DNA of 37,668 bases from positions 1-37,668 of the forward strand of contig JAURFH010000013.1 of the NCBI GenBank assembly GCA_030834415.1. The letters are read 5' to 3'. Origin of the DNA: Verrucomicrobiota bacterium. Its GTDB lineage: Bacteria > Verrucomicrobiota > Verrucomicrobiia > Limisphaerales > JAEYXS01. Each line of letters begins with the position of its first letter. Positions within the stretch are counted from its first letter, which is position 1. Shown piece after piece: positions 1-37,668 of the stretch. The notes under the pieces were generated by a model. It was not told the origin of the DNA and ran no database searches. It saw nothing but the letters and a program-made list of their open reading frames with translations. A program made the position numbers and the translations under genes.

Positions 1-1
1 C

Positions 2-478
2 ATCGAAGATCGGCGCGTGGCGGATTACGTAGCGGAATTGCTCGCAGAATTTTCCCGGCTGGAACGCATCCATCTGCAACTCACTGCCGATTTTAATCCG
101 CTCGAATATCTCTTCGAGATGCTCGCGGCGCTGCAACAAGCCGATGAACGCACGTGTTTCCTCATCCGCGCACACATCGGCAATCATTCTCTATTCCTCT
201 CCGGCGTTTTCCCGGAGCGCATCCGCCATCGCGCCGAGATGAAAGGTTTTCCAGACCTGAGCTACTACGAAGGCTTGGGCCGCTCCAGCTACCGCGTCGC
301 CAGCGATCACCGGTTGGCGCAACGCTACGAGCTGGCCCCGGTCTTCTCCACCTTGAGCGAATGCTTCCACGAGACCCGTCAGGCCTTGAACAATCTCGCT
401 GACCGCCTCTTCCACTTGGGTGACTCGCACCGCTCCGATGCTCTGCTCGTAAAAGCCTTCGCCAAACCAAAAACCTAA
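2..478 (+). CDS. conserved hypothetical protein, 5'-truncated by the window edge
   Basis: The reading frame is open to the left edge of the window (in-frame codons Ile-Glu-Asp-Arg-Arg precede the first GTG at 17), so the visible 150-odd residues are probably the C-terminal part of a longer protein. The segment is soluble and largely helical, with no signal peptide, membrane span or cysteine motif. It contains an acidic-aromatic stretch (Phe-Asn-Pro-Leu-Glu-Tyr-Leu-Phe-Glu) and a central Ser/Tyr-Tyr-Glu-Gly-Leu-Gly patch. I recognise the style of a conserved uncharacterised protein but cannot assign a function. It ends in TAA, and the esterase gene behind it is convergent. The GTG at 17 has no clear ribosome binding site, which also favours truncation over a start there. 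Confidence 0.7.
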   Translation: MEDRRVADYVAELLAEFSRLERIHLQLTADFNPLEYLFEMLAALQQADERTCFLIRAHIGNHSLFLSGVFPERIRHRAEMKGFPDLSYYEGLGRSSYRVASDHRLAQRYELAPVFSTLSECFHETRQALNNLADRLFHLGDSHRSDALLVKAFAKPKT

Positions 479-487
479 AAACAAAAT

Positions 488-515
488 ACCCGCCGAACTT
501 TTCAGCCCGACGGGT
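488..515 (-). terminator. intrinsic terminator of the esterase gene
   Basis: On the minus strand, ACCCGtCG and CGgCGGGT form a stem around a loop of about 12 nt, and a T-rich tail (ATTTTGTTTTT) follows. The T-rich side matches transcription coming from the esterase. In the plus direction no T run follows, so it does not serve the upstream plus-strand gene as well. Confidence 0.55.
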
Positions 516-535
516 GCCAAATCTAGACTTGGGAA

Positions 536-577
536 TTGGTCATTCCTTCGTCATTCGGATTTCGTCATTGGTCATTT
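536..577. repeat. GTCATT-unit intergenic repeat
   Basis: Four copies of GTCATT lie at 539, 550, 564 and 570 within 37 bases, mostly in the larger form TTCGTCATT or TTGGTCATT. On the other strand this reads as AATGAC units, and the esterase stop codon (TGA, 572-574) lies inside the last unit. It resembles a dispersed short intergenic element rather than coding sequence. Whether other copies exist in the genome cannot be seen here. Confidence 0.45.
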
Positions 578-1465
578 ATTAATGAACCCCTGCTCCTTCA
601 GCCAGCCGATGCACTCACCCGTCCACGGATGACGCGACGCCGGATCCCACTGGCTCTTGCCCAGCCCAATCCCGTGCGGTCCCTTAGGATAGATATGCAT
701 GGAGAACGGCACCCCGTTCTTCCGCAAGGCCGCCGCGAATTCCAAGGAGTTCTCCACCTTCACCGCCGAGTCTTCAAACGTGTGGAAGATAAAGGTCGGC
801 GGCGTGTCTTTCGTCACTTGTTTCTCGTTGGAGAGCAGCTCCACCAATTCATCTGAAGGTTTGTCGCCCAAAAGATTTTTCTTCGAGCCACCATGCGTCA
901 ACGGCCCCATGCTGATGACCGGATAGCACAGGATGCCGAGGTCCGGCCGGGAACTTTCCTTGTCAATCGGGTCTTTCGCATTGGCATCACCCGCGTCGAA
1001 ATGTGTCAGGATGGTAGAGGCCAGATGCCCGCCCGCAGAGGAACCCATGATGCCGACGCGCTTCGGGTCGAGCTTCCACTCGGCCGCCTTGGACCGCACA
1101 TAACGCACCGCCCGCGACACATCCCACAGCATCACCGGATGCCGGTAACCTGCCGAGCCCAAACGATACTTCAGCACAAACGCCGTGACGCCCTGCTCGT
1201 TTAGCCACATCGCATAATCGCGCCCTTCATGGGGCGCCAAGCCGCCATAACCACCGCCCGGGCAGATCACCATCACTGCACCAGTCGCCTTCTCCGGGTT
1301 AGCGAAATACGGCCACAACGTCGGGATGTCCTTGTCCTCCTTACCCAAAGCACCCGGTGCCCCATCAGGCCAGAGCGGGAACGGCTCACGCGGGAGACGT
1401 TGTGCTTGGGTGGAAACAATCGAAGCGATGAACGCCAACAAACAAAGTGCAGTCCGGATATTCAT
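572..1465 (-). CDS. secreted alpha/beta hydrolase, acetyl-esterase/xylan-esterase-like
   Basis: The 297-residue protein starts with a signal peptide (about residues 1-21, ending Thr-Gln-Ala-Gln), so it should act in the periplasm or outside. It has the alpha/beta-hydrolase order: an oxyanion-hole loop Cys-Pro-Gly-Gly-Gly-Tyr (68-73), the nucleophile elbow Gly-Ser-Ser-Ala-Gly with Ser143, an acid candidate Asp232 and a catalytic His264 in Gly-Pro-His-Gly. The N-terminal phrase Pro-Leu-Trp-Pro-Asp-Gly-Ala-Pro-Gly is typical of bacterial acetyl esterases that deacetylate xylan or other plant polysaccharides; the substrate is inferred. It stands alone between a terminator and an unrelated minus-strand gene. 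The full-length fold and complete triad make the family call firm and the exact substrate uncertain. Confidence 0.88.
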
Positions 1466-1533
1466 AGGATGATGGCGCGAGCATATTCACCAATCCACAC
1501 TTGAGCAACGGGGAATGTCCTCGTTGAAGCAGT

Positions 1534-2040
1534 TTAAGGTGAGCCTTTGACTGGCGACGAAACAGAAGAAGCGTTTGTCGAAGTAGGCAAATTTTCTGAG
1601 ATTTCCGTCGTCGTGATGAAGGAAAGGCTTCGGGCTACATTGGTGCTTCTCAGCATGCTCCCGGGCAAAAAATCTAGCGATTTACTGCTGCCCGATGGAA
1701 CTCTCATGACGCAAGTCTGAGTTCCGTTTATCTTATCCTTGATTGTCACGGACACCCATTTTTCTTTCTTCTGAAACCAGCTCAAGGACCACCCAAAATA
1801 ATGGCCTCCCTGAGCATCCAGCTCATAAACTTCCTCATCATTGTAATGATCGAGGTATTTGAGTGTCATTTCTGCTCCAGCCATCGGAATGCCGTTGTTG
1901 AAAAAGTAGAGCCTAGACTCTCCCCGATAATAAATATACTGACCGAATAGAGCCACAGCCAAGGCAATCACCCCTAATGTGATAGCTATTTTTGGCGTTA
2001 TATTGGCGAACCAGTCGTTTGATTTTCGCAACAGCTCCAC
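1534..2040 (-). CDS. orphan single-span membrane protein
   Basis: This 168-residue protein of unknown function begins with GTG and has one clear membrane span at about residues 17-37. A short cytoplasmic N-terminus precedes it, and a 130-residue, probably extracytoplasmic, domain follows. The outer part is rich in Tyr, Trp and Lys (for example Tyr-Phe-Gly-Trp-Ser-Leu-Ser-Trp-Phe) and ends in a Ser/Thr-rich, low-complexity tail. The gene is visibly more AT-rich than its neighbours, with codons such as AAT, ATT and AAA. That would fit a lineage-restricted or acquired gene, though it is not proof. No catalytic motif or family was recognised. It lies 64 bp downstream of the rhomboid gene on the same strand and may be co-transcribed with it. 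Confidence 0.6.
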   Translation of the reverse strand: MELLRKSNDWFANITPKIAITLGVIALAVALFGQYIYYRGESRLYFFNNGIPMAGAEMTLKYLDHYNDEEVYELDAQGGHYFGWSLSWFQKKEKWVSVTIKDKINGTQTCVMRVPSGSSKSLDFLPGSMLRSTNVARSLSFITTTEISENLPTSTNASSVSSPVKGSP

Positions 2041-2104
2041 GGGCTCAACTAAGCAACATTACGCCGCGTTAATCAAACATAAACCTTCGTACGCTGCTCA
2101 ACTT

Positions 2105-3232
2105 CTAATCGTTTCCAGACACGCGATCCCATCTCTCCTTGGGCAACGATTCCCTCCACACAAACCAAAGCACACCGCCGCCTAAAACACCGCCCAGATG
2201 CGCCAGCGCCGAAACATGTCCCCATCCGGCCAGCTGCTGCACCACGATGAGCAATTGCATCCCGCACCACAGACCGAACGCCGTCCAGGCGGACATCTCG
2301 ATCCAGCGCACTCCCCGGAAATGGTAATGCCAGAGGATGCTGATCTTCTGCTCCGGAAACGCCAGCGCATAGAACGCCAGCACGCCCGAGATACCACCAC
2401 TCGCCCCGATGCAAGGCACGGATGAGCGCGGGTCGGCGATGGCGTGCAGCAGATCCCCCGCAAAGGTCGCCACCAGAACCAGCAGCAACATCCGCCGCCA
2501 GCCAATCCGGCTCTCCACATTGTCCCCGAAGACAAACAGGAAATAGAGATTTCCCAACAGGTGCACCCAGCTCCCGTGCAGGAAGAACGAGGTGATCGAA
2601 GTAAGACCGGCCAGCCGGAAAAATTCGTTGGGCACCATGCCGAACGCATCCACATAGGCACTGAGATTGCGAAACGCTAGCGCGCTCACCATCAGCACCG
2701 CAGCGCACAATCCCCACGTCGCCCAAGTCGGTATCTTATGCGTATCGCCATCGCGTTCGACGGGCAATCCAAGCATGGCCGGAATGGTCTTCCAATCTGC
2801 CGATGGCTCCGGCCCGCTTTCCTCCGCGAGCCGTTTCACCTCATACAAAGCTAGCGCCTCCTTCGCCTTTTGAGGCAGTTCCCGCTCCAGTATCTTCGGC
2901 TTCACCGGCACCGCTTTCGGCGCACGCTCGAACTCCTCTGGATCAAACCAGACGAACTGGCACACCTTGCAGGCATCCAGCTCTTCCCCGCCTTCCCGGC
3001 TCGAGAGCCGCACGGTCAGCATCGGCCGCTCACAGGCCGGACAAGCCCGGCCAAACACTCCATCCCCGTTGCGTACCTTGGACCAAAGCGAGGTGACAAA
3101 TTCTGCCGTCCGTGACTTGCGCAAGACGCTCAGGTTCACCGTGCGCCCGCCACAAGTATTACACACCCAATGCAATCCATCTTCATGACGCTCGCGATCG
3201 ATCTCTCCCTGACAGTTAGGACAATAGAACAT
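2105..3232 (-). CDS. rhomboid family intramembrane serine protease with N-terminal zinc ribbons
   Basis: The protein combines a cytoplasmic zinc-ribbon region with a rhomboid protease, which cleaves membrane proteins inside the lipid bilayer. I chose the ATG at 3232 (375 residues) because AGGAGG lies upstream at workable spacing; the GTG four codons earlier sits directly on that site. Numbered from this ATG, Cys4/Cys7/Cys24/Cys27 form a first ribbon and Cys64/Cys67/Cys88/Cys91 a second. The membrane part begins near residue 170. It has the rhomboid signatures His-Gly-Ser-Trp-Val-His-x-x-x-Asn (His219, His224, Asn228), the nucleophile Gly-Ala-Ser-Gly (Ser278) and the second catalytic residue in Ala-His-Leu-Gly-Gly (His345). 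Both catalytic residues are intact, so it is predicted active. Its substrate is unknown. Confidence 0.9.
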   Translation of the reverse strand: MFYCPNCQGEIDRERHEDGLHWVCNTCGGRTVNLSVLRKSRTAEFVTSLWSKVRNGDGVFGRACPACERPMLTVRLSSREGGEELDACKVCQFVWFDPEEFERAPKAVPVKPKILERELPQKAKEALALYEVKRLAEESGPEPSADWKTIPAMLGLPVERDGDTHKIPTWATWGLCAAVLMVSALAFRNLSAYVDAFGMVPNEFFRLAGLTSITSFFLHGSWVHLLGNLYFLFVFGDNVESRIGWRRMLLLVLVATFAGDLLHAIADPRSSVPCIGASGGISGVLAFYALAFPEQKISILWHYHFRGVRWIEMSAWTAFGLWCGMQLLIVVQQLAGWGHVSALAHLGGVLGGGVLWFVWRESLPKERWDRVSGND

Positions 3233-3322
3233 GGCCTTCTCCACCTCCTATCCTTAAAGAAACCCGCTCTCCCGCCCATTACAATTCCCCACGATTCTTT
3301 TAATGAACAACCTCCCAAGCAA

Positions 3323-3357
3323 AACAACCCCGACACCATGAAGATGTCGGGGTTGTT
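3323..3357 (-). terminator. terminator of the DUF1080 gene
   Basis: A perfect 13-bp inverted repeat (AACAACCCCGACA / TGTCGGGGTTGTT) surrounds a 9-nt loop, 28 bp past the stop of the DUF1080 gene. On the minus strand the stem runs into TTTT then GC. The stem is strong but the T run is short. Confidence 0.65.
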
Positions 3358-3385
3358 GAAGTAACTATCAGTTCAAAAAAAGAAC

Positions 3386-4675
3386 TTACTGGACCGTCAG
3401 ATTACGATACCAGACCGGATCGCCGTGATCCTGCAGCTGGATGCGACCCGAAGCATTCTGATTGAACGTCGGTGTTTTTGCGAACTTGCTGCCCATCACG
3501 CGCTCTTTGAAGTCATCCGAAGCGGTATCATAGGACACCACCAGCGCACCGTTCAGCCAGTGCTCAATCTTCGAACCCTTGGCCACGATGCGGGAGCAGT
3601 TCCATTCACCAACCGGCTTCAGGATCTTGCTGGAGTTCGGCACGTAAAGATCATACAGGCCGCCAGATTTGCGACGTCCCTCGCGCAACTTCGCATCCGG
3701 ATGTTTCTCATCATCCAGCACTTGGTATTCCGGTCCGAGCCAGCTCTTGCCGTATTGCGCCATGCGGTATTTCACGCCGCTGTTGCTGCCTTCCGCGACC
3801 TTCCATTCAAAACGGAAATCGAAATCGCCGTATTCCTTGGCGGTGTAGATATCGCCACCCTTCGCCGCACGATACAGCACGCCGTCTTCCACCTGCCAAC
3901 CTGCCGTCACCGGCTTACCGTCAGCCAGCGTCCAGCCTTCCAGGTTTTTGCCGTTGAAGATTTTGGTGCGCTTGGCGGCATCCAAATCTTGGATGCGGAT
4001 ATTGCGCCAGGCCACTTCCATGGTCTCGGTCTTGTTACCGATGCCATGCACCTGCAGCGAGATGAAACCTTCCGGAGTCAGGCTGTCTTTGAGATCAGCC
4101 GCCGGCACACCGTTCAGATACGTCTTCAGCGAATCACCGATCGCCTCGATGCGGACCTTGTTCCACTCGTTTTGCTTGAAGGCTTTCTGCGCCTTCGGAT
4201 TGTCCTTAAGATCGTTCAGCCAGCCGCGCCGTCCCTCATCATAGATGCCCGCCGTCCAGGCACGCGCCGAGGGATCGATCTCGCACTGGTAACCATGCAC
4301 CCGGCCGGCGGCGATCTTGATGGGCTTGCCCTGGGCGTTCTTCACATCATCCAAGGTGGTGTCTTCACCAAATACATTACTGCGGAACTGGATGCCGGAA
4401 TTCATTTTCGGATCCACTTTGAATTCCAGTTCCAAGATAAAATCTCCGTAGGTCTTGTCCGTGCACAAGAAGCTGTTCGGCGTCTTGGGCACCGTGGTAC
4501 CGATGATCTGGCCATCTTCCACCCGGTATTTCGCCTCGCCACCGCGTTGCACCCAGCCGGTGAGCGTTTTGCCGTCAAAAAGTGAGATCCATTCTGCTGC
4601 GTGCGCCGTAAGCGCACCGCCGCCGAGCATGGCGATAGCTGCCAGCCACGACGCATAGGTTTTGTTCATTTTCAT
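3386..4675 (-). CDS. secreted protein with two DUF1080 (3-keto-disaccharide hydrolase-like) domains
   Basis: I place the start at the ATG at 4675 (429 residues) because it begins a clean signal peptide: Lys near the N-terminus, a hydrophobic core, and Ala-His-Ala before the mature end. The frame is open 37 codons further upstream, but that part looks non-coding. Two DUF1080 domains follow in tandem, each opening with a typical phrase: Ser-Leu-Phe-Asp-Gly-Lys-Thr-Leu-Thr-Gly-Trp for the first and Lys-Ile-Phe-Asn-Gly-Lys-Asn-Leu-Glu-Gly-Trp for the second. Each also has an Asn-Ser-Gly segment (Met-Asn-Ser-Gly-Ile-Gln; Ser-Asn-Ser-Gly-Val-Lys). The family forms concanavalin-like beta sandwiches and some members hydrolyse 3-keto-glycosides. 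Such secreted proteins are abundant in Planctomycetes and Verrucomicrobia. The exact substrate is unknown. Confidence 0.87.
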   Translation of the reverse strand: MKMNKTYASWLAAIAMLGGGALTAHAAEWISLFDGKTLTGWVQRGGEAKYRVEDGQIIGTTVPKTPNSFLCTDKTYGDFILELEFKVDPKMNSGIQFRSNVFGEDTTLDDVKNAQGKPIKIAAGRVHGYQCEIDPSARAWTAGIYDEGRRGWLNDLKDNPKAQKAFKQNEWNKVRIEAIGDSLKTYLNGVPAADLKDSLTPEGFISLQVHGIGNKTETMEVAWRNIRIQDLDAAKRTKIFNGKNLEGWTLADGKPVTAGWQVEDGVLYRAAKGGDIYTAKEYGDFDFRFEWKVAEGSNSGVKYRMAQYGKSWLGPEYQVLDDEKHPDAKLREGRRKSGGLYDLYVPNSSKILKPVGEWNCSRIVAKGSKIEHWLNGALVVSYDTASDDFKERVMGSKFAKTPTFNQNASGRIQLQDHGDPVWYRNLTVQ

Positions 4676-4818
4676 GTAATGTTCTAGAATAAAGACGCCT
4701 AAATGGCGCTGGTTGTTCAAGGAACTGGCAGACACTTTGGAGTCCGGCGTCCATTTGTCCAAACTTTTCTGGCAGTTGAAAATCACCCGTTTTGACCGAC
4801 ACTCTCCCCGTGACCAAC

Positions 4819-5754
4819 ATGCCCAACCGTTATGACCGGCATCTGGGCGCCCTATTCGGGCTCGCTCTGGGTGATGCCTTGGGGACGACGCTGGAGTTCA
4901 AACCACCCGGCTCTTTCGCGCCCATCGCAGACATGATCGGCGGCGGCCCCTTCGGCTTGAAACCCGGTGAATGGACAGACGACACCGCCATGGCGATGTG
5001 TCTCGCAGAAAGCCTCCTGTCCCAAAGCGGCTTCGATGCCCGCGACCAGATCGACCGCTATCGCCAATGGTATCGCGCCGGCTATTGGTCCTGCCGCGAT
5101 AACTGCTTTGACATCGGCAACACCATCCTGGCCGCCATCGAAAGCTTTGAGCGCACCGGCGAACCACTTGCGGGCTCCACCGATCTCCACACTGCGGGCA
5201 ACGGCTCGCTCATGCGACTGGCTCCCGTGCCGCTCTATTACGCGAATGATCCGGCAAAAGCACTCGCGATGTCTGCTGAAAGTTCCCGCCCCACCCACCA
5301 AGCGAGTGCATGTCTTGATGCCTGCTCCTATTTCGGTGGCCTGATCATCGGCGCGTTACAAGAACGCTCTAAAGAAGAATTGCTGAGCCCCGGTTTCACT
5401 CCATTAAATGCAGCTACTTCCTACTGTCCCGAAATCCAAGCCGTCGCCCAAGGTTCGTTCAAGGCGAAGGAGCCGCCCGCCATTCGTGGCACTGGTTATG
5501 TGGTGGATTCTTTGGAGGCCGCATTGTGGGCGTTCTACAAAACAAATAACTTTCGCGATGGAGCCCTGTTCGCCGTGAACTTGGGTGATGATGCCGATAC
5601 CACCGGAGCCATCTACGGCCAGCTCGCCGGGGCGTATTACGGTCTCGGTGGTTTGCCCGAAGACTGGTTGGAAAAACTGGCTTGGCGCAAACAGATCCAC
5701 CGCCTCGCCGATCATTTGTTCAAAGCGGCGACCACGCAAGTCACCGCACCTTGA
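4819..5754 (+). CDS. ADP-ribosylglycohydrolase family protein
   Basis: This soluble 311-residue protein belongs to the DraG/ARH family, which removes ADP-ribose from proteins or small molecules using two Mg or Mn ions. Visible signatures are Gly-Asp-Ala-Leu-Gly (18-22), the metal-binding Trp-Thr-Asp-Asp-Thr (52-56), Gly-Asn-Gly-Ser-Leu-Met-Arg (127-133), Ser-Arg-Pro-Thr-His (156-160), and the C-terminal metal site Gly-Asp-Asp-Ala-Asp-Thr-Thr-Gly (256-263). All key acidic residues are present, so it should be active. I prefer the ATG at 4819; in-frame TTG (4792) and GTG (4810) starts exist but add only a poorly conserved tail. It is divergent from the DUF1080 gene with about 140 bp between. 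No ADP-ribosyltransferase lies in the window, so the target is unknown. Confidence 0.92.
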   Translation: MPNRYDRHLGALFGLALGDALGTTLEFKPPGSFAPIADMIGGGPFGLKPGEWTDDTAMAMCLAESLLSQSGFDARDQIDRYRQWYRAGYWSCRDNCFDIGNTILAAIESFERTGEPLAGSTDLHTAGNGSLMRLAPVPLYYANDPAKALAMSAESSRPTHQASACLDACSYFGGLIIGALQERSKEELLSPGFTPLNAATSYCPEIQAVAQGSFKAKEPPAIRGTGYVVDSLEAALWAFYKTNNFRDGALFAVNLGDDADTTGAIYGQLAGAYYGLGGLPEDWLEKLAWRKQIHRLADHLFKAATTQVTAP

Positions 5755-5762
5755 GCGCGGGC

Positions 5763-7280
5763 TCAAAGTTTCTCCACTTTATCCACCGCCTCTCGCGCCA
5801 CGCTCTTGCTCGCCTCTACGATATCCTCACCGACTTCGCTGACCTCACGGACATTGCGCCGCAGGGAACGCCAGCTTTGACGGGCCAGACCCGTCAAGCC
5901 GCGCGGGGTGAAAAGAAATTCTGCCGTCGTGGCCACACCGACCAATGGATTGAATGAGCGCATGCCCCGCATCGCCCGCCAGACCTCGCTGGCTTGCGCC
6001 TCCGCATCTTCTTTCACCGCTCGCAAGACAACTGGCAGGAACAGACAGCCTATCATCGAAAGACCAAACAGCAGGTGGTAATTCAGGACCGGTCGCCCGA
6101 ATAGTTCGCCTGCCTTGTCCGGAAAAGCCGCCAATAAGGCGCCGCCCACCAATGGCCCCAAGGCCATTAACACACTGGTAACCGCCAGGAACACCGCGAT
6201 ATGCCCTGCCCGTCGGTTGCCCGTGATGAGCTTCAGCATCAGGTTGAACTGGCACAGTTGAAAACCGGCCGTCAAACCGCCGATGACGATGAAGGCTACC
6301 GTAAGATGTGCTTGAAATTGCGGGCCAGTGACCGTCCAGGTGATCAACCCGACCAGCCCCCAGATGACCGAGCACACGTAGAGCACCGGCTTGTTACCAA
6401 ACCGGTCGCACAAACTCCCCCACCCTTGCAACGTCAGTAATCCACCGATGCCCGCCAGAGTACCAAACACCACCACTTCACTCATGGGCAGATGCAACAC
6501 ATCGATCAGGAAGACCGTCTGGAACGGCAGCCCCATACCCAGAAAAAAACCCCAGAAGCCGATAAAAAAAGTGAAGCGCAGGTAGTTGGTATCTTTAAGA
6601 ACCGCTAGTGCCTGTTGCCAGCTCGCACCATCTTTCTGCACTTCATCCACGCTCGGTGGAAAGATCATGCGGCTCAGGTATAAGAGCCCCAACAGTCGCG
6701 CCAGCCCCGCCACAAAGAAGATGCCGGCAAAAACATCGAAACTGTTCTTCCCCGCATCTACGACATAGCCGGAAACCAACACGGCGACCAAGGTCCAGAA
6801 GCCGAAGATGAGATTACGCCGTGCAAAGAATTTTCCGCTGATACGGGCAGGCACCAAGTCCGCGATGGAGGCAGACCACGCCACACTCGCCACGCTATTC
6901 GCGAGCGTCGAGACGGACACCAGCAGGATGACCAAGCCATCACGCCATTCCGGCAGCCAGCGCAGCAAAGGCATCAGCATCCACGGCACCGCACTGAACA
7001 CGAAGGACCGGTACATGATGGTCCGTGCAGAGTGCCGCTTCTGAAGAAAACCGCTGAGCCAAGGTTGGATGGCGTTGCCGATCTGCGGCATCGCCGCCAG
7101 CAAACCCACCCAGGACGGCGACCAGCCCAACGCCATCAGCACAAAGGCGATGACGAAGGGCAGGTTGGGCATCGTGAGATTCAGCATGGGCACACTGAAG
7201 CTCGCCTCGATGGTCGAGTACTTCAGTGAGCGCAGCCTGTCCCGATGCCGCAGGACGGCAGAGTTGGGCGCTAAGGCCAT
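5763..7280 (-). CDS. MFS transporter with C-terminal helical tail
   Basis: The 505-residue protein has about twelve hydrophobic spans and the loop layout of the major facilitator superfamily. An MFS-like A motif, Trp-Gly-Ser-Leu-Cys-Asp-Arg-Phe-Gly-Asn-Lys-Pro, follows the seventh span. An unusual C-terminal cytoplasmic extension of about 70 residues follows the last span, with basic and then acidic amphipathic character (Arg-Arg-Asn-Val-Arg-Glu-Val-Ser-Glu-Val). The gene starts 11 bp after the stop of the membrane glycosyltransferase, so the two are probably one operon. That hints at a role with a glycoconjugate or its precursor, but the substrate cannot be read from the sequence. Confidence 0.85.
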   Translation of the reverse strand: MALAPNSAVLRHRDRLRSLKYSTIEASFSVPMLNLTMPNLPFVIAFVLMALGWSPSWVGLLAAMPQIGNAIQPWLSGFLQKRHSARTIMYRSFVFSAVPWMLMPLLRWLPEWRDGLVILLVSVSTLANSVASVAWSASIADLVPARISGKFFARRNLIFGFWTLVAVLVSGYVVDAGKNSFDVFAGIFFVAGLARLLGLLYLSRMIFPPSVDEVQKDGASWQQALAVLKDTNYLRFTFFIGFWGFFLGMGLPFQTVFLIDVLHLPMSEVVVFGTLAGIGGLLTLQGWGSLCDRFGNKPVLYVCSVIWGLVGLITWTVTGPQFQAHLTVAFIVIGGLTAGFQLCQFNLMLKLITGNRRAGHIAVFLAVTSVLMALGPLVGGALLAAFPDKAGELFGRPVLNYHLLFGLSMIGCLFLPVVLRAVKEDAEAQASEVWRAMRGMRSFNPLVGVATTAEFLFTPRGLTGLARQSWRSLRRNVREVSEVGEDIVEASKSVAREAVDKVEKL

Positions 7281-7291
7281 GCAGGAACATC

Positions 7292-8842
7292 TCAGCCCGT
7301 GGTACGGGACTCCAGTGCAAAGACACTGGCTTCATCGCTGCTGGCCGCACGGGCCTTCGCCTCTTTCGCCTCAATGGCCAAAGAGAGCTCGTACGTCCGG
7401 CGCATCTGCAGATCCACCCAGTGGATGGACAAGCGGGCGAAGCCCAGCAGGAAGGCCGCGATCGCCGCGATGACCAGTCCTTGCGTCACAGCCACGACAA
7501 ACGCAGCCGCGAGCGCCAGCCCCAAAAACGTCTCAGTCAGAGTAGCGCGCAATGCATCAGGCACTTTCTTGGAGAGGAACTTGTTCGTGCGGACAAAGGC
7601 CGAACGATGATCCACCAGACACTTCAGCCAGCTCGAGCTGTAAACCCAGCCCAAACCGATGTGCGTGATGAACGCCGCCATGATGTCCTTCAAGGAATGC
7701 TTGTCCCGGCTCAGACCGCTGTGGAAAACGGAGAACCGCAGCAAGAGCCAGAACACCAAGGTGGCCCCGGAGAGCGTGGCGACTTGTGAATGCACCGGCA
7801 CATCCTTGCCCAGCAAGAACAGCGGCACCAAGAGGATGAGGGCAAATGTCGGCACCAGGTTGAAGTTGAACCATGCCGTGAGATGCGAGAAGTAACCGAG
7901 TTTCTGCACTACGGTCATCTTCGGGTTGCCGAGCAGCATGCGCCCATTCAGCTTGAGTATCTGCGCATTGCCGAAAGCCCAGCGCCAGCGCTGCTTCTTC
8001 AAGCTCGGCAGATCATGCGGCATCACCCCGCGACCGATGGTCTCATGAGCATAGACCGAGCGAAAACCTTTCATGCCCAGTCGCAGACCCAAGTCCGCAT
8101 CTTCCGTGATGACTTCGGTGCCGAAGCCCTTCACTGCGCGCAACGCTTCGATGCGCAGGAAACTCAGTGTGCCCGTGGAGGGCACACAGTTCAGCCGATT
8201 GGCCATCGTCATGTAGGCCGCGAAGAAATGTTTGAAGTCCAGGGTGATGCCCCGGTTGCCTGCACACTGGTTCCGGTAATCTTGCGGGAACTGCACCATG
8301 CCCACTTGCGCATCCGTGAAGTAAGCCAGACCGCGTTTTATCGCGTTCGGTTGCACCACGTAATCCGCATCAATGACGAAGATGAACTCCGTGCGCTTGT
8401 CCATGTGTTCACGGATATAGTTCATGGCCCCTGCCTTGAACCCTTTCAGATTTTCCAAGTGGAAGAAACGGAACTTTGGTCCCAGCTCTTCGCAATACTC
8501 GGCGATGGGTTCCCAGAGGGATTTGTCCGTCGTATTGTTGTCGATGAGGAGAACCTCATAGTTATCCCAATCCAATTCGCTCAGGGCCCGCAGCGTTTCC
8601 TTGAGCATCTCCGGCGGTTCATTGTGAGCCGGCACATGGATGGAGATGAATGGCTGCTCACCTTCCAATGAGCGTTGCTCCATCTGTTTGCGGGGCAATC
8701 CTACCAACACTGCCTGCAAGCCCAGCACAAACAGGCTCACTGCCAGATTGATCGCCACGAGAATCAAAAGCAGCTTTGGCAGCCATACCACGAGGGCAAG
8801 GACTACCAAAATAGCAGCAGTTTTAATCCATTTTGAGTTCAT
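7292..8842 (-). CDS. membrane glycosyltransferase family 2 (cellulose-synthase-like)
   Basis: This 516-residue processive-type glycosyltransferase has one or two N-terminal spans (about 8-48), a cytoplasmic GT-A domain, then several C-terminal spans. The GT2 motifs are complete: Val-Pro-Ala-His-Asn-Glu (70-75), the first Asp pair around Asp101, the metal-binding Asp-Ala-Asp (158-160), the catalytic-base region Thr-Glu-Asp-Ala-Asp (246-250) and Gln-Arg-Trp-Arg-Trp (284-288). The last is the QxxRW signature of polysaccharide synthases that elongate and export a glycan. No PilZ domain is seen. It is the first gene of a pair with the MFS transporter, behind a long leader that contains a chain of hairpins. 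The SD-like AAAGGGAAA lies just before the ATG. The polymer made is unknown. Confidence 0.9.
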   Translation of the reverse strand: MNSKWIKTAAILVVLALVVWLPKLLLILVAINLAVSLFVLGLQAVLVGLPRKQMEQRSLEGEQPFISIHVPAHNEPPEMLKETLRALSELDWDNYEVLLIDNNTTDKSLWEPIAEYCEELGPKFRFFHLENLKGFKAGAMNYIREHMDKRTEFIFVIDADYVVQPNAIKRGLAYFTDAQVGMVQFPQDYRNQCAGNRGITLDFKHFFAAYMTMANRLNCVPSTGTLSFLRIEALRAVKGFGTEVITEDADLGLRLGMKGFRSVYAHETIGRGVMPHDLPSLKKQRWRWAFGNAQILKLNGRMLLGNPKMTVVQKLGYFSHLTAWFNFNLVPTFALILLVPLFLLGKDVPVHSQVATLSGATLVFWLLLRFSVFHSGLSRDKHSLKDIMAAFITHIGLGWVYSSSWLKCLVDHRSAFVRTNKFLSKKVPDALRATLTETFLGLALAAAFVVAVTQGLVIAAIAAFLLGFARLSIHWVDLQMRRTYELSLAIEAKEAKARAASSDEASVFALESRTTG

Positions 8843-8884
8843 TCAGTTTCCCTTTCAGTTTCAACAGTTCATTTTCAACATAAT

Positions 8885-8978
8885 GAAACGGCAGAAGAAC
8901 GCCGTTTCGCACCGAGCCGGAGAGGCTCCCACTTGGGTCGGGGACCCGTCGGCAGAAGGTGCCGAATGCCATAAGGCG
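8885..8978 (-). ncRNA. five-hairpin structured leader or small RNA
   Basis: Five short hairpins follow one another almost without spacers: 8885-8908 (GAAACGGC/GCCGTTTC), 8914-8928 (GAGCC/GGCTC), 8935-8947 (GGGTC/GACCC), 8951-8965 (CGGCA/TGCCG) and 8968-8977 (GCC/GGC). They lie in the 5' leader of the glycosyltransferase gene, ending 42 nt before its ATG. Read on the minus strand, three loops are C/U-rich (CCUUC, CCC, UCUCC) and would complement Shine-Dalgarno sequences. Read on the plus strand, the loops are G/A-rich. The strand is assigned because the only adjacent gene it can lead is the minus-strand glycosyltransferase. It matches no riboswitch class I recognise. Confidence 0.5.
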
Positions 8979-9285
8979 TGATTAGATTACTGTATTTTTA
9001 GGCAATATCTAACAATTTATTTAAGTATTACTTAAAATACGAAAAACTGAAATTTTCGGGACGATTTCTAATTGGATAAAAATCCACACTTGCCTCATTA
9101 ACTATTGATAAATAAACACTTACACTATCAACGAGAGAAGATTCAGGCTTCCTGATGACTAAAGGTAGAGATTACTTCGAAGTGGCTAAAAACAACCAAC
9201 TCTCATCTTAGACAGCTTTTTGGGGGTGTTTGGAATCAAATGCTGACAGGCTAGCCCGGCCCGTGTTTCATACGCGGCGTAACAC
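8979..9285. other. AT-rich divergent intergenic region
   Basis: Between the hairpin array and the squalene-synthase-like gene, about 200 bases are markedly AT-rich, as expected for two divergent promoters. No strong -35/-10 pair stands out. A weak plus-strand candidate is TTGCCT (9090) with TAAACA 17 nt later. No open reading frame here looks coding. Confidence 0.5.
9020..9036. promoter_or_regulatory. perfect palindrome, candidate operator
   Basis: TTTAAGTA and TACTTAAA form a perfect 8-bp inverted repeat around a single T, in the AT-rich region between the divergent glycosyltransferase and squalene-synthase-like genes. Size and placement suit a dimeric repressor or activator site. No regulator gene is adjacent, and in such AT-rich DNA a chance palindrome remains possible. 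Confidence 0.35.
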
Positions 9286-10305
9286 ATGGAATATCGGTCC
9301 GATGAACTGTTGACCCGGCTGTTACGGGATGTTTCGCGCTCGTTTTACCTGACCCTGCGCGTGCTACCCCCTGCCGTGCGTTCGCAAATCGGCCTCGCCT
9401 ACCTGCTCGCCCGCACCACCGATACGATTGCCGATACCGAACTCCTCCCCCTTGAGCAGCGTTTGCAACAATTAGAAGCGCTCCGGGCCCGGATTATGGG
9501 AGGGACGACCACTTTGCCCGTCTTAGGAAGTCTGGCCGAAAAAGCAGGTTCTCACGCCGAACAAGTTCTGCTGCAACGCATTCCCGAGGCCATCACTCTG
9601 CTGGACCAGACGCCGGAAGCGGATCGCCAATTGATCCGACAAGTGTTGGAAGTCATCACCAGCGGCCAGGTGCTAGATCTGAAACGCTTCGCTGGCGCTG
9701 CGGAAAACCGCCAGATCGCCCTGCAAAATGAAGAGGAATTGGACGATTACACCTACCGCGTAGCCGGTTGCGTGGGCGAATTCTGGACCCTCATCTGCCG
9801 ACGACACCTCTTTCCGCTGGCCCAAATCGACGATTCACTACTGCTGGCACAAGGCATCCGCTTCGGCAAAGGCCTGCAATTAATCAATATTTTGCGTGAT
9901 TTGCCCCGTGATTTGCGGCAAGGTCGCTGCTATATGCCTGCCGAAGCACTGGCCAAGCATAACCTGACCGCTCCAGATTTGCTCAAAGCGGAGAGCGAAC
10001 CAAGCTTCCGTCCTCTATATAATAGTTACCTGAAGCTGGCAGAACAGCACTTGGCCGCAGGCTGGGCTTACACTCAGAGTTTGCCTTGGGGCTGTGTCCG
10101 GGTCCGGTTGGCCTGCGCTTGGCCGATACTCATTGGTGCCCGGACCCTTCAGCGGCTAAAAGTGGAGCCCGTTCTAGACCCGAAGTATCGGGTAAAAGTC
10201 AGCCGCTCGGAGGTATGGACAGATATATTCTCCTCGGTATTATTTTATCCTACTCCTTGGTGGTCAAAAATCGCCCGGCTCAATCTTACGGATGCGCCGA
10301 AATAG
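9286..10305 (+). CDS. squalene/phytoene synthase family protein (squalene-synthase-like)
   Basis: This 339-residue enzyme should join two prenyl diphosphates head to head. Both Asp-rich Mg-diphosphate motifs are intact: Asp46-Thr-Ile-Ala-Asp50 and Asp205-Leu-Pro-Arg-Asp209, the latter preceded by Gln-Leu-Ile-Asn-Ile-Leu-Arg. The early Ser-Arg-Ser-Phe-Tyr-Leu-Thr-Leu-Arg segment and Tyr-Arg-Val-Ala-Gly-Cys-Val-Gly resemble farnesyl-diphosphate farnesyltransferase (squalene synthase) more than phytoene synthases. A C-terminal hydrophobic/Trp-rich stretch may tether it to the membrane. Squalene would feed hopanoids or sterols, but no cyclase or HpnC/D/E partner is in the window, so the product is inferred. 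The coiled-coil gene starts 37 bp downstream. Confidence 0.87.
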   Translation: MEYRSDELLTRLLRDVSRSFYLTLRVLPPAVRSQIGLAYLLARTTDTIADTELLPLEQRLQQLEALRARIMGGTTTLPVLGSLAEKAGSHAEQVLLQRIPEAITLLDQTPEADRQLIRQVLEVITSGQVLDLKRFAGAAENRQIALQNEEELDDYTYRVAGCVGEFWTLICRRHLFPLAQIDDSLLLAQGIRFGKGLQLINILRDLPRDLRQGRCYMPAEALAKHNLTAPDLLKAESEPSFRPLYNSYLKLAEQHLAAGWAYTQSLPWGCVRVRLACAWPILIGARTLQRLKVEPVLDPKYRVKVSRSEVWTDIFSSVLFYPTPWWSKIARLNLTDAPK

Positions 10306-10342
10306 AATTGATTTGCAAACTTTTTCCCGTTAGAAGGCGTGG

Positions 10343-12841
10343 ATGCGACTTTCCAAGCTATTTCTTTTGGCCTTTCTGATCACGTGGGGTGTGATTCCCT
10401 TCACGCCGGACACCGCGGTGTATGCCGAGACCGTACTCTATGCCCAAGCTGACACTTCCAAGAAGGAAGCGGAAGCCAAGGCCAAGTCGGAAGCTGCACG
10501 CCTAAAGGCGGAAGCCGACGCCAAGCGTAAAGCCGAACGGGAAGCTCGCGAGGCCGCTGAGAAAGCTGCTGAGATGGCCAAAGAGGAAGCCGAAGCCAAA
10601 GCCAAGGCAGAAGCCAAGGCCAAGGAAGAAGCCCGCAAAGTGGAAGCCAAACGCTTGAAGGCCGAAGCGGAAGCCAAAAAGAAGGCGGAAGCTGACGCTA
10701 AGAAGGCTGCCGAAGCCAAACGTCTGCAAGAGGAAGCCGCTCGTCGCAAGGCTCTTGCCGATGCCAAGAAGAAGGCCAAGGAAGAAGAGAAAACCATGGC
10801 CGCTGCCAAGGACGCCGAAGCAGAAGCCAAGAAAGCTGCCACCGCCAAGAAGAAGGCCGAGGAGAAAGCCTTGGCTGAGGCGAAGCAGAAAGAAGCGGAC
10901 GCCAAGAAGATGGCCGAAGCCAAAGCCAAGGCAGACGCCAAGGCCAAAGCAGATGCGGAAAAGAAAGCCGCTGCTGAAGCCAAGAAGAAGGCCGAAGCCG
11001 AGAAGATGGCGGCCAAGAAGGCCGGTACCAAGAGCACGGCCAGCGCCAAAACGAGCAGCCCTGCGGCTGCTCCAGCACCTGCTACCTCCAATTCCAAGGC
11101 TGCGGTCGCCAATCGCGGCGTCACGCTCCAACAATTTGAATCTGAGGCGAAAGCCAACGTGCTCACGATGTCTCGCAATCAGGCCTTGCTCAAATCTGAG
11201 GCTGATGCCAAGGCCTCCATCCTAGCCAAGATCCGCGAGACGGAATTGCAAAAGGCGGAAGCCAACGCCAAGGCCAGCGCTTTGGCGCTCATGCGTGAAC
11301 AGGCCTTGGCACCGCGCAGCACGGTCGCCCGCTCAACCAGCTCTCCGTCGATTCCATCGAACAAGCCGACGGCTCCAACACCAAAGATGACCGCTGCTGA
11401 AGCCAAGAAGGCCGACGCCGCGAAGAAGAAAGCTGAGCTCGCCGCGAAGAAGGAAGCCGAAGCCAAAGCGAAAGCCGAAGCCAAAGCCAAGGCGGATGCC
11501 GATAAGAAAGCCAAAGCCGAAGCAGAGAAGGCCGCGAAGATGGCCAAGGCCAAGGCCGATACGGAAGCTGCCATGAAGGGCAAAGAACGCGAAGCTGCCC
11601 GCATGAAAGCGGAAGAAGAGAACAAAGCCCGCATGGCCCAGATCGAGAAGGAGCGCGCCGAAGCCCGCGCCAAGATGGCCAAAGCTCCGACGATCGATCC
11701 CAAGTCCGCCACTCCGGAAGCCCGCATGAAAGCGGAGACGGAAGCGGCCAAAGAAATTGAAGCCAAGAAGCTGGCTGAAGAGAAGGCCAAGATGGCCAAA
11801 GCCTCTGCGGCAGATGCCAAGAAGGCGGAAGCCGAGCGCGCCAAAGCCGCCGCCGCCGCCAAGAAGGAAGCGGAAGCCAAGATGAAGGCGGACGCCCGGG
11901 CCAAGAAAGAAGCCGAAGCGGAAGCAAAGAAATTGGCGGACGCCAAGGCGAAGGCCGAAGCCAAAGCCATGCAAGAGGCCAAGGAAGCTGCCGAGGCAAA
12001 AGCCAAGGCTGATGCTAAAGCCAAGATGGCCAAGGCCGACACCTCCAGCGACAAGGCCGAAGCTGCCCGCATGAAAGCAGAAGCCGAAGCGAAAGCCAAA
12101 GCCGAAGCCCAACGAGCGAAAGATGAGAAAGCCCGCATGAAGGCCCAAGCCGAAGCGGCTGAAAAGGCCGCCGAGGAAGCGAAGAAGAAACAGGCTGCTG
12201 CCGCCAAGATGGCCAAACTGGAAGCGGAAAAAGCCGCTGCAGAGAAGAAAGAAGACATGGAAGCTGCCAAGAAAGCAGCAGAAGCCAAGGCCAAGGAAGA
12301 CGCCAAGATCGCCAAGCTGGCCAAAGCCCAAGCTGCGAAAGACGCCCGCGCCAAGAAAGAGGCCGAGGAAGCCGCCATGAAGGTGGCCGAAGCCAAAGCC
12401 AAAGCGGAAGCCAAGGCCAAGAAAGAAGCCGAAGCGGAAGCCAAGAAAATGGCAGATGCGAAGGCCAAAGCCGAAGCCAAAGCCATGAAGGAAGCGGCTG
12501 AAGCTGCCGAGGCAAAAGCGAAAGCAGAAGCCAAGGCCAAGGAAGATTCCGACTCCGGCAAGATGGCGAAAATCCAGGCTGAAAAAGAAGCCAAGGCCAA
12601 GAAAGAGGCCGAGGAAGCCGCTAAGAAGGAAGCTGAAGCAAAAGCCAAAAAGCAGGCCGAAGAGGCCAAGAAACAGGCGATGAAGAAAGATTCCGCTCCT
12701 TCCAAGAAGGAATCTACAAAAACGTCCGATTCCAAGGGCAGCAAGGAAGACCAGCTCAAGGAACTGCTCGACCTCTACAAGGCGGACAAGATCACGCCCA
12801 AGGAATACCACGAGCGCCGCGCCAAGATTCTCGGGCTCTAA
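10343..12841 (+). CDS. exported Ala/Lys/Glu-rich coiled-coil protein with C-terminal SHOCT domain
   Basis: The 832-residue protein opens with a signal peptide (about 1-30; Lys-Leu-Phe-Leu-Leu-Ala-Phe core), then consists mostly of Ala-Glu-Ala-Lys-Ala-Lys-type heptad-like repeats predicted to form one very long alpha helix or coiled coil, as in the stalk of TolA. A Pro/Ser/Thr-rich hinge (about residues 228-255) precedes three copies of a 19-20-residue unit of the type Ser-Glu-Ala-x-Ala-x-x-x-Leu (about 265-325). A second Pro/Ser hinge leads to the second half of the helix. The final 30 residues (Gln-Leu-Lys-Glu-Leu-Leu-Asp-Leu ... Lys-Ile-Leu-Gly-Leu) match the SHOCT short C-terminal domain. 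AGAAGG lies 5 nt upstream of the ATG. The DNA is low-complexity, yet the frame is intact over 2.5 kb. A structural or envelope-spanning role is inferred. Confidence 0.85.
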   Translation: MRLSKLFLLAFLITWGVIPFTPDTAVYAETVLYAQADTSKKEAEAKAKSEAARLKAEADAKRKAEREAREAAEKAAEMAKEEAEAKAKAEAKAKEEARKVEAKRLKAEAEAKKKAEADAKKAAEAKRLQEEAARRKALADAKKKAKEEEKTMAAAKDAEAEAKKAATAKKKAEEKALAEAKQKEADAKKMAEAKAKADAKAKADAEKKAAAEAKKKAEAEKMAAKKAGTKSTASAKTSSPAAAPAPATSNSKAAVANRGVTLQQFESEAKANVLTMSRNQALLKSEADAKASILAKIRETELQKAEANAKASALALMREQALAPRSTVARSTSSPSIPSNKPTAPTPKMTAAEAKKADAAKKKAELAAKKEAEAKAKAEAKAKADADKKAKAEAEKAAKMAKAKADTEAAMKGKEREAARMKAEEENKARMAQIEKERAEARAKMAKAPTIDPKSATPEARMKAETEAAKEIEAKKLAEEKAKMAKASAADAKKAEAERAKAAAAAKKEAEAKMKADARAKKEAEAEAKKLADAKAKAEAKAMQEAKEAAEAKAKADAKAKMAKADTSSDKAEAARMKAEAEAKAKAEAQRAKDEKARMKAQAEAAEKAAEEAKKKQAAAAKMAKLEAEKAAAEKKEDMEAAKKAAEAKAKEDAKIAKLAKAQAAKDARAKKEAEEAAMKVAEAKAKAEAKAKKEAEAEAKKMADAKAKAEAKAMKEAAEAAEAKAKAEAKAKEDSDSGKMAKIQAEKEAKAKKEAEEAAKKEAEAKAKKQAEEAKKQAMKKDSAPSKKESTKTSDSKGSKEDQLKELLDLYKADKITPKEYHERRAKILGL

Positions 12842-12860
12842 AAAAAACGTAAAACTTCAA

Positions 12861-12890
12861 CCCGCCGGAGTCTCTCCGGCGGGTTTTTTA
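12861..12890 (+). terminator. strong intrinsic terminator after the coiled-coil gene
   Basis: A perfect 10-bp GC-rich stem (CCCGCCGGAG/CTCCGGCGGG) with a 3-nt loop is followed by TTTTTTATTTT. It separates the coiled-coil gene from lysA, so lysA must have its own promoter in the short gap that follows. Confidence 0.92.
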
Positions 12891-12926
12891 TTTTCAAGCG
12901 GCGTACCTCTGGCATAACTACCGCCC

Positions 12927-14228
12927 ATGCATGACTTTCGTTACTTAGGTAAGAAGCTGTATTGCGAAGGTGTTCCGGTCGAAAAGCTCGCCCAAGAACA
13001 CGGCACACCGCTTTACGTCTATTCCCAAAACACCATCACGGACCATTTCAACAAACTCGACGCCGCCATGGACCCGCTGGACCATCTGGTCTGCTTCGCG
13101 GTCAAGTCGAACTCCAATCTGGCGGTCATCCGCGCCCTCGCCAATGAAGGCAGCGGCTTCGATATCGTCAGTGCTGGTGAATTGCAGCGCGTGATCTCGG
13201 CGGGTGGTGAGCCGGGCAAGTGCGTCTTTGCCGGTGTCGGCAAGACCGAGGCGGAGATCGAGTTCGCCCTGAAGAAAGGCATCTACTGCTTCAACGTCGA
13301 GAGCGAGCCGGAGCTCAAGCGCATCAACAAGGTCGCCCAGCGCCTGAAGAAGATCGCACCCATCGCCGTCCGTGTGAACCCGAACGTGGATGCTGGCACC
13401 CATGCCAAGATCACGACCGGCACCTACGAGAACAAGTTCGGCATCGCCATCGAGGAGATCGAGGGCATCTATGCCCGCGCCAGCAAATTGAAGAACCTGT
13501 GGCTGCGCGGTATCCAGATCCACATCGGCTCGCAGCTCACGGAAGTGAAGCCGTTCAAGCTGGCCGTGGAGAAGATGATCCCGCTCGTCACCAAGCTCGC
13601 GCAAAAGTATCACTTCGAGTTCTTCAGCATCGGTGGCGGTCTCGGCATCATTTACAATCCGGCCTTGGCCAGTGCTGACGCCAAATGGTGGAAATCACCT
13701 AAAGCGAAGAAAATTCTCACGCCCGCCAGCTATGCCGCCACGCTCAAGCCGCTGCTGGAGCCGCTGGGCCTGCGCATCCTCATGGAGCCGGGCCGCTTCC
13801 TCGTGGGCAATGCCGGCGCGCTGGTCACCCGCGTGGAATATGTGAAGCAAACGGGCAAGAAGAACTTCGTCATTGTGGATGCCGCGATGAACGACCTCAT
13901 CCGCCCAGCTTTCTATGATAGCTATCACGAGATCGTCCCCTTGAAGACCAAGGGTGGTGCACTCGTCTCCTCGGACATCGTCGGCCCCATCTGTGAATCC
14001 GGCGATTACTTCGCGAAGGACCGCCCGTTGCCGAAAGTCGGCGAAGGCGATCACCTCGCCCTGCTCTCTGCGGGGGCGTATGGCTTCGTAATGGCGTCCA
14101 ATTACAACACGCGCCCCTTCGCTGCGGAAGTGCTCGTGAACGGCAAAGAAAGTGCCGTCATCCGCAAGCGCCAGACCGTGCGCTCCATCTTGGCTGATGA
14201 AGCCGTGCCCAAGTGGCTGAAGAGCTAG
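12927..14228 (+). CDS. lysA: diaminopimelate decarboxylase
   Basis: LysA catalyses the last step of lysine synthesis, decarboxylating meso-diaminopimelate with PLP in the cytoplasm. The 433-residue protein has the alanine-racemase-like barrel followed by the beta domain. Lys60 in Phe-Ala-Val-Lys-Ser-Asn binds PLP. His-Ile-Gly-Ser-Gln, the Gly-Gly-Gly-Leu-Gly loop and Glu-Pro-Gly-Arg bind the phosphate and substrate. Cys-Glu-Ser-Gly-Asp-Tyr carries the catalytic Cys supplied across the dimer. Asn-Val-Asp-Ala-Gly-Thr-His is typical of LysA rather than of other group IV decarboxylases. Length and motifs are complete. It is flanked by terminators on both sides and is therefore probably monocistronic. 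No Shine-Dalgarno sequence is evident before the ATG. Confidence 0.97.
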   Translation: MHDFRYLGKKLYCEGVPVEKLAQEHGTPLYVYSQNTITDHFNKLDAAMDPLDHLVCFAVKSNSNLAVIRALANEGSGFDIVSAGELQRVISAGGEPGKCVFAGVGKTEAEIEFALKKGIYCFNVESEPELKRINKVAQRLKKIAPIAVRVNPNVDAGTHAKITTGTYENKFGIAIEEIEGIYARASKLKNLWLRGIQIHIGSQLTEVKPFKLAVEKMIPLVTKLAQKYHFEFFSIGGGLGIIYNPALASADAKWWKSPKAKKILTPASYAATLKPLLEPLGLRILMEPGRFLVGNAGALVTRVEYVKQTGKKNFVIVDAAMNDLIRPAFYDSYHEIVPLKTKGGALVSSDIVGPICESGDYFAKDRPLPKVGEGDHLALLSAGAYGFVMASNYNTRPFAAEVLVNGKESAVIRKRQTVRSILADEAVPKWLKS

Positions 14229-14250
14229 GGCGCTTCTACTCCGGACATCC

Positions 14251-14288
14251 GGCCTGTCGGGAAATTATTTCCGGCAGGCCTTTTCTTT
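14251..14288 (+). terminator. intrinsic terminator of lysA
   Basis: GGCCTGTCGGGAAA pairs with TTTCCGGCAGGCC (one wobble and one bulge) around a short AT loop and is followed by TTTTCTTT. It lies 22 bp past the lysA stop codon. Confidence 0.85.
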
Positions 14289-14345
14289 GGCGTGACGCCT
14301 GCAACTGCTTCCTGTTATTTCATTCGCACCCCGGTACTAAATGTT

Positions 14346-15287
14346 ATGAAGAAGACATTGCTCATCGCCATCATTGGAGCGGCCTTAGCCCAGTCGCTCG
14401 CGGCTGAAGATGCCCCGTTTGAATTCGAGATCCTCAATGAAGCGGCTTTCAAAAAAGCCGTGAACACCTCCGCCAAGCTGCAGCGATTGGGCACTGGCAT
14501 GAGTTTCACGGAAGGACCGCAATGGTTCAAAGGCAATGGCGGCTACCTCGTCTTCAGCGATATCCCGAACAACCACCTGAAGAAATGGACCGCCAAGGAA
14601 GGCATCACCGTCTTCCGCGACAACAGCCAGAACGCCAACGGCAATACCATCGACCGGCAAGGCCGCCTGGTCAGCGCGGAACACAGCGGCCGTCGCGTGT
14701 CGGTGACAGAAAAGAACGGCACCATCAAAACCTTGGTGGATTCCTACGAAGGCAAGAAACTGAATTCACCCAATGATCCTGTGGTGAAATCAGACGGCAC
14801 CATCTGGTTCACCGATCCGGATTATGGTTTGGTGAACAAGGCAGACAAACAGCAGCCGGGCAACTACGTTTATCGCTACGATCCGAAGAAGAAAACCATC
14901 ACGGCTGTCATCAAGGATTTCGACAAACCCAATGGCCTCTGTTTCTCACCGGATGAAAAGAAACTCTACGTGGCCGACTCCGGCGCACCGAAACACATCC
15001 GTGTGTTTGATGTGAACAAGGATGGCACCGTTTCCAACGGCAAAGTCTTCTGCAAGATCGACAAAGGTGCACCGGATGGCATCCGCGCCGACACCAAAGG
15101 CCGCATCTGGTCCAGCGCCGGGGATGGCGTTCACATCTTTGAACCCACCGGCGAACTCATCGGCAAGATTCTGACTCCCGAAAGCCCGGCCAATCTCGGC
15201 TTCGGCGGCAAGAATATGCGGACGCTGTTCCTGACTGCCCGCAAATCGCTCTACACCATCGAGGTGATGGCAAAGGGCGATAAATAA
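14346..15287 (+). CDS. secreted SMP-30/gluconolactonase family protein
   Basis: I chose the ATG at 14346 (313 residues) because it begins a signal peptide (Lys-Lys-Thr-Leu-Leu-Ile-Ala-Ile-Ile, cleaved after Ala-Ala near residue 20). The frame extends 18 codons upstream, but only through the lysA terminator flank. The mature part is a six-bladed beta propeller of the SMP-30/gluconolactonase/LRE family, whose members open sugar lactones using a bound Ca or Zn ion. The usual metal ligands are visible: Glu in Phe-Thr-Glu-Gly-Pro, Asn in Asn-Ser-Pro-Asn-Asp, Asn in Pro-Asn-Gly-Leu-Cys-Phe-Ser-Pro-Asp, and Asp in Pro-Asp-Gly-Ile-Arg. Export suggests action on sugar lactones in the periplasm. The substrate is not known. 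Confidence 0.9.
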   Translation: MKKTLLIAIIGAALAQSLAAEDAPFEFEILNEAAFKKAVNTSAKLQRLGTGMSFTEGPQWFKGNGGYLVFSDIPNNHLKKWTAKEGITVFRDNSQNANGNTIDRQGRLVSAEHSGRRVSVTEKNGTIKTLVDSYEGKKLNSPNDPVVKSDGTIWFTDPDYGLVNKADKQQPGNYVYRYDPKKKTITAVIKDFDKPNGLCFSPDEKKLYVADSGAPKHIRVFDVNKDGTVSNGKVFCKIDKGAPDGIRADTKGRIWSSAGDGVHIFEPTGELIGKILTPESPANLGFGGKNMRTLFLTARKSLYTIEVMAKGDK

Positions 15288-15302
15288 TACTGACACAAAG
15301 CA

Positions 15303-15332
15303 AAAGGCCGAAGGAGCAATCCTTCGGCCTTT
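15303..15332. terminator. bidirectional terminator between convergent genes
   Basis: A perfect 13-bp stem (AAAGGCCGAAGGA/TCCTTCGGCCTTT) with a GCAA loop lies between the stops of the SMP-30 gene (plus) and the nucleotidyltransferase gene (minus). A-rich and T-rich flanks let it work in both directions, although the T run is interrupted on the plus strand. Confidence 0.85.
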
Positions 15333-15347
15333 GGTGTTTTAGGAAAC

Positions 15348-17875
<2,528 letters not shown>

Positions 17876-17994
17876 AAGTCATGGTTACCCGGAAAAGGGT
17901 GGTTTGAAAATGAATTTCCTGCAAAGACCGTCTGACATCACAAAATAAACAGAATCGGCGTGCTTGCGTGCCCGCGTTCCGGCATCCTCCAGTC

Positions 17995-18543
17995 ATGAAT
18001 CTTGGGCGGGAATTGCGCAATGTGACCCTGGTGGGTTTCATGGGCACAGGCAAGTCGACCGTGGGCCAGCAGGTGGCCGGTTTGCTCCATTTCAATTTTT
18101 TGGATACGGACACGATGATCGAACAGCGTGTCGGCAAACCCATTCCCAGCATCTTTGCCGAGGATGGCGAGGCCGTTTTCCGGCGACTGGAGCGGGAAGC
18201 CGTGGCTTCGCTGGGCGAGATGTCTTCCATGGTCATCGCCACGGGTGGTGGCCTGGTCTGCGATCCGGCGAACATGGAATCCCTCAAAACGCACTCATTG
18301 GTCGTCTGTCTCTGGGCAGCCCCGGAAACCATCTGGCGCCGCGTGCGGAACCAATGCCACCGTCCCCTGCTCCAAGATCCCGACCCGCAGGGTAAGATCG
18401 ACCGCCTGCTGGCCGAGCGCGAACCGCATTACCGTAGCGCGGATGTGCTGGTCAGCACGGAGTTCCGCTCCGTGCGCGAAGTCGCCCACCAGATCTGCCA
18501 TCAATTTCAAATGGCCCGGCGTGATCTCGGCCACCACCAGTGA
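17995..18543 (+). CDS. aroK: shikimate kinase
   Basis: The 182-residue enzyme phosphorylates shikimate with ATP in aromatic amino acid synthesis. I use the ATG at 17995; an in-frame GTG at 17968 adds nine residues without family similarity. It has a Walker A motif Gly-Phe-Met-Gly-Thr-Gly-Lys-Ser-Thr (14-22), the shikimate-binding Asp in Leu-Asp-Thr-Asp (36-39), Phe-Arg-Arg-Leu-Glu, the Gly-Gly-Gly loop (84-86), the lid Arg in His-Arg-Pro-Leu-Leu (122-126) and Arg-x-x-x-Tyr (142-146). The length is typical. Its stop overlaps the queG start by 4 bp, indicating translational coupling. It is divergent from ptsI across about 120 bp. Confidence 0.95.
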   Translation: MNLGRELRNVTLVGFMGTGKSTVGQQVAGLLHFNFLDTDTMIEQRVGKPIPSIFAEDGEAVFRRLEREAVASLGEMSSMVIATGGGLVCDPANMESLKTHSLVVCLWAAPETIWRRVRNQCHRPLLQDPDPQGKIDRLLAEREPHYRSADVLVSTEFRSVREVAHQICHQFQMARRDLGHHQ

Positions 18544-19571
18544 ATGATGCCATCCGCCAACGCGCCCGCGAATTGGGCTTCGACATCTGCCGCATCACCA
18601 GTGCCGCTCCGCCAGCCAGCGCGCAACACCTGACCGACTGGCTCAGTGCCGGTCATCAAGGCGAGATGGCCTGGCTCCAGCGCAACGCCCACAAGCGCAT
18701 CGACCCGCAGCAGATTCTCCCCGGCGCGCGTTCCATCATCTGCCTAGCCACCAGTTATCATGCTGCCGAGTGGCAGGCCGAGCCAACCAGTGGTCAAGGT
18801 GCCGTGGCCCGCTACGCGCGTCACACGGATTACCACGATGTGCTCGCCGCACCGCTGAAAGAACTTTCCCATTTCATCACTGCCCAAGGTGATAGCAACA
18901 CCCGCTCGCTCTGGTATGTGGATACTGGTCCCTTGCTGGAGCGCGATCTGGCCCAACGTGCCGGTCTGGGTTTTGTGGGCAAGCACACGAATCTAATCAG
19001 CCGTCAGTTAGGCAACTGGTTCTTTCTTTCGGAGATCATCACCACGCTAGAGTTGCCCCCTGACAAACCAGAGGTGAATCGCTGCGGCACTTGCAGCCGT
19101 TGCCTGTCAGCCTGCCCTACGAACGCCCTGCCCGCGCCATTCCAGCTCGATGCCCGGCGCTGCATCTCCTACCTCACGATCGAGTTAAAAGGCGCCATCC
19201 CGGTGGAACTGCGCCCACTCATCGGCAATCGCATCTACGGCTGTGATGATTGCCTGGCCGCGTGTCCGTGGAATCGTTTCGCCAAAGAAGCTTCCCTGCT
19301 GCATCCCCATCGGCGCAACGACTTAAGCACGCCGGAACTCTTAAGCTTACTGAAACTAGATGCCCCGGGATTCAAGCAACTCTTCGCCGGCACCCCGATG
19401 CTGAGAACCAAGCGCCGTGGTCTGTTGAGAAACGTCTGCGTGGCTTTGGGTAACACCGCCGGGAAAGAAGCTTTACCCGCCCTAGAGTCAGCCATACAAG
19501 ACAGCGAACCGCTCATCGCTGAACATGCTGCTTGGGCCATCGCCGAGATCAACAAACGAACCGCTGGTTGA
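18540..19571 (+). CDS. queG: epoxyqueuosine reductase
   Basis: QueG performs the last step of queuosine tRNA modification, reducing epoxyqueuosine to queuosine with a cobalamin and two [4Fe-4S] clusters. The 343-residue protein begins at a GTG inside the GTGA overlap with aroK. Family motifs are Arg-Tyr-Ala-Arg-His-Thr-Asp-Tyr-His, the catalytic-Asp segment Val-Asp-Thr-Gly-Pro-Leu-Leu-Glu-Arg, Gly-Phe-Val-Gly-Lys-His-Thr-Asn, and the two ferredoxin-like clusters Cys-Gly-Thr-Cys-Ser-Arg-Cys-x-x-x-Cys-Pro and Cys-Asp-Asp-Cys-x-x-x-Cys-Pro-Trp. A HEAT-like helical tail (about 280-340) that binds tRNA closes the protein. Length and order match the family. No other queuosine genes lie in the window. 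Confidence 0.95.
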   Translation: MNDAIRQRARELGFDICRITSAAPPASAQHLTDWLSAGHQGEMAWLQRNAHKRIDPQQILPGARSIICLATSYHAAEWQAEPTSGQGAVARYARHTDYHDVLAAPLKELSHFITAQGDSNTRSLWYVDTGPLLERDLAQRAGLGFVGKHTNLISRQLGNWFFLSEIITTLELPPDKPEVNRCGTCSRCLSACPTNALPAPFQLDARRCISYLTIELKGAIPVELRPLIGNRIYGCDDCLAACPWNRFAKEASLLHPHRRNDLSTPELLSLLKLDAPGFKQLFAGTPMLRTKRRGLLRNVCVALGNTAGKEALPALESAIQDSEPLIAEHAAWAIAEINKRTAG

Positions 19572-19584
19572 TTTGGCAGAAAAG

Positions 19585-19621
19585 AAAAAACCTGCCAGAC
19601 CGTAAGTCAGGCAGGTTTTTT
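19585..19621. terminator. bidirectional terminator between queG and the respiratory operon
   Basis: AAAAAACCTGCC and GGCAGGTTTTTT form a long stem, with an inner GAC/GTC pair around CGTAA. The A and T runs on the two sides make it an effective terminator for queG (plus) and for the ten-gene respiratory operon (minus), whose last stop is at 19637. Confidence 0.92.
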
Positions 19622-19636
19622 GAAAAGCGATAAAGT

Positions 19637-20260
19637 TTACTTCTTATCAGGCATGGCCATGAGTTCCGATGGAGCCCAAGGCGTGCTACGTGCACCTTCC
19701 TTCTCCGAAATCTTTTTCACCTCGGCCTCGGTCACAATCGAGCCTTTGTTACCCCAAGCATTACGGATGTAGCTAAGTGCATCGGCGATTTCCTTGTCCG
19801 TCAAAACACCTTTCCAAGGAGGCATCGCACCGTTGTAAGCCGTACCACTTACCGTGATCGGACCGGCGACACCATGCAGAACCAGGCGGATAAGCCGCTC
19901 GTGGCCTTCTGTCTGCACCCAATCAGATCCGGCCAACGGAGGAAACTGGCCGGGAACGCCAGCACCGCTGCCCTGATGGCAAGCGATACAGCCCTTGTTC
20001 TCGTAAACCTTCTTGCCATCCTTGATCGGATCAGGACCACCCGCACCCGGTTGGATGTTTTCAACTACCTTGTAAGAAGGATACGGCTCGTAAACTTCTT
20101 TGTTAAATCCACCGGCGCGATCCGCCAAAAAACCCATGCCCAAATAACACAGGAGACCGGCGATCACCATGACCAACACCGGAAAACGGTCTTTCTTCAC
20201 CGTAGGTTCCGGCGTTTCGGCAACTGGCTTGCTTGGCTTCTGTTTTTTACGGTCACTCAT
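19637..20260 (-). CDS. membrane-anchored monoheme cytochrome c
   Basis: The 207-residue protein has a Lys/Pro-rich cytoplasmic N-terminus, one membrane span (about 27-47) and a periplasmic cytochrome c domain. It has a single haem site Cys91-Ile-Ala-Cys-His95 and an axial Met candidate in Gly-Ala-Met-Pro-Pro-Trp (Met146). The phrases Pro-Pro-Leu-Ala-Gly-Ser-Asp-Trp-Val and Leu-Thr-Asp-Lys-Glu-Ile-Ala-Asp-Ala are typical of class I cytochromes in oxidase operons. It is last in the operon and overlaps the CcoO-like gene by 4 bp, occupying the position of CcoP, but it has one haem where CcoP has two. It probably carries electrons to or from the cbb3-like module. Confidence 0.88.
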   Translation of the reverse strand: MSDRKKQKPSKPVAETPEPTVKKDRFPVLVMVIAGLLCYLGMGFLADRAGGFNKEVYEPYPSYKVVENIQPGAGGPDPIKDGKKVYENKGCIACHQGSGAGVPGQFPPLAGSDWVQTEGHERLIRLVLHGVAGPITVSGTAYNGAMPPWKGVLTDKEIADALSYIRNAWGNKGSIVTEAEVKKISEKEGARSTPWAPSELMAMPDKK

Positions 20261-21162
20261 GGCTTGGTCACCGCAGACGCGGCATTCACCACATTCGTTG
20301 CGGCTGCAGGATCTTCTTTCTTGGGCTCGGGCTTCATCGGTGCCTCGAATACGGCCGCGTTGGACTTCAGGCTGAGCAGGTAGGCCACCAAGGCTTTGGC
20401 CTCGGGCTTCGGTACCACTTCGTAACCTGCCGGGGCAATGGCTGCAGGCAGCTTCAGGGCGTCAGGCGAAGGCGTGCGGCCAATCGGACGCTTCTCAAAG
20501 AGATACGTGTAAGAAGGCATCTTGGAGCCCTCCACCTCAGTAGTTGGTGCATAGAGGTGATTCAAGTGCCACGCCGCATCCGGACGACGCAGACCGATAG
20601 CAGTCAAATCAGGACCGATGCGCTGCTCACCCAGCATCACTGTGCGCTCAAAGAGGTAATCGTTCGCCACGGTGCGGCGGGCACCCCAGCCACGATTCAA
20701 ATCGGCTCCGAGTGCGATGACCTGCATCTCGAACTTCGCGCCAGCATCCTTAAGCTTATCGACCGTTTTCTTGGTCTCTTCGAAATTGGCACCGCTAAGC
20801 ACGGGCTTGGGCAGTTGCTTTAACAGTTGCTTCACCGCTTTGTCACCAAACCGAGGATTGGCCTGCAAAACGATTTTCGCCACTTCGTTGGTCTTCTCAC
20901 CCATTTCCATCAATATGACGTCAAACTGGACGCCACTCTGACGAACTTGCTGGCTATGGCAGTAGTAGCAACCTTGCTGGCGATAGACCTCCGCGCCTTG
21001 TTGGGCTACACCCGGCTTAGCTGCAGGATACAAGCCACCACTAACTTCCGCAGGCACCGGTTTGAGCTCTCCGACCTGTATCTGGGGCACGAAAATCATG
21101 CCGAACCAGGAAGTGACCAAGGTCACAAAGACACCTAAAAATACGAGGGGGCCTTGGTTCAT
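20257..21162 (-). CDS. cbb3-type oxidase subunit II (CcoO-like) with an L7/L12-like insertion
   Basis: A membrane anchor (about 5-25) precedes a periplasmic monoheme domain with Cys65-Tyr-Tyr-Cys-His69-Ser-Gln, the classic CcoO/FixO haem motif. The axial Met lies in Gly-Ser-Lys-Met-Pro-Ser-Tyr. Pro-Asp-Leu and the His-Leu-Asn-His-Leu segment also match the family. The protein is 301 residues, well above the roughly 200-240 usual for CcoO. The excess comes from two parts: a Pro/Ala/Lys tail, and about 70 residues (79-147) inserted just after the haem motif. By eye that insertion resembles the C-terminal domain of ribosomal protein L7/L12 (Phe-Asp-Val-Ile-Leu, then Leu-Pro-Lys-Pro-Val, then Ala-Gly-Ala-Lys). 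It overlaps its neighbours by 4 bp on each side. Confidence 0.88.
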   Translation of the reverse strand: MNQGPLVFLGVFVTLVTSWFGMIFVPQIQVGELKPVPAEVSGGLYPAAKPGVAQQGAEVYRQQGCYYCHSQQVRQSGVQFDVILMEMGEKTNEVAKIVLQANPRFGDKAVKQLLKQLPKPVLSGANFEETKKTVDKLKDAGAKFEMQVIALGADLNRGWGARRTVANDYLFERTVMLGEQRIGPDLTAIGLRRPDAAWHLNHLYAPTTEVEGSKMPSYTYLFEKRPIGRTPSPDALKLPAAIAPAGYEVVPKPEAKALVAYLLSLKSNAAVFEAPMKPEPKKEDPAAATNVVNAASAVTKP

Positions 21163-22610
21163 ACGGTTGCCTCCCGGGTTTTGCTCTTCTTGGAATCAGT
21201 CACACAACCCAAGACCAGTGGCTTGACCAAATGGTAGACGAGCATTTTCACATTACCCAATAGCAGCAGACTGCCAGCCAGCCAGGCCAAGTCGCCAAGA
21301 ATTGAGATATACAAAAACTTCATGCTGGCGGAAGAGACATCCATGAATCCGGTGTCTGATGCCAGCAAGGCTCCTTGTTGAGCTCCTCCGAGCGCAAGAG
21401 GCAGGACAAGTAACAAAACACCAGTAATGCCAAGCAGGAAATGAAACTTCAAGGCGCTGGCAAAAGGCCATTCCACACCCGCCACCCGGGGCAGGATATA
21501 GTAAATACCGCCCAGCAAGACCAGCGAGGCGAATCCCAGCAGCATCAGCTTATCAACAGCTACCGTAAAGAAAGTGAAGTGCAGGATATCACTGACTTGG
21601 GGAATCGCTCCAAATGCCTGGATAACAATACCCGCGAAGAAAGCCACGGCACCCGCCAACACAAACTTCATCGTCACACTGGAATTGAATGCCGAGTAGT
21701 CATCTTCCAAAGTCCAGTGGAGGTTGAGCACAAAAGCCAGCGCTGGACCGATCAGCATGAACGCCATGACCGTGCTCAAGGCAGGCAACCAAGCCGGCAC
21801 CGGCATACCATGGTGCATGCCGCCCATGCCGCCAAAAATCAGGAGGAACCAGAAGGTGAGGAGCGCGTAGTTGCTGCTGGCCAGCGGCTTGGCCGAAATC
21901 TTCGGCACAAAGTAGAAAACCGCCGCGATGCCGATGCTGCCGAGCCAGACGGTCACCAGATTATGGGCATACCATTGATGGACGATGGATTGCATGACAC
22001 CCACTGCCGGGTACCAGTGGATGAGGGCCACCGCCGTGGCATAGATCCAAGGAAACCAGAACAAGGCCGCCAACAGGAACCATTGGGAAGGATACAGCTC
22101 CGTCGTCTTGCGCTCGGCAAAAGTGAAACCGCCGACCGCCCCCATCAAGAGGTAACCAGCCAGCAAAACCGGAGCCGCATACTTCGGGAACTCGAACCAT
22201 TCGTATCCGGAACCATCACCGAGGAAAATCCCGATCAGCCCCAGCGTCACGCCGAGGTTCCAGAAAATGGCACCTACCGCCGCAAAGCCGCCTTGGACCA
22301 AAGTGGTCTTGCCGAGACGGGCGATGAGCCAGAGCATCACGCCGATGGCAGCCTGAGCGATGAAACCGTAAAGCAAGGTGTTGAAGGCACCCGCCTGCAC
22401 ATGGCCGTAAGTGAAGAACGGGCAATCCGCCAGCAACGCCGCGCTATGAAACTTCAACGAAGCGATGAAGCTCAAGATGGCGCTGACGATCAGCCAGGCA
22501 GCCGAACTGCCAAAGATCACCAGCAGCGGGATACGGCACGAAGCATCGATCTGCTGCGGAGTCACCTCCGGGGCAGCCGTAGCTTCAGTGTTGGTAGGGG
22601 CCGAACTCAT
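21159..22610 (-). CDS. CcoN-like haem-copper oxidase subunit I lacking key haem ligands
   Basis: This 483-residue protein has twelve or so spans and aligns by eye with cbb3 oxidase subunit I. Kept are the TM2 haem-b ligand His70 (Tyr-Gly-His), the CuB-type His216 (Trp-Tyr-Ala-His-Asn) and His266-His267. The TM10 motif, normally Thr-x-Gly-His-x-His, reads Thr-Val-Ala-Val-Asp-Lys (349-354), so the haem b3 ligand and the second low-spin haem b ligand are replaced by Val352 and Lys354. The position of the cross-linked Tyr, six residues before the His pair, is Gly260. Flanking segments (Leu-His-Phe-Thr before; Ile-Tyr-Tyr-Ile-Leu-Pro-Arg after) align well, so this is not a frameshift. The protein is intact and in an operon. 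It probably does not reduce oxygen in the usual way. Confidence 0.85.
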   Translation of the reverse strand: MSSAPTNTEATAAPEVTPQQIDASCRIPLLVIFGSSAAWLIVSAILSFIASLKFHSAALLADCPFFTYGHVQAGAFNTLLYGFIAQAAIGVMLWLIARLGKTTLVQGGFAAVGAIFWNLGVTLGLIGIFLGDGSGYEWFEFPKYAAPVLLAGYLLMGAVGGFTFAERKTTELYPSQWFLLAALFWFPWIYATAVALIHWYPAVGVMQSIVHQWYAHNLVTVWLGSIGIAAVFYFVPKISAKPLASSNYALLTFWFLLIFGGMGGMHHGMPVPAWLPALSTVMAFMLIGPALAFVLNLHWTLEDDYSAFNSSVTMKFVLAGAVAFFAGIVIQAFGAIPQVSDILHFTFFTVAVDKLMLLGFASLVLLGGIYYILPRVAGVEWPFASALKFHFLLGITGVLLLVLPLALGGAQQGALLASDTGFMDVSSASMKFLYISILGDLAWLAGSLLLLGNVKMLVYHLVKPLVLGCVTDSKKSKTREATV

Positions 22611-22634
22611 GTCGTGGCACTAACTAAAATTGAC

Positions 22635-23015
22635 TCACTCGAACGCGCTCGGGGCTTCCGGGGCTTTCGGCGGGGGCTCATTGAGCTTCTCCAGACGCTT
22701 CACCATCTCGGCGTGGGCCGCCTTGGGATTCTGGTATTCGGCCAAGGTCAGTTCCATGGCGCGATCCATCGGCAAACGGACAAAACCCTTGTCCTTGTTC
22801 TGCCAAGCGTACTCCGCCAAAACCTTGTTCTCCTCGGCGCGCAGTTCCTTCAGGTTCTTCACGCGCTCTGCAGCCCGGGCAGCCGTCAGGTCAGGGGTGG
22901 TGGTGTAGTTACGCATCACCTGGATGAACCCGTAGGTGATGAGGAACGTGCCGGCAATGCCGACGAACCAGGCGATATATTTCGGTTTGCAACCGCAGCA
23001 GTTAGATTCGCTCAT
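22635..23015 (-). CDS. small membrane protein of the ACIII operon
   Basis: The 126-residue protein opens with Cys6-Cys7-x-Cys9, has one span (about 13-33), and carries a soluble helical domain. A central phrase, Tyr-Ala-Trp-Gln-Asn-Lys-Asp-Lys-Gly-Phe-Val-Arg-Leu-Pro-Met-Asp-Arg-Ala-Met-Glu, resembles a short motif (Val-Arg-Ile-Pro-Ile-Asp-Arg-Ala-Met) that I associate with small proteins encoded beside Alternative Complex III and cytochrome oxidases. The C-terminus is Pro-rich. It lies between actF (15 bp) and the CcoN-like gene (24 bp), exactly at the junction of the two modules. It could be an accessory subunit or assembly factor linking them; this is inference. No cofactor motif other than the N-terminal cysteines is visible. 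Confidence 0.8.
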   Translation of the reverse strand: MSESNCCGCKPKYIAWFVGIAGTFLITYGFIQVMRNYTTTPDLTAARAAERVKNLKELRAEENKVLAEYAWQNKDKGFVRLPMDRAMELTLAEYQNPKAAHAEMVKRLEKLNEPPPKAPEAPSAFE

Positions 23016-23030
23016 AGTGCTTGGTTCAGG

Positions 23031-24287
23031 TTATTTGGCTCCTGCCAGTTTGGAGGAAGCCGGGGGCACATAAATGTCCAAGGCTTCGGCGATGCGGGGA
23101 TCCTTCTGCGGGATCACCGGATGTGCATTCAGCGATTTGACGAAATAGTTCACCAGCATGCCGACCATGAACAACAGCACGCCGATATCCATCAGTTGCG
23201 GCATGAAGCCGTGCGGACGCAACACCGGCTGGATGAGGAACGTCACGTCCAGATAGTGCATCAGCCAGGCCCAAGCGATGATCGGGGTCATCCACCAGAC
23301 CTTCAGCTTCAGGTCGATGCGCAGCAATGCAAGGAACGGGATGAAGAAGTGGCCGAAGATCAGCAGCACACTCAACCCGAACCAAGAACCCTGTTCACGC
23401 CAGACAAAGTAGAAGGTCTCTTCCGGGATGTTGGCGTTCCAGATGATGAAATACTGGGAGAACGTGATGTACGCCCAGAACACCGTGAAGGCGAACAGCA
23501 GGGAACCGAGGAAGTAGAACGTCTTTTCCTTGGCGAAACCTTGCAGCGGTCCCTGACGCTTGAGGATCAAGGCGACCAGATAGGTCGTAGCGATGCTCAC
23601 CCAGGTCGTACCCGCAAAATATTGCACACCGAACATGGTGGAGAAGAACTCGATCTGCAGGGACTTCACCCACATGATGATGGCAATCGTCACTGTGATC
23701 GCGAACAACCAGATGCCACCGCAAGCGAAGGCTCGCATCTTCTTGGTGCATTCTGCCGAACCTGTCTCGTCTTGTTTCAAGGACCAGTAACGCAGGCGAT
23801 TCGCCAGCAAGAACCAAGTTCCCAAAGCGATCAAGCTGACCACGATGAAACCACCCTTGGTCGCGAGTACACCCTTGGCTTCCACCGCATGGCTATGGTG
23901 GCTCATCCACTCATACAAGGTGCCCGTTCCCGGTCCGAGAATCAGGATCGGGATGAACAGCAGCGCTATCGGACCAGCCATGCTGGCCAACGCTTCCGTG
24001 ATACGACGGGTAGGCACCGACCAACTCGCATCAAACAAGTGATGCAGGATGGTGAGGAACAGACCGCCGAGCATGAAGCTCAGGCAGAAAATGAAAGCCG
24101 TCAGCCAGGAAAAGCCGAACTGACGCCCCAACGAGATCGCATGTTCACCGTCATGCTTGATCATCATGGAGGCGAGCGCGCCGACAACTGCGAGGCCGAT
24201 ACCGGCGAACATCAGCTTGGTCGGCAAAGTCCGCCACTTGGACAGGTCCAGTGGAGCTTCGGTAGGAGTGGTCTTGTGCGAAGCCAT
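23031..24287 (-). CDS. actF: Alternative Complex III membrane subunit ActF
   Basis: ActF is a ten-span membrane subunit of Alternative Complex III, the bc1-unrelated quinol:cytochrome c oxidoreductase. The 418-residue protein shows about ten hydrophobic segments and family-typical phrases: Phe-Ser-Trp-Leu-Thr-Ala-Phe with Leu-His-His-Leu-Phe-Asp-Ala-Ser-Trp-Ser in the second and third spans, Tyr-Ile-Thr-Phe-Ser-Gln-Tyr-Phe-Ile-Ile-Trp-Asn-Ala-Asn-Ile-Pro-Glu-Glu, and Trp-Leu-Met-His-Tyr-Leu-Asp. It is distantly related to the NrfD-like ActC and sits beside it in the complex. Order in the operon (after actE, 4 bp gap) is as in other ACIII clusters. Length and topology are normal. Confidence 0.92.
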   Translation of the reverse strand: MASHKTTPTEAPLDLSKWRTLPTKLMFAGIGLAVVGALASMMIKHDGEHAISLGRQFGFSWLTAFIFCLSFMLGGLFLTILHHLFDASWSVPTRRITEALASMAGPIALLFIPILILGPGTGTLYEWMSHHSHAVEAKGVLATKGGFIVVSLIALGTWFLLANRLRYWSLKQDETGSAECTKKMRAFACGGIWLFAITVTIAIIMWVKSLQIEFFSTMFGVQYFAGTTWVSIATTYLVALILKRQGPLQGFAKEKTFYFLGSLLFAFTVFWAYITFSQYFIIWNANIPEETFYFVWREQGSWFGLSVLLIFGHFFIPFLALLRIDLKLKVWWMTPIIAWAWLMHYLDVTFLIQPVLRPHGFMPQLMDIGVLLFMVGMLVNYFVKSLNAHPVIPQKDPRIAEALDIYVPPASSKLAGAK

Positions 24288-24291
24288 AAAA

Positions 24292-24906
24292 TTATTTGTT
24301 CAACACGGCGCGGTTCGGAGCCGGCACGTCGTCAATGGTTGCAAGGCGGCTGCGTTGCAGGGCGCGGATATAGGCGATGATCGCCCAGCGGTCCTCGATC
24401 TCCACGTTCGCACCATAGCTGCCCATCAGGTTTTTACCGTGAGTGATGGTGTTAAAGATCTCACCATCCGTCATGGACACCAGACGCAGGTCATGGAAAT
24501 TGGCCACAGCCACCATGTTATACTTCGTCGTGATGCCCTTGCCATCGCCCACCTTGCCGTGGCAAGGAGCGCAATTGATATCATAGCGCTGATGACCGCG
24601 GGCCATCAGTTCCTTCGTGACCGGCACCGGGATGAACGCTACAAAGTTCGTCGAGCCCGGGATACGGCCGGTGTTCACTTCATTGTCTGCATAGTGGGAG
24701 CCACGAGCGACCGTGCCATCCACCTTGAGCTGGGAGCTCTTACCATCAGCAAAGAAGTCATTACCCGCCTGCGGACGCAGCTTCGGCTGACGGTCCATGT
24801 CAGGGATGATCTCGATCGGCGGCTTAAGGGACTTATCCCCCTGCCGGCCGGCGATCAGGCAGACCGAGGCCACCGCCAGAATTAGGAAACCCAAAAAGTA
24901 TTTCAT
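24292..24906 (-). CDS. actE: Alternative Complex III monoheme cytochrome c subunit ActE
   Basis: ActE is the monoheme cytochrome c of Alternative Complex III and sits on its periplasmic face near ActA. The 204-residue protein has an N-terminal hydrophobic segment (about 3-20), one haem motif Cys112-Ala-Pro-Cys-His116 followed by Gly-Lys-Val-Gly-Asp-Gly-Lys-Gly, and the family phrase Asp-Met-Asp-Arg-Gln-Pro-Lys-Leu-Arg-Pro-Gln. Axial Met candidates lie in the Lys-Asn-Leu-Met-Gly-Ser-Tyr segment. ActE homologues are often lipoproteins, but here Leu-Ile-Ala-Gly is followed by Arg21, not Cys. Cys16 is preceded by Val, a poor lipobox. GGAGG lies upstream, inside the end of actD. Confidence 0.92.
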   Translation of the reverse strand: MKYFLGFLILAVASVCLIAGRQGDKSLKPPIEIIPDMDRQPKLRPQAGNDFFADGKSSQLKVDGTVARGSHYADNEVNTGRIPGSTNFVAFIPVPVTKELMARGHQRYDINCAPCHGKVGDGKGITTKYNMVAVANFHDLRLVSMTDGEIFNTITHGKNLMGSYGANVEIEDRWAIIAYIRALQRSRLATIDDVPAPNRAVLNK

Positions 24907-24909
24907 CGC

Positions 24910-25446
24910 TTATTCCTCCACGAGTTCGATGCGTTTGCTGCCGGCCGCTTCCAGCAACTCGCGGGTTTCTTTCGGTGAATACTTCGGATCGGCGGTCTCG
25001 ATCACGATGAAATATTTGTCATGAGTCACCAGCTTGAAGCGGTCATGCTTCAACAGCGGGTGATGCAGACGCGGCAGGCGGTTCAGGAACAGCATGCCCA
25101 ACAGCGCGCCAAAGGCGCCGAAAAGAATCGTCAACTCGTAGGACGGCGGGAAAGCGCCGAAAGGGCTGAACATCGGCTTGCCGCCGATCATCACCTTGTA
25201 ATCCACCGCGTTGGTGAACCAGATGAGCAGCATGCCGCTCGTGTAACCGGTGACACCACCGATGAACGAAAACCAGCCGACCTTCGAATTCTTCAGGCCC
25301 ATGGCTTCATCCATGCCGTGGATCGGATACGGCGTGTGCACGTCCCAGACCTTGTATCCGGCATCGCGCACCTTCTCGGCGGCGTGCATGACATCGGCCG
25401 GTTTATCAAACTCGGCCAAGAGGCCGTATGGTTTGCTAGCTGACAT
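24910..25446 (-). CDS. actD: Alternative Complex III subunit ActD (DUF3341)
   Basis: The 178-residue protein matches the DUF3341 family, the two-span ActD subunit of Alternative Complex III. It starts with Tyr-Gly-Leu-Leu-Ala-Glu-Phe and has the typical motif Val-Trp-Asp-Val-His-Thr-Pro-Tyr-Pro-Ile-His-Gly-Met-Asp. Two membrane hairpin segments follow (about 57-80 and 104-122), the second containing Pro-Ser-Tyr-Glu-Leu-Thr. The C-terminal Arg-Leu-His-His-Pro and Asp-Lys-Tyr-Phe-Ile-Val-Ile-Glu sequences are also typical. It carries no cofactor motif; in the known complex it packs against ActC. The start overlaps the actC stop by one base, and GGAGG lies nine bases upstream. Confidence 0.95.
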   Translation of the reverse strand: MSASKPYGLLAEFDKPADVMHAAEKVRDAGYKVWDVHTPYPIHGMDEAMGLKNSKVGWFSFIGGVTGYTSGMLLIWFTNAVDYKVMIGGKPMFSPFGAFPPSYELTILFGAFGALLGMLFLNRLPRLHHPLLKHDRFKLVTHDKYFIVIETADPKYSPKETRELLEAAGSKRIELVEE

Positions 25447-26876
25447 TAATGATGTCCTCCGTCTTTGGCACCACCCAGCGGATGGTGCGGGTCTGCCTGC
25501 GGGGTGATGGCTTTCACTTCACAGATGGCAATCATCGGGATGAAGCGCATGAACAGCAGGAACAGGGTAAAGAACTGACCGAACGTACCGAGATACATCA
25601 GGATGTCCACCCAGGTCGGGGAATACCAACCCCAGTTCGCCGGGAGGAAATCGCGGTGCAGCGACGTCACGATGATGACGAAACGCTCGAACCACATGCC
25701 GATGTTCACAATGAGTGACAGGATGAAGATGACCTTCAGATTGCTCCGGAACCATTTGAACCAGAACAACTGCGGGATGATGACGTTCGGCAGGAACATC
25801 CAGAGGTAACCCCAGTAGTAAGGACCGGAGATACGATTCAGGAATGCATAACGCTCAAACGGGCTGCCGCTATACCAGGCGATGAACAGCTCCATGATGT
25901 AGGCGTAACCGACGATGGAACCCGTCGCCAAGATGACTTTGCACATCAGGTCGATGTGGCGCATCGTGATGATGTCTTCCAGCTTGCACAACGTGCGCAG
26001 CGGGATGAGCAACGTCAGCACCATGCCGAAACCGGAGAACACGGCACCAGCCACGAAGTAAGGCGGGAAGATCGTCGTATGCCAGCCCGGGAGCTGCGAA
26101 ACGGCGAAGTCCAAAGACACGATGGAGTGCACGGAAAGCACCAGCGGTGTCGAGAGACCGGCCAGCAAGAGGTAGGCTTTCTCGTAGTTGCTCCAGTGGC
26201 GGTTGGAACCAGTCCAGCCGAAGGAGAAGATACCGTAAGCGAACTTGCGGAGCTTGGTCTTGGCCCGATCGCGCATGACCGCGAGGTCAGGGATCAAACC
26301 CATGAACCAGAACAACACGGAAACCGTGAAGTAAGTGGAGACGGCGAACACGTCCCACATCAGCGGTGAACGGAACTGCGGCCAGATGGCGTTCGAGTTC
26401 GGGATGGGGAACAGGTACCAATCGTACCAGATACGACCGACGTGCAAGGCCGGATAGATACCGGCACACATCACGGCGAAGATGGTCATCGCCTCAGACG
26501 CACGGTTGATCGAAGTACGCCATTTCTGGCGCAACAGGAAGAGAATCGCGGAGATGAGCGTACCGGCATGACCGATACCGATCCACCACACGAAGTTGAT
26601 GATGTCCCAACCCCACATGACCGGGTGGCTGTTACCCCACACACCGACGCCCACGGAGATCTGGTACACGATCATCGCCCCCATCGCCCCGTAGAGGAGC
26701 AAGCTGGGGATCATCATGGCCCACCACCACCAAGGGGTCTTGCCCTCGATGACGGAAGCGACGCGGTCGGACAACCAACCGATGTCGCGGCCTTTATTGA
26801 CTAATACTTCGCGTTCCAGCTCCACCGGCGGAGCCTGGACTTTGAAATTAGCAGGAATCGCGGCTGCGTCTGACAT
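25446..26876 (-). CDS. actC: Alternative Complex III quinol-binding membrane subunit ActC (NrfD/PsrC family)
   Basis: ActC is the NrfD/PsrC-like membrane subunit where quinol is oxidised, next to the ActB iron-sulfur chain. The 476-residue protein has about ten spans after a 50-residue N-terminal tail. Characteristic phrases are [13 protein letters not shown], Tyr-Pro-Ala-Leu-His-Val-Gly-Arg, [11 protein letters not shown] and Asn-Ile-Gly-Met-Trp-Phe-Glu-Arg-Phe. Conserved Asp, His and Arg residues of this kind form the quinone pocket in the family. The C-terminus is His-rich. AAAGGAG lies upstream of the ATG, which overlaps the actB stop by one base. Length and order are normal for ACIII operons. 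Confidence 0.95.
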
Positions 26877-29800
26877 TAGTGCGCTCCTTTCTTGGTCTCT
26901 TCGGTCGTGGTCGCGTGCTCGGCATGGTCATGCCCGGCATGCTCCTCATGCCCGTGCGCCTCAAAACTGTTGTGTTTATTCAACCATTCCTGGGATGTCC
27001 CGGGGAATTCCTGATAGTCAGGCATGGCCTTGTTCTGGTTGCGGATGCGCGCCAGATACGTCGTGCGCGGCTTGGTCAGCAAGAAGTCCAGCACCGAGTA
27101 ATCGCGGTCCATGGCCTTCCACTTGGAGACTTCGCTGTTCGGGTCCTTGATGTTACCGAACGCGATCGCATCTGCCGGGCAAGCCTGCTGGCAAGCGGTC
27201 TTGATGGTCCCATCGGGCACGGCCACGTTATCCGTGTCACGCGCCTTGACCTTCTGGGCGATCTTCGCGCCTTCGATACGCTGTACGCAGAAGGAGCACT
27301 TCTCCATCACACCGCGCATACGCACACTGACATCCGGATTCTTCGCCAGCTTGAGGAGTTCCCACTCCTCATCCTCACGCCAACCGCGCTCTGGGCTCTT
27401 CCACCAACGGGACATGGCCCATTCGCCATTCACCGTGGCCGTGAGCGGCGTGCGGTAGTGCGGTCCGACCAAGTCATTGAGCGGACGCTTGTTGTAATCG
27501 AGATAGTTGAAGCGGCGGACCTTATACGGGCAGTTGTTCGAGCAGTAGCGAGTGCCGACGCAACGGTTGTAGGCCATGACATTCAGGCCTTCTTCGTCGT
27601 GAGCAGTCGCATTCACCGGGCAAACGTTTTCGCACGGTGCCGCCTCGCAATGCTGGCAAAGCATCGGCTGGAAGGCGATCTGCGGGTTCAACAAATCACC
27701 CGCGAAATAACGGTCCATGCGGATCCAGGACATTTCACGTCCACGGCGCACTTGGTCCTTGCCGACAATGGGAACATTGTTCTCGCTTTGGCAGGCGACC
27801 AAGCAAGCGGTGCAACCCACACACGCGCTGAGGTCGATGGCCATGCCCCACTGATGAACGGCCTTGTCCTTCCACGCATCCAACGGATTCGCGTAGAGCG
27901 AAGGAGCTTCCGTCACACCCTTTTCCTTCAGCGCCGGGGAAACCGGAGCCGGGTGCAAGTTCATCAAAGTGGCGAAATCCGGCTGCTTCTTGTACTGATC
28001 CAAGTTCGCTTCGCGGATGATCGAGCGACCCTCCATCACGCCGTGTTCCTGCGTGCTGGCCACCGGATAAGTCTCGGTCGTGCCGGTCAACTTCGCACCG
28101 GGAGCGATGTAAAGCGTCGAAGAAGTGCGCGCGACGTAAGCATTGAAGCCGGCCGGCGTATCCTTCTGGGATTTGGCAATGCGGCCAGCATCAGGACGGC
28201 CATAGCCGAGCTCCAAAGCGACCACGTTGTCGGCCATACCCGGCACGATCCAGATCGGACCCTTGACCGTCTTGCCGTTGACCGAAACTTCAACCACTTG
28301 GTTGTCGAAACGTCCATGAGAGGCCGAAGGCGTCTGGGAAATCTCTTTCTCACCGCTGACCCAACCAGCCAGGCCCAGCGCATTGTTTTCGTTGAAGCGA
28401 CCCACGCCCAAAGCCTTGGCCGTTTCCGGGCTCACGATGATGACGTTGTCCCAAGTCACCTTGGTGATCGGGTTCGGCGTCTCCTGCAGCCAGCCGTTGT
28501 TCGCAAAGCGACCGTCATCCAAGCTGTAGCTACGATGGAAAACCACTTCAAGCGCGTTCTGACTCGGAGCCGGAAGCACTTTCGCACCCTTCAGCGCGGC
28601 GGCGATGCCGGTGCTGAGCGTGACCGTGACCGACTTGGCCGAACTGCCAGCGAGGTAACCGTCATGCAGGAACTTGCGCCACGCATTCTCATCACCACCG
28701 TCAAGGGCGGAGAAGGTTTCACGGACGATATCGTAAGGATTGGTCTTCGACTGACCGCCGATGCGGGCGAGCACTTCGAGTTCCGTGACGCCGCCGAAAA
28801 GCGGCTGGATGAGCGGCTGCACGGGCACCAACGTGCCATCCGACGTGCGGGCATCACCCCAAGATTCCAAGTAATGCGCGAGCGGCAAGTGCCAGCCCTT
28901 CTTCACGAAAGATTCATCTTCCGTGTAGCCGAGGCGGATCACCGTACCCGCCTTGGCCTGCGCGGCTGCCCAACCCAGATCAGCGGGCGCATTGTAAACC
29001 GGATTGCCACCGAGGATGACCAACGTGGAAACATCACCCGCGTTCAAGGACGCGGCGAGTTCCTGGATGGTGCCCTTCACCGGCTCAACAGCCGGGAGGT
29101 AGTTGACCGTCGTGCCCACCGCACCAAGCGCGGCATTGAGCACATGCGCCATGAGGTGAACTTCCAGCGGCTGCTGGTAACCGGCCAAAACGAGGCTTTC
29201 TTTGCCACCGGCCACCAAATCCTTGGCGCACTCGGTGATCCACTTGTCATCCGCCTTGCCCTGCGAAGCGATCGGCTCCAAGGCCTGAACCACGGCGCTA
29301 TAACCCGACTTCTGGCTGAGGATCGCGACCGCGATCTTTGCTGCGATCGGCAAAACGTTGCTGGCCGCCGTGCGCATGCGATGATCCGCATTCGCACCCG
29401 TGAGGCTATACAGCGCCTCAACCGCATACAGACGGTTCATGTCATCATGAGCCGTCTTGGTCTTGCGATTCTTCGTGAAGCCATGGATCAACGCGCAGGC
29501 GTCCTGCTCGTTGCCGATGAAATCACAATCCAGCGAGAGAATGCGCTTGGCGGCACCCAACTGGTAATCCGGACGGACCGACTTACCGAACACCGTGGAA
29601 GCCGCTTGACGATGGATATCGAAATCAACCGGCTCGTAGATATACCACTTGGCCTGCGGCAACTTCGTGGAAATGGCTTTGATGAGACGGCTACGGGAAG
29701 GTGAGCTGCTGCGCTCCAACAGGAAGCTCAGACCAGCCCCCTTGGTCGCGGCCATATCAGCGCCCAACTTGTTCAGGGCGTCGAGAGCCACATTGCGATC

Positions 29801-30286
29801 CACGCCGGCACCATCCTTGGTGAAGCGTTGAGCGCGATCGACATCATACAGATTCAGCAGGGAAGCTTGCGCGAACTGGTCCGTGCCGCCTTTGCTGCCG
29901 GGAATCTGGCTGTTACCTTCCACCTTGACCGGACGGCCTTCATGGGCACGTACCACCAAGGGGATCGCCGAACCGCGCGTCGGATAAGCCGAGGCGTAAA
30001 ATTGAGAGACACCGTGCGTGTAGTCCTCCGGCATCTTGGAGAACGGGAGGATATGCTCCTCGGGACGGCGGCAACCGGTCAGACCCACACCCGCCAGCAA
30101 GAACGAGGCGGACATGATCTTTACGAAGTTACGGCGGGAAACCGGGTCCACAAACTCGCTGGCACCTTCAGGAAACTCGCGCTCGAGCCACTGCCGGAAC
30201 TCCGGCGTGTCCTGCAACTGGTCCATACTGCGCCAGTATTGCTGGCCAGACTTCGGCTCCGTATGGGTAGGGGGAATTGTTTTCAT
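26876..30286 (-). CDS. actB: Alternative Complex III iron-sulfur subunit ActB (fused B1-B2)
   Basis: ActB joins a molybdopterin-enzyme-like domain without molybdopterin (about residues 90-780) to a four-cluster ferredoxin-like domain (about 810-1080). A Tat motif Ser-Arg51-Arg52-Asn-Phe-Val-Lys leads to the lipobox Leu-Thr-Gly-Cys72, so the mature protein should be a periplasmic lipoprotein. Iron-sulfur cysteines are at 822/825/828/832, 877/880/885/889, 909/915/919, 997/1000 and 1032/1036. These fifteen cysteines fit three [4Fe-4S] and one [3Fe-4S] cluster, as known for ACIII. The 1136 residues form a single uninterrupted polypeptide. The tail after 1108 is strikingly His-rich. It overlaps actA by 4 bp and actC by one base. 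It carries electrons from the ActC quinol site to the haems. Confidence 0.96.
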
Positions 30287-30951
30287 CGATGGCAGGTCGA
30301 GCAGCTTTGGGACGACTGCACGTTCATCTTATGGACCATTTCAAGACCGTAAGCCTCTTGCTTCGCAGCATTGGCCTTCGGGTCCTCGCTCCATTTCCAG
30401 TCCAAATCAGTGATATGCTCCAACGGCCGGATGGCCTTTTCCGGATTACGATGGCAATCCAGACAGAACGACATGCTCAGCGGCTTGGAGTGGTAAACCT
30501 CGTCCATGTGGTTGATCTGGCCGTGGCATTCCACGCAACTGACACCACGATTCACATGCACCGAGTGGTTGAAATAGACGTAATCTGGCACCTTGTGGAT
30601 CTGCACCCACGGGATGGGCTTGTTCTCATTGAAGCTGTCACGCACCACCTGCAGCTTCGGATCATCCTTCAGCACCTGATTGTGGCAGTTCATGCACAAG
30701 CTGGCAGCCGGGACATTCGAATACCAGGACTTCTCCACGCCGTTATGGCAGTAGCGGCAGTCCAACCCCAATTGATCTGCGTGAATCTTATGTGAAAAAG
30801 CCACCGGCTGCTTCGGCTGGTAGCCGACGCGCGTGTATTTCGGTGTGAAGTAGTACCACACACCGGCGGTGACCGCCGTGCCGACCAAGGATGCTCCCAC
30901 CACAATCAAGAGTGGCAGCTTATTGGTCCATTTAGGAAAAATGTCTGACAT
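30283..30951 (-). CDS. actA: Alternative Complex III pentaheme cytochrome c subunit ActA
   Basis: ActA is the multiheme cytochrome c of Alternative Complex III. The 222-residue protein has one membrane anchor (about 12-33) and five haem motifs: Cys65-x-x-Cys-His69, Cys86-His90, Cys139-His143, Cys163-His167 and Cys217-His221. The last lies one residue before the C-terminus. Extra histidines (Phe-Ser-His-Lys-Ile-His; Phe-Asn-His-Ser-Val-His; His-Met-Asp) are candidate distal ligands. Five haems is the number known for ActA. It is the first gene of the ten-gene respiratory operon, so the operon promoter should lie in the 465 bp upstream. No convincing Shine-Dalgarno sequence precedes its ATG. 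Confidence 0.95.
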   Translation of the reverse strand: MSDIFPKWTNKLPLLIVVGASLVGTAVTAGVWYYFTPKYTRVGYQPKQPVAFSHKIHADQLGLDCRYCHNGVEKSWYSNVPAASLCMNCHNQVLKDDPKLQVVRDSFNENKPIPWVQIHKVPDYVYFNHSVHVNRGVSCVECHGQINHMDEVYHSKPLSMSFCLDCHRNPEKAIRPLEHITDLDWKWSEDPKANAAKQEAYGLEMVHKMNVQSSQSCSTCHR

Positions 30952-31077
30952 TGGGTGCTTAACTTTTCTGAGCCTAAGCCGCGTTTTTCGCCGACCGCAG
31001 CATCATTTTCGTTAATCTCAACCGCAAACCAACCCAAAAACTACTGAACTTCTTATGACTTAAAGGCCGCAAAATAA

Positions 31078-31096
31078 GACGCACTATTCGTGCGTC
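31078..31096 (-). terminator. terminator-like hairpin in the actA leader
   Basis: GACGCAC and GTGCGTC form a 7-bp GC-rich stem with a 5-nt loop, followed on the minus strand by TTATTTT. It lies about 127 nt upstream of the actA ATG. It could end a short upstream transcript or act as an attenuator of the operon. The T run is imperfect. Confidence 0.4.
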
Positions 31097-31260
31097 AGAA
31101 TTTAGTTAGGCCCCAACCAAACAATCCGCAAGCAACTTCGTCTTACAGCGTATGATTTAGGTTTTCTTAATAGCACTCATTAGGCGCTATCAACCCGCTA
31201 CCCGGACTACCTGCCTGCCGCCGAAAGCAAAAAAACCCACGATGCTACCCGGAAAATGAA

Positions 31261-31285
31261 AACCTTGGATCATTTTTCCAAGGTT
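31261..31285 (-). terminator. terminator of the dehydratase gene
   Basis: AACCTTGGA/TCCAAGGTT forms a perfect 9-bp stem with a 7-nt loop. On the minus strand TTTTCATTTT follows. Outer CCCGG/CCGGG segments (31248-31252 and 31287-31291) could extend the structure. It lies about 130 bp past the dehydratase stop. Confidence 0.6.
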
Positions 31286-31416
31286 ACCGGGAATGCCTGC
31301 GTGGCGGCGGCGCGGACTGGTTTCCCGCGCAACGGGAACGGGATTCTGCGTAAGCGGCATAGATTGTCAAAACATATTACATGAGGCTGTGGCTACTGTG
31401 GGTTTACCAGTGTCAA

Positions 31417-32430
31417 TCAGCCGTATATTTGGGCCAATCCAGCGGGAGTTTGATATCGCTCCACTAATCCCGCATGAACTTGGGAATCGATATTCCCGCC
31501 CGTCAACGGCAACACCACCCGCTTGCCGCCCAGTGACGGCAGCTTCCCGCTGAGTAACGCCGCCAGTGGTGCCGCACCAGCGCCCTCCACCACCGCACCT
31601 TCCGTTTCCGCCAGCACTGCGATCGCCTCGCCCAATTCATCCTCACTCACCGTCACCAGATCATCCACCCACGGTGCGGCATTCGCATAGGTCACCTTAC
31701 CCGCTTCCGCCACCGCCAAGCCATCCGCCAAAGTAGCTGTGGTTGGGACACGAACTGGGCCACCATGATGAAGTGCTTGCGAAAAACAGGCGGCATTCAC
31801 AGGCTCCACACCGATGACCTGCACCTCTGGCTTGAGCGCCCGCAAGACCGTCACCACACCCGCCAATAAACCACCTCCCCCTACCGGCACCAATACAGCA
31901 TCGAAATCCGGCACCTGCCCCAACAACTCCAACGCCAATGTCCCTTGCCCCGCGATCACCCGCACATCATCAAACGGCGGCACATAAGCTAGGCCCCACT
32001 CCTCGGACAGTGAGAAGGCAAAGGCCCGTGTCTCATCAAAGCTGTCCCCGTGCAGCACCACATGCGCTCCTAGCTGGCGACAGCGCGTCACCTTCACTTG
32101 GGGAGCATTACGCGGCACCACCACCGTCACCGGGAAGCCCAACTGCCGCCCATGCCAGGCCAGCCCCAGCGCGTGGTTCCCGGCGGAAGCCGCCACGACT
32201 CCCCGCCGCGCCTCGTGTCGGGGCAACAGACTCAGAGCACTCCGAGCCCCTCGTTCTTTGAAACTGCCCGTGCGCTGGAGATACTCTCTTTTGCACCACA
32301 CCTCGCTGCCGGTCAGCTCAGACAAGCCCAAGGACCGCTCACACGGCGTACGCACAATCGCCCCGCCGATCCGGGCTTGGGCGGCTATGACGTCAGTGAG
32401 AGTTACATTTTGGGCTGTTTGAGTTTTCAT
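31417..32430 (-). CDS. threonine/serine dehydratase (PLP-dependent, IlvA-like without ACT domain)
   Basis: The enzyme should deaminate threonine to 2-oxobutanoate, the first step towards isoleucine, and possibly serine to pyruvate. I use the ATG at 32430 (337 residues); an in-frame TTG six codons earlier lies inside the terminator tail. PLP-fold type II motifs are present: Lys58 in Gly-Ser-Phe-Lys-Glu-Arg-Gly-Ala, Ser-Ala-Gly-Asn-His-Ala-Leu-Gly (82-89), and Gly-Gly-Gly-Gly-Leu-Leu-Ala-Gly for the phosphate. The C-terminal ACT-like regulatory domain of long biosynthetic IlvA is absent, so direct isoleucine feedback is unlikely. Instead an isoleucine-rich leader peptide and terminator precede the gene, which supports a biosynthetic role controlled by attenuation. 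No Shine-Dalgarno sequence is seen. Confidence 0.9.
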   Translation of the reverse strand: MKTQTAQNVTLTDVIAAQARIGGAIVRTPCERSLGLSELTGSEVWCKREYLQRTGSFKERGARSALSLLPRHEARRGVVAASAGNHALGLAWHGRQLGFPVTVVVPRNAPQVKVTRCRQLGAHVVLHGDSFDETRAFAFSLSEEWGLAYVPPFDDVRVIAGQGTLALELLGQVPDFDAVLVPVGGGGLLAGVVTVLRALKPEVQVIGVEPVNAACFSQALHHGGPVRVPTTATLADGLAVAEAGKVTYANAAPWVDDLVTVSEDELGEAIAVLAETEGAVVEGAGAAPLAALLSGKLPSLGGKRVVLPLTGGNIDSQVHAGLVERYQTPAGLAQIYG

Positions 32431-32441
32431 GGAGATTTCGG

Positions 32442-32475
32442 AAAACAAAAAAGCCCTGAGAGGAATCTCAGGGCT
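32442..32475 (-). terminator. attenuator terminator before the dehydratase
   Basis: AGCCCTGAGA/TCTCAGGGCT is a perfect 10-bp stem with a TTCC loop, followed on the minus strand by TTTTTGTTTTC. It ends 11 nt before the dehydratase ATG, in the same direction, so it must stop transcription before the gene unless overridden. Its 5' arm can instead pair with the end of the leader-peptide coding region. Confidence 0.82.
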
Positions 32476-32523
32476 GGGGTGAAATCGCTAGTTATCGATG
32501 CGCGCGCTTACCCTTGCCCCGAG
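32467..32523 (-). promoter_or_regulatory. antiterminator helix of the isoleucine attenuator
   Basis: On the minus strand CTCGGGGCAAGGGT (32523-32510, the last Ser-Gly-Gln-Gly codons of the leader) can pair with ACCCCAGCCCTGAG (32480-32467). That gives eight pairs with one G-U, a 2x2 internal loop, then four pairs. The second segment includes the 5' arm of the terminator stem, so the two helices exclude each other. A ribosome stalled at the leader's Ile codons would leave the first segment free and allow read-through; a ribosome at the stop codon would cover it. Confidence 0.65.
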
Positions 32524-32582
32524 GAGGAGGCAATAATCATGATCCCGGCGATCATAATGTAATGGGCGATGTTAGAACGCAT
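32508..32582 (-). CDS. isoleucine-rich leader peptide of the dehydratase
   Basis: A 24-codon reading frame (ATG at 32582, TAA at 32508-32510) encodes Met-Arg-Ser-Asn-Ile-Ala-His-Tyr-Ile, then Met-Ile-Ala-Gly-Ile-Met-Ile-Ile-Ala, then Ser-Ser-Ser-Gly-Gln-Gly. Six of 24 residues are Ile, with an Ile-Met-Ile-Ile cluster at 14-17. A shorter form could start at the ATG at 32555. It ends just before the antiterminator/terminator pair that precedes the threonine dehydratase, the enzyme that commits threonine to isoleucine. Size, codon bias and position match amino-acid attenuator leader peptides such as those of ilv operons. No clear Shine-Dalgarno sequence is seen, so translation is inferred. Confidence 0.72.
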   Translation of the reverse strand: MRSNIAHYIMIAGIMIIASSSGQG

Positions 32583-32649
32583 CAACGGCTGGAAAATCGC
32601 AGAAACCGGCCCCTTGTCAAGGATGAGGAAAATTGGCTACGGGTTTCTT

Positions 32650-32711
32650 GTTTCTAGTTGAAAGCCGTGTGCTATCAGACAACTCGAAACTAAAAACCAG
32701 AAACTAGAAAC
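32650..32711. repeat. GTTTCTAGTT inverted/direct repeat element
   Basis: GTTTCTAGTT (32650-32659) is inverted exactly as AACTAGAAAC (32702-32711), and further GAAACTA-type copies lie between (near 32686 and 32699). The right end abuts the stop codon of the REC-PAS gene. In transcripts from that gene it could fold as a long-looped hairpin, but no T run follows. It resembles a small dispersed intergenic element. Confidence 0.45.
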
Positions 32712-33698
32712 TTATAAACCAAGACTGCGCCGCACATCGGTGAGACAATCCGGACAATAGCTATGGGAGAAAGTCGCCGGGGTACGTGACATCAGATAGC
32801 GCTCCAACGAATTCCAGTCACCCCGGTCGTCGCGGATCTTCTTGCATGTTGTGCAGATGGTGATCATGCCGCGCAAAGTCCGCATGTTACTGAGGGAGGA
32901 CTGCAAGCTGCGGATGAGCTTATCCACCTCCTGCTCGAAACGGCGACGGCGGGAGATATCCCGCATGAAAACCACCAGCCAGCGTTGGCCCTTGGCCTCG
33001 ATCACATTGATGGTCGTCTCTGCAGGAAATGTGGTGGCATCATGGCGCAATGCATGGATCTCCATCCAGAGATCTCCCTGGGTCTTACGACCGGCCCGGA
33101 ATTCTTCCAGTTCCTGGTTGAACCAGCCGTACCATTCAAAGGAGATGACTTTTTCAACGAAACTTTTACCGGCCAGATCCTTCGTCTGATAGCCCAGTAT
33201 GCTCTCGGCAGCCGGGTTCAGCTCGCAAATGGTGCCGTCCATGTCCAGCAGCAGTACGCCATCCGGAGCGGCATTCACCGTCACATTGCTGCGCGGAGAG
33301 CGGGCTTCGTTCTCGATTTCCCGGCCATGCTTGAAGAGCGCCACCTCGATGGCCGCATGCAGTTCCGGCTCCACGAACGGCTTGAGCAGAAAACCGTACG
33401 GCTCGGTTTGCTTGGCGCGGTCCAGTGTCGAGGAGTCCGAATAAGCCGTCAGATAGATCACCGGCAGATTGTGCTTTTGGCGCAGGCGCGAGGCCGTTTC
33501 CACGCCATCGATGCCACCACGCAGGTTGATATCCATCAACACGAGGTCGGGCCGCAGCGTTGCTGCCTGTTTCAGGGCATCTTCGCCTGTCATCGAAATG
33601 GCTGGCACGCGATAACCCAGATGGGTCAGGCGCTGGCTCAGATCGCGGGCCACGATGCCTTCGTCTTCGACCACCAGGATGGAGGGGGAATCTTTCAT
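32712..33698 (-). CDS. response regulator: REC-PAS with C-terminal cysteine motif
   Basis: The 328-residue protein starts with a receiver domain (about 5-120): acidic pocket Glu11-Asp12, phosphoacceptor Asp56 (Leu-Met-Asp-Ile-Asn), Thr84 and Lys106. A PAS domain (about 138-250) follows, ending in the Val-Val-Phe-Met-Arg-Asp-Ile-Ser-Arg strand. After a short coiled coil comes a conserved tail with Cys282-x-x-Cys285-Lys-Lys-Ile-Arg-Asp-Asp and Ser-His312-x-x-Cys315-x-x-Cys318, seen in many PAS signalling proteins and probably metal-binding. There is no DNA-binding or GGDEF output domain. The start overlaps the kinase gene by 4 bp, so the two form one unit. How the signal is read out is unknown. 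Confidence 0.87.
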
Positions 33699-35125
33699 AC
33701 GATGTGGTTGTTTTTTTCCGCTGCGGGCGGAAAGGTTAAGCTAAACTTGGTGCTGGGTTTGCGGAGCACTTCGATCTGTCCGCCCAGTTGATCAGTCAGC
33801 GTCCTTACCAATTGCAGCCCCAGCGTATTGCCGCGTTTGGTGTCAAATTCTGAGGGCAATCCGGTCCCATCATCACTGATTGACAGGTGACAGACCCCGT
33901 TCGGATCCTGCTGCAGCTGCACCGTCACGGTGCCCTTCTGTCCGTTAGGAAAAGCATGCTTCAACGCATTGCTGAGCAGCTCGTTCGCGATCAAACCGCA
34001 GGGAATGGCACTATCCACGGTAAGCCGCATCGGTTCCGTTTGCAAAATACATTGCACCCGGCCATGAGCGCCATAGGAGCGGAACAAATGGGTCACCAGA
34101 TCGTGCAGATAATCTTGGAAATCCACCCGGGCCAGATTCGCCTTGCGATAGAACTTCTCATGCACCAAGGCCATGGATTGCACTCGGTTCTGGTTCTCCC
34201 GCAACATCGCCGCCAGCACGGGATTCGTCTGCTGGGAGGCTGCGAGGTTGAACAGACTGCTGATCACCTGCATGTTGTTCTTCACGCGGTGATGTACTTC
34301 CTGCAGCAAGACTTCCTTTTCGCTCAGTGAATCGCTCAGCCGTTGCTCGGCCTCTTTGCGCTCCGTGATGTCGATACAGGAGCCGATGTATCCCACCAGC
34401 TTGTTATCACCCACCACGCGCGGCTGACCACGATTTAGGAACCAGCGATACACGCCATCCTTCCGGCGCAGGCGGTATTCCAGATCAAAAGGTTTCTGGG
34501 CATGAAACGCTTCCAGATATTGTTTCATGCTGGCTTGCGCTTCGTCTGGATGGATGCACGACAGCCAGCCATCCCCCAACTGGCTCTCCAAGGTCTTGCC
34601 TGTGTAATCCAGCCAAGGCTGGTTGAAATAGATGAACTCACCCACGCTGCCCGCCATCCAGATGAGCGTTGGCGCAGAATCCGCGAGGATGCGAAACCGT
34701 TTTTCACTCTCCCGCACCGCCTCGACGGCCTTCTCCCGCTCCAGCTCTGATTTGTGTCTCTGCAACGTGCCCAAAATCGCCTGCGGCAACCGGTCGATCT
34801 GATTCTTCAACACATAATCGGAAGCGCCCGCCTTCATACACTCCACCGCCGTCTCTTCATTGATGGAGCCGGTCACGATGAGGCAAGGCGTGCCGTTGGC
34901 CAATTGCCCAGCCGTTTCCAAAGCGTCGAGACCATTCAACCCAGGCAACGAGAAATCACACAGGATGACGTCATAGCGCAACGTCTGGAGCGCCCGGATG
35001 AAATCCTCGCGCCGTTTCACATGATGAAGCAGGTAATTGATACCGCTTCGCTGCATGTGCCTTTCCACTAGCGCGACATCGTCCGGGTTATCCTCGAGCA
35101 ATAAGATGTGCAGTTGACTATCCAT
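33695..35125 (-). CDS. sensor histidine kinase: REC-PAS-HisKA_2-HATPase
   Basis: This soluble 476-residue kinase begins with a receiver domain (Asp57 in Leu-Cys-Asp-Phe-Ser, Lys107), then a PAS domain (about 142-255) closed by [11 protein letters not shown]. The dimerisation/phosphoacceptor part is of the HisKA_2 type: Glu-Val-His278-His279-Arg-Val-Lys-Asn-Asn. The ATPase domain has [10 protein letters not shown] (N box), Asp-Asp-Gly-Thr-Gly-Leu-Pro (G1) and Gly-Leu-Gln-Leu-Val (G2). No membrane span is present, so the input is cytoplasmic or arrives as a phosphate on the N-terminal receiver. Its likely partner is the overlapping REC-PAS protein. The receiver-first order is unusual but common in environmental bacteria. 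Confidence 0.93.
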
Positions 35126-35433
35126 TTAGCACTATCGAATACCGTCTTATCACTTTTGCATTACCCTTCTAATAGGCAACTCCCTTGCCAGCCATAAGGG
35201 GAATATCACTTTTATTTTAAACACCTTTCTATGAATGACTTATAAAGATGGATCGTATTAGCATTTTTTGTCTTTTGCGAGAATTTTACACCCCTGTCAC
35301 ATAATCAGACAGTGTCGTGAATGATTCGCCGTTGACCGGTCTTCTCCCCGTCAGCAATATCGGTTCCGTTTGTCGGTCCGTCAAATAGCGGTCGGCAACA
35401 CCGGACATTAACTGCTGAACTTGAATCTGGACC
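35126..35433. other. divergent intergenic region between kinase and phosphoglycerate mutase
   Basis: The half next to the kinase is AT-rich and should hold its promoter; the half next to the mutase is GC-rich. No open frame looks coding, and no strong hairpin is evident. Confidence 0.5.
35332..35360 (+). promoter_or_regulatory. possible promoter of the phosphoglycerate mutase gene
   Basis: TTGACC (35332-35337) and CAATAT (35355-35360) are spaced by 17 nt, about 75 nt before the ATG. The -35 matches the sigma-70 consensus well and the -10 poorly. Confidence 0.3.
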
Positions 35434-36660
35434 ATGAACCTCGACGCCCTTTATTCCGAACTGACCATCAAAACCAAGACCAAGCTTGCCCTCATCGTAT
35501 TGGACGGCTTGGGTGACATCGCCACCATGGGCCAAGGGGAAGTCACCCCTCTGGAAGCGGCGGTGACGCCGAACCTCGACAAGCTCGTCAATGAAGGTGT
35601 GGCCCAAGGTCGCATGACCCCCGTGGCTCCCGGCATCACCCCGGGCAGCGGTCCCGGCCATCTCGCTTTGTTCGGCTATGATCCGCTGGAATTCCAAGTC
35701 GGTCGTGGCGTCATCGAAGCGCTCGGCCTCGGGGTGGAATTGAAGGCCGGTGATGTTTGCGCCCGCGCCAATTTCTGCACGCTGGATGCCAAGGGCATCG
35801 TCACCGACCGCCGCGCCGGTCGTATCCCGACTGAGACGTGCGAAGAACTCTGCGCCTTGCTCGCCAAGAAGGTGAAGAAGATCGGCGACACGGAAGTCAT
35901 CATCAAGGCCGGCAAGGAACACCGCTTTGTGGTCATCTTCCGCGGCAAGGGTCTGGAAGGCCCGCTCACGGACGCCGATCCGAACCGTGAAGGTCTGCCC
36001 ATCCCCACCGCCGAGCCGCGCGATGCCAAATCCGCCAAGCAGAAAAAGGCCGCCAAGCTCATCGCTGATTTCTACAAGGCCGCGCTGCCAGTGATCGCGA
36101 AGAAGAAGCCCGCGAACGGTTTCCTCATGCGCGGCATCGCCCATCAGCCGGATATCCCGTTGTTCGAAGACCGCTACAAGCTGAAGCCCGTCTGCATCGC
36201 CGTTTATCCGATGTATAAGGGCCTCGCCCAACTCGTCGGCATGACGAAGCTCGAAGGCGCGCAGACCATCACCGAGCAGTTCGAGACGTATAAGAAGGAA
36301 TACGACAACTACGACTTCTTCTTCATCCACTACAAGTACACGGACAAGGCCGGTGAAGACGGCAACTTCGAGGCCAAGAAGAAGGCCATCGAGGATTTCG
36401 ATGCCGCGCTGCCGATCCTCATGGAGAAGAAGCCGGATGTGCTCGTCATCACGGGCGACCACTCCACGCCGTGCTCCATGAAGTCCCACTCTTGGCATCC
36501 GCAGCCGGTCCTCCTGCACTCCGAGTGCAGCGGCTCCGACAAGCTGGAACGCTTCAGCGAGACCGGCGCTAACATGGGCTCCCTCGGCGTGTTCGAAGCC
36601 AAGTACCTCATGCGCTACATGCAGGCTAACGCCAAGATGTTCGACAAGTTCGGCGCGTAA
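35434..36660 (+). CDS. apgM: 2,3-bisphosphoglycerate-independent phosphoglycerate mutase, archaeal type
   Basis: The enzyme interconverts 3- and 2-phosphoglycerate in glycolysis without a bisphosphoglycerate cofactor. The 408-residue protein belongs to the archaeal-type (ApgM) branch of the alkaline-phosphatase superfamily, not to the longer bacterial GpmI. Motifs seen are Val-Leu-Asp-Gly-Leu-Gly-Asp near the N-terminus, the nucleophile region Thr-Pro-Gly-Ser-Gly-Pro-Gly-His-Leu-Ala-Leu-Phe-Gly-Tyr-Asp-Pro, Arg-Ala-Asn-Phe-Cys-Thr, Tyr-Lys-Gly-Leu-Ala and the C-terminal metal site Thr-Gly-Asp-His-Ser-Thr-Pro with His-Ser-Trp-His-Pro. It is full length, starts at an ATG and is followed by a terminator, so it is probably monocistronic. 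Confidence 0.93.
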   Translation: MNLDALYSELTIKTKTKLALIVLDGLGDIATMGQGEVTPLEAAVTPNLDKLVNEGVAQGRMTPVAPGITPGSGPGHLALFGYDPLEFQVGRGVIEALGLGVELKAGDVCARANFCTLDAKGIVTDRRAGRIPTETCEELCALLAKKVKKIGDTEVIIKAGKEHRFVVIFRGKGLEGPLTDADPNREGLPIPTAEPRDAKSAKQKKAAKLIADFYKAALPVIAKKKPANGFLMRGIAHQPDIPLFEDRYKLKPVCIAVYPMYKGLAQLVGMTKLEGAQTITEQFETYKKEYDNYDFFFIHYKYTDKAGEDGNFEAKKKAIEDFDAALPILMEKKPDVLVITGDHSTPCSMKSHSWHPQPVLLHSECSGSDKLERFSETGANMGSLGVFEAKYLMRYMQANAKMFDKFGA

Positions 36661-36678
36661 GCGGATCTAAAATTCATC

Positions 36679-36723
36679 GAAGAAGGCCGATTAAGATTTT
36701 CTTTTTCGGTCTTCTTCTTTTTT
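36679..36723 (+). terminator. intrinsic terminator after the phosphoglycerate mutase gene
   Basis: GAAGAAGGCCGA pairs with TCGGTCTTCTTC (one G-T wobble) around a 15-nt loop, followed by six T. It lies 19 bp past the stop and only 15 bp before the nucleotidyltransferase ATG, so read-through could still supply the latter. Confidence 0.8.
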
Positions 36724-36737
36724 ATCTCATCAATCTG

Positions 36738-37490
36738 ATGAAAGCAGTCATTCTCGCCGCCGGCAAAGGCACCCGCATGAAGGATCTCACCGCCGAGATC
36801 CCGAAACCCATGCTCAAGGTCCAGGGCAAACCCATCCTCGAACATATCATCGACGGATTGCTCAGCGTCGGCGTGCGTGAGTTCTGCATCATCACCGGCT
36901 GGCACGCGGAAGTGGTGGAAGGCTATTTCGGCGATGGCTCCAAATGGGGCGCGAAGATTTCCTACGCCCGGCAAGTCGTGCAAGACGGCACCGGCAAGGC
37001 ACCCGAACTGGCGAAAGAATTCGTGGGTAGCGAGACTTTCCTGCTCACCTACGGCGATATCCTCGTGAAGCCGGAGACGTATGCAGACATGCTCAAGCGT
37101 TACAACAGCGGCACGTTCTCCGGCCTCGTCACCGTGACCGGCAGCGAAGACGTGACCAAGGGCGGACTCTTCTTCTTTGATGGCGAATTTTGCCTGAACC
37201 ACCTAGTGGAAAAACCGAGTCAAGCGCAACTCACGGAACTACGGCAGCAAGGTTATCTGAAGCAAGGTGCCACGGCATGGTACAACGCGGGCATCTACAT
37301 CTTCGAGCCCACGCTCTTCGATTTCACTGCCAAGCTGGAGAAGTCCCCGCGTGGCGAATACGAACTGACCGATGCCCTCACCGCCATGCTCGTCGCGAAA
37401 CACAAACTCGCCGGACTTGAAATCGCCGGGCGCTGGGTGGATGTGCGTGACCCCGAAGTGCTGGCGTCGTTGCAGGATGGACAGGCATAG
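36738..37490 (+). CDS. sugar-phosphate nucleotidyltransferase
   Basis: The 250-residue cytoplasmic protein has a complete nucleotidyltransferase signature, Leu-Ala-Ala-Gly-Lys-Gly-Thr-Arg-Met (6-14), then Ile-Pro-Lys-Pro-Met-Leu and Gly-Lys-Pro-Ile-Leu. The metal Asp is in Tyr-Gly-Asp-Ile-Leu, and Val-Glu-Lys-Pro and Tyr-Asn-Ala-Gly-Ile-Tyr-Ile-Phe complete the RmlA/GlmU-like core. It should activate a sugar 1-phosphate with an NTP for cell-surface or storage glycans; which sugar is unknown. It is related in fold, but not closely in sequence, to the nucleotidyltransferase downstream of ptsI. No hexapeptide-repeat acyltransferase domain follows, unlike GlmU. Confidence 0.88.
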   Translation: MKAVILAAGKGTRMKDLTAEIPKPMLKVQGKPILEHIIDGLLSVGVREFCIITGWHAEVVEGYFGDGSKWGAKISYARQVVQDGTGKAPELAKEFVGSETFLLTYGDILVKPETYADMLKRYNSGTFSGLVTVTGSEDVTKGGLFFFDGEFCLNHLVEKPSQAQLTELRQQGYLKQGATAWYNAGIYIFEPTLFDFTAKLEKSPRGEYELTDALTAMLVAKHKLAGLEIAGRWVDVRDPEVLASLQDGQA

Positions 37491-37668
37491 TCAGTGAAGT
37501 GATGAACGCAGCAAGAGTGGTAGGGTGCTGTAATGCTCCAGTCATCAGTTCGATTGAGTAGTCGTCAATGGAACCAATGACGTAGTGTCAAATGGGCTAG
37601 GAAGCATCGGACAACTGATAATGGGTGGTATTATTCCTATCCGCTGACCGAAGCCATCTGACCAAGTC
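37491..37668. other. right-hand edge, nothing recognised
   Basis: These 178 bases follow the last stop codon to the end of the window. I see no open frame with coding character, no clear hairpin and no RNA gene. Confidence 0.4.

Follow-up and report, generated by a model that had tools for sequence, protein, structure and literature searches.

An L7/L12 C-terminal-like domain inserted into a CcoO-like cytochrome c subunit encoded with Alternative Complex III in Limisphaerales

The window analysed here, a stretch of 37,668 nucleotides from a Verrucomicrobiota bacterium, carries on its minus strand the ActA-F gene set of Alternative Complex III (ACIII), directly followed by an oxidase-like module. 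ActA, a pentaheme cytochrome c with five CxxCH motifs (30283..30951; PF14522 29.8 bits at 30667-30804), precedes ActB (26876..30286), which combines molybdopterin-like and iron-sulfur ferredoxin domains, and the NrfD-like ActC (25446..26876), the last two being assigned from sequence and position. ActD (24910..25446; PF11821 E=8.7e-65) and an ActE-like monoheme cytochrome c (24292..24906; PF13442 E=7.9e-12) come next, and then a membrane subunit with no Pfam match (23031..24287) that is probably ActF-like, judging by its position, membrane character and conservation. Between this gene and the one for a CcoN-like subunit (21159..22610) lies orf126 (22635..23015), which encodes a small membrane-anchored protein with no Pfam family, conserved and always found in this position, and built of one helix followed by a soluble charged tail. 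The CcoO-like cytochrome c subunit (301 aa, 20257..21162) and a CcoP-like membrane-anchored monoheme cytochrome c (19637..20260; PF00034 E=3.4e-16) complete the cluster. Co-encoding with ACIII, as claimed in the original prediction, is upheld by the Act gene set directly upstream and by an order conserved over loci, ActB-C-D-E-F, orf126, CcoN, CcoO, CcoP being found wherever the contig was long enough, in the presence or absence of the insertion described below.

ACIII is linked to an oxidase in Rhodothermus and Flavobacterium. The same link has been described in Melioribacter (PMC5492636). In all three systems, as in the window, the Act genes are directly followed by an oxidase-like module, which in the window, however, is of a cbb3-like type without metal ligands, while an A-type oxidase of 604 aa, normal-looking and with HPEVY, HH and HxH motifs, is encoded elsewhere in the genome, on another contig.

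The CcoO-like protein matches FixO (PF02433 E=5.4e-20, 72.3 bits) in two stretches that flank an insertion, and falls short of the cut-off of the ccoO equivalog TIGR00781 (67 vs 200.65 bits). It shares with CcoO/FixO of cbb3 oxidases (3mk7_B, 8smr_F, 6xkw_o) the N-terminal anchor and the CxxCHSQ, GPDL and HLYxP...SxMPxY motifs, and differs from them in the 70-residue insertion, in its score below TIGR00781 and in having a partner CcoN without metal ligands. Because the alignment to insert-free homologues, which come from other Verrucomicrobiota, resumes at query residue 151 directly after residue 77, ungapped on the homologue side, the insertion can be placed at residues 78-150 (20713..20931, minus strand; junction 77|151), starting 9 residues past the heme-binding His; the L7/L12 C-terminal-domain-like part of it covers residues 80-146 (20725..20925, minus strand). 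The roughly 70 extra residues (79-147) that had been predicted to follow the CYYCH motif were therefore located correctly to within a few residues. The motif itself (residues 65-69; 20956..20970, minus strand) is retained: C65, C68 and H69, together with M215, never vary in 28 inserted homologues, so that heme c is presumably still used.

Homology of the insertion to the C-terminal domain of ribosomal protein L7/L12, which the original prediction had proposed from an alignment by eye, was borne out by profile searches and structure prediction alike. PF00542, whose curated cut-off is 25.9 bits, scored 28.9 bits (E=1.4e-6) against the whole CcoO-like protein and 32.8 bits against the isolated segment, and the segment alone, when searched with phmmer against solved structures, found bL12 as its top match (8rdw, E=3.9e-7). 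The alignment is, as predicted, ungapped from mid-domain to the end, with one single-residue gap earlier in the domain. Taken one at a time, 24 of the 28 related inserts also match PF00542 (E up to 1), and a profile built from all 28 retrieves bL12 from the PDB at E 1.8e-15 to 1e-3, no other family being significant in that search and the next unrelated match lying at 0.05. AlphaFold, given the insert alignment as input, predicted a beta-alpha-alpha-beta-alpha-beta fold with a pLDDT of 92 (E4-11 H16-26 H32-39 E44-50 H52-64 E68-74), and the insert was L12-like again in a model of the full-length protein. The best PDB matches of the insert model in Foldseek were L7/L12 (8yeq, E 4.1e-6; 3j9y, TM 0.94, 0.8 A). 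In fact, the insert and the bL12 C-terminal domain (1ctf, 8yeq, 3j9y) have the same fold (TM 0.88-0.94), the same order of elements, and the FDVxL start, APKPV and AGAKxE motifs in common, and differ in that the insert sits in a membrane-anchored cytochrome and not on the ribosome. The N-terminal dimerisation domain and hinge of bL12 are missing from it, and the CcoO-like protein reaches 26.6 of the 84.4 bits required by the bL12 equivalog TIGR00855. In our judgement, the insert is almost certainly a genuine, independently folding homologue of the L7/L12 C-terminal domain within a CcoO-like heme c subunit.

That an unrelated alpha/beta sandwich converged on the look of L7/L12 is barely credible: ClpS, an adaptor with the same general fold, and other similarly shaped folds do appear lower down the Foldseek list (TM about 0.6-0.7 for ClpS), but ClpS shows no significant sequence relation in the insert profile search, which, together with the PF00542 matches of single inserts, excludes chance or convergence as the origin of the match for the long forms of the insert. 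A shorter, 54-residue form gives no convincing bL12 match when used alone, and is tied to L12 only through its hhalign match with the long forms (E 9.8e-16). A recent fusion with the genome's own bL12, which is encoded at G000:C462, was likewise rejected, as a tree puts all 68 CcoO inserts together, across a split from the order's bL12s whose SH-aLRT is 90, weak since only 77 columns were available. In that tree the row L167, labelled as an insert, is a bL12, and one domain from outside CcoO (copy 1 of L265) lies beside the inserts.

Sequence conservation points to a domain that has kept its fold and lost most of its former binding face. Positions K65, I69, K70, R73, G77-L80, K84 and E88 are invariant in 30 bL12 proteins of the order. 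Five of these, K65, I69, K70, R73 and K84, which we take to be the residues that bind translation factors, are thus present in 100% of the bL12s, and in 20% or less of 68 inserts. What the inserts keep instead are P91 (97%), G62 (92%), L58 (85%), A103 (83%), K116 (79%) and G114 (77%), and it is because the residues invariant in bL12 are unconserved here, while fold-core positions are conserved, that we draw this conclusion. Loss of the factor-binding face appears to be a trend of the family, incomplete in the member found in the window, which of the factor-binding residues retains the equivalents of K70 and K84 only. In the ribosome, the bL12 C-terminal domain is the site shared by translation GTPases (PMC10931766).

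A search for the same insertion in other Verrucomicrobiota, suggested along with the original prediction, detected a CcoO match spanning the insert in at least 59 of 196 genomes sampled from the order, belonging to dozens of families; none was seen outside the order among 289 genomes sampled across the phylum. The order is Limisphaerales according to the named records, and taxon names of relatives are taken from record titles. Scanning of the GTDB species genomes yielded 134 relatives, of which 80 were kept, all of them with at least partial coverage of the profile's insert positions; their titles are mostly Verrucomicrobiota (many "subdivision 3", Limisphaerales or Pedosphaera), with a few unnamed or Akkermansia-labelled. 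Two bins titled Akkermansia muciniphila (L075 and L145) carry a Limisphaerales-type cluster, and their titles are probably wrong. Sampled genomes were mostly MAGs, and an assembly or binning error was considered and rejected, as the insert occurs in many independent genomes, including one that was amplified from a single cell (L081, KB911873) and one that is a complete chromosome (L137, OX638380). Being present order-wide, it is a real part of the protein and not an oddity of one genome. We found no prior description of an L12 domain in oxidases, of PF00542 in Verrucomicrobia, or of the CcoN ligands of ACIII-linked clusters in open-access full text, in agreement with the expectation that such a domain had gone undescribed in cbb3 subunits.

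Less can be said for the term "cytochrome c oxidase" that was originally applied to this complex. When aligned with CcoN of P. stutzeri (3mk7_A; E 3.3e-23), the CcoN-like neighbour reads A-H-G-H-H-V-K at H60, H207, Y251, H257, H258, H345 and H347, and hence lacks H60, H345 and H347, which we take to be the heme ligands, as well as Tyr251, presumably of the active site. The three histidines kept in this genus are of CuB type, the CuB ligands of CcoN being numbered 207, 257 and 258 (PMC3578206). Heme ligands are missing from the CcoN-like partner in 86 of 86 inserted loci where the neighbouring gene was readable, and of the six canonical histidines none is found in 70 of them, one in 13 and three in 3, three being the number in the window. 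Because the partner has lost its heme-copper ligands, the complex that contains it is very probably not an oxidase. CcoN-like subunits without heme ligands, like that of the window, were also seen in L012, L030 and L033-L037, and ligand-poor CcoN-like proteins (0-1 of 6 histidines) without an insert occur in 10 of 28 clusters from other orders, where they are the best CcoN matches and their assignment is putative.

The insert-free clusters of the order itself are mixed, with eight that have all six histidines and the Tyr, and many that are ligand-less. As many ligand-less clusters go without the insert, the latter is apparently not essential. On the core CcoO tree every insert belongs to one clade of 127 rows (SH-aLRT 96), and comparison of the two lists shows that the eight full-ligand clusters are not among its members. 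Because the inserts are nested inside a clade without a full-ligand CcoN, the simplest order of events is that the metal sites were lost and the domain was then gained.

Insert alleles do not follow the core tree. Insert lengths fall into classes of none (with 10-13 residues in a few rows), 54-57, 66-90 and 156 residues, the longest being a tandem pair of domains seen in two genomes and the 54-residue form missing one helix; in one 33-row clade the distribution of these classes on the core tree is patchy. A single gain followed by vertical inheritance only does not fit: keeping the 54-residue form monophyletic on the core tree costs 212 log-likelihood units and is rejected (p-AU 4e-67), the group tested having been named post hoc, from the tree itself. 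Sequence comparisons point in the same direction. In the sister genes of L103 and L129 the flanks are 81-85% identical in DNA and the insert 41% (third positions 64-68% vs 30%), and in L055 and L056 the values are 92-93% in the flanks and 65% in the insert. L126 has a core nearest to L103 (88%) and an insert nearest to L122 (76%; core 73%), and L136 and L112 are more alike in the insert (74%) than in the core (64%). Since third-position identity is similar in insert and flank for pairs of the same class, the excess divergence is not simply due to a higher mutation rate, and the plainest reading of these sequences is that insert alleles have probably been replaced by recombination between lineages. 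Presence and absence of the insert vary even inside one genus (L047 vs L187).

Based on these results, we tentatively propose, with a rough probability of 0.4, that the insert is a module for partner binding in the periplasm, exchangeable between lineages and carried by the subunit through which electrons leave ACIII. Judging by the CcoO family, in which a single N-terminal helix forms the anchor and heme c must be attached on the periplasmic side, it would be located in the periplasm. With CcoN probably unable to accept electrons any more, the hemes of CcoO and CcoP may serve as the outlet of ACIII to another acceptor, either the A-type oxidase from elsewhere in the genome or a soluble cytochrome c. 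The insert would then be a protein-binding appendage beside this outlet, recruiting or selecting a partner encoded outside the operon; partners that differ by lineage would account for the exchange of whole insert alleles, probably by recombination, in an operon that is otherwise vertically inherited.

The strongest rival to a partner-binding function is that the insert is a tolerated passenger, a self-folding and harmless domain that landed in a permissive surface loop after catalysis was lost, and that has since drifted, shortened, been lost and been exchanged. We regard this as possible, if on the doubtful side. Nesting of the insert in the ligand-less CcoN clade, which implies arrival after the loss of catalysis, agrees with it, as does the existence of a form lacking one helix. 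No other part of the protein is, moreover, as poorly conserved as the insert (27% mean pairwise identity, against 54% in the core), which would fit relaxed constraint too, and the core tree, based on 223 columns with moderate SH-aLRT values that do not reliably separate gain from loss, calls for at least 9 gain or loss changes, 4 of them forced by well-supported branches. A mere passenger, however, would not be expected to show the purifying selection seen between the closest pairs, where dN/dS stays under 1 (0.015 and 0.14, for example), nor to keep the fold-critical P, G, L and A mentioned above over dozens of families; furthermore, conservation is high within the 54-residue form (mean column identity 69%), and the reading frame is intact in all the inserted loci analysed.

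Docking of the CcoO subunit onto ACIII within a supercomplex, as originally suggested, is in our opinion unlikely. Inserted CcoO is always encoded directly downstream of ACIII, and in 18 inserted loci outside the clade in which inserts are swapped there is a residual coupling of the insert to CcoN, ActE, ActF and orf126 (partial r 0.31-0.41). Within the swapping clade, however, insert divergence, after correction for that of the core, shows no coupling to CcoN, orf126 or ActC-F (partial Mantel r -0.19 to 0.04), CcoP giving a partial Mantel r of 0.14 (p 0.09), and ACIII clusters without an insert are common. It is this lack of coupling to co-encoded subunits that leads us to prefer a partner outside the operon.

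It is also conceivable, if quite unlikely, that an antagonist directed at the respiratory complex, such as a toxin, a phage protein or a predator factor, puts pressure on the insert as an exposed hypervariable domain, and that allele exchange alters recognition by this enemy and not by a partner. Modular exchange of alleles between sister genes, and presence or absence inside a single genus, would agree with such a scenario. There is, however, no known antagonist, pairs of the same type show no synonymous excess, and their dN/dS stays below 1.

If the insert is indeed a partner-binding module, the exchanged inserts would provide a natural allele set for finding its binding target. A more ambitious and rather doubtful version of its history would have a ribosomal stalk domain captured once, moved from the cytoplasm to the periplasmic face of a respiratory complex already without its oxygen-reducing site, and turned into a polymorphic recognition module, the alleles of which recombine between species and match a single electron-exit complex to different partners or let it escape different enemies. 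In any case, it is unusual for a cytochrome of the periplasm to have captured a domain from a ribosomal protein. The ligand-less CcoN, for its part, points to a widespread ACIII-linked module which sequence families assign to cbb3-type oxidases and which is probably unable to reduce oxygen, and this bears on inferring microaerobic respiration in uncultured Verrucomicrobiota.

L12-like domains were also seen outside CcoO. A GntP-family permease (L178:5719-7326, minus strand; PF02447 E 9.5e-152) has an L7/L12 C-terminal domain between its halves (PF00542 31.5 bits), and the same permease insertion occurs at G465:C48:7379-8164; it was found in two genomes of one genus, has no counterpart in the corresponding region of a third, and represents a second insertion of this domain into a membrane protein within the same order. 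Uncharacterised proteins carry the domain at the C-terminus (L179:7211-8566, minus strand) or in two copies, one near each end (L265:1888-3075, plus strand), the latter gene lying directly downstream of a reverse-transcriptase-like ORF with a YFRYSDD motif (L265:250-1719, plus strand), and a TPR-like protein (L180:154-1554, plus strand) has an L12-like domain just under the PF00542 cut-off. In the genome of the window itself, a small membrane protein (L003:1228-1716, on G000:C319) contains, of the L12 domain, only the helical LGLKEAK part, in two copies (PF00542 54.9 bits in all) and also matches DUF6793, and similar partial matches are found in many genomes of the order.

Follow-up and report, generated by a model that had tools for sequence, protein, structure and literature searches.

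A CcoN-like subunit without haem ligands, conserved in alternative complex III operons of Verrucomicrobiota

In cbb3 oxidases the CcoN subunit anchors the CcoO and CcoP cytochromes, and few redox sites in biology are as constrained as the haem-copper oxidase core. Muntyan (2015) reportedly names an 'unknown group' among COX1 proteins. The genes of known alternative complex III (ACIII), actABCDEF, are often followed by oxidase genes, and the complex forms supercomplexes with aa3 or caa3 oxidases, as in R. marinus, where electrons are passed to a caa3 oxidase within the supercomplex (PMC5928083). The ActB1 domain of the R. marinus complex carries no prosthetic group (PMC5928083). The path to aa3 in F. 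johnsoniae does not require ActE (PMC8552683), so that electron exits vary between ACIII types. In Opitutaceae and other Verrucomicrobiota (Geminisphaera colitermitum TAV2, strain IMCC26134) the ACIII operon contains CcoN-, CcoO- and CcoP-like genes (N-O-P) whose N protein has all ligands and the active-site Tyr, and some of these loci adjoin a CcoI-like copper ATPase.

A stretch of 37,668 nucleotides from a Verrucomicrobiota bacterium of the order Limisphaerales (contig JAURFH010000013.1; hereafter the window) was analysed here. It carries a tight minus-strand ACIII operon with the order actABCDEF-s-N-O-P (Table 1), in which actA to actF follow each other in order, ActF being assigned by position, and in which the small protein s has the same place as in most of these operons (tblastn). 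The operon and its subunits correspond to those of TAV2 and IMCC26134, with 36-40% identity. The order B-C-D-E-F-(s)-N-O-P recurred in almost every locus of sufficient length, and it is from this gene order that N, O and P are taken to be part of ACIII. The set actABCDEF is shared with known ACIII systems; the linked oxidase there is a working A-type enzyme, whereas its counterpart here is oxidase-like and lacks the haem ligands.

Table 1. Features of the ACIII operon in the window.
Feature	Position	Strand	Basis or remark
ActA, five CXXCH motifs	30283..30951	-	motif count; cytochrome c7/c3 families
ActB, molybdopterin-oxidoreductase-like and FeS domains	26876..30286	-	TIGR04519 and QrcB/QrcC-like matches, Fer4
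ActC, NrfD-like quinol-site subunit	25446..26876	-	PF03916
ActD	24910..25446	-	PF11821 ActD, 218 bits
ActE, mono-haem cytochrome c	24292..24906	-	PF13442
ActF-like membrane protein	23031..24287	-	position and length; no Pfam match
Small protein (s), 126 aa, between ActF and N	22635..23015	-	unmatched in Pfam and NCBIfam
CcoN-like subunit without haem ligands (N)	21159..22610	-	PF00115 fold, 483 aa
Ala75 at the TM2 haem b ligand His position	22386..22388	-	alignment to CcoN and relatives
His216, CuB ligand position, kept	21963..21965	-	alignment; likewise present in two further species of the genus
Gly260 replacing the active-site Tyr (TM7)	21831..21833	-	alignment to CcoN and relatives
His266-His267, CuB ligand positions, kept	21810..21815	-	alignment; a two-residue deletion follows in the window's lineage
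Val352-Asp353-Lys354 replacing the TM10 His-x-His (haem b3 and haem b ligands)	21549..21557	-	alignment to 3mk7 and 14 intact relatives (HAH, HSH and similar)
CcoO-like mono-haem cytochrome c (O)	20257..21162	-	PF02433 FixO, 72 bits; CXXCH at 20923-20937
Ribosomal L7/L12 C-terminal-domain-like insert in O	20725..20925	-	PF00542, 28.9 bits, cut-off 25.9
CcoP-like mono-haem cytochrome c (P)	19637..20260	-	PF00034 and PF13442

The frame of N is unbroken, and its product matched PF00115 with 118 bits (cut-off 34.8), which places it in the COX1/CcoN fold; against the NCBIfam equivalog TIGR00780 for ccoN it reached 96 bits, the cut-off being 583. The best match among solved structures was the cbb3 CcoN of Pseudomonas stutzeri (3mk7, E 3e-23), with which N was aligned as had been proposed in a preliminary description of this DNA. 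In TM10 the gap-free alignment sets SHYTDWTIGHVHAG of CcoN against LHFTFFTVAVDKLM of N, so that Val352 stands in the place of His345 and Lys354 in that of His347. Misalignment of TM10 was rejected, since the neighbourhood of the motif was gap-free against 3mk7 as well as against 14 intact relatives. The preliminary description had reported the intact frame, the compact operon, the Val352-Asp-Lys354 motif, Gly260 where the active-site Tyr is expected and the retention of His216, His266 and His267, all of which were confirmed, the three His residues all lying at CuB positions. Its claim that a TM2 haem ligand was kept as His70 was wrong, because His70 (22401-22403) aligns with an Arg (GHVQAGAFN in N, GRLRPLHTN in CcoN) and the ligand position is that of Ala75; the loss is thus more complete than had been thought. 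The missing Phe-Glu-Gly segment, which it had also listed, is not diagnostic, given that fully liganded N proteins of the same operon family likewise do without the Glu (SLQG, SLIG and similar).

Judged from these alignments, both low-spin haem b ligands (TM2, TM10) and the haem b3 ligand are gone from N of the window together with the active-site Tyr, and of the redox ligands only the three CuB His remain. It is very probable that N binds neither haem b nor haem b3. As the defining ligands were tested and are absent, N is by its sequence a member of the fold family and not a cbb3 oxidase.

The structure of N was modelled with AlphaFold, another check proposed earlier, from two alignments, one including intact relatives (pLDDT 84) and one made of 31 degenerate sequences only (pLDDT 94.5, pTM 0.92). 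Over the whole length both models superimposed on cbb3 CcoN with Z scores of 48-50 and rmsd values of 1.8-2.2 A, the degenerate-only model having Z 50, so that N is predicted to have the full-length CcoN fold even when intact sequences are kept out of the alignment. N therefore resembles P. stutzeri CcoN (3mk7) in its whole-length modelled fold (Z 50, rmsd 1.8 A), in the adjoining genes for mono-haem CcoO- and CcoP-like proteins and, within the window's genus, in the CuB His, but differs from it in lacking the haem b ligands, the haem b3 ligand and the active-site Tyr and in lying in an ACIII operon.

A search of the phylum Verrucomicrobiota found relatives of N in 122 of 387 genomes, and one of the order Limisphaerales in 127 of 146, the weakest matches being ordinary COX1 proteins. 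Together with the window, 140 loci were classified (141 in total), giving 137 ACIII-type N and four other COX1 proteins that served as outgroup. All ligands and the Tyr were kept in 14 of the 137 ACIII-linked N of Verrucomicrobiota (intact), and the haem ligands were lost in the remaining 123 (degenerate), one of which (L178) was set apart, so that 122 degenerate N were scored. No His was kept at any of six scored positions in 75 of these 122, and three was the maximum, one of the six columns being that of the second CuB His, which is affected by gaps. A His at the haem b3 position was found once, both low-spin ligands never, and the active-site Tyr was present in all 14 intact relatives and in none of the 122. 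Six positions of the ligands and the Tyr, each invariant among the 14 intact N, were retained on average to 7% in the other N, compared with a median retention of 63% for the remaining invariant positions; with the second CuB His left out due to an aligner gap, the permutation p for this contrast was about 1e-5, which makes the loss of ligands more than a matter of chance. The vacated ligand columns are occupied by many different residues. A second set of 80 named loci, overlapping in part with the 141, comprised 50 intact and 30 other loci. In L263 and L274 (Opitutaceae MAGs) N appears to have the TM2, TM6 and TM10 His and to lack the TM7 Tyr and His, which may reflect a partial state, a frameshift or a misalignment. 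The haem-ligand-less N is real and conserved, and no description of a haem-free CcoN was found in the open-licence literature searched.

The neighbouring cytochromes kept their c-haem motifs. A single CXXCH was found in O of 119 of 122 degenerate operons and the axial Met was kept in 88%, and the conserved positions around the CXXCH and at the axial Met match those of intact operons; in P the CXXCH was kept in all 116 degenerate operons. Electrons could thus still run through the c-haems even though N has no haem ligand, and the earlier suggestion of an electron-transfer partner fits O and P, but not N itself. A CcoI-like copper ATPase was located near N in 4 of 14 intact and in 0 of 123 degenerate loci, a count in which the loci extend only about 2 kb past P and related species are not independent. 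An insert at the site of the L7/L12-like domain of O, which sits right after the CXXCH segment, was seen in about 47 of 121 degenerate and in none of 14 intact operons.

The haem-holding residues were lost, yet the gene was kept intact in the ACIII operon, and N is thus probably a structural part of ACIII and not an oxidase. We favour, with a probability of about 0.62, the reading that N is a pseudo-oxidase, free of haem and incapable of O2 reduction, which was kept as scaffold subunit of an enlarged ACIII carrying O and P; for N-O-P as a whole we infer a scaffold and relay role. ACIII would oxidise menaquinol and deliver the electrons to haems c, and N would act as membrane anchor and docking platform for the mono-haem proteins O and P, as suggested by its fold and by the established role of CcoN in cbb3 oxidase. 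O and P would hand the electrons to a soluble cytochrome c or to a separate A-type oxidase, a relay to which their kept c-haem motifs point. The ancestral N-O-P would have been a working cbb3-like oxidase in the ACIII operon, a state that persists in some relatives; another oxidase may then have taken over, upon which N lost its redox centre but stayed on as scaffold together with the cytochromes. Why O and P should be needed is not evident, since an electron exit is already given by ActE.

Whether the genome holds a second, canonical terminal oxidase had been raised in the preliminary description, and a complete A-type oxidase, its COX1 with all motifs, was indeed located on another contig. 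No other ccoN-like gene and no cytochrome bd were found in this genome, the completeness of which is about 94%. Tallies for the order, read from tables by eye, gave further COX1 genes in most genomes whose N is degenerate. Counting against the preferred reading, three genomes of fair completeness that combine ACIII with a degenerate N-O-P (G401, G426, G453) yielded no other haem-copper oxidase and only cytochrome bd. In the same tallies the intact N is the only COX1 of the genomes G421, G493 and G513.

A bolder proposal, which we hold to be rather unlikely, is that the haem-free haem-copper oxidase fold became a stable subunit of a quinol-oxidising complex, was stripped of its ligands in parallel many times and serves a separate function, for example ion translocation or electron-exit gating. 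That N specifically forms an ACIII-coupled channel for protons or ions from the haem-less oxidase fold is unlikely: the polar residues Asn118, Gln207, Lys237 and Asn296 are conserved in intact and degenerate N, and ACIII has been proposed to pump protons via ActC and ActF (PMC5928083), but the active-site Tyr is gone. It is likewise doubtful that N still binds a metal or other cofactor, for example copper or zinc at His216, His266 and His267, for new chemistry or sensing. A metal could still be bound because the three CuB His survive in the window's genus, where they are identical in three species (the window and two others) whose N proteins are only about 70% identical; against this, three kept residues are unsurprising at such identity, the triad is broken in most relatives outside the genus, and the TM7 His is absent from 90 of the 122 degenerate N. 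Moreover, no new conserved His was found when a compensating one was sought across the degenerate N, and with the ligand columns free to vary, the different cofactors envisaged earlier find no support. As alternative haem ligands only His55 and His390, present in more than 40% of degenerate N, came into question, and these were rejected as they are at least as conserved in intact N. A working oxidase whose haems are held by other residues would agree with the good predicted CcoN fold, but it is highly improbable given the freely variable ligand positions, the lack of a compensating His conserved across the family and the separate intact A-type oxidase in the genome. Decay into a pseudogene, to which the faster evolution of N relative to ActC and the disrupted frames in the TM10 region of two relatives (L073, L084) might point, is scarcely credible and was rejected together with a frameshift, as frames are open in more than 100 species, structural residues are more than 95% conserved (Trp39, Gly69, Gly82, Trp94, Trp117, Pro142, Trp177, Trp188, Trp213, Pro272, Trp274) and neither many disrupted frames nor dN/dS values near 1 occur among close relatives of the window.

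Among degenerate relatives the pairwise dN/dS of N was 0.05-0.24, except for one pair with 0.66 that involves the disrupted L073 frame, and in the window's genus it was 0.17-0.19 with dS near saturation. The values for ActF, O and P were similar to those of N, and that of an intact N pair was 0.08. These ratios indicate that the degenerate N is under purifying selection. The earlier view that the subunit was selected and repurposed and did not decay is consequently supported by the same loss in 123 operons, the intact frame, the low dN/dS and the conserved fold, in line with the scaffold reading preferred here.

The history of the loss is less simple. In the N tree the 122 degenerate proteins formed one group (SH-aLRT 97) and L178 represented a second loss. 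The trees of ActB, ActC, ActD and ActF mixed intact and degenerate operons by taxon, with 9-11 changes of which at least 6-8 were forced; the intact L103, for instance, grouped in the Act trees with the degenerate L147, L152 and L155 of its own family. Four changes were needed in the O tree, and four in a tree without constrained columns, which did not settle the question. A single origin of the loss is not a safe assumption, with two losses in the N tree and conflicting Act and O trees. Since the Act trees disagree with the N tree, the sequences point to two losses as a minimum and perhaps to six or more, or else to movement of N-O cassettes between operons. In the first case N was lost many times and shared relaxation distorts its tree; in the second the cassettes were swapped. 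Such exchange, or paralogy, may have taken place, as genome G425 holds both types of N: L119 is degenerate and ACIII-linked, and L283 (G425:C548, bases about 1180-6900) is an intact N-O-P that has no ACIII gene directly upstream and a CcoI-like copper ATPase behind it.

If N is such a scaffold, it would be a second cofactor-less enzyme relic for ACIII beside that of ActB; both would be redox-enzyme folds kept without a cofactor in the same complex, ActB1 (PMC5928083) with a molybdopterin-enzyme fold and N with a haem-copper one. The occurrence of ligand-less and intact relatives from the same operon may allow residues for catalysis to be separated from those for assembly and docking. Genes for high-affinity (cbb3) oxidases are often read as a sign of microaerobic life (PMC8407424), and automatic annotation by PF00115, as 'ccoN' or as 'cbb3 oxidase' would attribute such an enzyme in error to many Verrucomicrobiota and mislead surveys that count these genes. 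Eight records titled Akkermansia muciniphila or Omnitrophota (L225, L234, L242, L247, L250, L256, L270, L273) carry the verrucomicrobial operon and are possibly mislabelled MAGs.

Follow-up and report, generated by a model that had tools for sequence, protein, structure and literature searches.

The ilv, thr and trp attenuators of Proteobacteria, for instance thrL of E. coli, combine a small open reading frame (ORF) carrying codons for the end product, the alternative pairings 1:2, 2:3 and 3:4, a U-tract and a biosynthetic gene. In Corynebacterium, the ilvB-II uORF and ilvBNC attenuator are described as regulating expression of the ilv operon (PMC10272879, PMC11857589), and there too a terminator and a complementary antiterminator accompany a uORF enriched in branched-chain codons. 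Leader-peptide systems were known to Naville and Gautheret (2010) in Proteobacteria and Actinobacteria only, to which they added Firmicutes (PMC2965389). Among openly accessible papers on Verrucomicrobia and leader peptides no relevant report was found, a search that does not in itself prove novelty, and Verrucomicrobia are absent from the main text of two structured-RNA surveys. The mechanism considered here, ribosome-mediated attenuation, is a known one, and the present case is probably its first report for Verrucomicrobiota.

The element precedes a threonine dehydratase-like gene, ilvA, in a stretch of 37,668 nucleotides of Verrucomicrobiota DNA (hereafter the window). Judged from its sequence and its conservation, it is very probably a ribosome-mediated transcription attenuator that makes ilvA expression depend on how much charged tRNA-Ile is available. 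Unlike the proteobacterial attenuators, which control a large ilv operon and carry mixed branched-chain codons, it stands directly before ilvA (or, in other genomes, the citramalate synthase gene cimA) and uses Ile codons alone; moreover, its segment 2 lies within the last leader codons, its mRNA is probably leaderless, it belongs to another phylum and it has no Rfam match. The Corynebacterium attenuator differs in its ilvBNC target, its mixed Ile/Leu/Val codons and its actinobacterial host, with no sequence relation seen.

All parts lie on the minus strand, in the 5' to 3' order TTGACA, Ile leader, terminator, U-tract and ilvA start (Table 1). The original prediction had described a 24-codon frame with six Ile codons upstream of the dehydratase, as well as a perfect stem of 10 bp with a T-rich tail ending 11 nt before the start codon, and both can be read directly in the sequence, where the stem has the loop TTCC. 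Six or more Ile codons in 24 would be expected by chance with a probability of 3e-4 at the window's own Ile frequency; the final two are adjacent. Elsewhere in the window, at 26876-30951 on the minus strand, two adjacent genes resemble a multihaem cytochrome c and a large iron-sulphur/molybdopterin-type membrane complex subunit, and are perhaps an alternative complex III operon.

Table 1. Features of the ilvA leader region in the window
Feature	Position	Strand	Sequence or role	Basis
-35-like hexamer	32615..32620	minus	TTGACA, 38 nt before leader AUG	TTGAC spacing kept in relatives
Leader ORF	32508..32582	minus	24 codons plus stop, peptide MRSNIAHYIMIAGIMIIASSSGQG	ATG 32582 to TAA 32508; frame kept in relatives
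Tandem Ile codons	32532..32537	minus	ATT ATT, codons 16-17; main predicted stall site	aligned place; tandem Ile in 34/37 leaders
Remaining Ile codons of leader	32570-32568, 32558-32556, 32552-32550, 32543-32541	minus
Segment 1	32527..32533	minus	TTGCCTC; partner of segment 2 in 1:2 protector hairpin	just after Ile codons
Segment 2	32510..32523	minus	CTCGGGGC AA GGGT; pairs with segment 1 or 3	last leader codons and first stop base
Leader stop codon	32510-32508	minus	first base is the end of segment 2
Segment 3	32467..32480	minus	ACCC C A GCCCTGAG; forms the antiterminator with segment 2 or, by its 3' part, the terminator with segment 4
Intrinsic terminator stem-loop 3:4	32452..32475	minus	AGCCCTGAGA TTCC TCTCAGGGCT	stem 32475-32466 / 32461-32452
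U-tract	32442..32451	minus	tail TTTTTGTTTT	sequence
ilvA	31417..32430	minus	threonine dehydratase-like PLP enzyme, 337 aa, catalytic domain only	PF00291; motifs

Segments 2 and 3 pair through 8 bp (CTCGGGGC:GCCCTGAG) plus GGGT:ACCC, as had been proposed. The pairing of leader with terminator amounts to -16.9 kcal/mol vs -10.2 kcal/mol in shuffled sequences (p = 0.002), only 0.2% of the shuffled leaders pairing as strongly with the terminator arm. Because this helix overlaps the 5' arm of the terminator, it excludes 3:4, so that the mutual exclusivity claimed for the two helices holds. Segments 1 and 2 can further form a protector hairpin of -9.3 kcal/mol, and an equivalent GCCCC-n-GGGGC hairpin occurs in relatives. 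All three classical alternatives (1:2, 2:3 and 3:4) are thus present, of which two had been noted at first.

Covariation in relatives, which had been set beforehand as a test, is seen in both exclusive helices. Alignments A1, A3 and A5 were used; alignment A2 (MAFFT) misplaces a gap in the terminator of the window genome. Over 25 sequences, in the terminator 98.2% of cells are paired and 18 are double-sided compensatory, against a shuffled mean of 5.8. The antiterminator is 92.9% paired, with a covariation score of 0.267 against a shuffled mean of 0.208; neither value was reached in 500 shuffles. Within the order alone antiterminator covariation does not exceed that of shuffles, and the signal needs the wider set. 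At alignment column 152, in segment 3, A changes to G in a minority of sequences, and in several of these (G536, G404, G462 and G459) the bases facing it in segments 2 and 4 have both changed accordingly, which is what the use of both helices predicts. Exact re-matching is also found, CCCGGGC facing CCCCGGGC in G462 and G459 and TCAGGGC facing GCCCTGA in G418. Since kinship among the sequences inflates shuffle tests, the case rests jointly on the two helices, the reading frame and the gene linkage.

The sequence TTGAC lies 36-42 nt 5' of the leader AUG in 22 of the 22 leaders outside family f66 (window-type loci). This constant spacing places the predicted transcription start probably at, or within a few nucleotides of, the leader AUG, and the leader mRNA would then probably be leaderless. 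In the window the -10 element is weak and the Shine-Dalgarno sequence of the leader is weak or absent, so translation of the leader would rely on this presumed leaderless start.

The ORF, its Ile bias, the exclusive helices, their conservation and covariation and the linkage to the first step specific to isoleucine are observed, and from them leader translation, stalling, termination and read-through can be predicted as follows. RNA polymerase would start at or next to the leader AUG with a ribosome trailing behind. When isoleucine is plentiful, the ribosome would reach the stop codon and cover segment 2, the 3:4 terminator would form and ilvA would be off. When isoleucine is short, a ribosome stalled on the Ile codons would cover segment 1 and free segment 2, which would capture segment 3 ahead of the synthesis of segment 4; the terminator would not form in time and ilvA would be transcribed. 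Without translation, the 1:2 hairpin would sequester segment 2, making termination the default.

Folding the transcript with and without a stalled ribosome, the check suggested originally, bears this out in part. With the A site on the last Ile run, the leader holds segment 3 of the modelled nascent RNA at a point where segment 4 has yet to be made, whereas a ribosome at the stop codon leaves segment 3 free. After segment 4 has been transcribed, however, the terminator state is the more stable in every case, in the window by 3.9-6.6 kcal/mol despite the stalled ribosome. The switch would therefore be set before the polymerase reaches segment 4, and according to the modelling antitermination must be kinetic rather than an equilibrium process. 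An apparent lack of the antiterminator in G404 and G459 came from the late Ile codon chosen, and the helix does form there. The locus thus combines a leader of cognate codons, an intrinsic terminator, an exclusive antiterminator gated by the ribosome in modelling, and linkage to a biosynthetic gene.

Orthologues from the window's genus and from three further families have the same layout upstream, in different sequences. Across 320 genomes of the order, a covariance model built from five ilvA leaders (R1) gave 17 strong matches, all with E <= 8e-11 and all before ilvA. A second model (R2) also catches plain terminators, so its matches counted only if they were full-length and had an Ile leader. 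Sampling the phylum and class with R1 and R2 located the element upstream of ilvA in families f66, f69 and f154 and upstream of cimA elsewhere (G404, G459, G611, G579, G410, G590 and G862). Ile-rich leaders upstream of orthologues, which had been anticipated, thus precede ilvA in many families and cimA in others; 37 were tabulated, 30 before ilvA and seven before cimA. All strong matches adjoin one of these two genes, and the weak R1 matches (E > 0.001, except that of G459 before cimA) were ordinary terminators or chance hits where inspected. Named genomes scanned with the window protein yielded nothing; scanned with an alignment they yielded 80 loci, one of which has the attenuator, before the ilvA of an uncultured Opitutae bacterium (L190), indicating that the carrier class most likely lies within Verrucomicrobiota.

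At three loci the gene behind the element appears damaged. In the same genus as the window (L035, G001:C233:6243-6721), the leader is intact and the ilvA start has a deletion and a frame break, through either decay or assembly error. At L045 (G155:C341) leader and terminator are intact, most of the ilvA catalytic domain is gone and an ACT remnant follows, and at L070 (G602:C56) the ilvA frame behind the attenuator is apparently broken near its start.

2-Oxobutyrate, which feeds isoleucine, is reached through threonine dehydratase as well as through citramalate synthase, and acetolactate synthase (ilvB) serves valine, leucine and isoleucine. Codon usage follows this division. The ilvA leaders (n = 30) contain 20.0% Ile and 3.4% Val and the cimA leaders (n = 7) 23.6% Ile and 2.8% Val, Ile making up 4% of the window's proteins; tandem Ile occurs in 34 of the 37 and tandem Val in none. 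In the conserved leader of G158 the only Ile codon follows two Leu codons. By contrast, five ilvB leaders from the same set of genomes (L243-L247) contain 27.4% Val and 4.8% Ile, with tandem Val in all five, tandem Ile in none, and a strong terminator after each. The ilvB attenuators resemble those of ilvA in logic, TTGAC-to-AUG spacing and hosts, and differ in their Val codons, their helices and their target. That of the window genome (L246, G000:C454) reads MILSVQVLVVVAGVTSPAAGPCRC, and its AUG lies about 40 nt downstream of TTGAC. Leader codons and controlled step thus agree. Nothing useful came of searches for leuA (TIGR00973) or for His leaders upstream of hisG.

This shift of the enriched residue from Ile to Val with the downstream gene also weighs against reading the small ORF as a functional hydrophobic micropeptide, placed before ilvA for co-transcription. 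The ORF is indeed conserved, has a hydrophobic middle and starts with AUG in most genomes; nevertheless, the peptide ends vary freely (SGQG, SGRRRVAV, PGHGDVA, PGQVDAA, SGVGILA) while the RNA pairings persist, which makes this explanation very improbable. Slightly less credible still is direct sensing of isoleucine or tRNA by a riboswitch or T-box that needs no translation. Riboswitch expression platforms likewise use exclusive terminator and antiterminator helices, but here no aptamer-like conserved structure is seen beyond the three helices, and the frame and its Ile codons are conserved. Rfam gave no match at the gathering threshold in the window, T-box included, and the T-box model found none at a permissive E-value in 12 related loci; among the Rfam amino-acid leader families Leu_leader scored best, reaching 22.6 bits on L075 where its cut-off is 50. 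The idea that the hairpin merely terminates the upstream response-regulator gene (32712-33698, minus strand), with the ORF and the complementarity due to chance, has as little to commend it: that gene, on the same strand, does end some 240 nt upstream, and no further terminator is evident between it and ilvA, but leader and terminator stay with ilvA or cimA where the upstream gene differs between families, which refutes this role and assigns the terminator to ilvA, and the conserved leader frame, Ile run and covarying helices speak against a chance ORF.

Ribosome-mediated attenuation therefore remains the preferred reading, and the ilv-type logic of the original prediction finds support, on sequence grounds, in the Ile bias, the exclusive covarying helices and the ilvA/cimA linkage. 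It had also been observed that the dehydratase lacks the regulatory ACT domain, which proves correct, as PF00291 is its sole Pfam match. The lysine motif TGSFKERG and the GGGG loop are both present in the enzyme. In NCBIfam it scores highest with models of threonine ammonia-lyase, all under their cut-offs (320.8 bits vs 378.75 for TIGR01127, single-ACT IlvA), likely because the ACT part is missing; the PLP catalytic domain is present without the C-terminal ACT domain that would make it a single-ACT IlvA.

The further proposal that transcriptional control may replace allosteric feedback finds support only in part. Attenuated IlvA proteins form a single clade (support 94/94), inside which the window enzyme nests and the majority of which has ACT: the domain is kept in 18 of 27 and absent in nine, which group together with support 83/75. 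In the sampled IlvA proteins without an attenuator ACT is present throughout (17/17). As far as the tree indicates, the attenuator probably predates the loss of ACT, and with ACT retained in 18 of 27 that loss was not the reason for the switch. The loss may have been one event, in which case there is no statistical case for attenuation replacing ACT.

A cimA-like gene was found in all 36 genomes checked, partial or only distantly matching in a few. No recognisable leader was seen in 20 cimA upstream regions read where ilvA has the leader. Genus g134 and G862, in which no IlvA was found, carry the leader on cimA, and in genus g136 a second, ACT-bearing IlvA remains. Shared neighbours suggest that the leader-bearing cimA stands at its usual locus. 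In family f66 (L129-L136) an ACT-bearing second IlvA occurs beside an attenuated ACT-less IlvA or an attenuated cimA, and the coexistence of these forms suggests a division of roles.

If confirmed, these findings would extend leader-peptide attenuation to another phylum. There is about an even chance that a class of Verrucomicrobiota controls branched-chain synthesis by leaderless, amino-acid-specific attenuators, with Val codons on ilvB and Ile codons on ilvA or cimA, that cimA gained the element where an attenuated ilvA is absent, and that ACT was dropped only in lineages already attenuated. If this is true, transcriptional feedback persists while the enzyme under it and its allostery are exchanged. 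The genomes form a natural series in which one kind of control element precedes the genes of two different entry enzymes, with or without the allosteric domain, and this makes the trade between transcriptional and allosteric control directly testable.
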